Part shown: positions 1-39,023 of the stretch, piece after piece | Position numbering within the stretch: position 1 is the first letter of the stretch | Layout: the number at the start of each line of letters is the position of its first letter | IMG/VR virus record: IMGVR_UViG_3300022751_000011 | Span: 1-39,023 of that record | Strand: one strand, 5' to 3' | Length of the DNA stretch: 39,023 nucleotides | Source: a virus | The notes under the pieces: generated by a model | What the model saw: only the letters and a program-made list of their open reading frames with translations | Told to the model about the DNA's origin: nothing | Databases searched by the model: none | Translations under genes and position numbers: made by a program

Positions 1-110
1 CATAAATTTATTATCCATTTTCTGCCTCTAACTGTTTTAAATATAGTCTAACCTGCTCTCTAGGTAAATCAAGCGTGCAATGCTCTATGAAATACTTGCA
101 TAGTTCTATT
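1..110. repeat. Left copy of 110-bp exact terminal repeat
   Basis: Bases 1-110 are identical to 38914-39023. The repeat boundaries fall inside a small gene rather than between genes, and coding continues smoothly across the join. This is what a circular or circularly permuted genome gives when an assembler runs past its start. One copy should be removed, giving 38,913 bp. Confidence 0.95.
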
Positions 111-118
111 TGATTCAT
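11..118 (-). CDS. Hypothetical 35-aa protein at the contig join
   Basis: A 35-residue reading frame, rich in Leu, Glu and Gln (starts MNQIELCKYF, ends KQLEAENG). I recognise no domain. Its ATG overlaps the TGA of the 72-aa gene upstream (ATGA arrangement), and its last 8 bases overlap the ATG of the next gene, which starts at 38931 in the other copy of the terminal repeat. It is therefore a link in a tightly coupled leftward operon: Rep, 72 aa, this gene, a CxxC protein, DUF3310, 49 aa. The 3' part is duplicated at 38924-39023. Support comes from the coupling on both sides, not from homology. Confidence 0.6.
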   Translation of the reverse strand: MNQIELCKYFIEHCTLDLPREQVRLYLKQLEAENG

Positions 119-333
119 GCAAACCCCTTTAATAAATTTTTACATTCTTTTAAAGAGTTTTCAATTTTTGGAAAGCCAATTTTTGTCATGCCTAGCTCAT
201 AACAAAACTTTTGAAAACTTACGGCATTGAAAAATAAAATATTTCTTTTTAAACAATGTCCATATAAATAAATTAGTAATATTTTGCTTAGTAAACACAT
301 TTTTTTAACTAATTTTTGATGATAGGTATTCAT
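115..333 (-). CDS. Hypothetical 72-aa protein downstream of Rep
   Basis: A 72-residue basic, hydrophobic protein with several Cys and Lys. A weak hydrophobic stretch (about residues 14-25) could be a membrane segment or a buried helix. I do not recognise a family. The start ATG lies in an ATGA overlap with the stop of the Rep gene (330-333), and the stop overlaps the next start in the same way (115-118), so it is probably translated by coupling from the rep mRNA. Its position directly after an iteron-type initiator would suit a copy-number or partition accessory, but that is inference from context only. Confidence 0.65.
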   Translation of the reverse strand: MNTYHQKLVKKMCLLSKILLIYLYGHCLKRNILFFNAVSFQKFCYELGMTKIGFPKIENSLKECKNLLKGFA

Positions 334-1064
334 GCTATTCCCCTTAATTCTTTTTTACTTTTCCCAGTAACATAAAAATCAATAGCTACAACCTTGTTGC
401 TTTCTTTGATTAACTCAAATTTAATTTTTAAATCCGTTTTTAAATTAATTTCTTCAATGCGGGGCGTTAAAACTCTTCTATTAAACTCTCCAAAATTCTT
501 ATAACTATTTTTCTTTTCGCCAAACATTTTATATAAATATTCAAAACTTAATGTAACTTTTCTATTAGCAAAACTCTTGCACTTTAATAGCTCATAAATA
601 GGTATAGAGTGCATCAAGTCTAATCTTTCTACCATATTTAGGTCTAATTTTGTGTAGCCTTTAAGCGTGTTTTTAACGCCTTGTTCATTAACATAGTTTA
701 CATCTAATAAGTTTTTTAAAGATATATCCATATTTACTTTTGTGACTAATCTATTAATTTGCACGCTAGATAAATAACCAGTAGCCTCGTATTCCTCTAA
801 CTTTTCATTGTCTACCAACTCTAATAAATTAGTTAGCAAACCCTTAAATATTTTTTTTAATTCTTTATGAGAAAATTTACGATTATCTGCACCATATTTA
901 TTTAAATTAACATTACTAAAAAAAATAAAAGCTTTGTTCCAGCCATTTTTTTTAAATAAGTAAATAGTTTGATTAAATATCTTATGTTGAATATTGGTTA
1001 AATTGCTTTGTGATTGTATAGCTAAATTGCTTTTAAATATGCTATACTCTTCTTGAGTTGTCAT
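330..1064 (-). CDS. Rep_3-family plasmid replication initiator
   Basis: Initiator protein of 244 aa, the usual length for the Rep_3 (RepB/RepE-like) family, whose members bind iterons and recruit host DnaA and DnaB. Two winged-helix halves are visible. The C-terminal half (about residues 150-232) has the typical pattern: 'SIPIYELLKCKSF', a 'VTLSFEYLYKMFG' element, 'YKNFGEFNRRVL..RIEEIN', then 'VVAIDFYV'. The N-terminal half carries the Asn/Lys/Leu-rich helices of these proteins. The start has a modest Shine-Dalgarno (TAAGG). Upstream lie a promoter with an overlapping palindrome (1085-1131), which suggests autoregulation, and three 22-bp iterons (1447-1512), the expected binding sites. Downstream genes are coupled by ATGA overlaps. 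Finding a plasmid-type Rep beside a complete virion gene set is the main evidence for a phage-plasmid. Confidence 0.9.
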   Translation of the reverse strand: MTTQEEYSIFKSNLAIQSQSNLTNIQHKIFNQTIYLFKKNGWNKAFIFFSNVNLNKYGADNRKFSHKELKKIFKGLLTNLLELVDNEKLEEYEATGYLSSVQINRLVTKVNMDISLKNLLDVNYVNEQGVKNTLKGYTKLDLNMVERLDLMHSIPIYELLKCKSFANRKVTLSFEYLYKMFGEKKNSYKNFGEFNRRVLTPRIEEINLKTDLKIKFELIKESNKVVAIDFYVTGKSKKELRGIA

Positions 1065-1084
1065 TTTGAACCTTACGTCATTAA

Positions 1085-1131
1085 GGGGATTGATGATAAC
1101 TTATTATCCCCTATCTAAATAAAAAAATCAA
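1085..1131 (-). promoter_or_regulatory. Rep promoter with overlapping palindromic operator
   Basis: Read on the minus strand: -35 TTGATT (1126-1131), a 17-bp spacer, -10 GATAAT (1103-1108). A GGGGAT/ATCCCC inverted repeat (arms 1085-1090 and 1106-1111, 15-nt loop) overlaps the -10. A protein binding it would block transcription, as in autorepressed rep genes. Both boxes are near consensus. Binding by Rep is inference. Confidence 0.55.
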
Positions 1132-1256
1132 CATCTTTTCAATATACATTTACTAAATTTACAAATCAATATTAATTGATTAAAAATATCTTTTTGGATA
1201 CATTCTTTTTCTACAATAAAAAATTATTAAAATAGAAAATCTCTTTTTATGGGGGT

Positions 1257-1333
1257 GGCGTAGCCTCTTAAAAATGCTTGCTTTTTGTTGTAAAAAAACT
1301 ACGTAGCCTCGCACTTCAAGAACTGCGTAGCTT
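1257..1333. repeat. Three dispersed CGTAGC(C/T)T repeats
   Basis: GGCGTAGCCTC (1257-1267), ACGTAGCCTC (1301-1310) and GCGTAGCTT (1325-1333) lie upstream of the iterons in the same orientation. Spacing is irregular (about 43 and 24 bp), so they are not part of the 22-bp array. They may be accessory binding sites in the origin. Confidence 0.5.
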
Positions 1334-1446
1334 ACCCTTAAAAAGATTTCTTTTTTCTTATTTATCTTGTTTCTCTTATTTATCTAATTTGTACCCCTAA
1401 AAAATCGCTGAAATACCGCACCCATTAACAATAGTTAAAAAAAGCC

Positions 1447-1512
1447 TATGTACAAAAACGTACTTTGCTATGTACAAAAACGTACTTTGCTATGTACAAA
1501 AACGTACTTTGC
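1447..1512 (+). repeat. Three tandem perfect 22-bp iterons
   Basis: The unit TATGTACAAAAACGTACTTT followed by GC occurs three times without gap or mismatch at 1447-1468, 1469-1490 and 1491-1512. The 22-bp period is two helical turns, which places every site on the same DNA face, as in Rep_3-type plasmid origins. Each unit contains two GTAC cores 10 bp apart. The array lies about 380 bp upstream of the Rep gene, and an AT-rich tract follows on the right. Confidence 0.95.
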
Positions 1513-1560
1513 TACGGTATAAACATGTAACCGAACATGTAAAATATACATATAAATATA

Positions 1561-1637
1561 TTGACAAATAAAGTGTTTTATATAATAATAAATATACATA
1601 CACTAAGGTTGTTATATAAGCATGTTTATTGTATAAT
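1561..1637 (+). promoter_or_regulatory. Tandem rightward promoters for the replication operon
   Basis: Promoter a: TTGACA (1561-1566), 17 bp, AATAAT (1584-1589). Promoter b: TTGTTA (1609-1614), 17 bp, TATAAT (1632-1637). Promoter b ends 32 bp before the first start codon at 1670. Both lie in the AT-rich part of the origin, so transcription could also help to open the DNA. Confidence 0.6.
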
Positions 1638-1669
1638 TATTTTTCCTTTAAAAATTCTTGGAGTAAATA

Positions 1670-1837
1670 ATGGAAAATAATTTTACAGAAAAACTAAATA
1701 ATTTAAATCAAAATGATGAGATTTTTAAAAAATCATTTCTTGATATTATAGGCAATCTTGATGTTATTTTTGAGCATATTTATAATCTACAGGAGCAAAT
1801 AAATGAATTTAAGAGAAATGGCGGAGCAAAGACGTAA
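1670..1837 (+). CDS. Hypothetical 55-aa acidic helical protein
   Basis: A 55-residue protein starting MENNFTEKLNNLNQ, rich in Asn, Glu, Ile and Leu, probably one or two amphipathic helices that could form a coiled coil. I recognise no family. GGAG sits 7-8 bp before the ATG, and promoter b ends just upstream, so this is the first gene of the rightward replication operon. Its last 35 bp overlap the start of the next gene in another frame, and the GGAGCAAATAA of that gene lies inside this one, which implies coupled translation. Confidence 0.7.
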   Translation: MENNFTEKLNNLNQNDEIFKKSFLDIIGNLDVIFEHIYNLQEQINEFKRNGGAKT

Positions 1838-2426
1838 GCAGATTTATAGTGACTTACTAAAAAACAGGCATGAACATGATGCAATTTATATAAATACTCA
1901 TGCTTTAAGTGTTAAATTTAAAGTTAACACAAATGCTATAATTAACGATATTAAGTATTTATTAGACAAAAGCTTGATAACTCCTTATATTCCTCAGGCA
2001 AAAGTTTATAAAATCGTTAGAAAAAACTATTTAGTTGAAAATGATTTAAGTAATAATTTACCCGAGAATATTGTAGATAATCTAGAATTTACCGAACAAG
2101 AAAAATTATACTTAATCAAATTTGAACAACACAGAAAAAATATAAACAAGCCTTTAGATAGTCAAGGCTATGAAATGATGATAGCTAGAGCTAAATATTT
2201 GAAAAATATAGGAGAAAATATTATAGAAAGAATAGAATATTCAATTTCAGGCGGGTATCCTCAAATTTATGAGACAAAAAACAAGGTAAATAATAACAAT
2301 ACGTTGACTTTTAAAGAGAAAGACGAACAAAATAGAATAAATAAAATAGATAATGTTAGACAGTCTCAAGCAAATTGGTTTGATGACAATAATAAAAATA
2401 ATTTAAGGATACAAAATAATGAATAA
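1803..2426 (+). CDS. Phage replication-type protein with N-terminal winged helix
   Basis: A 207-aa protein. Residues about 8-72 form a winged-helix/HTH-like domain (QRRKQIYSDLLKN...INTHALSVKF...IINDIKYLLDKSLI...YKIV). Residues about 96-153 contain the pattern 'F...HRKNINKPL...GYEMMIARAKYL...G.NIIERIEYSISGGYPQIY', which resembles the C-terminal segment of many phage replisome-organiser proteins (HRK..KPLT...SI..GW..IF). The tail is Asn- and Lys-rich and probably disordered. A good RBS (AGGAG) precedes the ATG, and the stop overlaps the next start by 8 bp. The likely role is origin recognition or primosome loading together with the next gene. This rests on motif resemblance, not on a search. 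The N-terminal domain has a stand-alone paralogue at 3389-3601. Confidence 0.65.
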   Translation: MNLREMAEQRRKQIYSDLLKNRHEHDAIYINTHALSVKFKVNTNAIINDIKYLLDKSLITPYIPQAKVYKIVRKNYLVENDLSNNLPENIVDNLEFTEQEKLYLIKFEQHRKNINKPLDSQGYEMMIARAKYLKNIGENIIERIEYSISGGYPQIYETKNKVNNNNTLTFKEKDEQNRINKIDNVRQSQANWFDDNNKNNLRIQNNE

Positions 2427-3051
2427 TAATCAACAGCAAATTATTAATGATTTATTAAATGCGTGCTTTTTTTTGTTTGATAATGAAAGATTGCTTAAAG
2501 CGTGGAATTGCAAAGATGAAAAAGATTTTAAGGTAAATAAATTACCAATTTTAATGCATATGCTAAGTGTTAAAAATATTAATATTAAATATTTAGCTTT
2601 AGTTCCAGCTAGACTGGTAGAATTATCTTATGTTCCGCAAATGGCTGATATTATACGATTAGCCATACCTAAACATGATTATCAAGTGCTTTTTAACCAA
2701 ACACTGCTAGATTATCAAAAATATTTAGATTATTCAAATTCTCAAGAAATTACACAACATGTACTAAATGAGTTAAATAAAATATCTATATTATCTTATA
2801 ATGTCGCCTTAAATATGTTCAAGTTAAAAAGCATTAATATTTTATCTTGTTCTTATGATGATTGCAAACTATCATTCAAAGAAATTTTTGACAAAACAGA
2901 TAATTTGGATATTGATAAACTAGAGCCATTGCCTAAATTTTCATTAAAAATTGAAAAATCATTTACTCAAGATGATAAAAAAATAGCTCAAGAAAATTTA
3001 AAAAAAATAAAAGATATGCTGAAAGGTATTAATACATTTTCTTATAACTAA
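2419..3051 (+). CDS. Hypothetical 210-aa protein, possible helicase loader
   Basis: A largely alpha-helical 210-aa protein (MNNNQQQIINDLLNACFFLFDNERLLKAWNC), with no membrane segment and no Walker motif. It starts within the end of the preceding replication-type gene (8-bp overlap), and a strong terminator follows nine bases after its stop, so the two genes share a unit. In many temperate phages the second gene after an O-type organiser encodes a P-type loader that delivers the host DnaB helicase. The size, helical content and position would suit that, but I see no diagnostic motif, so the function is inferred from context alone. Confidence 0.55.
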   Translation: MNNNQQQIINDLLNACFFLFDNERLLKAWNCKDEKDFKVNKLPILMHMLSVKNINIKYLALVPARLVELSYVPQMADIIRLAIPKHDYQVLFNQTLLDYQKYLDYSNSQEITQHVLNELNKISILSYNVALNMFKLKSINILSCSYDDCKLSFKEIFDKTDNLDIDKLEPLPKFSLKIEKSFTQDDKKIAQENLKKIKDMLKGINTFSYN

Positions 3052-3059
3052 CCCAACCG

Positions 3060-3085
3060 CACCGCCTAAAAACGGTGTATTTTTT
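3060..3085 (+). terminator. Rho-independent terminator after the replication operon
   Basis: CACCG (3060-3064), 8-nt loop, CGGTG (3073-3077), then TATTTTTT. It ends the 1670-3051 unit. Confidence 0.8.
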
Positions 3086-3111
3086 CTCACTAAACCAAAG
3101 GAAATATAAAA

Positions 3112-3327
3112 ATGACTGATAACAACGATTTAAACGATTTCGTAATCGACACGATTGTAAAATCTCACAATGTAATTCAATCATGTAAATTTGTGATTGA
3201 TAGGATTAATGCCAAAACCAATAATAATCCTAGTGAAGAACAAAAGAAAACTATTGCAGAAATGGAAAAGCATATTGCAACTGCCGAACAACAGATTGAT
3301 AAATTGACGGGCGAGAAGTCTAACTAA
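3112..3327 (+). CDS. Hypothetical 71-aa acidic protein
   Basis: A 71-residue soluble protein, helical and charged (ends KHIATAEQQIDKLTGEKSN), probably with a short coiled coil in the last 30 residues. A good Shine-Dalgarno (AAAGGAAA) lies 7-8 bp before the ATG. It stands alone between the replication-operon terminator and the palindromic leader of the small HTH gene, with no strong promoter of its own visible, so it may depend on read-through. No family recognised. Confidence 0.7.
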   Translation: MTDNNDLNDFVIDTIVKSHNVIQSCKFVIDRINAKTNNNPSEEQKKTIAEMEKHIATAEQQIDKLTGEKSN

Positions 3328-3342
3328 AACCTTTCTATCTTT

Positions 3343-3383
3343 CCTTAAATGATGTATAATAATACTATTAAAACCATTTAAGG
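3343..3383 (+). promoter_or_regulatory. Palindrome enclosing a TATAAT box and the RBS of a small HTH gene
   Basis: CCTTAAATG (3343-3351) and CATTTAAGG (3375-3383) form a perfect 9-bp inverted repeat around a TATAAT at 3355-3360. The right arm contains the AAGGA Shine-Dalgarno of the gene at 3389. The -35 (TTTCTA, 3332-3337) is poor. As DNA it could be an operator; as RNA made upstream it could hide the RBS. Confidence 0.5.
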
Positions 3384-3388
3384 AATAT

Positions 3389-3601
3389 ATGTACCTAGAC
3401 ACACAAACCCGCAGAAAACACCTAAAAGAATATCTAATCAAAAACCAGTTAGAACACAGCCTTGTACACATCAATTATGGCAAAATATGCGATGATTTAA
3501 ACATGGTTAGACCTACACTATCTAATGACATTAAACACTTGCTGGCTACTAACTTTTTAGAAAGTTTTTGCCTAGACGGTAGTATTTATAGGATTAAATA
3601 A
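3389..3601 (+). CDS. Small winged-helix/HTH protein, paralogue of the replication-protein N-terminus
   Basis: A 70-aa protein that is essentially one winged-helix domain. By eye it aligns end to end with residues 8-72 of the protein encoded at 1803-2426: RRK, L-I/L-KN, EH, IN, a turn with V, NDIK-LL, L, then Y-I at the end. It could regulate the replication operon by competing for the same DNA sites, or act as a separate repressor. A palindrome just upstream (3343-3383) is a candidate autoregulatory site. The start is supported by AAGGA 6 bp upstream. The DNA-binding role is inferred from the fold pattern; no catalytic residues are expected. Confidence 0.7.
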   Translation: MYLDTQTRRKHLKEYLIKNQLEHSLVHINYGKICDDLNMVRPTLSNDIKHLLATNFLESFCLDGSIYRIK

Positions 3602-3628
3602 TCAAAATAATGCAAAGGCGGGGTATTA

Positions 3629-3835
3629 ATGAAAAAACTATTATTTGTAATGTTTATTTTATTGGCTGGGTGTTCAAATGAAAGTGAATACGAAAATTTG
3701 TATAAGGCAAAATGTGTGCAGACCAATGAAAGTAAAACCGAATACAATCTAATTAGAAAACTCTTTGAGACTAAATATAAATATATTTGTGATGGCAAAG
3801 AGTATTGGACAACAACAAACAGCAAGCAAAATTAA
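3629..3835 (+). CDS. Small lipoprotein (68 aa)
   Basis: The N-terminus is a clear lipoprotein signal: two Lys, a hydrophobic run (LLFVMFIL), then the lipobox LAGC with Cys15 as the lipidation site. The mature part is about 54 residues, charged, with two more Cys (29 and about 54) that could form a disulphide. An AAGGCGGGG stretch precedes the ATG. The stop overlaps the ATG of a membrane peptide (TAATG), and another membrane peptide follows. Small phage lipoproteins of this kind can act in superinfection exclusion or host-envelope change, but nothing here proves it. It lies outside the lysis cluster, so an outer spanin is less likely. Confidence 0.75.
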   Translation: MKKLLFVMFILLAGCSNESEYENLYKAKCVQTNESKTEYNLIRKLFETKYKYICDGKEYWTTTNSKQN

Positions 3836-3927
3836 TGCTTAACTTACTAAACAAAATGGGCTATATTCTAATCGCAATTTCAGTTACTGGGTTAGTTTAT
3901 AGTTTTTTAACAAAGAATAAGGGGTAG
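3835..3927 (+). CDS. Single-pass membrane peptide (30 aa)
   Basis: A 30-residue peptide with one transmembrane segment (about residues 9-24, YILIAISVTGLVYSFL) and a basic C-terminus. The ATG overlaps the stop of the lipoprotein gene (TAATG), so translation is probably coupled. It could partner the lipoprotein in the envelope. It is too short for family assignment. Confidence 0.5.
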   Translation: MLNLLNKMGYILIAISVTGLVYSFLTKNKG

Positions 3928-3930
3928 GAA

Positions 3931-4014
3931 ATGATTATATTATGGCTATCAGTTATATTTTTTGATATTCCATTGTATCAAGATAACCATTTAAAGGAGG
4001 GTAAAGATGAGTGA
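3931..4014 (+). CDS. Possible 27-aa peptide with hydrophobic N-terminus
   Basis: Starts MIILWLSVIFFD with a hydrophobic first half and a charged tail ending KEGKDE. GGGGTAGGAA precedes the ATG. Its 3' end covers the AGGAGGG Shine-Dalgarno of the next gene and overlaps it by 8 bp. It may be a real leader-like peptide or only an open frame that couples translation. Confidence 0.4.
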   Translation: MIILWLSVIFFDIPLYQDNHLKEGKDE

Positions 4015-4171
4015 TGAATTTACCATTAAGCTATCAGAGAAAGATATTAAAAGTTTGCTGTATGATGACCCATACAGAGAGCCAGCTACTAATATTCGAA
4101 TGAATGGCGTAAATTACAAAATAAAAAGCATTGATGTGGACAATAACCAAGTTATTTGCACTAAAGAATAA
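4007..4171 (+). CDS. Hypothetical 54-aa protein
   Basis: A 54-residue protein starting MSDEFTIKLSEKDI, with a likely small beta-rich C-terminal half (NGVNYKIKSIDVDNNQVICT). A very strong RBS (AGGAGGG) lies 5-6 bp before the ATG. It is the last gene of the lipoprotein group, and a hairpin terminator starts 7 bp after its stop. No family recognised. Confidence 0.7.
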   Translation: MSDEFTIKLSEKDIKSLLYDDPYREPATNIRMNGVNYKIKSIDVDNNQVICTKE

Positions 4172-4178
4172 ACCAGCA

Positions 4179-4208
4179 AACCCACTCATTGTGGGTTATT
4201 CTTTATTT
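4179..4208. terminator. Terminator between convergent operons
   Basis: AACCCAC (4179-4185), loop TCATT, GTGGGTT (4191-4197), then ATTCTTTATTT on the plus strand. It sits at the end of the rightward 54-aa gene and at the stop of the leftward gene at 4203, so it can serve both directions. Confidence 0.65.
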
Positions 4209-4394
4209 ATCCAAATATTGACACAATGTTAAAAATATAGCTAACAAACTAGCTAATATTCCAGAAGCGGATATTAAACCCATTAAACTATAATCGAGTT
4301 TCTCAAATATCCAAAAAGCAAATACTGAAACGCCTAACAAACTTGCAACAGTAACAAGTGCTATCAGTAAATTCAAGCCAAATATTAGCAGCAT
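4203..4394 (-). CDS. Small two-pass membrane protein (63 aa)
   Basis: A 63-residue hydrophobic protein with two predicted transmembrane helices (about residues 5-28 and 38-58) joined by a short charged turn (EKLDYS). It is last in a leftward three-gene operon headed by a winged-helix regulator. Its N-terminus (MLLIFGLNLLI) resembles that of the upstream neighbour (MLTMFFMNLLI), and the two may be old duplicates. The AAAGGATTAATATG initiation site overlaps the 3' end of the preceding gene. A holin-like, exclusion or toxin-like role is possible, but no motif decides. Confidence 0.65.
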   Translation of the reverse strand: MLLIFGLNLLIALVTVASLLGVSVFAFWIFEKLDYSLMGLISASGILASLLAIFLTLCQYLDK

Positions 4395-4395
4395 A

Positions 4396-4656
4396 TTAAT
4401 CCTTTGTTATAATCTGAACCTGAAAAAAGTTGCTATTTGTTAGGGCTTTAAATCTCTCGTTCTCTTTAGATTGAATTCTTGTTACCAAAATGGCGACTAA
4501 CACACATAAGAATAAAAGAACTGCTGAGAAAGCAATTAAAGTACCAAACCTATAATATAACCACTGTCCAAGCCAGATGATAAAGCCCAAAGAGGCTGTT
4601 ATAACTATAATACTAGTCACAACTATGAGCAAATTCATAAAAAACATTGTTAACAT
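4396..4656 (-). CDS. Small two-pass membrane protein (86 aa)
   Basis: An 86-residue protein with two transmembrane helices (about residues 5-30 and 38-60) and a charged cytoplasmic-type tail (RIQSKENERFKALT). It lies one base upstream of the related 63-aa membrane gene and one base downstream of the HTH gene, in the same direction. The tail ends QVQIITKD, echoing the HTH protein's end QYQIIKKD; both 3' ends contain the AAAGGAT Shine-Dalgarno of the next gene. No family recognised. Confidence 0.65.
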   Translation of the reverse strand: MLTMFFMNLLIVVTSIIVITASLGFIIWLGQWLYYRFGTLIAFSAVLLFLCVLVAILVTRIQSKENERFKALTNSNFFQVQIITKD

Positions 4657-4657
4657 A

Positions 4658-4873
4658 TTAATCCTTTTTAATTATCTGATACTGCTCCACAATCCCAATT
4701 CTTTTTTTAGTTTTAATATAGCCTAGTAATTTTAATTTGGTTATAGCCCTATCAATCGTTGCCCTTGATACTTTCAAGATACTAGCCAATGTAGATTTAC
4801 TAGCTTTGTTATCGCTTTTTATTAGGTCTAATACCTGAATTAATAAATCATCATTAATATATAACTTTTTCAT
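4658..4873 (-). CDS. Winged-helix transcriptional regulator (71 aa)
   Basis: A 71-aa DNA-binding protein. Residues about 9-55 show a helix-turn-helix of winged type: 'LLIQVLDLIKSDNKASKSTLASILKVSRATIDRAITKLKLLGYIK', with the recognition helix around SRATIDRAITKL, then a short wing. It is transcribed leftwards from a promoter at 4901-4929 and faces the rightward early promoter at 4937-4965, which carries a palindrome (TGTACAGTGTACA). A TGTACA also spans its own start codon. This geometry suggests it represses the early promoter and perhaps itself, like a Cro- or CI-type switch protein or a plasmid regulator. The fold is well supported; the target is inferred. Confidence 0.8.
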   Translation of the reverse strand: MKKLYINDDLLIQVLDLIKSDNKASKSTLASILKVSRATIDRAITKLKLLGYIKTKKRIGIVEQYQIIKKD

Positions 4874-4895
4874 GTACAGTGCTTTTATTTATTTA

Positions 4896-4965
4896 TTGCA
4901 ATAATACTACATATTAAATATATTTGCAATAAGGTATTGACATAATAATATGTACAGTGTACACT
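4896..4965. promoter_or_regulatory. Divergent promoters with TGTACA operator (candidate switch)
   Basis: Leftward promoter: -35 TTGCAA (4924-4929), 17 bp, -10 TATTAT (4901-4906 on the minus strand). Rightward promoter: -35 TTGACA (4937-4942), 17 bp, -10 TACACT (4960-4965). The odd-centred palindrome TGTACAGTGTACA (4951-4963) covers the rightward spacer and -10. A further TGTACA lies at the HTH start codon (about 4873-4878). TTGCAATAA is repeated at 4896-4904 and 4924-4932. Confidence 0.7.
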
Positions 4966-4980
4966 ACAAATATAAAAAAC

Positions 4981-4998
4981 GTTCTTTAACAATTTATC
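4981..4998 (+). promoter_or_regulatory. boxA-like antitermination sequence in the early leader
   Basis: GTTCTTTAACAATTTATC lies about 10 bases after the expected start of the rightward early transcript. It closely matches the boxA region of proteobacterial rRNA leaders (GCTCTTTAACAATTTATC type), which recruits NusB-S10 and makes polymerase resist termination. The early region runs about 7 kb with several hairpins, so antitermination would make sense. The match is visible in the sequence; the function is inferred. Confidence 0.6.
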
Positions 4999-5070
4999 AA
5001 AAAACATAAAGTTTTTGCTAGCTAAAAGTTACCATAAAATAATCCTTTTAGTTAGAATTTTTAATTACAA

Positions 5071-5159
5071 TGAGATGCTGACGACTGTTTGTTAGTATTG
5101 TACCTACTATGTATAAAATTACTAAACAAATGATAGTAGCCGTATTTTAAGGCATCTCA
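5071..5159 (+). ncRNA. Structured leader RNA element with possible pseudoknot
   Basis: TGAGATGC (5071-5078) pairs with GCATCTCA (5152-5159) and closes an 73-nt domain. Inside, CTACTAT (5104-5110) pairs with ATAGTAG (5133-5139), while TTTGTTAGTA (5088-5097) can pair, with one bulge, with TACTAAACAAA (5120-5130), which lies in the loop of that hairpin. The two inner helices are therefore interleaved, giving a pseudoknot or mutually exclusive folds. It is in the untranslated leader of the early operon. No known riboswitch class recognised. Confidence 0.45.
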
Positions 5160-5160
5160 C

Positions 5161-5213
5161 CCTTATTTAAGCACATGTAAATTAATTGTAGTTTACAGGT
5201 TTTTAAATAAAGG
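5161..5213 (+). promoter_or_regulatory. RBS-sequestering stem before the first early gene
   Basis: CCTTATTTAA (5161-5170) pairs with TTAAATAAAGG (5203-5213, one bulged A), which contains the AAAGG Shine-Dalgarno of the gene at 5222. Within the loop TGTAAA (5176-5181) pairs with TTTACA (5192-5197). This folding would hide the ribosome site. Confidence 0.45.
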
Positions 5214-5221
5214 AAAATATC

Positions 5222-5530
5222 ATGCAAGTAGAAATATTAAATATTTTAAATAAAATAAATAAAGATTTATCAACTTTAAAAGTTGATGGAGTTAATATTA
5301 AAAATACTGAAATTGCTAAATTAGAATTTTTTAGTATTAAGAGCAATTCTTTTGGACATGCTATAGGTTTAAATATTTTATATGAAAGTTCTTTAAAACG
5401 TAAAATTATTGAAATAAATCTTGAAAATGGATTGTTACAAATTGGCTTTAAAGTTTCATTGGATATAGTATTTTCAAGAAATTACGACAATACTATTCAA
5501 TTAAAAGTACTTTATACAAACCAACAATAA
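5222..5530 (+). CDS. Hypothetical 102-aa protein, first early gene
   Basis: A 102-residue soluble protein with a helical N-terminus (MQVEILNILNKINKDLSTLK) and a beta-rich remainder (GHAIGLNILYES...IIEINLENGLLQIGFKV). No family recognised and no catalytic motif seen. It is the first gene after the boxA-bearing structured leader, and its AAAGGAAAA Shine-Dalgarno lies in the right arm of a stem, so its translation may be regulated by RNA folding. First early genes in phages often meet host defences or take over host functions, but that is only context. Confidence 0.7.
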   Translation: MQVEILNILNKINKDLSTLKVDGVNIKNTEIAKLEFFSIKSNSFGHAIGLNILYESSLKRKIIEINLENGLLQIGFKVSLDIVFSRNYDNTIQLKVLYTNQQ

Positions 5531-5536
5531 TCGCAA

Positions 5537-5550
5537 GCTGGTTCGCCAGC
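5537..5550 (+). other. UUCG-tetraloop hairpin between early genes
   Basis: GCTGG-TTCG-CCAGC gives an unusually stable small RNA hairpin 6 bp after the stop of the 102-aa gene. No T-tract follows directly, so it is more likely an mRNA-stability or processing element than a terminator. A looser stem (CAAGCAC... with GTGTTTG) followed by TTTTT lies at about 5555-5588. Confidence 0.5.
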
Positions 5551-5612
5551 ATTCAAGCACAAGCACGCAATGGTGTGTGTTTGTTTTTGAATATTACAAA
5601 GGAAAATTAAAA

Positions 5613-5867
5613 GTGAAAGATAAAAATATTTTAATCGTAATTCAAAAAAAAGAGCCAACTTTTTTTGATGGTTTAAATGCTCATGAATTAGTTAAAAAAC
5701 ATTTAAACTTAAATAACGTGGAGGTTAATGCATCTTTTGGCAAAATAAGTGTTAATGGCAAAACATCTGTAAAAATTACAGATGAATATAAATCTGAATT
5801 GATAAATTTGGCTGAAACTAAACTTGGCTTTAATAAAAAAGATGTAAGTGTTCATTTTGATGTATAA
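5613..5867 (+). CDS. Hypothetical 84-aa protein (GTG start)
   Basis: An 84-residue alpha/beta protein with no recognised family. I chose the GTG at 5613 because AAAGGAAAA lies about 9 bp before it, while the in-frame ATG at 5577 has no Shine-Dalgarno and falls inside the intergenic hairpin area. The C-terminal half (NLNNVEVNASFGKISVNGKTSVKITDEYK...) suggests a small beta-sheet flanked by a helix. A hairpin follows 9 bp after the stop. Confidence 0.6.
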   Translation: MKDKNILIVIQKKEPTFFDGLNAHELVKKHLNLNNVEVNASFGKISVNGKTSVKITDEYKSELINLAETKLGFNKKDVSVHFDV

Positions 5868-5876
5868 CCGTACCAA

Positions 5877-5908
5877 AAAAGCAAAATGAATAAAATTGTT
5901 TTGCTTTT
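5877..5908 (+). terminator. AT-rich hairpin, possible terminator
   Basis: AAAAGCAAAA (5877-5886) and TTTTGCTTTT (5899-5908) form a perfect 10-bp stem with a 12-nt loop. The right arm itself supplies the T-run. Follows the 84-aa gene; may act as a weak terminator. Confidence 0.5.
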
Positions 5909-5946
5909 GTATTAAAATGAACTATACAATAAGAAAGGAACTTAAT

Positions 5947-6129
5947 ATGAACATATTATCTTGTTTGGATAATTTACAAAATAATTTAGCTAAAATTAAT
6001 CAAGTTTTATCTGCTGTAGATAGCACTTTAACTAATCAAGCTCGCAGACAGGCAGAATTTGTGCAGTCTATAACCAAGCATGACAATAACACACAGTATT
6101 TAGCTAAACAAATGGAGCAAACAAAATGA
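5947..6129 (+). CDS. Hypothetical 60-aa helical protein
   Basis: A 60-residue protein starting MNILSCLDNLQNNLAKINQVL, rich in Gln, Asn and Leu with heptad-like spacing, so probably a coiled coil. AAAGGA lies 7-8 bp before this ATG; an upstream in-frame ATG at 5896 lies inside the preceding hairpin and is not favoured. The stop overlaps the next ATG (ATGA). No family recognised. Confidence 0.65.
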   Translation: MNILSCLDNLQNNLAKINQVLSAVDSTLTNQARRQAEFVQSITKHDNNTQYLAKQMEQTK

Positions 6130-6269
6130 GCAATAAAGAAATAATTGCTTACTGCAAAGAGCAAATTAAAAGAAACGATGGCTTATCTGAAATATTAATC
6201 GATGATACGTCAATTTGTACAGAAAACGCCGTCTATCAAAAAATAATAAGACTTTTGGAGGATAAATAA
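6126..6269 (+). CDS. Hypothetical 47-aa protein
   Basis: Starts MSNKEIIAYCKEQIKRNDGL and ends IRLLEDK; small, charged, helical. It begins in an ATGA overlap with the previous gene and ends in a TAATG overlap with the next, so it is locked into a coupled three-gene set (5947-6520). No domain recognised. Confidence 0.6.
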   Translation: MSNKEIIAYCKEQIKRNDGLSEILIDDTSICTENAVYQKIIRLLEDK

Positions 6270-6520
6270 TGCGTTTAATCCTAAATAAGCACAATCTCTA
6301 TATTTTTAATAGGGAAATGTATTTAGATATTCTCAAAGATGAGAATTTAACCGCTAAACAACTTCACGAACTAAGCCATAATCCTGATAGTTTAGTTAGA
6401 TTAGAAGTACTTAATCACAAAAACGTAACTAGAGGCATTATTACCAGTGCATTGCTTGATGATGATATTAATGTACGTGAAACTGCACAGGATAAATTAT
6501 ACGCATTAAATCACAAATAA
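6269..6520 (+). CDS. Small HEAT/ARM-like repeat protein (83 aa)
   Basis: An 83-residue protein whose second half (LTAKQLHELSHNPDSLVRLEV, LNHKNVTRGIITSALLDDDINVRETA) has the 'N-x-(D/S)-xx-VR' spacing of HEAT/ARM-type helical repeats, with at least two repeats. Such folds usually mediate protein-protein contacts. The start is coupled to the previous stop (TAATG) and has GGAGGAT upstream. A hairpin lies immediately after the stop. I can suggest the fold, not the partner. Confidence 0.65.
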   Translation: MRLILNKHNLYIFNREMYLDILKDENLTAKQLHELSHNPDSLVRLEVLNHKNVTRGIITSALLDDDINVRETAQDKLYALNHK

Positions 6521-6521
6521 A

Positions 6522-6547
6522 AATAGGCTACTTTACAATAGCCTATT
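6522..6547. terminator. Strong hairpin after the HEAT-like gene
   Basis: AATAGGCTA (6522-6530), 8-nt loop, TAGCCTATT (6539-6547): a perfect 9-bp stem. On the plus strand CCG follows, so termination would be poor. On the minus strand TTTTATTT follows, as in a leftward terminator, although no leftward gene lies here. Confidence 0.45.
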
Positions 6548-6605
6548 CCGTAAATAGCGAGGACAGACAAACGTAACTAGCTATTAATCCAGAAACAAAA
6601 TTATA

Positions 6606-6626
6606 GCCTTAATTTAATTTTAAGGC
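6606..6626 (+). other. Leader hairpin before the 37-aa gene
   Basis: GCCTTAA (6606-6612), TTTAATT, TTAAGGC (6620-6626), directly before the AAGGAG Shine-Dalgarno of the gene at 6643. Possible influence on translation; unproven. Confidence 0.4.
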
Positions 6627-6642
6627 AAGGAGCCTTTATATT

Positions 6643-6756
6643 ATGGAGTATGACCCTACAGAGGCCGAACATTGGCATTATGAACAAGAAAAAGAGCATG
6701 AATTAGATGCTCTTGTTTCTTTTTACCAAAATTACATATGTAATGTAACTATATAA
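6643..6756 (+). CDS. Hypothetical 37-aa acidic protein
   Basis: Starts MEYDPTEAEHWHYEQEKEHE: very acidic, His/Glu-rich first half and a more hydrophobic end. AAGGAG lies 10 bp upstream, a slightly long spacing. It stands alone 59 bp before the recombinase gene. The composition looks protein-like. No family recognised. Confidence 0.55.
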   Translation: MEYDPTEAEHWHYEQEKEHELDALVSFYQNYICNVTI

Positions 6757-6774
6757 GAAATCAACACAATTATA

Positions 6775-6801
6775 GCTATTGTAAATTTTTATTGCAATAG
6801 C
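6775..6801 (+). other. Inverted repeat before the recombination gene
   Basis: GCTATTG (6775-6781) and CAATAGC (6795-6801) flank an AT-rich loop and end just before the AAAGGAG Shine-Dalgarno of the gene at 6816. Could be an operator or a leader hairpin. Confidence 0.4.
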
Positions 6802-6815
6802 AAAGGAGTAAAAAC

Positions 6816-7490
6816 ATGGGAATAGCAACAATGATTTTAGGCGATAGTGGTACTGGCAAAAGTACCAGCTTAAGGAATTTAAATCCTAGTAATACTTTAC
6901 TAATTCAAGCTTTAAAAAAGCCACTACCCTTTAAAGCAAAGGGCTGGTCTTTGTGTAATAAAGAAAACCCCGAGGGGACTATTCTAGTAACTGATAAATC
7001 TAGTTCAATTACTACAGCAATTCAGAGAACTAATAAAGAAATAATTATTATAGATGATTTTCAGTATATTTTAGCTAATGAATTTATGCGGAGAGTTTTA
7101 GATAAAGAAAGCGGTAATCAATCATTTCAAAAATATAATGAAATTGCAAAAAGTGCATGGGATATATTAAATTCTTGTTCTCAAGCAGAAAATAAAAGAA
7201 TATATATTTTATCTCATACTCAAACTGATGATTTTGGCAAAGTTAAAATAAAAACTCTAGGTAAATTACTAGATGAAAAAATTGTTTTAGAGGGAATGGT
7301 AACAATAGTCTTAAGAACGAGTATAGAAAATAATAATTATTATTTCTCTACTAAAAATAATAATTATGATACTGTAAAAAGTCCTATAGATATGTTCCAA
7401 GAAGCTAAAATAGAAAATGACCTATTAGCGGTAGATAAAGCAATCTGTGAGTATTACGATATTCAGCAAACCCAGCCAATAACGGCTTAA
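6816..7490 (+). CDS. Sak4-like AAA ATPase (phage ssDNA-annealing recombinase)
   Basis: A 224-aa P-loop ATPase of the AAA_24 type. Walker A is GDSGTGKST (residues 9-17) right at the N-terminus; Walker B is IIIIDDFQ (residues 76-83). A later 'YILSHTQTDDFG' resembles the sensor region. This short RecA-core architecture is typical of Sak4-like proteins, which anneal or exchange single strands with the help of an SSB. The next gene encodes an SSB-like protein with the acidic tip, and a Gp157-type gene follows, the usual neighbourhood of this recombination cassette. AAAGGAG precedes the ATG. Likely role: recombination-dependent replication, repair, or circularisation of the genome. Confidence 0.85.
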   Translation: MGIATMILGDSGTGKSTSLRNLNPSNTLLIQALKKPLPFKAKGWSLCNKENPEGTILVTDKSSSITTAIQRTNKEIIIIDDFQYILANEFMRRVLDKESGNQSFQKYNEIAKSAWDILNSCSQAENKRIYILSHTQTDDFGKVKIKTLGKLLDEKIVLEGMVTIVLRTSIENNNYYFSTKNNNYDTVKSPIDMFQEAKIENDLLAVDKAICEYYDIQQTQPITA

Positions 7491-7504
7491 CTAAGGATAG
7501 AAAA

Positions 7505-8107
7505 ATGATATTTAATGTAAATGAAAAGAATTTAAATAATTCAATTGAAAAATTGCCACAAGCTGGAGTTTTCATTATTAATGAGGCAGAAGTCAAAAAG
7601 TTTGATAGTGGTTCAGTAGTGCTTAACTTTACTGCCACTAATCAAGAAACAAAAGAAGAAGTTAAATTTCAAATGTTCGTAATTGGTAAAGACGGCAAAG
7701 AAACATTTCAAAAACGCAATTTAGATAAAATAGCTTATTGTGCTGGAATTACTGGAGATTTACACACGGGGAAAGGTAAAGACGGCAAAGAAATTTTAGC
7801 TGGGCTACATAACAAATTATTAGGTTTAATGCTTAATTTGAAAGATGAAGCAGATAGAGAGGATACACAAAAAACATATACTAAATATGAATTTTTTGAA
7901 GCATTTTGCCCTAAAACAAAACGGTTAAGCAGTGAAATAAAAGACAATAAAGAAGCCAATTTATATGATAGTTTTGTAGAAAAATTAACACATAAAAAAA
8001 TAAATGGACACAGCAGAACTAATACTTATAGCCAAGTATCACAAAAAGAATTACAAAATTCTACTGCTGGAATGCCTGCTTTTGATGATGACGATTTTCC
8101 ATTTTAA
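7505..8107 (+). CDS. SSB-like protein (DUF669-like) with acidic C-terminal tip
   Basis: A 200-aa protein placed 15 bp after the Sak4-like gene. The core (residues about 20-110) looks OB-fold-like and resembles DUF669 proteins that accompany AAA_24 recombinases: 'GVFIINEAEVKKF..GSVVLNFTATNQETKEEVKFQMFVIGKDGKE'. The last residues, AFDDDDFPF, match the conserved acidic SSB tip (DDDIPF in bacteria) through which SSB recruits partner enzymes. A Ser/Thr/Asn-rich linker joins the two. Likely role: coats ssDNA and loads or stimulates the recombinase. The tip is strong evidence; the exact family should be confirmed by profile search. Confidence 0.8.
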   Translation: MIFNVNEKNLNNSIEKLPQAGVFIINEAEVKKFDSGSVVLNFTATNQETKEEVKFQMFVIGKDGKETFQKRNLDKIAYCAGITGDLHTGKGKDGKEILAGLHNKLLGLMLNLKDEADREDTQKTYTKYEFFEAFCPKTKRLSSEIKDNKEANLYDSFVEKLTHKKINGHSRTNTYSQVSQKELQNSTAGMPAFDDDDFPF

Positions 8108-8152
8108 ATAATCAACACAGCCATTTAATTATGGCTTATCTAGGATAAAATA

Positions 8153-8644
8153 ATGCAACTATATAAAATCGCTCCTGCAATAGCTGAAATTGCAAATAAT
8201 GATGAATTAACAATTGAACAAAAGCTAGAACAAATAAATTCTTTAGAGTTAATTTTAACTGATAAAATAGATAATATTTGCGCTTATGTTTACGAACAAA
8301 ACAAGCATTTAGAAAGCATTAAAAATGCTATTAAAGAACAACAGGAAGCATTAAAGCAAGCCCAAGCTAAAAACGATAGTTTAGAAACCTACGCATTAGA
8401 AATAATGCAACTTAATCATATTACAGAAATCAAAAGCAAATTTTTTGCTAAGCTTAAAATTATAAATAATGGCGGTGCTATTCCTGTAATTATTAATGAT
8501 GTAGATATTGAAACAATACCTCAAGAATTTGTTAAAATTACTAAAGATTTTAATAAAACAGAAATTAAAGACGCTTTGGAAGCTGGCGAAGTGCTAGAAT
8601 GGGCTAAGTTTGGCGAACGAAAGCAAAGAATTACATATAAATAA
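8153..8644 (+). CDS. Gp157-family (Sipho_Gp157-like) protein
   Basis: A 163-aa protein of the Siphovirus Gp157 type: an N-terminal 'LYKIAPAIAEI' helix, a long coiled coil (residues about 20-90, with 'TDKIDNICAYVYEQNKHLESIKNAIKEQQEALKQAQ'), then a small beta domain with 'IPQEFVKIT...NKTEIKDALEAGEVLEWAKF', which fits the family end 'IP..f......K..ik..lk.G..v.ga'. These genes usually sit beside phage recombination genes; their function is not settled, and a claimed link to phage resistance is weak. A good GGATAAAATA start region and a strong terminator right after the stop make it the last gene of the recombination unit. Confidence 0.8.
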   Translation: MQLYKIAPAIAEIANNDELTIEQKLEQINSLELILTDKIDNICAYVYEQNKHLESIKNAIKEQQEALKQAQAKNDSLETYALEIMQLNHITEIKSKFFAKLKIINNGGAIPVIINDVDIETIPQEFVKITKDFNKTEIKDALEAGEVLEWAKFGERKQRITYK

Positions 8645-8654
8645 ACTAACCCCC

Positions 8655-8675
8655 GCCCCGTTTTGGGGCTTTTTT
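8655..8675 (+). terminator. Strong Rho-independent terminator after the recombination cassette
   Basis: GCCCC (8655-8659), GTTTT loop, GGGGC (8665-8669), then TTTTTT. The most GC-rich, classical terminator in the window. Confidence 0.9.
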
Positions 8676-8691
8676 AATATAAGGAAATGAT

Positions 8692-9288
8692 ATGAAAGAT
8701 ATATTAAAACAAAAAAGGAAATTCTTAATTTCTAAGTTCATTTGGAAGAAAAACAATCCTCGTCTATTTTGCGATTGGGATAATGAATGGGTTAAAAAAA
8801 TAGAAAATTATAAAAATATTTTTCGTAATGGTGTAAATGATGAATGGTGTAAAATACATCAATACAAAAATTTATTTAAAATTAGATTAAGTTTTTTACC
8901 AATACCTAAGGCGGGTTGTCAGGCAATTTGCTTCTCTTTAAAAGAAGCTAAACAATTTGTATCAAAAGCATTAAAAGAAACATTAAGGAGTGATGCATCA
9001 ATATTATTTAATCTTGAGCAAGACAAAAATTTAATTTTGTTCGATGATTTATCTGATGGAGATATAAAGGCAAGAACTCTTAATTATCATTTTACCTTTT
9101 CTTTTCTTAAGGAAAGTAGACATAATGATAATTATATTTGCTATTTCCATGTTGAATGCGATGATAAATACAGCTTTACTTCATGCAGGCAAAGGGTTTT
9201 TGAAAATAAAACCACGTTTTTACAACATGAAAAATCAAACGTAGTATTATCATTAATAAATGGTTTTATGCAAACCAACCCACAATAA
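8692..9288 (+). CDS. Hypothetical 198-aa protein
   Basis: A 198-residue basic, aromatic-rich protein (many Phe, Tyr, Trp, Lys) starting MKDILKQKRKFLISKFIWKK, with seven scattered Cys but no CxxC pair. No family or catalytic motif recognised. AAGGAAA sits before the ATG, directly after the strong terminator at 8655, so it needs either antitermination or its own promoter; I see no convincing promoter in the 22-bp gap. This is one reason the boxA upstream at 4981 may matter. Confidence 0.7.
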   Translation: MKDILKQKRKFLISKFIWKKNNPRLFCDWDNEWVKKIENYKNIFRNGVNDEWCKIHQYKNLFKIRLSFLPIPKAGCQAICFSLKEAKQFVSKALKETLRSDASILFNLEQDKNLILFDDLSDGDIKARTLNYHFTFSFLKESRHNDNYICYFHVECDDKYSFTSCRQRVFENKTTFLQHEKSNVVLSLINGFMQTNPQ

Positions 9289-9297
9289 GGAGTGATG

Positions 9298-9471
9298 ATG
9301 AAATTCATATTAATAGCGATTTACTTAAATTCTATGGTTCCAGTATCTGAATTTAATAGCCAAGTAGCGTGTACAAATACTTTAATAAAAATAGCACATG
9401 AAACGCTAAGTGTAAATTATGAAAAGGCTGAAAAACCAAAGTTAATTTGCGTAGCCAAAGGTAAGGAGTGA
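9298..9471 (+). CDS. Small possibly secreted protein (57 aa)
   Basis: A 57-residue protein starting MKFILIAIYLNSMVPVSEF. The N-terminus resembles a weak signal peptide or membrane anchor; the rest contains two Cys (residues 25 and 51) and a Lys-rich end. TAAGGAG precedes two adjacent ATGs (9295 and 9298), and either may be used. The stop lies within the AAGGAGTGATG of the next gene. No family recognised. Confidence 0.6.
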   Translation: MKFILIAIYLNSMVPVSEFNSQVACTNTLIKIAHETLSVNYEKAEKPKLICVAKGKE

Positions 9472-9477
9472 TGATTA

Positions 9478-9759
9478 ATGTCAGTAGTAATACAACGCAC
9501 GCAAGGCACATATTTTTATATGCAAAATGCCAACGATAAAAAACCTTTATATGTAATTAGGGATTATTGCGGACGGTTTAAAATTGAGCCTGCAATATAT
9601 GACGGTATGCAGTATGTTCCGTCTAATCCTTTTGCGAACTTTAGCTGTGCAAGTGTGGAGTTAGCTAAGCAGTTAATAGATGATTATTACAAGGCTAAAA
9701 ATAAATACAAAGAATTTTTATATCTTTCAGAAACACAGCAAAAAATTGAAATTGGTTGA
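9478..9759 (+). CDS. Hypothetical 93-aa protein
   Basis: A 93-residue soluble protein (starts MSVVIQRTQGTYFYMQN), aromatic, with a beta-rich first half ('KPLYVIRDYCGRFKIEPAIYDG') and a helical end ('VELAKQLIDDYYKAKNKYKEF'). GGAG lies about 10 bp upstream. No family recognised. It belongs to a run of small early genes with nearly identical AAGGAGTGATG start contexts. Confidence 0.7.
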   Translation: MSVVIQRTQGTYFYMQNANDKKPLYVIRDYCGRFKIEPAIYDGMQYVPSNPFANFSCASVELAKQLIDDYYKAKNKYKEFLYLSETQQKIEIG

Positions 9760-9845
9760 CTGCGGAATTAGAAAGAATTAATAAGCAAAATAAGCAAACC
9801 CTGTTGCAAAAGATTAAAAGATTTTTAGGAGTAAGCAAATGCTAG
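9756..9845 (+). CDS. Possible 29-aa basic peptide (TTG start)
   Basis: TTG overlaps the TGA of the previous gene (TTGA), then the frame reads TAELERINKQNKQ and LLQKIKRFLGVSKC before TAG. The composition looks like a real amphipathic basic helix, and the frame fills the gap to the zinc-ribbon gene, but there is no good Shine-Dalgarno. Keep as tentative. Confidence 0.35.
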   Translation: MTAELERINKQNKQTLLQKIKRFLGVSKC

Positions 9846-9973
9846 AACTAGAATGCCCGCACTGCAAAATAATAAATTACTGGACTGAAATTTTAGACAG
9901 TGAAACAATAGAATGCGAGCAGTGCAAAAAAGAGATATATCACGGCTTGACGGTTTTTAATGGCGAGGAGTAG
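9839..9973 (+). CDS. Zinc-ribbon protein (44 aa), paralogue of the one at 11288
   Basis: A 44-aa protein with two CxxC knuckles: CPHC at residues 6-9 and CEQC at residues 26-29, enough to bind one zinc ion. It is followed by 'KKEIYHGLTVF'. The same plan, ending 'EKPIYLGFTPV', is found in the protein at 11288-11452, so the two are duplicates. TAGGAG lies 8 bp before the ATG. Small phage zinc ribbons may bind RNA polymerase or nucleic acid, or act in anti-restriction (Lar has a comparable knuckle layout), but this sequence is not clearly Lar. Confidence 0.75.
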   Translation: MLELECPHCKIINYWTEILDSETIECEQCKKEIYHGLTVFNGEE

Positions 9974-9977
9974 AGAT

Positions 9978-10628
9978 ATGACAAAATTTACATGGCTTAA
10001 TGGCTATAGAGATACTATACATATTTGTAATTGTGATGATATATCAGCAACCGCTGAAATAGATACAATAAATGGAATAACTACATTTTATAATAAGTAT
10101 CATCAACCTTTAGGACAATTGATGTCTAATTTAAGTAGATATAAAGAAATTGGTTTAATTGAGGCAAAAAAAGAATGTGAAGAATATTTAAGTAGAATAC
10201 ACCTAGATTTTAATTTAAAGGATATAGAGATGAGCGAGAATTATATAAACTGCGACTATCCTGCCATAGGCGGAGGGGTTACGGATGCCTGTAGAGGTGA
10301 GGAAACAAAACACAATTTACAAGACCTAATAATAACCAAAGACGACCTCCAGCAACTCAAGGTTTTAGATAAACCAACGGATACAGCAACACGCCTAGTA
10401 TGGATTTTTAGAACTGTAGCTTATGAGTATAGCAGGGGTAAAAAGGGGTGTAGAATACCACTAAATGAGATATGTATTAATGGTTTAAGTTTGAGAAAAC
10501 AAGGCGATAAAGAAAGATATAAGTTTGAAAAAGATATATCAAAACCCTTAGAGCAAGCTGGATATACAGTAAATATGATTTTTAATATGGAACTAATAGG
10601 CGACTGCCTAGAAATTGTGTGGGGTTGA
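9978..10628 (+). CDS. Hypothetical 216-aa early protein
   Basis: A 216-residue protein. I start it at the ATG at 9978 because GAGGAG lies 7-8 bp upstream; an earlier in-frame ATG (9960) has no Shine-Dalgarno and lies inside the zinc-ribbon gene. The first half ('TKFTWLNGYRDTIHICNCDDISATAEI') and the second half ('LDKPTDTATRLVWIFRTVAYEYSRGKKGCRIPLNEICINGLSLR') look like two separate parts joined by a linker with GGG (residues about 95-99). It could be two modules joined. No family recognised. The next gene starts one base after the stop. Confidence 0.65.
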   Translation: MTKFTWLNGYRDTIHICNCDDISATAEIDTINGITTFYNKYHQPLGQLMSNLSRYKEIGLIEAKKECEEYLSRIHLDFNLKDIEMSENYINCDYPAIGGGVTDACRGEETKHNLQDLIITKDDLQQLKVLDKPTDTATRLVWIFRTVAYEYSRGKKGCRIPLNEICINGLSLRKQGDKERYKFEKDISKPLEQAGYTVNMIFNMELIGDCLEIVWG

Positions 10629-10629
10629 T

Positions 10630-10956
10630 ATGCGGAATACTTTATATCAAGATACTGTAATTCAGATGGCGAGAGACGGTAAGACGGAATTTGGAGGGGT
10701 TAGGCTTGTTACATTATTTTTAACCTGCCCTGAGCGTCCAAAACCAAGACCATTAAATGATTATTTACGAGACACTTTAGAAAGCATAGGTAAAGAAATA
10801 TATTTATTGGGCGATATGCTTCTTGAGGATTTTTATAAAAAAGAATGGAATAAAAACTCTTGGCAAGAAAGGATAGATATTTTAAATAACGATGCTGGCT
10901 ATAAATTTTTATGTGATTTCAGGGGTAAAATAAGATTAAAATTAGGAGTTAATTAA
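10630..10956 (+). CDS. Hypothetical 108-aa protein
   Basis: A 108-residue charged helical protein (starts MRNTLYQDTVIQMARDGKTEF). The start at 10630 is preferred over the in-frame ATG at 10615 because GGGGTTGAT sits just before it and it follows the previous stop directly. A 'PERPKPRPLNDYLRDTLESIG' segment marks the middle. No family recognised. A GGAG Shine-Dalgarno for the next gene overlaps its end. Confidence 0.65.
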   Translation: MRNTLYQDTVIQMARDGKTEFGGVRLVTLFLTCPERPKPRPLNDYLRDTLESIGKEIYLLGDMLLEDFYKKEWNKNSWQERIDILNNDAGYKFLCDFRGKIRLKLGVN

Positions 10957-10958
10957 TC

Positions 10959-11285
10959 ATGAAATTTAAATTTAAAGTATGGGATAAAATAAAAAACACT
11001 TGGATTGTTGACCCTAAAATTAACGCTAAAGGCAAATATATAGGGCAAACATCAGAAGCTGGGAGGTTTGAGGTTAGACCCTACATCGGTCTTAAAGATA
11101 AGCACAGCAATGAGATTTATTTGAATGATGATTTTAGATATAAAAACGCCAAATTAACTGTAGACTTTAAAAATGGTGCGTTTGGCTATCATTACGCTGG
11201 GCTGTTTGTAAGTTTTTGTGTGCATATAGATGAGGGGGATTTTACAATCATAGACGACTGCATTCAAGAACTAATTAAGGAGTAA
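10959..11285 (+). CDS. YopX-domain protein
   Basis: A 108-aa protein of the YopX phage family. The pattern is clear: an N-terminal 'KFKFKVWDKIKNTWI', central 'YIGLKDKHSNEIYLNDDFRY' (family form: G.kDKnG.eIyegDi), then a beta segment 'AKLTVDFKNGAFGY' and a C-terminal domain-end segment. YopX proteins are common in early regions of phages and are thought to form a small beta-fold; no enzymatic role is established. The usual Gly in 'DKNGKEIYEGD' is replaced by Ser/Asn here. It starts 2 bp after the previous stop and shares the early operon. Confidence 0.8.
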   Translation: MKFKFKVWDKIKNTWIVDPKINAKGKYIGQTSEAGRFEVRPYIGLKDKHSNEIYLNDDFRYKNAKLTVDFKNGAFGYHYAGLFVSFCVHIDEGDFTIIDDCIQELIKE

Positions 11286-11287
11286 AC

Positions 11288-11452
11288 ATGGAAATAGCTT
11301 GCCCACACTGCGGAGAATACAATAATTTTTCTGATACTGTGTTTGAAGAAAGCGAACAAAAATTTGACTGCCAAGAGTGTGAAAAGCCAATTTATTTAGG
11401 TTTTACGCCCGTTGATGATTATCACAATATAAAGGAGGCTGGGAATGAGTAA
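11288..11452 (+). CDS. Zinc-ribbon protein (54 aa), paralogue of the one at 9839
   Basis: A 54-aa protein with CPHC (residues 5-8) and CQEC (residues 28-31), an acidic spacer (FEESEQKFD) and a C-terminal extension ending KEAGNE. It matches the 44-aa protein at 9839-9973 in knuckle sequence and in 'IY-G-T' after the second pair. The start lies 2 bp after the YopX gene. The 3' end overlaps the next gene by 8 bp and holds its AAAGGAGG Shine-Dalgarno. Confidence 0.75.
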   Translation: MEIACPHCGEYNNFSDTVFEESEQKFDCQECEKPIYLGFTPVDDYHNIKEAGNE

Positions 11453-11630
11453 ATTACACTTATTTCATTTTTTAACCGCGGTGTTTTTCTGCTGTATAAG
11501 TATTTATGGAATAAATAAATCAATAAAAGACTGTATAAGCTTTAAATTAGTAGTTTTATTATTTTTTATCAATATTCTTAATTTATGGAACTTAGCAGAT
11601 AGTATTATCAATCTAGGAGTATTTAAATGA
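11445..11630 (+). CDS. Two-pass membrane protein (61 aa)
   Basis: A 61-residue hydrophobic protein with two predicted transmembrane helices (about residues 5-25 and 33-55) and a short loop with KSIKDC between. AAAGGAGG precedes the ATG. It overlaps the zinc-ribbon gene upstream and the 105-aa gene downstream (ATGA type). Size and topology would fit a class II holin, but it lies at the end of the early operon rather than beside the endolysin, so this is only a possibility. Confidence 0.65.
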   Translation: MSKLHLFHFLTAVFFCCISIYGINKSIKDCISFKLVVLLFFINILNLWNLADSIINLGVFK

Positions 11631-11944
11631 AAAACTACCACGCGTCTCAAATTATGCTAATAGAAAACCGAGAAATTAGCTTTACTTATAGAGAAAAGCA
11701 AATCCAATATGTAAAGGGAGGTAGTTTTATCAAGATAAGGCATGATGAATCTACTACATGTAATCTTAGGCTTGATAGTTTAGAAAGTAACGAGAGGTAC
11801 GCTTTAGAACATTTAACCAAAAATAATGAAGCGTACATTATTAGTGTACTCACTAGGTTTGTTAAAAATCTAAATCATCAAAATAGATTCGATGCTATCG
11901 TTCCGCAATCTTGGGGTGCGGTTTTTCCTAGAGGGGTTAAATGA
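11627..11944 (+). CDS. Hypothetical 105-aa protein
   Basis: A 105-residue protein starting MKNYHASQIMLIENREISF, beta-rich first half and a helical middle ('ERYALEHLTKNNEAYIISVLTRFVKNL'). The AGGAG Shine-Dalgarno and ATG overlap the end of the membrane protein gene. The stop overlaps a 23-aa membrane peptide start (ATGA). No family recognised. Confidence 0.65.
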   Translation: MKNYHASQIMLIENREISFTYREKQIQYVKGGSFIKIRHDESTTCNLRLDSLESNERYALEHLTKNNEAYIISVLTRFVKNLNHQNRFDAIVPQSWGAVFPRGVK

Positions 11945-12012
11945 CACTAATTGAAGCCCTAATCTTACTTTTAATCATAGCCTATTTTTTAGGCTTTTTT
12001 TATGTCTTGTAG
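11941..12012 (+). CDS. Possible 23-aa membrane peptide with a terminator inside its gene
   Basis: ATG in an ATGA overlap with the previous gene, then TLIEALILLLIIAYFLGF and a short end before TAG: almost pure transmembrane helix. The operon's terminator (11979-12001) lies within the coding part, so the full transcript would often stop before the TAG. Either translation of this peptide competes with termination, or the frame is accidental. Confidence 0.4.
   Translation: MTLIEALILLLIIAYFLGFFYVL
11979..12001. terminator. Terminator at the end of the early operon
   Basis: AGCCTA (11979-11984), TTTTT, TAGGCT (11990-11995), then TTTTTT. It faces the end of the leftward gene at 12016 and may also limit transcription from that side. 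Confidence 0.85.
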
Positions 12013-12015
12013 GCT

Positions 12016-12393
12016 TTATTTGAAAAATAATATTTTGATTTTTTCTGAAAAGCCAATAAAAGCAATAAATGCACCAGCTAAAAAAGCCATAATCTTATAT
12101 GTCCATTTTACATATTTAATATGTGTAGTCATCTCGTCTTTAAATGCCATTAAGGCTAGATTATCTATTTTAAGTTTTTCAATATCCTGTTTCATAGCCA
12201 GCAATGCATTTATCTTTGCGTCAATGTCATCGCGCCAATCATAAGTATTTTTCTCAAACCTACCAATAATCATATTTATATTTTCAATAGATTTATTTAT
12301 GGGTTCTAGCTTTTCCCCCATGTACTCCTGAACAGAATATACTACCTGTGCATTATCTTTCTTGTACTGTCGTTGATTGGTTGTATTTGCCAT
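12016..12393 (-). CDS. Coiled-coil protein with C-terminal membrane segment (125 aa)
   Basis: A 125-residue protein: a Gln/Lys-rich N-terminus, a long helical, probably coiled-coil middle (residues about 20-85), then one transmembrane helix (about 97-115, YKIMAFLAGAFIAFIGF) and a basic end. The layout resembles XhlA-like haemolysin or holin-associated proteins and also some inner-membrane exclusion proteins. It is the last gene of the leftward lysis/antirepressor stretch, separated from the antirepressor by a terminator and a palindrome, so it may have its own promoter near 12406-12457. The role is uncertain; lysis is the best guess. Confidence 0.65.
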   Translation of the reverse strand: MANTTNQRQYKKDNAQVVYSVQEYMGEKLEPINKSIENINMIIGRFEKNTYDWRDDIDAKINALLAMKQDIEKLKIDNLALMAFKDEMTTHIKYVKWTYKIMAFLAGAFIAFIGFSEKIKILFFK

Positions 12394-12405
12394 AATCTTA
12401 TAAGG

Positions 12406-12457
12406 TGTAGCCCGTGCGGAAGCCTACTAATGTTTCATTAAAAGACTACGGGCTACA
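12406..12457 (-). promoter_or_regulatory. 10-bp inverted repeat upstream of the coiled-coil membrane gene
   Basis: TGTAGCCCGT (12406-12415) and ACGGGCTACA (12448-12457), perfect arms with a 32-nt loop, in the leader of the gene at 12016-12393. GC-rich for this genome. It is an operator pair or a stable leader hairpin; no T-tract follows, so not a terminator. Confidence 0.5.
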
Positions 12458-12466
12458 TAGGAAACA

Positions 12467-12494
12467 ATAAAAGCCACATTCCGCAATATGGCTT
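12467..12494 (-). terminator. Terminator after the antirepressor gene
   Basis: On the minus strand AAGCCATATT-GCGG-AATGTGGCTT (12494 to 12471; one G-U pair) followed by TTATTG. It separates the antirepressor from the membrane protein gene. Confidence 0.75.
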
Positions 12495-12537
12495 ACTGGT
12501 GCTTAGATTTTAGGGTAAATACGGGGGAGTGTCAAGG

Positions 12538-13227
12538 TTAGTGGAGTTTTAGGCGGTACTTTGTTTCAAAGATTTTAGTTAGCTTAGCTTTGCGTTCGTC
12601 ATATTCTAAACCCTCCTCTAAATAGCTTGCATTCATTCTTTGAAGTTTTAAAATTAAATCAATTTGTACAGGCATTAAATAATCACGCAAATTTGCATTT
12701 TTAGGTATATTATTCTTTTCTCTATATTTTTTAGTTTCCATTCCTAGAACTAATTTATTAATTAGCTTAAACTCATTCATAAAATGGCGTGCTTCCGCAA
12801 TTTTCCCTTTACACATCTGAAAATCTTTTATTGCATCTGTCATATATGGATTTTCTAACTTTAAATCCTGTCTTAATTTTTCCTGCTTAGTCTTTTCTTT
12901 TAATAATTTTTCACAATTTATAAAATATAATCTTGCTTTTTTGCCTTGTTCGTTATTTTCTAACATGGCTAATTGTTTTGCCATTTCAATGCTAACCATA
13001 TAATCTATAAAATTAGTTTTATTTCCTTGAGCTGTTAGCTTCGATTGACTAATAGCTATGTAGTCAATATTTAATAAAAAGTCATATTGCTTAATTTTAT
13101 AATTAATCCAATGTGTAAATTGTGTCTTTACTTCTAAAAATTTATGTAATTCTCTAGCTGAAACACTTTGTATAGTCTCATCATTTAATTTTGATAATTC
13201 CACTTTTATTAGTTCGTTTTTTGGCAT
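12538..13227 (-). CDS. AntA/AntB-domain antirepressor (229 aa)
   Basis: The N-terminal AntA/AntB domain is clear (residues about 18-105): 'SVSARELHKFLEVKTQFTHWINYKIKQYDFLLNIDYIAIS' and 'FIDYMVSIEMAKQLAMLENNEQGKKARLYFINCEKLL'. The C-terminal half is charged and helical, unlike the common KilA or ANT C-termini that I know. Antirepressors of this class bind and neutralise a phage repressor to drive lytic growth. The gene has its own consensus promoter and tandem palindromes (13310-13401), a leader hairpin (13253-13294) and a terminator, so it is an independently controlled cistron in the middle of the late direction. AAGGAAAAG precedes the ATG. Its presence argues for a temperate lifestyle even without an integrase. 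Confidence 0.85.
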   Translation of the reverse strand: MPKNELIKVELSKLNDETIQSVSARELHKFLEVKTQFTHWINYKIKQYDFLLNIDYIAISQSKLTAQGNKTNFIDYMVSIEMAKQLAMLENNEQGKKARLYFINCEKLLKEKTKQEKLRQDLKLENPYMTDAIKDFQMCKGKIAEARHFMNEFKLINKLVLGMETKKYREKNNIPKNANLRDYLMPVQIDLILKLQRMNASYLEEGLEYDERKAKLTKIFETKYRLKLH

Positions 13228-13252
13228 TTACTTTTCCTTATAAAAAGTTTGG

Positions 13253-13294
13253 TGGGTAGGTCGCAAAGATAGTATAAGGCTACCTAACTACCCA
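13253..13294 (-). promoter_or_regulatory. Leader hairpin of the antirepressor mRNA
   Basis: TGGGTAG (13253-13259) pairs with CTACCCA (13288-13294), and TAGGT/ACCTA give an alternative register. It sits in the untranslated leader 25 bp before the antirepressor start codon. Antirepressor genes are often controlled after transcription (P22 ant by sar RNA), so this may matter, but function is unproven. Confidence 0.4.
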
Positions 13295-13309
13295 TTGAAG
13301 TTTAAAGCA

Positions 13310-13401
13310 GTTGCGACACTGCGTTTACAATCTTGTTGCGACACAAGATTAATCCTAACTTGGATTAATATAATTATAACATTTTTTCATTTATTTATCA
13401 A
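13310..13401 (-). promoter_or_regulatory. Antirepressor promoter with tandem palindromic operators
   Basis: Minus strand: -35 TTGATA (13396-13401), 17 bp, extended -10 TGTTATAAT (-10 hexamer 13373-13378). Just downstream of the start lie two inverted repeats with the same 6-bp centre spacing: TAATCC-TAACTT-GGATTA (13350-13367) and AATCTTGT-TGCGAC-ACAAGATT (13329-13350). A GTTGCGACAC direct repeat occurs at 13310-13319 and 13335-13344. This looks like a tightly repressed promoter. Confidence 0.7.
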
Positions 13402-13403
13402 AT

Positions 13404-13568
13404 TTAATCATTTACATACTCATCTATTTTTATGCCAACTGCACCTTCCCATAGCTGTACATGGGTATGGTCTATAGTAATATGGGTATGCGGGTGTAGA
13501 GTGTTTAAAAACTTAACTAATGGTTTAGCTAATTCCTCTAATTCTTTTTGTTGCTTTTCATTTAACAT
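13404..13568 (-). CDS. Hypothetical 54-aa protein
   Basis: A 54-residue protein starting MLNEKQQKELEELAKPLVKF, with a helical N-terminus and a His-rich beta end ('LHPHTHITIDHTHVQLWEG'). I recall short phage proteins of this plan (a '..LAxPLVKFLN...HPH..I.V....AELLEG' pattern) from several temperate phages near lysis or antirepressor genes, function unknown. AAAGGATAAAT lies before the ATG. The antirepressor promoter's -35 box lies directly beyond its stop. Confidence 0.75.
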   Translation of the reverse strand: MLNEKQQKELEELAKPLVKFLNTLHPHTHITIDHTHVQLWEGAVGIKIDEYVND

Positions 13569-13591
13569 ATTTATCCTTTATTTATCAATTT

Positions 13592-13771
13592 TTACATCAA
13601 TGTGCTTAAAAGCATTACACTATCTTGGTAGTCTAAAAGCATTTCATAATTTAAATGGCGATAGTAGTTTTTAATGCATTCAGGGCTTGAAAAATAGACA
13701 TGATGCCATATTTCCTGCATAGTGTCAGCGATAAAATCCTGTAGCTCATGTTCTTTTATCGCCTCATTCAT
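13592..13771 (-). CDS. Hypothetical 59-aa protein
   Basis: A 59-residue protein starting MNEAIKEHELQDFIADTMQEI, helical, with 'HHVYFSSPECIKNYYRHLNYEML' in the middle and a Met/Leu-rich end. The start lies within the end of a 24-aa membrane peptide (8-bp overlap) and lacks a strong Shine-Dalgarno, so it depends on coupling. No family recognised; the sequence looks like a genuine small protein. Confidence 0.6.
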   Translation of the reverse strand: MNEAIKEHELQDFIADTMQEIWHHVYFSSPECIKNYYRHLNYEMLLDYQDSVMLLSTLM

Positions 13772-13838
13772 TTTTAATATATGTTGTGTAAATAAGCGGT
13801 ATAAGCATTATTAGTATAACTAAAATATCTTTTATCAT
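13764..13838 (-). CDS. 24-aa membrane peptide coupled to the endolysin
   Basis: The peptide has one transmembrane segment (residues about 5-18, ILVILIMLIPLIYT) and a polar end. Its ATG overlaps the endolysin's TGA (ATGA), and its own stop overlaps the next gene. No separate holin is evident beside the endolysin, so this peptide or the 125-aa protein at 12016 may help membrane permeabilisation, though it is far shorter than known holins. Confidence 0.45.
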   Translation of the reverse strand: MIKDILVILIMLIPLIYTTYIKNE

Positions 13839-14281
13839 TTTAAAATAATCCCATTATAATACTTGCCTTTACGCATAGTTAAAACTTGCATTCTAGGCTT
13901 TTTATCTAGCTCATTTAAACCCCAATGTACCCAAGTACCCTCATAAATAAGCTGGTCATAAATTAATTTTGTATCTAAATGTAATCTAAAGGCTATATCG
14001 TATGGACTGCCAAAGCTAGGACATACAAAATCACACGCCAACGCCTTTAAATGATAGCTTGTTCTACTTCCGCCCACTGCTTTATTTACTGCCGGGCTTC
14101 TGTACATAGAATTTACTACTATGATTTTATTACCTAGAATTGAGCGCACTTGTTCCATTAACATAGCCATGCGATTAGCATTGGACATTAGATTATTGGG
14201 TATAGAATTATCCAAGCCTAATCGTTCCGCACGTTCTGAGCGGGTAAATTCTGCTAGTGTGAAATGTGGGGATAGGTTCAT
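13835..14281 (-). CDS. Endolysin, peptidase M15A-type
   Basis: A 148-aa zinc peptidase of the M15_3 family (D-Ala-type peptidase acting on peptidoglycan cross-links). It begins 'LSPHFTLAEFTRSERA', the usual N-terminus of these phage and phage-derived enzymes. The zinc ligands are visible: His77 and Asp84 in 'SYHLKALACDF' and His119 in 'TWVHWGL'; Arg61 in 'SMYRSPAVN' is the conserved substrate-side Arg. There is no signal peptide or extra binding domain, so it needs a holin for export. The gene overlaps its upstream neighbour (ATGA) and a membrane peptide downstream. Function is well supported. Confidence 0.9.
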   Translation of the reverse strand: MNLSPHFTLAEFTRSERAERLGLDNSIPNNLMSNANRMAMLMEQVRSILGNKIIVVNSMYRSPAVNKAVGGSRTSYHLKALACDFVCPSFGSPYDIAFRLHLDTKLIYDQLIYEGTWVHWGLNELDKKPRMQVLTMRKGKYYNGIILK

Positions 14282-14565
14282 ATTTTACCCTTAAAAATCT
14301 GTTTTAATCTATCCAAAAACGTAACTCTAGGTTTAACATATGGCATTAATAGGCTATTCAAATACTTAGTAAACTCTACCGTATTATTGCCACTAAATTC
14401 AATTGTTATAGTATTTTCACTTTGAAAAACACTAACTATATTTAAATTTTCTTTGCTATGGCTTTTATATAAAGACTGAAAGGCAATTATAGAACTTTGT
14501 ATAGTTTCGTCATAAACTGATATAGCTTTACTTAGTTTATAGGTTAAAGTTAAATTATTCATCAT
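14278..14565 (-). CDS. Hypothetical 95-aa protein in the lysis cluster
   Basis: A 95-residue soluble protein ('MMNNLTLTYKLSKAISVYDE...'), with a helical centre and a basic C-terminus ('VTFLDRLKQIFKGKI'). No signal peptide or membrane segment, so not an inner spanin. It lies between DUF1353 and endolysin genes with overlaps on both sides. Two ATGs (14565 and 14562) are possible. No family recognised. Confidence 0.65.
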   Translation of the reverse strand: MMNNLTLTYKLSKAISVYDETIQSSIIAFQSLYKSHSKENLNIVSVFQSENTITIEFSGNNTVEFTKYLNSLLMPYVKPRVTFLDRLKQIFKGKI

Positions 14566-15031
14566 CTATTTTAATCCTCGCCTCAATTTCTACTATATCA
14601 GCTTCTACCATGTATCTATTCCTCAAGCCCATAGCCTTTTTTATCTTAGTATTATCGCTCCAAGACTTCCAGCCCATACATCTAAGTGTATAATACACAG
14701 TATAGCACCACTGTACAGGATTGTTAGGATTGCGTAATAAGTCTATTAGTAATAGTCTATCCGCTTCAACACGTGTGCAAAATTGGTGCCAATAGTTATA
14801 ATCATGCTTTAAAAATGCACCATTGTTTAAGCTATCTTTTTGTATGAAAAACTCTAAGAATTTAGGGCGAGTTGCTCCGTCATTGATAAATCCACGTGCT
14901 ATAATCCGTTCAATGCCGTACAAATCTTTATATTTATAGTCTGTACATAATACTAGAATATCATCGGTAACACGCTTTAAATCAGGAATTTTAGCTACGT
15001 AATAAGGGTTGTTGTTAGTGTCGTACGGCAT
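14555..15031 (-). CDS. DUF1353-family phage protein
   Basis: A 158-aa protein that fits DUF1353: 'IIARGFINDGATRPKFLEFFIQ' (family: G..tDGASiP) followed by 'GAFLKHDYNYW' (family: aailHDyLY) and 'RVEADRLLLIDLLR' (the D..f...m...g segment). The His-Asp pair in HDYNYW is the family hallmark. The function is unknown, but these genes recur next to phage lysis genes. It starts in a TAATG overlap with the lipoprotein gene and overlaps the 95-aa gene by 11 bp. Confidence 0.85.
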   Translation of the reverse strand: MPYDTNNNPYYVAKIPDLKRVTDDILVLCTDYKYKDLYGIERIIARGFINDGATRPKFLEFFIQKDSLNNGAFLKHDYNYWHQFCTRVEADRLLLIDLLRNPNNPVQWCYTVYYTLRCMGWKSWSDNTKIKKAMGLRNRYMVEADIVEIEARIKIDDE

Positions 15032-15213
15032 TAAATTAACCCTCTAGCCAATAAAGCTAAGTCATACAATGCTTTTACCTTTGATATGTTTTGGATTATT
15101 TTATCAGATAATGATATTTGGAGTTTGTTATCTTGAATGGTTGCTACTTTTTCAAGTGAAGTGCAACCAGTTAGAAAAAGAATTATGCACGTCCGCAATG
15201 CTAATTTTTTCAT
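15031..15213 (-). CDS. Small lipoprotein in the lysis cluster, possible outer spanin
   Basis: A 60-aa protein with a lipoprotein signal: MKKLALRT, a hydrophobic run, then the lipobox LTGC with Cys17. The mature part is only about 44 residues and helical, ending in a hydrophobic 'LYDLALLARGLI'. Small lipoproteins beside endolysins usually are Rz1-type outer spanins that fuse inner and outer membranes in Gram-negative lysis. No Rz-type partner with an N-terminal membrane anchor was found nearby, and the protein lacks the Pro-rich region of classical Rz1, so the spanin call is tentative. Confidence 0.65.
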   Translation of the reverse strand: MKKLALRTCIILFLTGCTSLEKVATIQDNKLQISLSDKIIQNISKVKALYDLALLARGLI

Positions 15214-15445
15214 ATTTGTTTAATTTATTTTGATAAATACATTATAGTTCATTTTAACACAAATTGCTAAAAAATCGACCTCTTTAAATGGCTTGTACTG
15301 CATTATCTTAGTATCAGATGAGTAATACATTATTTTAGTGATTTAAAATCAATATAACTTAAATTTTAAGGAAAAACGGCAAAGATTAACAAAATAGTGA
15401 CATTATCTAAATTTATAATCCTTGCCTTCAATTTATTATAGTGTT

Positions 15446-15466
15446 ACTGGAATTGCACCAGTTTTT
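15446..15466 (+). terminator. Plus-strand terminator-like hairpin
   Basis: ACTGG (15446-15450), 7-nt loop, CCAGT (15458-15462), then TTTTG. It points against the surrounding leftward genes, so if active it would end an antisense or small RNA transcript. Confidence 0.4.
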
Positions 15467-15646
15467 GTTATTCAAACATACATGTCTTTTATGAGTGATA
15501 ACTACAGTGGAGTTTCTGCATGCATAATATTAGCATTATAGACACTAAAAATTGATAAATATATTATAGCATAAAAAATGAAATTAGCCCACTACAGGAG
15601 GGTAGCAGGCTAAAGTGTACATCATAATTAATATTTTAGGAATTTG

Positions 15647-15666
15647 CAGTCTCTCGACTGTTTTTT
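15647..15666 (+). terminator. Plus-strand terminator-like hairpin
   Basis: CAGTC (15647-15651), TCTC, GACTG (15656-15660), then TTTTTT. Short stem but compact loop and perfect T-tract. Same orientation as the one at 15446, about 200 bp apart, suggesting one or two small plus-strand RNAs. Confidence 0.5.
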
Positions 15667-15733
15667 ATGGAATCACCGTACCTTTTATATATTGTGATAC
15701 TTTAGTTTAGTACAAATTTAGAGAAAGTAAAGA

Positions 15734-15952
15734 CTATTTTATTAATGATGCTAGCCCAGACTTGAAATCATTGCCACGAACATTAAACATTATGTCAAAA
15801 TCATGGTGTAATTTTATTTTAAATGCTTTCTCTACTTCTTTAAAAGAATTATTCAAATCAATCTCATCTTGTTGTTTTTGAATTAAATATCTTTTTTGAC
15901 ATTCGTTTGGCAATCTTTGATAAGTTTCTTTTGTAGCCCTAAAATTTCTCAT
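15734..15952 (-). CDS. Hypothetical 72-aa protein
   Basis: A 72-residue charged protein starting MRNFRATKETYQRLPNECQK, helical middle ('QKQQDEIDLNNSFKEVEKAFKIKL') and a loop with 'HHDFDIMFNVRGNDFKSG'. AAAGGT lies before the ATG, and it follows the acidic 74-aa gene by 9 bp. It is the last gene of the structural run before the gene-poor stretch. No family recognised. Confidence 0.65.
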   Translation of the reverse strand: MRNFRATKETYQRLPNECQKRYLIQKQQDEIDLNNSFKEVEKAFKIKLHHDFDIMFNVRGNDFKSGLASLIK

Positions 15953-15961
15953 AAAATACCT

Positions 15962-16186
15962 TTAATTATTTTCAGGTCTTGGCTTAAGTGAATTACTTTG
16001 TTTAGCTGGTAATTTTTCCTCATCATCTTTTTTAACTACCTCCTTGCTATCCTCTTTGTCATCTTTGGTAACGTCTGCCCAATATCCCTCTTGGTCTTTC
16101 TTTAAAAAAGCTTTTGCTTCGTCTGACTGCTCATCAGGGTGCTTATGTAATTCATCTACTGGTATTGATTTATTTTCTTTTGACAT
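15962..16186 (-). CDS. Disordered highly charged 74-aa protein
   Basis: A 74-residue protein made mostly of Lys, Asp and Glu ('VTKDDKEDSKEVVKKDDEEKLPAKQ'), certainly disordered in its second half; the first part has 'DEQSDEAKAFLKKDQEGYW'. AAAAAGGA precedes the ATG. It lies directly downstream of the tail fibre gene, where chaperones or small tail accessories often map, but composition alone gives no function. Confidence 0.65.
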   Translation of the reverse strand: MSKENKSIPVDELHKHPDEQSDEAKAFLKKDQEGYWADVTKDDKEDSKEVVKKDDEEKLPAKQSNSLKPRPENN

Positions 16187-16205
16187 AATTTAATCCTTTT
16201 TTATT

Positions 16206-17957
16206 TTATGCTACCATACTTTGATTAAATATTCTATCATTCACTGCTGGTTTTAACATACTAATACGCCACCATGCATTACCAGTGGTTCTATATATCC
16301 AACATGCACTTTGTCCAGATAGTAAATTATTAGCAACATTATTAAATATTGTAGCTCCACCGTCTGCACTGCTTGCTGTTAGTGCTGTAACTGTGCTTCT
16401 ACCACTTACACACACTTCTTGACTATTAATTGGTGTTGTTGGTAATCCTACGCCATAAGTTGCTAAGGCTGTACCAGTATTTAATAATAATCTAACTTTT
16501 GATGCTAGTTGAGTAATTGCCGTGCTTCCGCCGTCTACTGCTGACACTGCCTGTAAATCAGTTACATCAACATATTTACCACCTTGAGTGGTTAGACTAA
16601 CATTTGTGTCGCCTGCAAAGTTATATGTATTCCCAGCACCTACACTTAAAATCTTACTTGGCGAACTATTACCAAAACGTAAACGCCCAATACTTAAATC
16701 TGAACGCTGATAAATAGACATTAAGCCGTCATCATTCGCTGATATATCCCAAGCTGTAACATCGCCATTGCTGGCATCTCTAACTTGAAATCTATTGCTA
16801 GTAGCATTGGCTTGTATATGCCAATCATTATTACTTGTTCTTAAATAGTGGTCTGCGTTACCGCTTGCTGGGTCTTGCTCGATAGCATTCCCTTTAAAGC
16901 TAACTAAACCGTCTGCACTTAAGGCATTAATTTCTACATTAGGCTCAAATCCGCTATTATCTAATTTCCTAGACATTAAGCGTAATTGCCCATCTCTATT
17001 ATCATTAGTTAAGCTATTATTTCCGCTTACTATTTCAATTTTAGCTTTACCATTTGAAAGGGCATTAGCTGTACCAGTATTTAAATTAGTTGCTAATAAT
17101 TCCACGCCTTGACTAATAAAATCAGAAGCTCCGCCTACAGGTGCGGCGACATTTTTTATAACTAATGAATGATTACCTAAGCTTGTTGTATTTACATTGG
17201 TTTCTAAATATCCTATTGGCTGATTATTATTTAAGCCTGTAGAAAGAACGGAAAAGCTACTACTTCTATATGGGTCTAAATTTGTAAATATACTTGAATT
17301 TGTAACTCTAAACGGCATTACTCCGCTTGCTGTTGTAGTATCAAAAGTATACGCACCCGCTCCTGTATCGCCATTTTTTGATAATCCGCCTGCACCGCCT
17401 GATAAATTAAACTGCGTACCGTCATAAATTATTTGATAAAATCTACCGTTTTGGAATGTACCAGCAGTTAAAGCTAAGCCATTATTTAGCACAGCTTTTG
17501 CACCAATGCCATTTATATTAATGGTAACTGCACCAGTATTTGCCCCTACCGCTTTAAAATTAAATATCTGCCCATTTGCGTAAGCTGTTAAATTAGTTAA
17601 AGTAGCAGTTATAGTATCAACCCCGCTTACACTGGTTAGCAATGTTAAACTGCTGTCTTGTATTTGACCTACATTAACACTATGATTTCTTAATGTACCA
17701 TTGCCTAAGTTTTTAAGTACATACCCACCCATAGCCAAATTACCAGTAGCAGGACTTTGTCCGTCTCTTGAGATGCTACCAGTTAATGCACTGGCTACAT
17801 CGCTTAAAGTTCCATTAGCCCATGAACTGCTAATTGTAGTTCCACTTTGAACAGGGTTGCCCGCTGGTAAATTATAATTGCCGTTGCCGTCTCTGGCACT
17901 ATTAGCAATGCTAGTTACCGCTAATAATGTTAATAATAAATATCTAATAAATTTCAT
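16206..17957 (-). CDS. Tail fibre/receptor-binding protein with N-terminal signal-like sequence
   Basis: A 583-aa protein, Gly/Asn/Thr/Ser-rich with a beta-helix-like character throughout. The N-terminus (MKFIRYLLLTLLAVTSIANSA) looks like a cleavable signal peptide, followed by 'NGNYNLPAGNPVQSGTTISSSWANGTLSDVASALTGSISRDGQ', an N-terminal pattern that recurs in tail fibre proteins of many proteobacterial phages. A 'NHSVNVGQIQDSS' motif and repeated 'SVSGVDTITATLTNLTAYANGQIFNFKAVGANTGAVTININGIGAKA' fibre segment follow. The C-terminus ends 'CWIYRTTGNAWWRISML'. Likely function: host recognition at the tail tip. The signal-like N-terminus is odd for a protein assembled in the cytoplasm. AAAGGAAAAT precedes the ATG. 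Confidence 0.8.
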   Translation of the reverse strand: MKFIRYLLLTLLAVTSIANSARDGNGNYNLPAGNPVQSGTTISSSWANGTLSDVASALTGSISRDGQSPATGNLAMGGYVLKNLGNGTLRNHSVNVGQIQDSSLTLLTSVSGVDTITATLTNLTAYANGQIFNFKAVGANTGAVTININGIGAKAVLNNGLALTAGTFQNGRFYQIIYDGTQFNLSGGAGGLSKNGDTGAGAYTFDTTTASGVMPFRVTNSSIFTNLDPYRSSSFSVLSTGLNNNQPIGYLETNVNTTSLGNHSLVIKNVAAPVGGASDFISQGVELLATNLNTGTANALSNGKAKIEIVSGNNSLTNDNRDGQLRLMSRKLDNSGFEPNVEINALSADGLVSFKGNAIEQDPASGNADHYLRTSNNDWHIQANATSNRFQVRDASNGDVTAWDISANDDGLMSIYQRSDLSIGRLRFGNSSPSKILSVGAGNTYNFAGDTNVSLTTQGGKYVDVTDLQAVSAVDGGSTAITQLASKVRLLLNTGTALATYGVGLPTTPINSQEVCVSGRSTVTALTASSADGGATIFNNVANNLLSGQSACWIYRTTGNAWWRISMLKPAVNDRIFNQSMVA

Positions 17958-17965
17958 ATTTTCCT

Positions 17966-18895
17966 TTAATTGTAATAAACATCTGCATAAATTGTATTTG
18001 TTGGTGCGTTTGTATCAGTATCAATATAATTTAATGTCGCCGCCATACTAATAGCTGTTGTAAAATTATGCTGTATCATTATGTTTACTGGTATAAAAAT
18101 ACTGCCTGTTGCTGGCACTATAATTTTTTTTGCTACTGCACTTGTACCAACGGTAACATTAGTATTTAAAAGATTGTAAAATTTAACGTACGCAACTGTT
18201 GCTGATTGGTTTACAAAGTTAAAGCCAAAAAGTTGACCGCTAGTTGCTTTTACTGAAACCGCTGTATTAGTTAAAGCTAAGCTTTGATGTTGAGTAACTG
18301 GGAATATACTTTTTTGAATACTAACCAACATTTTACCATTTACATCACTTTGTGCTGCAATTGTTTGTTGGTCGGCTAATGTAATACTTGCTGAGCTGTA
18401 AACTACCCCGCCAACTATTGTATTTACTGGGGCGGAGGCCTTGGCTACTGTACCCAATGCAGTACTTGTATTCGTTGCAATTGTACTTAAAGAAGCATTT
18501 GCAGTTGTCTGATTAGCTGATGTCGCAAGCCCTGTAGTATTAGTTACTATACTAGCTAAACTTGTATTTCCAATATCCTGCTTGGCTGGCGTTGCAAAAG
18601 TTCCGTCATTTGTAACCGTACTGCTTCCACCGCTTGCACTGCCTCCTATATATGTAATATTGCCCGCTAATACTTCACTATCTTGCAACAATGTACCTTG
18701 CGTTAAATTAACGTAATACACGCCAAGTAGCGTTGCCTTGCTTTCAGTTTGACTTGATTTACTCAAATCTACTGCTATTTTTTTCTCTAAAACATCGTTT
18801 AAAACTCCGCCTGTAAAAGCACTACTTACAATATAGTAACCTACTGTGCTTTCTATTCCTTGCGGAATTGGTTTATTGAATACTGGGTCGCTCAT
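17966..18895 (-). CDS. Structural protein, probably tail/fibre-associated (309 aa)
   Basis: A 309-residue Thr/Ser/Ala-rich protein. Residues about 95-150 contain short repeats of the type 'T-P-A-K-Q-D-I-G-N-T-S-L-A-S-I-V-T-N-T-T' and 'TSANQTTANASLSTIATNTSTAL', which suggests a trimeric helical or coiled segment; the rest is beta-rich. No enzymatic motif. It lies between the large internal virion protein gene and the tail fibre gene in one late operon, so a tail-needle, fibre-base or head-surface role is plausible. No family recognised with confidence. Confidence 0.65.
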   Translation of the reverse strand: MSDPVFNKPIPQGIESTVGYYIVSSAFTGGVLNDVLEKKIAVDLSKSSQTESKATLLGVYYVNLTQGTLLQDSEVLAGNITYIGGSASGGSSTVTNDGTFATPAKQDIGNTSLASIVTNTTGLATSANQTTANASLSTIATNTSTALGTVAKASAPVNTIVGGVVYSSASITLADQQTIAAQSDVNGKMLVSIQKSIFPVTQHQSLALTNTAVSVKATSGQLFGFNFVNQSATVAYVKFYNLLNTNVTVGTSAVAKKIIVPATGSIFIPVNIMIQHNFTTAISMAATLNYIDTDTNAPTNTIYADVYYN

Positions 18896-18898
18896 AAT

Positions 18899-20728
18899 CT
18901 ACCTTTGGTTTTGAATGAATTGTAATTCTTCTTTGGTTAAGTTTTTAGGTGCTTCTACTTCTATAGGGTCTAATTGGTCGGCATTCATATAATTTATTAA
19001 TGCTTGGGATAATTGACTGCCCATAAATGGCTGACTAGCCCCTAAAGTATCGTATGCTCTTTGTCCGCCTGATGTTAATTGTTGTGCTAATACATCTTTA
19101 TTTAGTAAATATTCTATAGATTGTTTAGCTTTTGAATTATCCGCTATCCTATCTATAACCCTGCCCGCCCAATTAGGCAATAAATTACCTACTCCGCTAT
19201 TTTGTACATTAAAATCAGTTTGCGAACCTGTAGCACCTACATTATTATTTAGCACTGTTTCACGCTTTAAATCTTGCTGTATTGGATTAAAACTATTCTC
19301 TAATGTATTTTGACTAGGCGGGTATTTATCATTTAAAAGGCGGGCTAAAGTAGAATTATATTGCCCATAAGTTAGCTTAGGGTTGCCTTGTGCGTCTAAA
19401 TTTTTAGTATCTAAATCGTAGTTTATACCGCCGTTCGGATTGGTTTTATATCCTAATAGTTGATATGCACTTTCAGCATCTGTTATAGGTTGGCTGTTAG
19501 CTCTATATTGTGCTTTAGCTTCCTTATATGCTGGGTCTAAATCATCTATTGTAGTGTCAAATAAATTAGCTTCTTTACCAAAAATGCGGGCTTCATCAGG
19601 CGTGATATTTAAATTAGGGCTAGTTTTTGAGTTTAAGCCTGTAGAAATAAGCCTAACTGCCTGCGGATTTAATTTATTATCTTGAACTGCATTTAATCTA
19701 TCTAATGGATTAATATTGGCGTTAAAGTCTCTTTGTGCTAAGCCTAGTTCTGATTGAGTATAAGGCTGGTCTAATGCGTATTTAATTTCATCAGTCAAAG
19801 GTACGGGCTTTAATTGGCTATAGGTATTTTGTGCTTCATTGGCTCTAAAATTCCTTAAAGCGTCTAAATCCTGCGGACTGCCACCAGCCTCTCTTAATGA
19901 ATTAACCCTAGCAAAATTATTATCAGACTGCCTAACAGCTAAAGGAAAATCGCCTTGTATATTTGCACCTTTATTTTTAAGTCTATTGTACTGTCCTATA
20001 TTGGCAGGCGTTGGTACAATTTCCGTTACTGTTGGATTGCTACCCTCAACTAAAGTGTGATTTTTCCTTAACAAATTAGCTAGTTCGGAATTTTGCATAT
20101 TAGAGTTTCTAGCTATTTCATTAGCTGTACTAGCCTTTTTACCAATACCTAAAGAACCGCCAATCTTTGCAACTGCTGGTAATGCTCCGCCCAATACTCC
20201 GCCTGCTATAGCGTTAGTTTGTCTAGCTCCTGCATGGTCTGTATTATCATATATAGGTTGTGCTAATCCTTGAGCTGCCCCAATAGCTCCGCCTTTTAAA
20301 ATGTTAGCTAAAGTGCTTGTTCCGCCTGCTAATTTAGCTGGTAGAATTTGAGGTGCTAATAAAGCAGTTCCAATACCGCCAGCTACTTGCCCTACACTGC
20401 CTGCAATACTTCCTTTGGTTGTATCTTTGTAATATTGATTTATCTTATTTGCTACCTTATCGACGCTTGAGCCTAAATCAGTATTAAAAGCATAATCTAT
20501 TCCGTCGCTTGCTAATTGAGTTAAGCCAACAGGAATATCAACTGCACTTTTAATTACTCCTGCTCCAAAATCTGATAGACCTTGATTAACGGCTTTTTTA
20601 GCATTTTGAATTGTGTTAGTAAAAGTATTATTAGCATCAGATTGCTTGGCTTGCTTTTGCTCTTTTAATTTAGTTTCTTTATCAATATCTCTTAATAGGG
20701 CTAGAGTTTCATCGTCTAATTCGTTCAT
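18899..20728 (-). CDS. Internal virion/DNA ejection protein (609 aa)
   Basis: A 609-residue protein. The first third has an acidic helical start, then long Gly/Ala-rich amphipathic stretches (residues about 50-200: 'GLSDFGAGVIKSAVDIPVGLTQLA', 'GSIAGSVGQVAGGIGTALLAP', 'AIAGGVLGGALPAVAKIGGSLGIG') of the kind seen in podovirus ejection proteins that cross the membrane. The remainder is Asn/Gln-rich and helical. Position after the connector and other internal proteins supports an ejectosome role like P22 gp16/gp20. It overlaps the upstream gene by ATGA. No lytic transglycosylase motif seen. Confidence 0.7.
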   Translation of the reverse strand: MNELDDETLALLRDIDKETKLKEQKQAKQSDANNTFTNTIQNAKKAVNQGLSDFGAGVIKSAVDIPVGLTQLASDGIDYAFNTDLGSSVDKVANKINQYYKDTTKGSIAGSVGQVAGGIGTALLAPQILPAKLAGGTSTLANILKGGAIGAAQGLAQPIYDNTDHAGARQTNAIAGGVLGGALPAVAKIGGSLGIGKKASTANEIARNSNMQNSELANLLRKNHTLVEGSNPTVTEIVPTPANIGQYNRLKNKGANIQGDFPLAVRQSDNNFARVNSLREAGGSPQDLDALRNFRANEAQNTYSQLKPVPLTDEIKYALDQPYTQSELGLAQRDFNANINPLDRLNAVQDNKLNPQAVRLISTGLNSKTSPNLNITPDEARIFGKEANLFDTTIDDLDPAYKEAKAQYRANSQPITDAESAYQLLGYKTNPNGGINYDLDTKNLDAQGNPKLTYGQYNSTLARLLNDKYPPSQNTLENSFNPIQQDLKRETVLNNNVGATGSQTDFNVQNSGVGNLLPNWAGRVIDRIADNSKAKQSIEYLLNKDVLAQQLTSGGQRAYDTLGASQPFMGSQLSQALINYMNADQLDPIEVEAPKNLTKEELQFIQNQR

Positions 20729-22548
20729 TTTTTACCCTTATTTAAAATTGCTTGTTTTTCTTGCGGGCTTAAACTTTGAAAGAATTGAGTTAATAAATTT
20801 CTATTGCCTTTTAAACTACTAATAACAAAATTGTTTCTATCATATTTATTAGGTGCTGTGTAAACATCTGAATATTTGCTAAATCCGCCATTATTTTTAA
20901 CATTAGTATCTGCAAGACTTGAATTATATATATCTTGCCCTAAAGCTCCTAAACGTTTATATGTAAGCTTTCTTAATGCTTCGGGGTTAGTATTTAAGCT
21001 ACCCACAGTATCTTTTAATATTTTTATATCTGTATCACTTGCGGGCTTTAATTTATCCGCCGCACCTAAAGTATCAACATATAATTCTGCCTCTAATAAC
21101 TGTTGATTAGTTAGTTTTTTACCGCCTAAATCAACGCCATAAGTTGCTAATTTAGCCTTAATATCATTTTGCTGTTGAGTGCCTAAACCTGTTTTAGTGT
21201 TATTAATTAAATCCAGCCTTGAAATTAAACTAGGTAATTTTTGTCTAGCTTCTGCACCTGTTTTTATAGCTGTATTATATTGCGTAGCGTAATCTTTTTG
21301 TAGTTGTGTATTAGCTTCTCCAAGCCCTGTAACAATTCCGCCTTGATTTAAGGCTTGTTCCTTAGTAATAGATTTTTTATTTCCTGTTGCTGGGTCTATG
21401 GTATCTACAAAGCTATTTCTATTTTCTAAGCCCTGTTTATTTGCGTCTATATTTTGTTGTTCATTTACTTTAAGTCCTGTTTTATAAGCATCGTAAGGCA
21501 TATTTGCAGTGTTTTGTGCAGTAATTTGCCCTGCTTTATTTTCATTAAACCCAGCTAACGGCTGAACTCCTATAACTCTACCTTGTGCATCTATTTGTGG
21601 TGCAAACCCATTATTTAAACTAGCCGTGTTAAGGTCTTTATTTGCTCCTAGCCTATAATTTCTTGCTTGTTCATCTGTACTAATTCCAAGCTCTCTAGCT
21701 CTTTTTGCATCTGCACTTAACTGTAAAGCTTCTAAATTAGCTTTAGCAAAAACCTCAGGATTAAGACGGCTATATTTCCATGCGTCTCTTTGGCTTAAAC
21801 CTAAAGCATTAAAAGGATTAACCGCTCTAGGCTGTTGAGGTATTTGTACATTAGCATTCGGATTAGCTATTAATTGAGCTAATGGCGAACTTTGCCCTTG
21901 AGACATTGGCATTTGTTGCGGTTGACTTTCTGCAATAGGTAGCGGTCTAATATCATTTACAGGAGGTCTTAACATTCCTGCTAACTGCGATACTTGCCCG
22001 TTTTGATTAGCAATATTAATAGGTTGTCCGCCATAATTAGGCGGGGGTACATTTGCATCAAAACTAAATGGGCTTTTTAATCCACTTGGCGGAGGTGTAA
22101 AGCTTTGTTGCGGTGCTTGAATTTGCTCTTGTTGTACTGGCATACTTTGAGTTTGTATATCAGGGCTTGGAATAGGTGCAGTAACCGCTGTATCTTGAGC
22201 TATTGGCGTTTGTGCTGGTATCGCTGGTTGTTCATCGGTTGGCTTATATAGCCCATATTCTGCCTGTGCTTGTGCTAATTGCTGTTGTGCTAAGGCAGTA
22301 TCTGCATTCTCTAAGTTTTTATCAGCATTGTAAGTTTGCAATAATTGAGCTAAACCAGCTAATGGGCTGTTTTTAATAGCTATACCGCTAACCATTTGCG
22401 TGTTACCTAGAGTATTACCCTGTTCTATTTGTCTCTTTTTGAGTAATAAAGCTAATTCTTGATTACGCTGTGCTTTTTGGCTATCCTGCAATAACTGTAA
22501 AGCATTAGCATCTGTTGGGTCTATAAAACTTACTGTGTTTTTTGCCAT
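20725..22548 (-). CDS. Internal virion protein (607 aa), Gln/Pro-rich
   Basis: A 607-residue protein with a Gln/Ala/Leu-rich coiled-coil N-terminus (residues about 15-95), a Pro/Gln-rich low-complexity centre (about 100-250) and an Asn/Lys helical C-terminal half. It lies between two other internal-type proteins and is coupled to the 609-aa gene (ATGA). Low-complexity, Gln-rich proteins of this size in this position are typical podovirus ejection components. No catalytic domain recognised. The role is inferred from place and composition. Confidence 0.65.
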   Translation of the reverse strand: MAKNTVSFIDPTDANALQLLQDSQKAQRNQELALLLKKRQIEQGNTLGNTQMVSGIAIKNSPLAGLAQLLQTYNADKNLENADTALAQQQLAQAQAEYGLYKPTDEQPAIPAQTPIAQDTAVTAPIPSPDIQTQSMPVQQEQIQAPQQSFTPPPSGLKSPFSFDANVPPPNYGGQPINIANQNGQVSQLAGMLRPPVNDIRPLPIAESQPQQMPMSQGQSSPLAQLIANPNANVQIPQQPRAVNPFNALGLSQRDAWKYSRLNPEVFAKANLEALQLSADAKRARELGISTDEQARNYRLGANKDLNTASLNNGFAPQIDAQGRVIGVQPLAGFNENKAGQITAQNTANMPYDAYKTGLKVNEQQNIDANKQGLENRNSFVDTIDPATGNKKSITKEQALNQGGIVTGLGEANTQLQKDYATQYNTAIKTGAEARQKLPSLISRLDLINNTKTGLGTQQQNDIKAKLATYGVDLGGKKLTNQQLLEAELYVDTLGAADKLKPASDTDIKILKDTVGSLNTNPEALRKLTYKRLGALGQDIYNSSLADTNVKNNGGFSKYSDVYTAPNKYDRNNFVISSLKGNRNLLTQFFQSLSPQEKQAILNKGKK

Positions 22549-22551
22549 TAT

Positions 22552-23481
22552 TTAACCTCCAAAAAGTTTAGCAAATGTACCCACTGGTGAACCTAGAGCC
22601 GCCGAACCTAAGCCAAATACTCCGCCCAATAAAGAATTACCACCTGCAACATCTGCGTTATATCCCGCTAATTGGCTATTATATTGGTTTTGGAATAATT
22701 GGCTCATATCTGTTGGTTGAACATTTTGTATAGGTTGGTTAGCAAATTGTGGTGTCTGAACCTGTGAACCGCTGGCAAGTGCCGTATATTGGTTTAAGGC
22801 TTGATTATTGCCAGCAAAACGTTTGTTTAATTCTGCACTTATAGCATTGTTATATGCTTGTTGTTCCTGTCCGCTTTGGTTAAATAATTGGTTTTCATAT
22901 TGAATACCGCCTAAAATACTGTCATTTCTAGCATTACCATATGCATAATCTTTCTGCCTAGCAAAATTATTCATTTCTCTATCATAAGCTTCACTACCTA
23001 TATTTATACCTTGATTAGCCAATCTTGTATTTAAAGCATCTTGGTTCTGCTGATATTGCGGGTCTAATAGTGCAGTTTGTTTACCATAAATAGCGTCTTG
23101 GGCTTTTTTAGACAATTCAGCATTACCACCAGTATTTAAACTAGTTTGATAATTTAAATCACTGGTATTTATTGGATTAGATAAACTGCTTTCCGCATTC
23201 TTTAAAAATTTATTAGCAGTAACTGAAGTATCATATTGATTTTGTATATTTTGGTCTACAGTTCTTTGAGCTGTTGGCGATAAGTCTATAAATTCATTAT
23301 AAAGAGGCGCTCCTGTTGTAGGGTCGTATCCATACTGTTCATATGTTTGTGAGCCATATGGTGTATATGTATTTGAACGCATAGCAGCATTGTATGCACT
23401 AGCCTCTTTTTGTTGCTGTGTATTAGCTCCAGCAACTACATATGGGTCTGGTGCTTGTGGTGCTTGTGATGATTTACCCAT
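22552..23481 (-). CDS. Internal virion/ejection protein (309 aa)
   Basis: A 309-residue Gln/Asn/Tyr-rich protein. It starts MGKSSQAPQAPDPYVVAGANTQQQKEASAYNAAM and has 'YTPYGSQTYEQYG..PTTGAP', an N-terminal pattern that recurs in podovirus virion proteins following the stabilisation gene. The C-terminus is Gly-rich and hydrophobic ('GGNSLLGGVFGLGSAALGSPVGTFAKLFGG'), which may insert into membrane. The next genes are the two large ejection-type proteins. Comparable in place to P22 gp7, though sequence similarity to gp7 cannot be judged here. Confidence 0.7.
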   Translation of the reverse strand: MGKSSQAPQAPDPYVVAGANTQQQKEASAYNAAMRSNTYTPYGSQTYEQYGYDPTTGAPLYNEFIDLSPTAQRTVDQNIQNQYDTSVTANKFLKNAESSLSNPINTSDLNYQTSLNTGGNAELSKKAQDAIYGKQTALLDPQYQQNQDALNTRLANQGINIGSEAYDREMNNFARQKDYAYGNARNDSILGGIQYENQLFNQSGQEQQAYNNAISAELNKRFAGNNQALNQYTALASGSQVQTPQFANQPIQNVQPTDMSQLFQNQYNSQLAGYNADVAGGNSLLGGVFGLGSAALGSPVGTFAKLFGG

Positions 23482-23482
23482 T

Positions 23483-23968
23483 TTATCCCTTTTTCTTTAA
23501 AAGTTCAGCTAGTAAACTATTGCTTAAACCATTACTTTGCTGTGGTGTTGTACGTAAAACAGGGTTATAGCCATTTTGACTAAATTGAGTATATGGCGTA
23601 TTTTGTGCCTGCTGTAGTTGCCTATTTTGGTACTGTTGCAAATTATTGGTATATTGGTTAGGATTAGCCATACGTCTATCAATCACGGCTTGTGGAATTT
23701 GTGTACTTCCATTCCTTTGCCTATTCATATTAGCTTGTTGTTGTAACTGCATATTCTGTGCTTGTTGCATAGCTTGTTGTTGCTGTGTTTGTAACTGTCT
23801 AATGCTATCCTGCTTCATTTGCCACTGTGGTAATTCTTGATTATATTTTCCTAATTGCTGTGCATATTGATTATCCGCCCAGTTTGAACTACTATTAGTA
23901 GGGTACATTGGCTGTGTAGGCTGGCTCATTCCTTGCGGTTGTTGAGCTTTTTTATATAAATTACCCAT
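23483..23968 (-). CDS. Gln-rich virion-associated protein (161 aa)
   Basis: A 161-residue protein made mainly of Gln, Asn, Met and Tyr ('QTQQQQAMQQAQNMQLQQQANMN' type runs at residues about 60-85), with a conserved-looking basic/hydrophobic end 'SLLAELLKKKG'. It is low complexity, so homology is hard to judge. Placed between the GNAT-like gene and the internal virion genes in the late operon, probably a minor virion or assembly protein. The next start lies one base after the stop. Confidence 0.6.
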   Translation of the reverse strand: MGNLYKKAQQPQGMSQPTQPMYPTNSSSNWADNQYAQQLGKYNQELPQWQMKQDSIRQLQTQQQQAMQQAQNMQLQQQANMNRQRNGSTQIPQAVIDRRMANPNQYTNNLQQYQNRQLQQAQNTPYTQFSQNGYNPVLRTTPQQSNGLSNSLLAELLKKKG

Positions 23969-23971
23969 TAG

Positions 23972-24376
23972 TTAATCCTTAAATCTAAATTGTTCTTGTG
24001 TCATTGTGTATATTAACAAATCGCCATGCCTACCTGCATCTTTAATCGTAGCTTCATGTATAGCACCTAGTTTTGATGTAAATTTAACACTTTTAATATT
24101 TGTACTATCAATAAATGCTATGGTTTTTAATACTTTTAATTGCTTAAATGGGTATCTAAAGCCTGCCTTTATAAATTTTTTGGTAAATAAATTACCAGCT
24201 ACATGCATGGCGATAGAACGATTGGGAATATAATTATTATAAACAAAACCTGCTACTAACTCGCCATTTTTTTCTAAGCCAATTGTTGTACTGTCTTTTT
24301 TAGTATACAATCCGCCAGTTTTTTCAAAAACCCATGTGCCTACTCTTAAATCTTGTCCGAAGATGATTTGTAACAT
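23972..24376 (-). CDS. GNAT-like acetyltransferase fold protein (134 aa)
   Basis: A 134-aa protein with features of the GNAT fold: 'IGLEKNGELVAGFVYNNYIPNRSIAMHVAG' (beta strands leading to the acetyl-CoA region) and near the C-terminus 'FIDSTNIKSVKFTSKLGAIHEATI', the common 'N..S.r...klGf..eg' end. The R/Q-x-x-G-x-G/A CoA loop is not clear, so catalysis is uncertain. I start it at 24376, whose ATG overlaps the previous stop (TAATG); a longer frame from 24421 would overlap the upstream gene by 46 bp. GNAT-like genes at this place in podovirus structural operons are known, function unproven. Confidence 0.7.
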   Translation of the reverse strand: MLQIIFGQDLRVGTWVFEKTGGLYTKKDSTTIGLEKNGELVAGFVYNNYIPNRSIAMHVAGNLFTKKFIKAGFRYPFKQLKVLKTIAFIDSTNIKSVKFTSKLGAIHEATIKDAGRHGDLLIYTMTQEQFRFKD

Positions 24377-25935
24377 TAAAACGTATTCCCAACTTGATAA
24401 ATATATTGAGTATTCGCCCACCTAAACGGCTCACGGCAAGCTACTTTTATATGTAAAGCTCCTGCAAATCCCATGCCGTCTATATCAAACCAATCAGAAA
24501 TAAAATCCTCACCTGCCCATACATTACTATCCCAAGTTGCCTCGTCCCATATTCCGTCGCCTGTATTTGGTAATGTTGGTGTACTTAATTGATTAGTGAT
24601 TTTATAGTTTAGTTCTATACCTACATTCACTTGATTAGTAGAATATGTACTTAAAGTAAGTCTAGCTAATTTAAAAGCTTTTTCTGCTGGCGTTCCAAAT
24701 TGATTAAATGATGTAATGACTTCTGCATTAATTACTGCACTGTTATCTGTAGTGTTTTGCCAAAATGTAAATGTTTTACCAGCCCCGCCAAAATACATCA
24801 CTTCATCAAAGAGTAAAAAACAATTAGCATATATTTGGTTAAATTCAGCCCATGCCCCTGTAATCGTATTCATTACATACTGTTTTTGCTGTCCAACTGC
24901 TACGGGAATATTAAGAAGTAACATATTTTCATTAGGATATGCTATCGTTTGCCAACCATAATTTAATGCGTAACTTGTAGTATCTCGGTTAATATCAGGT
25001 GCTATATTATCAGTTAAAGCAGTTTTTGCCCTAGCAGTATCTGCAAAGAATTGACCTTGACTAAGTGCAGATAATCCTTGTTGTGTAAGCACTAATAAAT
25101 CAGTTCCAAGCCTGCAAAACGGCATATGTCCAATAGGCGAACCTAAATTATATATTCCTGCTATTTTCCAATCGCTGGCCGTATCAGGGTCGTCGCCTTG
25201 ATATACTACTATATCACCCTCAGTGCTTAGAAATACGGTTAAATCTTGAGTACCAAAACCGCCCGTAATACTCCATGAACTTATAGCCTTTAAATATCCG
25301 CCTTTAATAAAACTAGCTCCTAAATCCAAGCTTTTCGCAACTCCGCCAATAGAATTGACATCTAAATACCATGCTTTAGTAGTAGACTTTTCTACGAACC
25401 AAAGACGGCGTTTAGCTAAAGTTACATAGCTTAAATTAGCAGTTGTAACCCCTGTTATAGCTGGCGTACTAGCTCCGTTAATTGGTATCCATATAGCGCC
25501 GTCATAAAGCAATAAATCATCTACCCCATTAACCGCAACTAAAAAAGTGCCTCCGCTAGTGGTTATATTTTGAGATATAAATTTATCACTAGCAATTGGC
25601 GTATAACTAACTGTAGCAGTTCCGCTAGCTGTTGCATCATAAATTGTATCCCCTGCTACTGCAAACATCTTTTTACTAAGTCCGTTATAGCCCATTAAGC
25701 TATTTACTTGTCCTGTTATATCTAAACTGTACTCTTTATAACCGTTTCTAACCATTAAATCTGATGTGGTCGGAAACCAATTAATTAACTTAGAGGCATA
25801 TTCAGGTTTTAAATTAGCGATATTATCTCTACTATTTAAGCCTTTATTTGGAACTGGCAAACTAGCACTCCTAGAATTACCGCTTCTATTTATTTGTCTA
25901 GGGCTTATAGGTTTATATCCGCTTCTAACCACCAT
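24376..25935 (-). CDS. Head-tail stabilisation/tail hub structural protein (519 aa)
   Basis: A 519-residue beta-rich protein without repeats of known enzymes. The pattern of blades ('KKMFAVAGDTIYDATASGTATVSY', 'DDLLLYDGAIWIPING', 'RRLWFVEKSTTKAWYLDVNSIGG', 'DLLVLTQQGLSALSQGQFF') suggests a beta-propeller, as in P22 gp10-type plug or stabilisation proteins and similar podovirus proteins that start with 'N.G.......LKPEYA..L.NWFPT..GL..R.GY'. That N-terminal signature ('NIANLKPEYASKLINWFPTTSDLMVRNGYKEY', residues 38-69) is clear. The role is closure of the neck after packaging. Overlaps the connector gene upstream by 11 bp. Confidence 0.75.
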   Translation of the reverse strand: MVVRSGYKPISPRQINRSGNSRSASLPVPNKGLNSRDNIANLKPEYASKLINWFPTTSDLMVRNGYKEYSLDITGQVNSLMGYNGLSKKMFAVAGDTIYDATASGTATVSYTPIASDKFISQNITTSGGTFLVAVNGVDDLLLYDGAIWIPINGASTPAITGVTTANLSYVTLAKRRLWFVEKSTTKAWYLDVNSIGGVAKSLDLGASFIKGGYLKAISSWSITGGFGTQDLTVFLSTEGDIVVYQGDDPDTASDWKIAGIYNLGSPIGHMPFCRLGTDLLVLTQQGLSALSQGQFFADTARAKTALTDNIAPDINRDTTSYALNYGWQTIAYPNENMLLLNIPVAVGQQKQYVMNTITGAWAEFNQIYANCFLLFDEVMYFGGAGKTFTFWQNTTDNSAVINAEVITSFNQFGTPAEKAFKLARLTLSTYSTNQVNVGIELNYKITNQLSTPTLPNTGDGIWDEATWDSNVWAGEDFISDWFDIDGMGFAGALHIKVACREPFRWANTQYIYQVGNTF

Positions 25936-26851
25936 AATAACCCCAGCTACCCTCAGCGATATTTAAACCATAATAGTCATTTAATAAATAATCACTACCC
26001 ATAATAATATCTTGTCCGCCTCCGCCGTCCTCGCCCGCTAATTGGCTTAGATGATTTTCATAGATATTATAATCCTCATCATAAGGTAAGCCTCTATCAG
26101 CTTTAAAACGCCAAATAAGACTTTCAGTTAATAATTCTTCATCAATCAAAGTAGTGTCTACATCTTTAGTAAATTCAGTTTTGTAACTCTGATTTTCGCC
26201 GTCTATCACATAAGCATTTGAGCGATACAGTAAACTATATGGGTTAACGCTTTGCGGGTATGGGTCTAAAATAATTGATTTATTTTGTATCATAAACCTA
26301 TTAGAAAAACCAGCATATAAACCATTACGTGCTTTTATCCATTGTGCTTGTGCTGGTGTAATCTGCCATGAATACCACTGCGTATTATTTAAGGGAAAGT
26401 ACGTGTTTGGTATTAGACTAGAATAATCAACTGGTAAATCATAGCTTATTTGACTAAAAGTATATGTACTACTGCCTGTAGCCGTTGCATTTTGAATATT
26501 ACCCAATGTCACTGTAGTTGGCGTAACTGCTGTAACTATAGCATAGGCTGGTATATTTAAGCCTGTAACGCCATATCCAACTATAATACCTGTAGTGTCA
26601 GCTAAAGTTAAAATATTACTGCCTAAAGTAGTGCTAGCGGTTACTTGTAAAAAATAACTATTAAAACTAAATGACTTGCGTAAAAAGCTCCACCCCGCAT
26701 CTTTAGCTGGATAGCGTATTATTTCCTTACCACCCTTATTTGCATAAGCTACGAGCTTTAATATTTGCTTATCATAGCTAGTTACTGCTTCATTAGGCTT
26801 ATTTATTCCTAAACTTAGGCATGCATTTTGTACTACAGTTAATAATGTCAT
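25925..26851 (-). CDS. Head-to-tail connector (adaptor) protein (308 aa)
   Basis: A 308-aa protein with the plan of podovirus head-tail adaptors (P22 gp4 type): a helical start 'TLLTVVQNACLSLGINKPNEAV', a 'RYPAKDAGWSFLRKSF' segment, a beta insertion rich in Thr/Val (residues about 70-125), 'YDLPVDYSSLIPNTYFPLNNTQWYSWQ', and a helical end 'EELLTESLIWRFKADRGLPYDEDYNIYENHL'. The pattern 'P.Df...........' followed by 'a..w..d' is typical. Its ATG coincides with the end of the previous stop (TAATG). It probably binds the portal ring and the 519-aa hub. Confidence 0.8.
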   Translation of the reverse strand: MTLLTVVQNACLSLGINKPNEAVTSYDKQILKLVAYANKGGKEIIRYPAKDAGWSFLRKSFSFNSYFLQVTASTTLGSNILTLADTTGIIVGYGVTGLNIPAYAIVTAVTPTTVTLGNIQNATATGSSTYTFSQISYDLPVDYSSLIPNTYFPLNNTQWYSWQITPAQAQWIKARNGLYAGFSNRFMIQNKSIILDPYPQSVNPYSLLYRSNAYVIDGENQSYKTEFTKDVDTTLIDEELLTESLIWRFKADRGLPYDEDYNIYENHLSQLAGEDGGGGQDIIMGSDYLLNDYYGLNIAEGSWGYYGG

Positions 26852-27468
26852 TATTTACTTTTAGATTTAGTTTCTTGAGTTTGTGCGTTTTGCTGTGCTA
26901 ATAATTGCTGTATTTGTGCCTGCATTTCTGCCAGTGCTTGTTTATCGTGATTTCTTTCATTGATTAACATTTCATTTTGCTGTATGACTTTATTAATAGC
27001 ATTAGCATCTGTTTTACTATCTAAATATGTGATTGCTTTTTGTTTTAACATAGCAATGCCACGTCCTAAACTATGTATAGCACTATCAGGAACACCAGAC
27101 AACTGCTCTACAGTAAATATATTTTGATTGTTTAAGTTTATTACATCAGCTTTGCTAAATACCGCTACTGTAGCTAATGAAGTCCCCTCATGTTGAAAAT
27201 CTGCACCCTCTTTAAATAATTTATATTGAGCTTCAAACATTTTTGCTTGTTCAGCTGGTATCAATTCATTATTTAACATTCTTTTCATTAGGCTACGGTA
27301 ATGGTCTACTTCATGAACTGGCATATAATTTTTATCGCCTAAAGTGATAACTTGTACCATATCGACATCTTCAAAAGTTTTATTATCATCGTTGCCAATT
27401 TCTTTTACACCTACAGAAAATCTATATTGTGTTATTGGTATTTGATTTTGCATATTTTGATTTTGCAT
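26851..27468 (-). CDS. Virion assembly-associated protein with C-terminal coiled coil (205 aa)
   Basis: A 205-residue protein. The middle part ('VPDSAIHSLGRGIAMLKQKAITYL', residues about 125-150) is a moderately conserved-looking segment; the C-terminus is a Gln-rich coiled coil (about 160-200). The N-terminus has duplicated 'MQNQN', so the start could be either Met1 or Met6. It lies between the decoration-like and connector genes, downstream of a strong hairpin. No family identified; a minor head or assembly role is inferred from position. Confidence 0.65.
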   Translation of the reverse strand: MQNQNMQNQIPITQYRFSVGVKEIGNDDNKTFEDVDMVQVITLGDKNYMPVHEVDHYRSLMKRMLNNELIPAEQAKMFEAQYKLFKEGADFQHEGTSLATVAVFSKADVINLNNQNIFTVEQLSGVPDSAIHSLGRGIAMLKQKAITYLDSKTDANAINKVIQQNEMLINERNHDKQALAEMQAQIQQLLAQQNAQTQETKSKSK

Positions 27469-27487
27469 ATTTATTATTCCTTTGTTA

Positions 27488-27508
27488 AAGTGGTCTAGTA
27501 GACCACTT
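27488..27508 (-). terminator. Perfect hairpin after the capsid-decoration genes
   Basis: AAGTGGTCT-AGT-AGACCACTT, a perfect 9-bp stem with 3-nt loop, 6 bp after the stop of the 274-aa gene. On the minus strand only TTTAAC follows, so it is more likely a partial terminator or an mRNA-end stabiliser that keeps capsid mRNA high relative to downstream genes. Confidence 0.6.
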
Positions 27509-27513
27509 ATCGT

Positions 27514-28338
27514 TTAAGTTATAGCACCTTGTGCAATTGGACGATTAATATACATTAACGTTCTACCAGCACCTACTGCTAATGTAATTTGATTACTAGC
27601 ATTGCGTTTAGTAGGTTCAGAGAAAATTATATTAAATCCCGCTGTGTTACTAATAACCCCAGCATATACAAATTCAGCACCTAATACCTGTTTACTTGCT
27701 GTAACTGTGCTTCTAACTGCACCAATACCGCTATAATAAACCGCACCAACTGCAATAGTTCCTGTAGCTTGAACAATTGTTAAGCCCTGCACTTTACCCC
27801 AAAACCATTGGCTAGCCCATACTGTACGTATCGCCACTGCTAAATTTTTACCAGTATTAACAGTACCGTCCCAAACTCTAGCACGTTTAGTAAATACACC
27901 GCTTACAACACTGTAATCATTTTCAATTACTTGGCCTGCTGTAATTGGTGCAGCGGTATAAGTTCCAACAACTGTAGCACTGCTATTGGCTACAACTAAT
28001 GGAATTGTAAATGTTGTAGTGCTTGGTACTGTTGCGATTGTATAAAGACCGCTAAATGTACTAGGTGTTTGACCTATTAATTTAACTTGCCCGCCTGCTA
28101 AAAGTCCATGCGGTGCAGCGGTTGTTACTAATGCAACATTACTGGTTACTGCAATGCTTGATATAGTTTGACCTGTTATATCCGTGCTTGGTGCTTGAAC
28201 ATAAATAGCTTCTCCGCCCTTTAATGTCTCATTGGTATAAGCAATAATCTGATTATCACAGTTTACCGTTCCGTAGGGCGGATTATCATCAGCTCCATTT
28301 GTGGCTAAAGTGCCTAAAATTCCTTCTTGTATTCCCAT
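27514..28338 (-). CDS. Probable capsid decoration/head protein (274 aa)
   Basis: A 274-residue beta-rich protein, Thr/Val/Ala-heavy, with no enzymatic motif. It contains a stretch resembling a ubiquitin-activating-type or Ig-like beta insertion ('TAAPHGLLAGGQVKLIGQTPSTFSGLYTIATVPSTTTFTIPL', residues about 75-120), a module often seen in virion proteins. It lies 9 bp after the major capsid gene, the classic place of a decoration or cement protein, and a strong hairpin follows it, as expected for highly expressed capsid genes. Annotated from position and composition. Confidence 0.7.
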   Translation of the reverse strand: MGIQEGILGTLATNGADDNPPYGTVNCDNQIIAYTNETLKGGEAIYVQAPSTDITGQTISSIAVTSNVALVTTAAPHGLLAGGQVKLIGQTPSTFSGLYTIATVPSTTTFTIPLVVANSSATVVGTYTAAPITAGQVIENDYSVVSGVFTKRARVWDGTVNTGKNLAVAIRTVWASQWFWGKVQGLTIVQATGTIAVGAVYYSGIGAVRSTVTASKQVLGAEFVYAGVISNTAGFNIIFSEPTKRNASNQITLAVGAGRTLMYINRPIAQGAIT

Positions 28339-28347
28339 ATTGCCCCC

Positions 28348-29325
28348 TTAAGCGTAAAGAACGCCCTGTAAGCGTCTGTTAGTTGTAATCATAGCACCTG
28401 CCCAGTCTAAATATTTAACCCAAGCATTTTGGTTATTTGAATATCTTTCACCTTCCATTGGCTTGAAGTTACGGCTACTTGCTGTAATAAATTTAATATA
28501 GTCTAAATTTAAGAAATAGCTAGTATCAGGATCCATTGTTGAACCCACACCGCCACCGTTCATTACTCTAATGCCTTGATATTCAATAGTTCTAATACCG
28601 CCGTTTACTTTATTACTATTTTCAGGCATAAAGCGAGTGTTAGTCCATAAATATTGTTGTAACTTAGCATAATCATTCGCACCAGCAACAATTAAATCTA
28701 TACCATCACCGCCACGTGTTGTATTAGTAATCATATAGTCAAAGTATTGGCCTATATTTGTAGCCGATTTAGCAGCACCAAAAAAGGCAGTAGCACTAAT
28801 GCCAAGATTACGCCAAAACGCCCATTGTGAGCTGTCAATACCGCCAACAATACCGCTATTAGGATTATTAGGAACTAAACCGCCTAAACCAATAAATGAA
28901 CGTCCACCGTCTTGTGTGCCATCTAAAAAAACCGCTGCACCAAAACGGTTGGCAATAGTTTTTTCTGCATTTTTCATTCTACCCGCTGCTAATTCAAAGA
29001 TGCGGCTATCACCTGCATTTTGCAATTTTTCTAAAGCGCTCATCATGATAGGGATAGAGTATTCTTTCCATTCGTAATCAACGGCAGTAAACACATCGCT
29101 ACGAACTGGATTAAGTAGCTCATAACCACTATAGAATTGTCCGCCTGCATTTTCTGCGTATTCAATATTTCGACGTATAAATTCTCCGCCGTCGATTAAT
29201 TCCATATTTCCCTTTTCTTTTAGAAACTGGAAAAATGGAACGTTGTTTGACATATTGTCATAAATTGTTGACGAGTAATCATACAACGCACTGGTTGTCA
29301 TTTCGCTTATATTTGGACTTGCCAT
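28348..29325 (-). CDS. Major capsid protein (325 aa)
   Basis: A 325-aa protein that fits phage major capsid proteins of the HK97 fold: an N-terminal helical arm 'SALYDYSSTIYDNMSNNVPFFQFLKEKGNMELIDGGEFIRRNIEYAEN' and central 'SIPIMMSALEKLQNAGDSRIFELAAGRMKNAEKTIANRFGAAVFLDG' (long spine helix), 'GIDLIVAGANDYAKLQQYLW', then 'IEYQGIRVMNGGG' and 'YFLNLDYIKFITASSRNFKP'. No protease domain is fused. A scaffold gene lies directly upstream and a decoration-like gene downstream. A good Shine-Dalgarno (AAAGGAT) precedes the ATG. Function is secure from pattern and order, though the subfamily is not named. Confidence 0.88.
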   Translation of the reverse strand: MASPNISEMTTSALYDYSSTIYDNMSNNVPFFQFLKEKGNMELIDGGEFIRRNIEYAENAGGQFYSGYELLNPVRSDVFTAVDYEWKEYSIPIMMSALEKLQNAGDSRIFELAAGRMKNAEKTIANRFGAAVFLDGTQDGGRSFIGLGGLVPNNPNSGIVGGIDSSQWAFWRNLGISATAFFGAAKSATNIGQYFDYMITNTTRGGDGIDLIVAGANDYAKLQQYLWTNTRFMPENSNKVNGGIRTIEYQGIRVMNGGGVGSTMDPDTSYFLNLDYIKFITASSRNFKPMEGERYSNNQNAWVKYLDWAGAMITTNRRLQGVLYA

Positions 29326-29336
29326 ATTTTTATCCT

Positions 29337-30446
29337 TTAAATTCTTTTGTTGTATGCTTGGGCTTTTTCTCTCATAATATCGGCAAAAGATTTACCTTTG
29401 ATATTTGAGGGTGCATTTTGCCCACCACTATTTTTTAAACTAAGAGTAGCATTTTTCTTATCTGCTGTTTTTTGTTTAACTGCTTCAATCCTTTGCTTCT
29501 CTTTTTCTGCATATTCTTTATCTATCTGTTGTTGTCTAGCCTGTGGATTAAGCCATTTCGCCTTATCATAAGCCTGCTGTAATGCTTCTCTTGTGTCTAT
29601 ATTTGGATTTCTTGCAACAATTACATCAACTAACTCTGACATATCACTTCTAAGGCTATCAAAATCAGGCTTATCCTTAGCAAAATCTGCAATTACTGGA
29701 TTTAACTGCTGTTGCGTTTGGTAAGTCTGCTGTTGCTTTGTTAGATGTTGATTAGTCTGTTGGACTTGATTATTTTGATGCTGTAAATGCTCAATATTTA
29801 ACTGATTAAATGCATTATTCCTTTTTTCAGGGTCTTGCTCAAAATAAAGTTGAAAAGGTATATTATGCTGTTTGCATATACTATCTATTAACTGTAATTT
29901 TTCTTGAGTAGAGCCAGTATATAAAACTTTCGCTACTGGTAATAATGTGCTTACAACCTCTTTAGGCGTTGAATTTAAGCCATGAATTACATCATCATAA
30001 GGCTGTAATGTTTGCTTGATTTCTCTTGCAAACCCAACTTCTTCACTGGTTGAATTTAGTTTATCAACCATTTGTTTTTCACGTTCTGATATAGCTTTTT
30101 GTGCCTCAATCGGGATTTTATCCCATACCTGCTTTAAATCCGCATTCCAAGCATGCGGAGAACTGATTTTTTCTGTTGGTACAGTGTTATCAGCTTGTCC
30201 TGCTGGTGCTTGAGTTTCATTATCCGCAGTTTGAGGTACATCGGGAGTTTTACCCTGTGCATTATCAGTAGTTGCAGTTTTACTATCCGCCGTCGCATCT
30301 AGTGTATTATCTGCTGTCGTGTCATCGTTAGCCGTTTCATCGGCTTTTTGCTTTAAAATCTCAACAAAACTTGGGCTGGTCGCTTCATTATCTACATCTT
30401 GTGTAGTATCATTAGGCAATGCTTGGTTTTCGTTTTCTATACTCAT
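29337..30446 (-). CDS. Capsid scaffold protein (369 aa)
   Basis: A 369-residue acidic, disordered-to-helical protein. The N-terminal 110 residues are Asp/Thr/Ala-rich low complexity; then 'SSPHAWNADLKQVWDKIPIEAQKAISEREKQMVDKLNSTSEEV' (residues about 112-155), a helical motif that I know from podovirus scaffolding proteins. A long Gln-rich coiled coil follows (about 235-335), then 'GQNAPSNIKGKSFADIMREKAQAYNKRI', a basic C-terminal tail that would bind the capsid protein inner surface. It lies directly upstream of the major capsid gene. Role: directs procapsid assembly, then leaves. Confidence 0.85.
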   Translation of the reverse strand: MSIENENQALPNDTTQDVDNEATSPSFVEILKQKADETANDDTTADNTLDATADSKTATTDNAQGKTPDVPQTADNETQAPAGQADNTVPTEKISSPHAWNADLKQVWDKIPIEAQKAISEREKQMVDKLNSTSEEVGFAREIKQTLQPYDDVIHGLNSTPKEVVSTLLPVAKVLYTGSTQEKLQLIDSICKQHNIPFQLYFEQDPEKRNNAFNQLNIEHLQHQNNQVQQTNQHLTKQQQTYQTQQQLNPVIADFAKDKPDFDSLRSDMSELVDVIVARNPNIDTREALQQAYDKAKWLNPQARQQQIDKEYAEKEKQRIEAVKQKTADKKNATLSLKNSGGQNAPSNIKGKSFADIMREKAQAYNKRI

Positions 30447-30447
30447 C

Positions 30448-30705
30448 TTAGTATCCTTTTTGACTTATTACAGTCCCTAATATTTTTTTAAATCCCTCAA
30501 CTGATTTGTCTAGTCTTTTGTCTACATCACGGGCAAATTGTTTTTCGCTATAGTCTGCCTCAACTATCATATCCCTACTACTCATTAAGCCCGTATATAA
30601 TCCTTTATGTGCATATTTAGGATTATAAAAAGGATTATCTTTATTAAAACAACTTAAACAACCAGTTTGTTGTGTATATAAAGAAAAACATTTATCGCAT
30701 TGCAT
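30448..30705 (-). CDS. Zinc-ribbon protein between portal and scaffold (85 aa)
   Basis: An 85-aa protein starting MQCDKC. Cysteines at residues 3, 6, 16 and 19 (CDKC and CLSC) form a zinc ribbon; the rest ends 'VDKRLDKSVEGFKKILGTVISQKGY'. I place the start at 30705, with AAAGG about 9 bp upstream, rather than at an in-frame ATG 57 bp earlier inside the portal gene. It still overlaps the portal stop by 14 bp. Similar small zinc proteins occur between portal and scaffold genes of related podoviruses; their function is unknown. Confidence 0.7.
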   Translation of the reverse strand: MQCDKCFSLYTQQTGCLSCFNKDNPFYNPKYAHKGLYTGLMSSRDMIVEADYSEKQFARDVDKRLDKSVEGFKKILGTVISQKGY

Positions 30706-33004
30706 TATTTTTACCTTTATTCTTATTAGACTGTTTAGCCTGTTCAATACTAGTATTAGCACTTAGTAATGCTAGTTGTTTTTTAGTATCTTCCTGCTTA
30801 TCTATTTTATATAATTCTAAATCTTGATTTTCTCTATCCATTTGAATATCTAACTGCTTTAATTGAATATCTTTTTCTAACTCAATTTGTGCCGTTCTTA
30901 AAGTATCTAAACTTTGTTGTTGTTGTTCATTTAAAGTTGTTTGCTGGTCTAGTTGTGCCTGCAATGCTTTATCTTGTGTTTCTCTTTGAGACTGTAAATT
31001 ATCCATGTAAACATTATGTTCTAATTCCATTTGTTTAACCTGTGGAATTTGTGCCAACTTAGCTTTTTCTAACTCTAATTTAGCCATTTCTAACTGGAAT
31101 TGTTGTTGTTGTGTTTGTGCTTCAAACTGTAATCTTTGCTGTTCTAGCTGTAATTGTGCTTGTTTAGCCTGTTGTTCTGCCTCAACTTTCATCATTTCAG
31201 GATTAGGCGGAGGCTCTTGTGGTTGTAATGCCATTTTTCTAGCATTATCTACTAAAGCCACCATTTCAGCTTCAATACCTTTACCAGCCCTAAATGCCCG
31301 TAATCCATACAATAGCATTTCGCCTAAGACTGGTGCTAATTGTGGGGATTGTTGAATAGCTGGCATTGCTTGTTGCAAGAAACCGCCTACACTTGTAAGC
31401 ATTTCTAATCTGCTAGCTTTTTCTTGTTGTTCATCGGCTCTAATTGTGCTATCTGTTTCAATATCTATTCTAAAGTTTACTAAGTCATCATTTTTAAGGA
31501 ATTTAGCCACCTCTTCCCATGTTGGGTTAAGTAGCATATCCTGCATATCTTCATCAATTTGCAAACCCTGTTGCATCTGCTGTTCTGCTTGCTGTTTTTC
31601 TTTTTCAGTATCAAATAACTTAACATTTGACATCTTTTTCAGCGTATCAGTGTCAAACTTTTCAGCTACGATTTCTACAATAATATTTATAGCATTACGT
31701 AAGAATTGAGAGAATTTATTACGCCTACTAACAAACCTTTGCTTGGCACTCTCTCGTTTTTCTGTAAGCCCTGTTGCTGTTTCGCTAGGGTCTGTTTGAC
31801 CTCTTAATAAATCGCTTATGCCCGTTAATTCATAGATTATTTGTTTTTGACGCTCAAACGCTTGGTATAGATTTTCGAGTACGCCTGCTATTTCTTGTAT
31901 TGGTAACCATTCAACATTACCCTTAGCTCCGCCTTTTTCTGCATATATTCCCCAAGCATTAACCGCTATCATTGTGTTATCAGTTGAACTTCTTAAGGCA
32001 TTAGCTAAAGCAGGGATTTCAGAATTATAAAAGCCTACCACTTTAACAGCTTCGGTGATCATATTTATACGTTGATTTAAGCGATTAAGTGTTGTTAGCT
32101 GGTCTTGATAAATTACATAATCAGGCACAGGAATTAAACAGTCATTTGTTTTGGTTACGTACAAAGGTCTAGGACAAGGGAAAAAGTCTTTTAAATTTAA
32201 GTAATCATCTTTAATGTCTAATGGTTTATCGTGTGTTTTAGTAAGCCAAATTACACGCTTTTTGTACTTATCCCAAACTTCATAGACGCAAACCCTGTCG
32301 CATTTATCATCTTGTTTTTTTAATACAGAACCATTTTTAGCACTGGAATAAGCGTCCATTTTAATGTCTTTGGCTACTTCTTTGCCAAAACGCTGGATTA
32401 TATCCCCGCGTGATAAATAAAGCTTACGCCAAACTGCGTGTACTTCTTCCCACGTGCTGGCTACATTATGCCCAAAGTCACAGTAATTAACATAATCTAA
32501 CTCTACATACTCGTTGTCTAGTTCCTCAACCTCTTCGTCCTCGCCGTCCTCATTCTTTTCTTTATAGCCTGTACCTTTAAAATCAGCATCATACCTAGCC
32601 CATAAAGTAGCTCTAGCGTACAATAAGCCGTCTAAATTACACATATCAAACGCTTCATTAGCATTGCTACAGTCTAAAATAAAGTTACAACAGTTTTCTA
32701 ATACTTCGCTTGCTACTCTAGCTACTGCATCGCTATCTTTAAATCTACGCTCTATTTGCGGTGTTGGTAATTTAGCATAAATTTCAGGTATCATTGTTTG
32801 AATATTAGCCCAAAATATATTTACTTCATTTGGTATATTTTTAGGTCTGTTATTACCACTTAAATTATCGTAATATTGTGATTTATAGATTTTATTAATG
32901 TCTTTACAACGTGAAACCCATGCAGAATATTCGTTCTCGTAGGCCTCAATTTCTGTAAGCCAACGACTAACGATTTTATCTTTTTTGTCTTTATTTTTAA
33001 TCAT
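30692..33004 (-). CDS. Portal protein, P22-like (770 aa)
   Basis: A 770-aa protein, similar in size to the P22 portal (725 aa). The core (residues about 1-560) has typical parts: 'WVSRCKDINKIYKSQYYD' at the N-terminus, 'NIFWANIQTMIPEIYAKLPTPQIERRF', 'EVHAVWRKLYLSR', a stem region 'PVPDYVIYQDQLTTLNRLNQRINMITEAVKVVGF', and the wing/crown 'ELTGISDLLRGQTDPSETATGLTEKRESAKQRF'. Residues about 600-755 are a very Gln/Leu/Glu-rich coiled coil (barrel-like extension). It forms the ring at one capsid vertex through which DNA passes. Overlaps TerL by ATGA. An unusually long Gln-rich C-terminus. Confidence 0.9.
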   Translation of the reverse strand: MIKNKDKKDKIVSRWLTEIEAYENEYSAWVSRCKDINKIYKSQYYDNLSGNNRPKNIPNEVNIFWANIQTMIPEIYAKLPTPQIERRFKDSDAVARVASEVLENCCNFILDCSNANEAFDMCNLDGLLYARATLWARYDADFKGTGYKEKNEDGEDEEVEELDNEYVELDYVNYCDFGHNVASTWEEVHAVWRKLYLSRGDIIQRFGKEVAKDIKMDAYSSAKNGSVLKKQDDKCDRVCVYEVWDKYKKRVIWLTKTHDKPLDIKDDYLNLKDFFPCPRPLYVTKTNDCLIPVPDYVIYQDQLTTLNRLNQRINMITEAVKVVGFYNSEIPALANALRSSTDNTMIAVNAWGIYAEKGGAKGNVEWLPIQEIAGVLENLYQAFERQKQIIYELTGISDLLRGQTDPSETATGLTEKRESAKQRFVSRRNKFSQFLRNAINIIVEIVAEKFDTDTLKKMSNVKLFDTEKEKQQAEQQMQQGLQIDEDMQDMLLNPTWEEVAKFLKNDDLVNFRIDIETDSTIRADEQQEKASRLEMLTSVGGFLQQAMPAIQQSPQLAPVLGEMLLYGLRAFRAGKGIEAEMVALVDNARKMALQPQEPPPNPEMMKVEAEQQAKQAQLQLEQQRLQFEAQTQQQQFQLEMAKLELEKAKLAQIPQVKQMELEHNVYMDNLQSQRETQDKALQAQLDQQTTLNEQQQQSLDTLRTAQIELEKDIQLKQLDIQMDRENQDLELYKIDKQEDTKKQLALLSANTSIEQAKQSNKNKGKNNAMR

Positions 33005-34416
33005 ATTCTGCGGTTATTGCCATAATTGTATTCATTATTATAACTATTTTTTAAGTCGTTGTACGTCATTTGATTATAGCTTGATACTTCATTGCCACTC
33101 GGTATTAATATACTATTATCAGCCCTCATTACTTGGCAACCATAACTAAATCCGTCGCCGTAATGACTAGCCCAATCATGGCGTGGTTTATCGCTAAAGT
33201 CTTTCTTTTCATCATCATAATCATAGCTCCAAGAAGTTAAGCCGTCTAAACCTTTTTTGCAGTTAGTTTTATTAAATTCAACTGTACTAACTGTAGTTCT
33301 AGCACAATTTACCCTATCAAATATACTAGTCTTTGGTACAATCTTTACTTTAGACCAACCAAATTTACGTGCAAAAGTTTCTTGCCAAGTATTTTCAGCA
33401 CTAGCAGTTTCAGCCTTGCCGTCATGAGGTAGCCAAATACAACCTAAATCATTACTGTACTTATCTAATATTAACTGTATCTTGTCGCACCACTCATGGG
33501 CTTTAATACCCCAGCCGTCTAAGCAGTCTATTACTTTACGCCTTGCTTGCCCCGAACTATCTCTATAAACCTGCCAAAACCACCATGTGCTAGCATCTCT
33601 ATGCCCTAAATCACTACTAACTATTATAGAACCGTGTTGTCTTTGATAAATTACATCATCAGCTACACGCCCCTCACGTTCTGCTATTGTTAAATCTCTA
33701 GCTAAAATTGCACCTAAATTCGCAGCATCGAATGAACATAAATATTCTTGTTCAAATCTAGCCGTACCATATTCATAACCATAACTAGCTATATATCTTT
33801 GCTTTATCGTTTCTAGCTTTTCATGGCTGTAAACTCCGCAGTCATAAGCACTTAGTACTTCGCCAAAACTGCCCTTACTTTCTTTGGCTAGTTGTAAGCT
33901 GGTATATGCATGATTGCGACCACGTGGAGTGGTAACATACACACGATACCCGCCGTTCATATCCAATATCGGCTCTAAATAACTACTAGAGTTAGGGTTG
34001 CTTAAAGCCCACTCCGACCAACCTACGCCATTATACGAACCACCTACCAATGCATCGTAATTGTCTGAACCGCTAAACTGTATACTGCTATCATTAAACA
34101 GTATTATTTTCATTTCAGTTTCTAGAGTTTTTTTACGTATCTCATGCGGTATACGTTCGTCTATTCTACGCTTACCAGTAAATGGATTTATCATACTCCA
34201 TATTGCTTTGCGTACTTGGTTATGCTGTGGTAGTAAATGTAAATAACTACCTTGATGTTGTACTGCATAACACACCTCAAAATTTAGTAATATATCATCT
34301 TTGCCATGCTGTCTAGGGTGTACTAACTCACAATGTATATCATACCGCTTGCTGTTTAAATAGTTCCATGACGGCTTTTGATAATGTCTAGGTCGCCAAT
34401 TATGCGGTAGGTTCAT
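33001..34416 (-). CDS. terL: Terminase large subunit
   Basis: A 471-aa packaging motor. The ATPase half shows a variant Walker A 'RQHGKDD' (residues 35-41), Walker B ending in Glu135 ('GVGWSEW'), and a coupling motif 'TTPRGRN' (162-168). The nuclease half has the RNase H-like acidic residues: Asp269 in 'SSDLGHRDAS', Asp in 'WLPHDGKAET' (about 330) and Asp in 'SHYGDGFSYG' near the C-terminus. The Walker A has Asp in place of the usual Ser/Thr after Lys, which is odd but seen in some terminases. It cuts concatemers or circles and pumps DNA through the portal. Starts directly after the TerS stop. Confidence 0.92.
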   Translation of the reverse strand: MNLPHNWRPRHYQKPSWNYLNSKRYDIHCELVHPRQHGKDDILLNFEVCYAVQHQGSYLHLLPQHNQVRKAIWSMINPFTGKRRIDERIPHEIRKKTLETEMKIILFNDSSIQFSGSDNYDALVGGSYNGVGWSEWALSNPNSSSYLEPILDMNGGYRVYVTTPRGRNHAYTSLQLAKESKGSFGEVLSAYDCGVYSHEKLETIKQRYIASYGYEYGTARFEQEYLCSFDAANLGAILARDLTIAEREGRVADDVIYQRQHGSIIVSSDLGHRDASTWWFWQVYRDSSGQARRKVIDCLDGWGIKAHEWCDKIQLILDKYSNDLGCIWLPHDGKAETASAENTWQETFARKFGWSKVKIVPKTSIFDRVNCARTTVSTVEFNKTNCKKGLDGLTSWSYDYDDEKKDFSDKPRHDWASHYGDGFSYGCQVMRADNSILIPSGNEVSSYNQMTYNDLKNSYNNEYNYGNNRRI

Positions 34417-34947
34417 TTATTCGTTATTAACCTCAACATCTGGATTATCGCCTTTGTAAATATTAATATTTATTGGCTTGTTGCCTTTGTTTTCTTCTTC
34501 ACCTGCTTTATCACCATATTTTTTAGCTCGACGTTTAGATAAAATCCATTTGCGGGTATCAACCATCAGCCTAGCCCTACCCACCCACTCACCATTTGCT
34601 ACTTCATAAAGCTCGCCGTTTTTACCCTCTTTAGTTAATGTATCGAGCCTACTATCATCTGCAATATCAAGTAAATCATGCTCCATTAAATCTAGGCGAA
34701 TTTCCATAGCTCGAGCGTATTGGTCTTGAAAGCCTTTGTATATCTCATTAGAACTGGCTAACCAAACAAAAATATTTCCTCTAGCTGGCATATGTTCATC
34801 TTGGCAGATACTTCTTAAAGTTTCATCGGCTATTAATCTTGCACAAATTTCATCACCAACATCTTTAGTATATTTTGTAGGTCTGCCACCTTTATTTTTA
34901 GGCTCGTTCGTAGCTTCAACTTTTGGTTTAGCCTTAGTTTTCGCCAC
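34417..34947 (-). CDS. terS: Terminase small subunit (GTG start)
   Basis: A DNA-recognition subunit of 176 aa. 'NKGGRPTKYTKDVGDEICARLIADETLRSICQDEHMPARGNIFVWLAS' (residues about 15-65) contains the HTH found in many terminase small subunits that start with 'GRPTKY'. 'YARAMEIRLDLMEHDLLDIADD' gives the oligomerisation helices, and the acidic C-terminus would contact TerL. I chose the GTG at 34947 because AAAGGG lies 6 bp upstream; the in-frame ATG at 34962 is only about 9 bases from the predicted transcript start and has no Shine-Dalgarno. Confidence 0.85.
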   Translation of the reverse strand: MAKTKAKPKVEATNEPKNKGGRPTKYTKDVGDEICARLIADETLRSICQDEHMPARGNIFVWLASSNEIYKGFQDQYARAMEIRLDLMEHDLLDIADDSRLDTLTKEGKNGELYEVANGEWVGRARLMVDTRKWILSKRRAKKYGDKAGEEENKGNKPININIYKGDNPDVEVNNE

Positions 34948-34977
34948 GTTACACCCTTTCATATATATTATAAAATA

Positions 34978-35006
34978 ATTATATGAAATAAATTCATAAA
35001 ATGCAA
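34978..35006 (-). promoter_or_regulatory. Late promoter for packaging and structural genes
   Basis: Minus strand: -35 TTGCAT (35001-35006), 17 bp, -10 TATAAT (34978-34983). The expected start is near 34971, just before terS. All genes from 34947 to 16206 follow with gaps of only a few bases. Confidence 0.65.
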
Positions 35007-35040
35007 CAATCATATGAATTTATTTGTAATAATTTTGTAC

Positions 35041-35589
35041 TTAAGTTGTATACAAAACTGATACGGCTATATTTACAGGATTAATTACAAGATTATTAGT
35101 TAATTTTGAACCGCTAGGAATAGGTACAATTATAGGCACATTAGTTGGAAATGTAGCCCCGTTTATATTTACAGTACTAGGCAATAAAGGATTTAAAAGA
35201 TTGCCAGTTCCTGCAACAATAGCACTTTTAACATTACTATAATTAGCTGTAGTATTTCCTGCAACAGTAGCATTGTTTAGTGTTACATTAGTAACAACGC
35301 TAGAACCTGCCCCTGCGGTTGTATCTTGAATAAATGTTAAATTAGCCAAATCTACAGCATTATCTGCAAGTTCTTGTTTAGTATTAACATTCCAGTAATA
35401 TGTATAGTAAGGTTTTATTTCAGTTCCGCCGTCTGATGTATTAAAAAAGCTTTCAAAATCACATTTAAATACAATATCGCCTACTGTCGCACCCGTAAAA
35501 GCGGTTTTAACTTTCCAAAGGGTCTCTTTAATTCTAATTACAGGAACGCCGTTAAATATTGCAAATGGTAAAGATGTAGTTAATGACAT
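35041..35589 (-). CDS. Hypothetical 182-aa virion-like protein
   Basis: A 182-residue Thr/Asn/Val-rich beta protein ('MSLTTSLPFAIFNGVPVIRIKETLWKVKTAF...'), with composition like head or tail surface proteins ('AGAGSSVVTNVTLNNATVAGNTTANYSNVKSA'). No signal peptide or enzymatic motif. It lies upstream of terS, separated by the late promoter, so it is transcribed from a separate promoter in 35590-35932. GGGATAAACT precedes the ATG. A virion role is inferred from composition only. Confidence 0.6.
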   Translation of the reverse strand: MSLTTSLPFAIFNGVPVIRIKETLWKVKTAFTGATVGDIVFKCDFESFFNTSDGGTEIKPYYTYYWNVNTKQELADNAVDLANLTFIQDTTAGAGSSVVTNVTLNNATVAGNTTANYSNVKSAIVAGTGNLLNPLLPSTVNINGATFPTNVPIIVPIPSGSKLTNNLVINPVNIAVSVLYTT

Positions 35590-35703
35590 AGTTTATCCCA
35601 ATAGTTATAGTACTTAAAGTTTAAATTAGCTATTAATAAAGTTCTATTTAAATAAATAAATTGTTGTATTTTTAAATTACATCTTGAATAATGCAAAAAA
35701 CGC

Positions 35704-35750
35704 ATAGTTCACAATTTCAACTAGTGACAAAATGTCACGGATTGAACTAT
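35704..35750. promoter_or_regulatory. Nested palindrome with GTGACAAAATGTCAC core
   Basis: Outer arms ATAGTTCA (35704-35711) and TGAACTAT (35743-35750); inner perfect palindrome GTGAC-AAAAT-GTCAC (35724-35738). A 14-of-15 match to the core (reverse complement of GTCACATTTTGTCAC) lies at 36901-36915, beyond the other end of the three-gene operon. Confidence 0.6.
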
Positions 35751-35862
35751 TCTAGTTATTCGATAAGTTCGATAAGCTTATAACCGCACAATTAATAGGT
35801 TATTATCCCTTAGCAAACCCTTATGGAATATAGCTTTTAATTTATTTTTGGATTAATTTAAG

Positions 35863-35898
35863 ATATTACTTGTATTACTGTGAATATAGTAATATAAT
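35863..35898 (+). promoter_or_regulatory. Rightward promoter with palindromic operator
   Basis: -35 TTGTAT (35870-35875), 17 bp, -10 TATAAT (35893-35898). ATTACT (35874-35879) and AGTAAT (35888-35893) form a palindrome inside the promoter, with another ATATTACT at 35863-35870. Drives the genes from 35933. Confidence 0.7.
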
Positions 35899-35932
35899 TT
35901 AAATATAGAAACAAACAAAAAAGGCGGACAAA

Positions 35933-36400
35933 ATGAATACAGTAAAATATTTTGAAATAAAAAAAATAGTTCATTCATTAAGAATTCAAGCAGAAAAATT
36001 AAACTTTGACGGCAGAAAAAAAATAGTAAAAGAATTTAATAGCAAAAATAATGAATTATGTAAAATTACCTCAAGTTTGCAAAAGTCGTTTTTAACAATC
36101 CCTTGCACAATAAAAGAGAGTAATATTAATAAACAAATTAAACTTACTAAAATTTTAAATAAGCCTATATCAATAAATAAATCTAAAACATCTATTTATT
36201 TGAAAAATATTAGAGTAAGCAATCATTGGCATAATTCATCGTGCGAAAATAAATTTCAAGTAACAGAATATATAAATACTGGATTTTTACAAGGAAATTT
36301 AAATTCAAACATAAATACCACTAAGCCTTTAATTTTTAAGAAAAATTATTTAATCAATAAAAGATTAGTTGTAAAATTTTTAGCACAATATGGAGCATAA
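35933..36400 (+). CDS. Hypothetical 155-aa basic protein
   Basis: A 155-residue very Lys/Asn/Ile-rich protein (starts MNTVKYFEIKKIVHSLRIQAEKL), predicted basic, without clear HTH or membrane segment. 'ISINKSKTSIYLKNIRVSNHWHNSSCENKFQVTEYI' in the second half. AAGGCGG lies 7 bp before the ATG, right after the palindrome-bearing promoter. No family recognised. As first gene of an independently regulated operon flanked by GTGAC palindromes it is a candidate lysogeny or maintenance gene; that is inference only. Confidence 0.65.
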   Translation: MNTVKYFEIKKIVHSLRIQAEKLNFDGRKKIVKEFNSKNNELCKITSSLQKSFLTIPCTIKESNINKQIKLTKILNKPISINKSKTSIYLKNIRVSNHWHNSSCENKFQVTEYINTGFLQGNLNSNINTTKPLIFKKNYLINKRLVVKFLAQYGA

Positions 36401-36401
36401 T

Positions 36402-36614
36402 ATGCCTAATGCAAAAACAGAACATAGCAAAAATCTTAGAGCTTTAAGTTCTAAAAAATTTTATGATAAATTAAGAAAAAATGGAGAAATTAAAACTCTT
36501 TTAGTACATATAAAAGAACCCGAACTAATTTTGATGTTGAGTAAAATATCAAATAAAACTATTTGGGTAAAAAAAGCCCTAAAATTACTAAACGAACATG
36601 GAGAAATAAAATGA
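36402..36614 (+). CDS. Hypothetical 70-aa basic protein, possible DNA-binding regulator
   Basis: A 70-residue protein starting MPNAKTEHSKNLRALSSKKFYDKL. The plan (basic N-terminal helix, then 'TLLVHIKEPELILMLSKI', then a helix) recalls small ribbon-helix-helix-type or plasmid-encoded regulators, but no sure match. GGAG is 6 bp before the ATG at 36402; an in-frame ATG 12 bp earlier overlaps the previous gene and is less likely. The end overlaps the next start by 4 bp (ATGA). Confidence 0.65.
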   Translation: MPNAKTEHSKNLRALSSKKFYDKLRKNGEIKTLLVHIKEPELILMLSKISNKTIWVKKALKLLNEHGEIK

Positions 36615-36862
36615 AAATTAACAAACTACTAGAAACAAATCCGCAACTATGCACAGATATTTTACAAAAACAATTATCAAAATTAAGCATTGTAAAGTTG
36701 CAAAGTTTAAAAATAGAAACGGATAAAAAAGTAAAAAAATTAGATGGATTTCTACAAGATGAATACGGCGATGATTACGATAGTATGCACTTAGATAATC
36801 AGGATAGTTTTATTTATCATTATGTTAAGCCTAAAATCGATGAATTATTAAAATCTAAATAA
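36611..36862 (+). CDS. Hypothetical 83-aa helical protein
   Basis: An 83-residue charged helical protein (MKINKLLETNPQLCTDILQKQ), with an acidic middle ('FLQDEYGDDYDSMHLDNQDS'). The start at 36611 has GGAG 7 bp upstream and is coupled to the previous stop (ATGA); a longer in-frame ATG at 36563 lies inside the previous gene without Shine-Dalgarno. Last gene of the operon; a hairpin follows 6 bp after the stop. No family recognised. Confidence 0.65.
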   Translation: MKINKLLETNPQLCTDILQKQLSKLSIVKLQSLKIETDKKVKKLDGFLQDEYGDDYDSMHLDNQDSFIYHYVKPKIDELLKSK

Positions 36863-36868
36863 CCAACA

Positions 36869-36915
36869 GTCCGCTTTTTGCGGACACTTCAATTCAAACG
36901 GTCACATTTTGTCAC
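36869..36915. terminator. Hairpin and GTCAC repeat between convergent genes
   Basis: GTCCGC-TTTTT-GCGGAC (36869-36885) is a tight hairpin after the rightward operon, but no T-tract follows, so termination is uncertain. At 36901-36915 GTCACATTTTGTCAC repeats the core of the palindrome at 35724-35738 in inverted form with one changed base. Confidence 0.5.
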
Positions 36916-36919
36916 CGCT

Positions 36920-37267
36920 TCAAACCCTAAACTTGGTTATTTTAAAAAACCCATTAAATTTATTTCTATGCTTTATAAATCTATCAATTAAGTCTTTTTT
37001 ATCTGATTCAGCTAGGCTAAAATTACGCTCATGCACGTAAGTATAGCAACTAGCCACTAATGCATACTGTAAAGCCAAATCATCATTACTTTGCAATAAA
37101 TCCATATTGTTGCTTTTAAAGGCTATTAAAGATTTATAGCTTGTTTTATGCCTTTCAAACAGCCTAACTGGTTTAGGTTTATCATAAACACAGTCTTTTG
37201 GAATGTATGGAGTGTATTTATAATCTTGTGTTACTGGTAATGCACCTGACATCATATAACTTGGCAT
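36920..37267 (-). CDS. Hypothetical 115-aa protein
   Basis: A 115-residue protein (starts MPSYMMSGALPVTQDYKYTPY) with a proline/tyrosine-rich first part and a basic helical second part ('HKTSYKSLIAFKSNNMDLLQSNDDLALQYALVASCYTYVHERNFSLAESDKKDLIDRFIKHRNKF'). No family recognised. It follows the nuclease gene by 19 bp in a leftward three-gene group and ends at the convergent hairpin region. TAGGAT precedes the ATG. Confidence 0.65.
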   Translation of the reverse strand: MPSYMMSGALPVTQDYKYTPYIPKDCVYDKPKPVRLFERHKTSYKSLIAFKSNNMDLLQSNDDLALQYALVASCYTYVHERNFSLAESDKKDLIDRFIKHRNKFNGFFKITKFRV

Positions 37268-37286
37268 AAATTTATCCTATAAAAAC

Positions 37287-37580
37287 TTACTTACTTAACT
37301 GGTTGCAAAAATTAACCGCGTCATCAATCGATTTTATCACTATAGCCTGCCCGTTCCATTCCTTAAACCATTTCTCTTGTAGCTCGTTTAACTTTGACTT
37401 GCTGGGCGGTTTAGAACCGTCTTTTATCTCTACCAAGTAATTTACGCCAGCCTTACCAATCATTAAATCTGGACACCCTGATGCTTGAGTATGTAGGTGT
37501 TGGACACTAAACCCCATTTGTCTAAATACTTTAACAATTGAGGCTTGGTTAGCGTCTACTTTTTTGGCGTAATAAGTCAT
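37287..37580 (-). CDS. VRR-NUC-like (PD-(D/E)xK) nuclease (97 aa)
   Basis: A 97-aa single-domain nuclease. The catalytic signature is visible: 'GCPDLMIGKAGVNYLVEIKDG' with Asp38 and Glu51-x-Lys53, followed by 'KSKLNELQEKWFKEW' (Q/E on the following helix) and 'AIVIKSIDDAVNF', the usual ending of phage VRR-NUC-type proteins. Such enzymes cut branched DNA such as Holliday or flap structures and may resolve recombination intermediates before packaging. The start overlaps the previous stop (TAATG). With the Sak4/SSB pair it would complete a recombination set, although it lies in a different operon. Confidence 0.85.
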   Translation of the reverse strand: MTYYAKKVDANQASIVKVFRQMGFSVQHLHTQASGCPDLMIGKAGVNYLVEIKDGSKPPSKSKLNELQEKWFKEWNGQAIVIKSIDDAVNFCNQLSK

Positions 37581-37993
37581 TAATTAAATGTTCTATAGGC
37601 ACTAACTAATGCATTTAAATATTCTGCATGGCAATGTAGCAGTTCAGGTGGATTGTTTGAGGCACTGGCTATATTATCTTTGATAGCCTGTTTTATTAGC
37701 TCTACCAATGTAATTGGCTTTTCTTGCTCAAGGTCTTGTTTATAAGTTTCTTCATCATAAATTGCGTATGACCTCTTATCATCTTCATAATTTTGATATT
37801 GTGAAGTGACACGTCTTGCATGGTTTAAACTATCCTCTAAGCCAACATACCAATTTTTATCTAGTTTATGATATTCTTTAACATCTTCAATTGCTAATCG
37901 GATATACTCCCTTATGCTTTCTAATTTAAGGTCTATAACTTTTCTAGCCTCTATCCATTCTTGCGGTGTTTCCACCTGTTCAACTTCACTCAT
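37580..37993 (-). CDS. Hypothetical 137-aa acidic protein
   Basis: A 137-residue helical acidic protein (starts MSEVEQVETPQEWIEARKVID). 'IREYIRLAIEDVKEYHKLDKNWYVGLEDSLNHARRVTSQYQNYEDDKR' suggests a helical bundle. No motif recognised. First gene of the leftward nuclease group; the upstream 259-bp gap holds two inverted repeats. The Shine-Dalgarno (GCGAG) is weak. A possible minus-strand promoter is TTGTGG, 17 bp, TATTTT near 38030-38060. Confidence 0.65.
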   Translation of the reverse strand: MSEVEQVETPQEWIEARKVIDLKLESIREYIRLAIEDVKEYHKLDKNWYVGLEDSLNHARRVTSQYQNYEDDKRSYAIYDEETYKQDLEQEKPITLVELIKQAIKDNIASASNNPPELLHCHAEYLNALVSAYRTFN

Positions 37994-38063
37994 ATTTACT
38001 CGCTTTCTTTTTATAATTAAAGTGGGCTATTCTATAAAAATAGTAATATTTATAAAAACCCAC

Positions 38064-38108
38064 AATTAAAACGGCTAACAACTTAAGGGAGAAAAAGCCG
38101 TTTTAATT
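38064..38108. repeat. 13-bp perfect inverted repeat
   Basis: AATTAAAACGGCT (38064-38076) and AGCCGTTTTAATT (38096-38108), 19-nt loop. Intergenic, between the DUF3310 group and the nuclease group. The T-run in the arms suits a terminator in either direction; on the minus strand GTGGGTTTTTAT follows. Confidence 0.65.
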
Positions 38109-38175
38109 CTAGGTGCTAGTCTATTCCTAGCAGTCATTTTTTAACTTAAATTATACTAAATATCAATACATAAAA

Positions 38176-38236
38176 CCAGCCAAGCTACCTTATAAAATTT
38201 CAAGTCTTAGATTGTTAAAAAATTAAACTTGGCTGG
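38176..38236 (-). terminator. Long-loop inverted repeat after the rep/DUF3310 operon
   Basis: CCAGCCAAG (38176-38184) and CTTGGCTGG (38228-38236), 43-nt loop. On the minus strand TTTTATG follows the second arm. It lies 16 bp after the last gene of the leftward operon; a weak terminator or a structured 3' end. Confidence 0.5.
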
Positions 38237-38252
38237 CTTAATATACTAACTT

Positions 38253-38402
38253 TTATTCTTGCTTTATAACCTCCAACTCTTTTAGAATGCTAAAATTTCG
38301 CTCCTCTAGGTTTCTAGCTTCATCTTTTGAGAAGCCTTGACATTCTTTTATGCGAACCTTGTTAAAGACGTATTCTATTCTTAACTCGTGGGCTGTTGGC
38401 AT
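38253..38402 (-). CDS. Hypothetical 49-aa protein
   Basis: A 49-residue charged helical protein starting MPTAHELRIEYVFNKVRIKE and ending in a Glu/Lys-rich helix. AAGGAATTGGA precedes the ATG, inside the end of the DUF3310 gene (22-bp overlap in another frame). Last gene of the Rep-headed leftward operon. No family recognised. Confidence 0.65.
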   Translation of the reverse strand: MPTAHELRIEYVFNKVRIKECQGFSKDEARNLEERNFSILKELEVIKQE

Positions 38403-38806
38403 TCCAATTCCTTAATATCATTATTTAAATCAAAAATTATATTATTTAAAATACTACCTAAATTTAACCCTACATCATCGATACTTTGCTGGTAAATTTC
38501 CTCTATCAAAAAACTTAAATAATCACTTGTAACTGAATTATCAATAAATTTTTCTAAATTGATATTTGTAAATTTATTAGCTTTAAATCCGCTAAAATCT
38601 GATTTTTGACAGTTTTGACAGTCCTGTAAATACCAAACTGCTTTTTTATAATCTTCAAGTTTATTTTCTGATTTCAACCCCGCACGCCAAATATATTTTA
38701 TAGCATTACCTAAGCTATATGGCAAGTATCTAACTATTTCTATGCATTCAACACCGCTTTCATGGCTGTTATAATGTGCTGGGTGATTTATATTGTCGGT
38801 TGGCAT
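38381..38806 (-). CDS. DUF3310-family protein
   Basis: A 141-aa protein. The N-terminal half fits DUF3310: 'INHPAHYNSHESGVECIEIVRYLPYSLGNAIKYIWRAGLKSENKLEDYKKAVWYLQ' (residues 6-61), with the family marks HPxHY, ECIE, G.aiKYiwR and DL/DYkKA..YL. The C-terminal half ('FKANKFTNINLEKFIDNSVTSDYLSFLIEEIY') is extra and not recognised. DUF3310 proteins are frequent in phages, sometimes labelled nucleotide kinase without proof; the fold resembles MazG-like helices. The ATG overlaps the preceding CxxC protein gene by 19 bp. It is part of an operon headed by the Rep gene, which is an unusual partner. Confidence 0.85.
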   Translation of the reverse strand: MPTDNINHPAHYNSHESGVECIEIVRYLPYSLGNAIKYIWRAGLKSENKLEDYKKAVWYLQDCQNCQKSDFSGFKANKFTNINLEKFIDNSVTSDYLSFLIEEIYQQSIDDVGLNLGSILNNIIFDLNNDIKELECQQPTS

Positions 38807-38931
38807 GGTTTACCCTCTTTCATTTTTTGACACTGCTGGCAAGGATTTTTAGGCTGTTGTAAAGGCTTTTTTGGAATAGGGAGTAAATACTCAAGTTCCT
38901 TAGCTACTTTATCCATAAATTTATTATCCAT
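38788..38931 (-). CDS. Small CxxC protein (47 aa) near the join
   Basis: A 47-residue protein starting MDNKFMDKVAKELEYLLPIP. The second half has 'CQQCQKMKEGKPCQP', a CxxC plus a third Cys, possibly metal binding. The start overlaps the stop of the 35-aa gene (8-bp ATGGATAA overlap), and its end overlaps the DUF3310 start by 19 bp. No family recognised; coupling on both sides supports it. Confidence 0.6.
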   Translation of the reverse strand: MDNKFMDKVAKELEYLLPIPKKPLQQPKNPCQQCQKMKEGKPCQPTI

Positions 38932-39023
38932 TTTCTGCCTCTAACTGTTTTAAATATAGTCTAACCTGCTCTCTAGGTAAATCAAGCGTGCAATGCTCTA
39001 TGAAATACTTGCATAGTTCTATT
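38914..39023. repeat. Right copy of 110-bp exact terminal repeat
   Basis: Exact copy of bases 1-110. It holds the 3' two thirds of the small leftward gene given at 11-118 and the start of the gene at 38788-38931. Most likely an assembly overlap of a circle, not a physical direct terminal repeat. Confidence 0.95.
38924..39023 (-). CDS. Truncated second copy of the 35-aa gene (assembly overlap)
   Basis: The 3' 100 bases of the gene given at 11-118, repeated because the contig overlaps itself. Not a separate gene. Confidence 0.85.
   Translation of the reverse strand, partial: IELCKYFIEHCTLDLPREQVRLYLKQLEAENG

Follow-up and report, generated by a model that had tools for sequence, protein, structure and literature searches.

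A Rep_3 and iteron replicon in an apparently exchangeable cassette of short-tailed-type phages that may persist as plasmids

Most of the phage-plasmids that have been studied closely are long-tailed and carry partition genes. P1-like phages, for example, are ~90 kb in size and combine a contractile tail with ParAB, Cre, and an addiction module, and the cluster A mycobacteriophages are long-tailed actinophages. In extrachromosomal members of this cluster (such as Miko, Rachaly, and Lokk), the integration cassette is replaced by parABS/RepA plasmid maintenance (Wetzel et al. 2020, PMC7157519). RepA is rare among these extrachromosomal phages, no repeat motifs have been identified for it, and parB diversification in the cluster has been proposed to avoid incompatibility; Lokk and BobSwaget, the one pair reported, share 97% ANI and carry a different replication gene (PMC7157519). 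P1-like phage-plasmids fall into two Inc types, IncY and p0111, and exchange of their rep/par genes with plasmids is frequent, which may serve to escape incompatibility; exchange of replication functions between phage-plasmids and plasmids is known from gene-sharing statistics (Pfeifer and Rocha 2024, PMC10879196). IMG/VR was searched for phage-plasmid-like elements in a survey of 2026 (PMC13221032).

Here, we studied a stretch of 39,023 nucleotides, IMG/VR record IMGVR_UViG_3300022751_000011 (hereafter the window), together with two related contigs: G001 (IMGVR_UViG_3300022930_000015, 40,467 bp), found by a scan with the head protein, and G031 (IMGVR_UViG_3300022751_000027, 39,837 bp), found by a scan with the Rep of G001. 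As in the extrachromosomal cluster A mycobacteriophages, plasmid-type functions occur in a phage of apparently temperate lineage, and near-identical genomes differ in their replication gene; unlike those phages, the window has no ParA, its Rep_3 initiator is accompanied by clear iterons, and whole replicons, iterons included, differ between relatives. The state that we propose would resemble that of P1-like phages in being a plasmid prophage driven by an iteron-type initiator, whereas the present group is of short-tailed type, measures ~39-40 kb, and has no partition or recombinase gene that we could find. Lambdoid O/P-ori modules are also exchangeable initiator-plus-iteron units in mosaic phages, but Rep_3 proteins are not O-like initiators, and neither an integrase nor a cI-type repressor was found in the window. 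Our search of the open-access literature turned up no account of podovirus phage-plasmids that carry Rep_3 and have exchanged their iterons. Our best explanation as a whole, to which we assign a probability of about 0.62, is that the Rep_3/iteron unit serves as an origin, that it maintains the prophage as a plasmid, and that it resides in a cassette exchanged among related phages.

Initiator, iterons, and adjoining signals

The replicon comprises the following features.

330-1064, minus strand: Rep_3 replication initiator of 244 aa (Pfam and PHROG matches)
1084-1112, no strand: palindrome AGGGGAT-N15-ATCCCCT, over the promoter-like site of rep
1103-1131, minus strand: promoter-like site of rep, TTGATT-17-GATAAT, a weak -10/-35 match
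1446-1514, no strand: three perfect 22-bp iterons, CTATGTACAAAAACGTACTTTG (TRF)
1515-1668, no strand: AT-rich tract, candidate unwinding region (80% A+T)
1561-1589, plus strand: promoter-like site TTGACA-17-AATAAT before the rightward cassette genes (11/12 matches)

Both domains of a Rep_3 initiator pass their curated Pfam cut-offs in the product of 330-1064, Rep3_C clearly (PF21205, E 1.5e-14, 54.4 bits against a cut-off of 21.1) and Rep3_N narrowly (PF01051, E 9.7e-5, 23.2 bits against 22.4), and the protein also matches PHROG 4402, “replication initiation protein” (E 7e-20). An earlier reading made from the letters of the window (the sequence-only reading) had proposed such an initiator here, with a profile search as the check and the lack of a Rep_3 hit as its point of failure; the search was positive for both families. 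Matches to Rep_3 occur in 817 plasmids and in 0 phage records. Relatives of the window Rep itself were absent from the phage records and, by exact peptide patterns, from viral contigs. AlphaFold single-sequence models of the Rep and of a 210-aa ORF nearby had a mean pLDDT of 45 and 40, respectively, and were not used.

The other elements that the sequence-only reading had assembled into a replicon are also present. Tandem Repeats Finder (TRF) reports 3.1 copies of the 22-bp unit, 100% identical, with a score of 138; when the entire window was dinucleotide-shuffled 60 times, the highest score was 74. The array lies 382 bp upstream of the rep start, and direct repeats of about 17-22 bp near rep are what characterizes an iteron replicon. 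Adjoining it, the tract at 1515-1668 has 80% A+T against 67% for the window. The palindrome at 1084-1112 is real as a repeat (such a repeat arose in just 12 of 2000 shuffles of the leader), and we regard it as a candidate autoregulation operator of rep. Promoter-like sites, including those at 1103-1131 and 1561-1589, are no more numerous in the region than expected by chance, and there was no credible Rfam match to a regulatory RNA in the leader within 1-3100. Detrended GC skew reaches its minimum for the window at 1515, by the iterons, and gene orientation diverges near the same position; because the skew minimum coincides with the change of coding strand, the two facts are not independent. 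The slot in which the replicon lies (see below) contains no strict DnaA box, a point against our best explanation, and only a one-mismatch site at 2072; a DnaA box is dispensable for some iteron-regulated theta replicons.

A further clue to what the repeats are comes from plasmids. Among 72,556 plasmids, only pLmYK1 of Ligilactobacillus murinus has a DNA match to the window iterons (84% over 63 bases; E 8e-6, 8-kb query), and the match falls on the array of 21-bp iterons that the plasmid carries next to its Rep_3 gene. The two units agree at 18/21 positions, a level reached in 0 of 300 shuffles. Like the window, pLmYK1 thus combines Rep_3 domains with perfect 21-bp direct repeats beside rep, and the common core of the repeats is ATGTACAAAAAC; unlike the window, it has no virion genes annotated in the stretch examined. 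The two Rep proteins give no BLASTP alignment, and the Reps of Rep_3 iteron plasmids generally (for example pLmYK1 and the Acinetobacter RepM plasmids) are at most ~30% identical to the window Rep or cannot be aligned to it by BLASTP. An iteron match without a Rep alignment speaks for the repeats being iterons, but gives no support to a recent transfer.

The Rep_3 gene and its iterons are almost certainly the replication origin of this phage. Rep would bind the three iterons at 1446-1514 and open the adjacent AT-rich tract, host replication enzymes would then be loaded, perhaps with help from the cassette's own 207- and 210-aa proteins, and theta replication would start near 1515. The palindrome over the rep promoter might let Rep limit its own synthesis.

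Genome map and virion genes

Outside the replicon, the following features define the map.

1-110, no strand: terminal direct repeat, identical to 38914-39023
38914-39023, no strand: second copy of the terminal direct repeat
6816-8644, plus strand: early genes for an AAA_24 ATPase (PF13479), a 200-aa ORF without an accepted Pfam match, and a Gp157-type protein (PF05565)
12538-13227, minus strand: AntA/AntB antirepressor (PF08346, 7.6e-23)
13835-14281, minus strand: endolysin, peptidase M15 (PF08291, PHROG 894)
28348-29325, minus strand: major head protein (PHROG 9953, 4e-76)
30692-33004, minus strand: portal protein (PHROG 12082, 2.6e-174)
33001-34416, minus strand: large terminase (position/gene order and a weak PHROG match)
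34417-35013, minus strand: small terminase (PF20901, 6.8e-32; PHROG 1482)

The exact 110-bp terminal repeat yields a unit of 38,913 bp, and genes cross the join. The ends of G001 and G031 also overlap, by 136 and 144 bp at 98.5-99.3% identity and at other map positions, so that all three maps are circular or circularly permuted. Such ends speak for completeness and not for plasmid life, since headful-packaged phages assemble likewise.

The terminase, portal, capsid, and endolysin of the sequence-only reading are borne out, with profile matches for the small terminase, portal, major head protein, and M15 endolysin and with gene order and a weak PHROG match for the large terminase, whereas its “scaffold,” “ejection proteins,” and “fibre” are assigned by position and size alone. 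The relatives of the portal and the gene order fit a podovirus (short-tailed) type, and no tape-measure or sheath family was matched in the ORFs scanned. Among the head genes lies an ORF at 23972-24421 (minus strand) that has no Pfam match here; the Bradyrhizobium and Rhizobium phage relatives annotate an acetyltransferase at this place of their virion modules.

The window, G001, and G031 each carry a Rep_3/iteron unit and virion/packaging genes on one molecule. This bears on a claim of the sequence-only reading, that replicon and virion genes belong to the same genome, and on the outcome named against it, that the two parts come from different molecules; the terminal repeat and the same linkage in two independent contigs uphold the claim. 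The related concern that an assembler joined plasmid replicons to phage contigs arises because all three are metagenome contigs with sharp slot borders. We reject it as highly improbable, given that the slot lies inside a map closed by an exact 110-bp repeat, that Rep_3 and iterons occupy the same slot independently in three contigs, that a gene overlap (ATGA) is preserved at the border, and that G001 and G031 have a Rep C-terminus in common within the slot.

The replicon slot in three phages

Comparison of the three phages places the replicon in a discrete segment.

115-333, minus strand: 72-aa ORF, conserved as the rep-side flank of the slot; in each of the three phages its start codon and the stop of rep overlap (ATGA)
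334-3073, no strand: exchangeable replicon slot, without DNA homology to the slots of G001 and G031
1670-1837, plus strand: 55-aa cassette ORF
1803-2426, plus strand: 207-aa cassette ORF, no credible family match
2419-3051, plus strand: 210-aa cassette ORF, no family assigned; a DnaB-type helicase stands in its place in G001
3112-3327, plus strand: 71-aa ORF, conserved as the flank opposite the rep side

G001 is a close sister of the window phage (head protein 98% and portal 100% identical; 95.2% DNA identity over 29,170 bp of the window), and 0 bp of it match the window at 334-3073, the largest unmatched segment between the two; smaller mosaic differences are also present, for instance at 12540-13991. 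In its slot, G001 has a different Rep_3 protein of 502 aa (PF01051 5.9e-6, PF21205 8.9e-7), 4.9 perfect copies of a 22-bp iteron, TAGTTTTTTTAGGTATGCAAAG, and a DnaB_C helicase. G031 has a different virion: only 6 bp match across 16206-35589 of the window, and its coat and portal are P22-type (PF11651 4e-89, PF16510 7e-140), as in P22-like podoviruses. The slot flanks of G031 are nevertheless 98% and 93% identical to those of the window, and between them stands a third Rep_3 of 524 aa with 3.7 perfect copies of a 21-bp iteron, GTACAAATTTACAGACAATGA. On the rep side, homology returns at the ATG of the 72-aa ORF, with the 4-bp ATGA overlap with the rep stop in 3/3 phages, and on the far side it returns just upstream of the 71-aa ORF. 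When the 72-aa flank ORF and a gene of the lysis region were used to look for further members, only G001 and G031 came up, and an exact scan of viral contigs for the window iterons gave no match.

By eye, the N-terminus of the 207-aa ORF resembles a 70-aa ORF at 3389-3601 and is helix-turn-helix-like, possibly reflecting a duplication across the slot boundary.

In each of the three slots, a distinct Rep is paired with a distinct set of iterons. Likeness among the three iterons is no better than that of shuffled units, and common descent of the iterons is for that reason not claimed. A finer comparison is possible between G001 and G031, in which the last 173 residues of Rep are 95% identical and the leader between iterons and rep (~400 bp) is ~80% identical, whereas the N-terminal halves of Rep have no BLAST match to each other. 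The DNA-binding half of Rep and the iterons thus differ together while leader and C-terminus are kept, the pattern that would be predicted if every Rep has to be matched to the iterons of its slot. Hybrids of this kind offer a way to map the part of Rep_3 that sets iteron specificity. The shared C-terminal 173 aa of these long Reps (G001, L012 8139-9647; G031, L188 7749-9323) have no Pfam match and are missing from the window Rep. In the leader of G001 (L012 ~7896-7925) and at the matching place in G031 (L188), we noted a short hairpin whose arms differ between the phages and by eye still appear to pair, possibly an attenuator or terminator of rep.

These comparisons suggest that a Rep_3/iteron cassette has been exchanged among near-identical or partly related phages, and we consider it very likely that a real origin lies in an exchangeable cassette. 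Replacement of the slot at 334-3073 by other Rep_3/iteron units would leave relatives with different incompatibility types, even among phages with nearly identical virions, and plasmid incompatibility may be the selective reason for the exchange. In all, a single slot of these ~40-kb short-tailed-type phages houses at least three distinct Rep_3/iteron replicons, on two virion backgrounds.

The joint difference of DNA-binding half and iterons also invites a reading in which the replicon is the immunity type itself, with a resident Rep/iteron system taking the place of a repressor and blocking superinfecting phages of the same iteron type. Exclusion would act through Rep/iteron copy control (handcuffing, titration), and a phage that exchanged DNA-binding half and iterons together would gain access to cells already occupied by a relative, which would favour such exchange. 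The lack of an HTH_3 (cI-type) repressor match in all three phages agrees with this. A repressor of another family could have escaped the search, however, and the winged-helix protein at 4658-4873 is a candidate. We find the idea doubtful; our confidence in it overlaps with that in the best explanation, as one extends the other.

Integration, partition, and the plasmid state

No tyrosine or serine recombinase was matched in the window, for which the sequence-only reading had noted the absence of an integrase, or in G001 and G031. A ParA-type ATPase (PF13614) was not found, and the ORFs scanned contain no partition or maintenance families. Rhizobium phage RHph_I3_18, Bradyrhizobium phage ppBjS10J-1, and Myxococcus phage Mx8 belong to the same portal family as the window at no more than 40% identity, and the relatives found when 84,980 species genomes were scanned with a portal profile, all at no more than 38%, are mostly proteobacterial prophages (mostly of Alpha- and Betaproteobacteria). 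RHph_I3_18 and ppBjS10J-1 resemble the window in the order of their head genes and, unlike it, have a tyrosine recombinase match (that of ppBjS10J-1 below the curated cut-off) and no Rep3_C. Among the records of 29 portal-family relatives, a tyrosine recombinase matched in 8/29, ppBjS10J-1 being one of the eight, and Rep3_C in 0/29, although absences among these records are weak evidence because several of them are fragments.

With no integrase, a plasmid replicating from this origin would be the simplest form of prophage upkeep, and a temperate lineage is suggested by the AntA antirepressor and by the relatives that have an integrase. The Rep_3/iteron unit would then keep the genome as a low-copy plasmid whenever lysis is not under way, in place of an integrase. 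The main competitor holds that the origin serves the lytic cycle only, as the lambdoid O protein and ori do, with no plasmid prophage stage; the phage would be virulent or lysogenize by other means, and the exchange of replicons would be ordinary lambdoid-type mosaicism. Lambdoid phages do exchange initiator-plus-iteron modules, the present genomes are mosaic in other segments too, and the circular maps fit headful DNA. Because neither a partition ATPase nor an HTH_3 repressor was found, a purely lytic use of the origin stays in consideration, and the missing integrase agrees with it as well. Set against this, Rep_3 is typical of plasmids, as its distribution over plasmid and phage records indicates, and the same antirepressor and relatives bespeak a temperate ancestry. 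On balance, we judge a lytic-only origin unlikely, if worth serious attention, and life as a plasmid prophage probable as the best reading. The candidate phage-plasmid of the sequence-only reading accordingly stands in part: the Rep_3/iteron replicon is linked to a podovirus-type genome, whereas a partition ATPase and a cI-type repressor were not found and the circular contigs fit headful DNA as well.

If these phages are plasmid prophages, they provide a natural test of whether incompatibility drives replicon exchange, an idea argued so far mainly from gene-sharing statistics (PMC10879196).

One further operon is kept in all three phages. At 4203-4873 of the window (minus strand; L012 4043-4689 and L188 3448-4085), a gene for a winged-helix protein is followed by genes for short membrane-type proteins, running opposite to the neighbouring early genes, and this could be a lysogeny or superinfection-exclusion operon.

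Follow-up and report, generated by a model that had tools for sequence, protein, structure and literature searches.

Why should a phage carry, between two leftward genes, three small genes read in the opposite direction, with a near-identical palindrome in the gap on either side, and what might the operon and the palindromes do? The window analyzed here is the whole of a virus record of 39,023 bases. Its terminal 110 bp are directly repeated (1-110 and 38914-39023), so the genome is circular or circularly permuted, with a length of about 38.9 kb. Family searches identify an Sf6-type small terminase, a portal, and a major head protein among the encoded products, together with a Sak4-like annealing protein, SSB, Gam, and an antirepressor. 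A Rep_3 initiator is encoded at 330-1064 (Pfam), beside three 22-bp iterons, CTATGTACAAAAACGTACTTTG, at 1446-1514; this terminase-bearing phage has a plasmid-type origin. Judged from the replicon, a plasmid-like resident state of the phage is plausible. An early-type promoter, TTGACA-17-TACACT, lies at 4937-5000, with TGTACAGTGTACA in and near its spacer.

The operon spans 35933-36862 on the plus strand, between minus-strand genes at 35041-35589 and 36920-37267, with a palindromic core in each flanking gap (Table 1). The opposed three-gene operon described in an earlier note on this DNA is therefore confirmed. ORF1 and ORF2 are separated by 1 nt, and ORF2 and ORF3 overlap by 4 nt (ATGA). An alternative in-frame start of ORF2 is possible at 36390, and the ORF3 frame was called from a TTG at 36563, with an ATG at 36611. 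The products had been described as basic or acidic; this holds for ORF1 and ORF2, which are basic, but not for ORF3, which is near neutral. The GC content of the operon is 22.9%, versus 32.6% for the window, and does not mark it as foreign because other rightward and replication genes have 24-33%. The terminator-like hairpin is one found against 0.8 expected in shuffles; the minus-strand fold of 36862-36935 has a z score of -4.1.

Table 1. Features of the operon and its flanking gaps, in window coordinates
Feature	Coordinates	Strand	Description
Left bracket site	35716-35746	+	31-bp imperfect palindrome TTCAACTA-GTGACAAAATGTCAC-GGATTGAA; outer-arm fit P 3.9e-4
Operon promoter	35870-35898	+	TTGTAT-17-TATAAT, from sequence; homologous to a promoter of contig L129
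Promoter palindrome	35873-35894	+	TATTACT-N8-AGTAATA, from sequence; overlaps the promoter
Probable ribosome-binding site	35923-35927	+	GGCGG, from sequence; precedes ORF1
ORF1	35933-36400	+	155 aa, pI 10.1; orphan, candidate cargo
ORF2	36402-36614	+	70 aa, pI 10.1; putatively RHH-like, proposed autoregulator
ORF3	36611-36862	+	83 aa, pI 6.7; orphan, candidate cargo
Terminator-like hairpin	36869-36885	-	GTCCGC-AAAAA-GCGGAC; for minus-strand transcripts
Right bracket site	36893-36923	-	TTGAAGCG-GTGACAAAATGTGAC-CGTTTGAA; outer-arm fit P 6.5e-5; identical in relative G001

The left core, 35724-35738, is a perfect 6-3-6 palindrome (GTGACA-AAA-TGTCAC), and the right core, 36901-36915 on the minus strand, has one arm mismatch. 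No further exact core occurs in the window, and three of its six GTGACA/TGTCAC hexamers fall within the two bracket sites. Under a base-frequency model, 0.0034 cores with at most one mismatch are expected in the window and 4e-6 in the right gap. The two gaps contain a 41-nt inverted pair with 73% complementarity. Their match in inverted register has an ungapped score of 17, which none of 500 shuffles reaches (mean 7.7, maximum 12), bearing out the claim that near-identical 15-bp cores flank the operon. That the cores are inverted stands only in part: the two gaps do match better than shuffles in inverted register, but the left core is itself palindromic, and the orientation is not kept in a near relative.

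This relative, IMGVR_UViG_3300022930_000015 (G001; 40,467 bp), is collinear with window positions 21834-37586 at 97%, and its operon is identical. Twenty-one differences separate the two genomes between 35000 and 37586. They form three clusters, with 6 in 35690-35739, 9 in 37109-37205, and 6 in 37548-37582. Six changes in the 50 bp of the first cluster have a P of 0.0007 if changes are evenly spread. Two further clusters lie in the same stretch, however, so nothing sets the one at the left site apart, and it resembles mosaic exchange. The left 31 bp contain four changes (position -2, two of the three spacer bases, and +1), none of which falls in the core arms or at outer positions 4-6 (chance 0.023, with position classes chosen afterwards). 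The two sites match at 24 of 31 positions inverted versus 21 direct in the window, and at 24 inverted versus 25 direct in G001; the orientation of the pair is thus not kept.

The promoter had been called strong and said to contain an operator. Its -10 element is perfect, but its -35 element is weak, and it is absent from the consensus-scan list. A palindrome does overlap it, but an inverted repeat of this kind is present in 69% of 300 shuffles of the promoter gap, so only the palindrome's position in the promoter is suggestive. No second exact copy of the palindrome occurs in the window; with this single copy, the lysogeny repressor that had been suggested is not supported.

ORF2 matches phrog_27481 with an E value of 1.4e-4 over residues 1-38 (PHROGs). 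By eye, its sequence (MPNAKTEHSKNLR...IKTLLVHIKEPELILMLSKISNKTIWVKKALKLL) is RHH-like with a basic N-terminal arm. AlphaFold2, given two sequences, predicts a helix at 4-26, an extended segment at 27-38, and helices at 39-49 and 54-62, with a pLDDT of 55 and no strand assigned. We infer that ORF2 is a small basic ribbon-helix-helix-like protein, with which the predicted fold is weakly compatible. The model has no Foldseek match, and family searches gave no match to Pfam RHH families or to HTH families in Pfam, PHROGs, and NCBIfam. ORF2 has no tblastn match in phages and plasmids. Its profile matches only G001 and L129 among viral contigs, and none of 171 stretches in genome contigs was confirmed. 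For the ORF2 homologue of L129, plasmids gave no match and phages only six records at E 3-8. Across 398 genomes from the phylum to which an Acetobacter genome belongs, phrog_27481 and A1, searched without a positive control, gave no match, which does not establish absence. Weak matches to phrog_27481 carry no meaning: with E allowed up to 1, 7 of 14 control genomes show one.

Searches of Pfam, PHROGs, PADLOC, NCBIfam, and PDB sequences returned nothing convincing for ORF1 or ORF3; as orphans across these five databases, they deserve the description of unfamiliar proteins given previously. The best family match of ORF1, phrog_18344, has an E value of 0.012 and is not convincing. Its only relative found in viral contigs is the identical copy in G001, tblastn in phages gives no match, and its fold prediction is poor (pLDDT 39). 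Cas6b as an identity for ORF3 was rejected: the PADLOC match (E 0.0043) covers 47 aa only, is too weak, and was treated as chance. Anti-defence and defence families gave no convincing match to either protein. Among all three operon proteins, no toxin or partition family was found in Pfam, PADLOC, and NCBIfam, and no NTPase or recombinase family in Pfam, PHROGs, and NCBIfam; PDB sequence searches returned nothing useful.

A distant relative suggests what travels together. Contig L129 (4,987 bp) encodes a TerL 73% identical to that of the window and an ORF2 homologue, 39% identical, that sits divergently upstream of terS and matches phrog_27481 at E 2.3e-10. The two promoters align from the -35 element to the start codon with a score of 30 (shuffle maximum 24, 0 of 500 reaching it); a second L129 promoter aligns with a score of 23 (3 of 500 shuffles). 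The neighbours of the ORF2 homologue, a 57-aa ORF before it and a 91-aa ORF after it, are unrelated to those in the window, ORF3 being unlike the L129 gene in the corresponding position. Promoter palindromes also differ, that of L129 being ATTATGT-N6-ACATAAT, present at two promoters. At L129:330-420 and 1170-1270, the same TTGACA-17-CATAAT promoter-operator precedes two small ORFs, as in a small regulon. GTGACA is absent from L129; the left gap lies within the contig, but sequence corresponding to the right gap may lie beyond its end. Judging from this one distant relative (two lineages, window/G001 and L129), a fixed frame of regulator and promoter seems to be combined with variable flanking genes.

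Wider comparison covered 113 TerL loci (80 of at least 541, plus 33), with up to 6-8 kb on each side and many short contigs. No ORF2 homologue occurs in them at E <1, the best values being 1.0 (L142) and 3.0 (L160), and none was found in the sequence examined of viral loci carrying the core. One locus, L140, encodes a TerL 47% identical to that of the window; upstream of its terL, and read the same way, lies a gene for a homologue of the window nuclease (42% identity, E 7e-20). The space between them is filled with same-direction ORFs, which the listed opposed ORFs (57 and 106 aa) overlap. Compared with L140, the window operon looks inserted into a transcription unit. The earlier note had proposed an acquired cassette and a comparison of relatives for its presence. 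The 113 TerL loci gave no ORF2 homologue at E <1, while L129 has one in the corresponding place. An accessory, moron-like operon is the better reading. The sites as limits of acquisition are unsupported: L129 keeps promoter and ORF2 without GTGACA in its contig, although this may stop short of the right gap.

The explanation that we favor, with confidence just short of an even chance, is a self-regulated accessory operon, consisting of ORF2 and exchangeable cargo, in a circular phage with a plasmid-type replicon. The operon would occupy a variable gap flanked by a nuclease gene on one side and the terminase genes on the other. Acting through the palindrome that occupies the promoter spacer, ORF2 would repress the promoter of its own operon, so that DNA entry leads to a burst of ORF1 and ORF3 followed by shut-off, comparable to the action of Aca proteins on anti-CRISPR genes. 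As exchangeable cargo, ORF1 and ORF3 would most likely target the host or its defences, and they are possibly anti-defence proteins. Should ORF2 be a new Aca-like regulator, it could serve as bait with which to find anti-defence genes in phages where few are known. The bracket sites would be protein-binding palindromes of the kind found between genes in many phages. Their link to the operon is purely positional, and L129 lacks them in the sequence covered. The left site probably separates or regulates the operon promoter with respect to the leftward structural operon, and the right site appears to stand at the end of convergent transcripts.

The palindromes have a wider distribution. The 15-mer core pattern occurs in at least 119 stretches of viral contigs, a count that alone means nothing because rough arithmetic expects about that order by chance. 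Among the matches listed, 53 of 101 deduplicated places with GTGACAAAATGTCAC lie outside ORFs, compared with 397 of 2020 random positions in the same loci (about 20% expected; binomial P 2e-13), where ORFs were called mechanically, so that small genes count as intergenic in copies and control alike, and where palindromes of any kind may be commoner between genes. Collapsing look-alikes among the matches listed left 36 intergenic sites, or 72 halves, whose outer arms were unused in selection. These copies share the outer arms (tt)CARNYY-core-RRNYTG(aa): R occupies +1 in 53 halves and +2 in 55, +3 is free, Y occupies +4 in 59, T +5 in 54, and G +6 in 35, with +7 and +8 nearly free (A in 28 and 25). 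Outer arms are far weaker at the 38 in-ORF sites (76 halves), where +5 is T in 35; the information at this T is 0.80 between genes versus 0.15 in ORFs. Scored with the outer-arm pattern against random window positions, both window sites fit well enough (Table 1) to belong to this recurrent element of about 27-31 bp.

Several intergenic copies adjoin a small gene of microvirus-like contigs (L015, L105, L268, and L278), which we take to be Microviridae from the look of their proteins. Core copies within ORFs include repeats in Vibrio phage genes annotated "replication initiation O-like"; phage D67 has three related repeats in succession in its O-like gene. Repeats like GTGACAAAATGTCAC lie within initiator-type genes of L282 (annotated O-like) and, putatively, of L021, L072, and L115. 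Those of L115 adjoin an AT-rich stretch, and initiator-gene repeats could be internal replication origins. Other in-ORF copies lie in genes that are presumably DinD/BRO-like; the one such protein scanned, from L281, matches Bro-N only at E 0.1. On this Candidatus Megaera plasmid, a short gene annotated as an antirepressor carries the near-palindromic TTTCAACCCGTGATAAAATGTCAC in its coding sequence (L281:3926-4204). Among genomes, the motif was found in 1 of 200 (a DinD-like ORF) and the 31-mer pattern in 0 of 14. A flank scan gave 33 loci apart from that of G001, and in at least eight, some of them near-identical, the pattern lies in a frame coding VTxCHxLK of a presumably DinD/BRO-like protein (L018, L259, L260, L261, L262, L266, L274, and L277). 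Its excess is thus partly protein conservation, and the motif claim was accordingly rested on the 15-mer scan. Exact 15-mer cores were not found in the literature searched, and partial core strings matched articles none of which, by title, concerns this motif. A CRISPR repeat, prompted by the 3' end GGRTTGAAA, was rejected: the bracket sites have no Rfam CRISPR-DR match, one sub-threshold CRISPR-DR25 match lies at 35834-35858, and the multi-copy loci L021, L072, and L115 are not arrays by eye.

The palindrome itself, (tt)CARNYYGTGACAAAATGTCACRRNYTG(aa), which has no name and measures about 27-31 bp, is to our mind the most useful finding here. It is possible, although doubtful, that phages of many unrelated kinds, among them microvirus-like ones, keep it between genes, that a factor common to the hosts reads it, and that the pair of copies here marks off the accessory operon as its own regulatory domain. 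If so, many phages would share one unrecognized cis element, and its binder could be fished with a 31-bp oligonucleotide.

The sites might act more directly on the operon. A phage or host DNA-binding protein could bridge them and loop the operon out as its own domain, with expression depending on looping and not on ORF2. No other such pair occurs in the window, and the opposed operon is exactly what the two sites bracket. Outer arms are retained by intergenic copies elsewhere and are much weaker in in-ORF copies, and the changes in G001 spare the left core arms and positions 4-6 (classes set after the fact). This model is nevertheless rather unlikely, given that no protein is known to bind the sites, that L129 has the same promoter and ORF2 without GTGACA in the contig, and that G001 does not preserve the orientation of the pair. 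Alternatively, the sites could be transcribed hairpins at the operon borders, serving RNA processing or termination, and not protein-binding DNA. Minus-strand RNA folds have z scores of -2.9 at the right site and -2.3 at the left, copies in L038 and L097 are followed by T-runs, and intergenic flanks pair beyond shuffled partners at several positions, as do in-ORF copies at positions 1-2. Against this, neither window site is followed by a T-run, arm position 3 is free and little paired (35% versus 25% shuffled), specific bases are retained at positions 4-6, and the core persists despite changes in spacer and flanks. We regard hairpins as unlikely.

A plasmid maintenance operon, of partition or toxin-antitoxin type with the sites as its centromere, would suit the Rep_3 initiator, the iterons, and a putative RHH-like regulator. 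It is improbable because the operon encodes no NTPase, its proteins match no toxin or partition family searched, and the viral loci with the core have no ORF2 homologue in the sequence examined; as for the partition module suggested previously, scanning 27 window proteins revealed no ParA-like family. A cassette acquired by recombination at both sites, with transposon-like or site-specific inverted ends, would account for the inverted 41-nt pair and the opposed direction but is very improbable in view of the palindromic left core, the equal direct and inverted matches in G001, the lack of a recombinase among those 27 proteins, and the homologous promoter and ORF2 of L129 without GTGACA in the contig. 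An invertible segment found no support.

Returning to the favored self-regulated accessory operon, comparison with known systems places it as follows. The available parts of PMC9410906 and PMC11065993 contain no description of this locus. In archaeal viruses, shared regulatory sequences mark early anti-defence genes, and some of the predicted proteins carry HTH or RHH domains (PMC11065993). L129 resembles these genes, as far as that source describes them, in repeating the same promoter-operator before small orphan genes; the window promoter differs in being bacterial-type and present in one copy only. MatP is an RHH-type protein, and mini-F RepE sites contain TGTGACA. The bracket sites share a GTGACAAAATGTCAC or TGTGACA core with the RepE sites and with the iteron-like repeats of the D67 O-like initiator, but they are two distant single sites and not a repeat array, and the 22-bp Rep_3 iterons of the window are unrelated. 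The matS site of MatP, given as GTGACRNYGTCAC (PMC6907758), has GTGAC and GTCAC arms in common with the bracket sites. In both window sites, the arms are spaced by 5 instead of the 3 of this published matS and outer arms are added. A further parallel is the acr-aca operon. According to PMC9410906, ten promoter sets (Aca families and AcrIIA1) each have an inverted repeat inside the core promoter, the proteins repress, and Aca1-10 are helix-turn-helix proteins. The window operon departs from these in its regulator, which is putatively RHH-like and not HTH and lies between two cargo genes, in its bracket sites, and in containing no known Acr. It resembles them in having its own promoter, and may do so in an inverted repeat in the core promoter, which is not significant by shuffling, and in small, apparently variable genes combined with an apparently fixed gene for a putative DNA-binding protein, as seen in two lineages.
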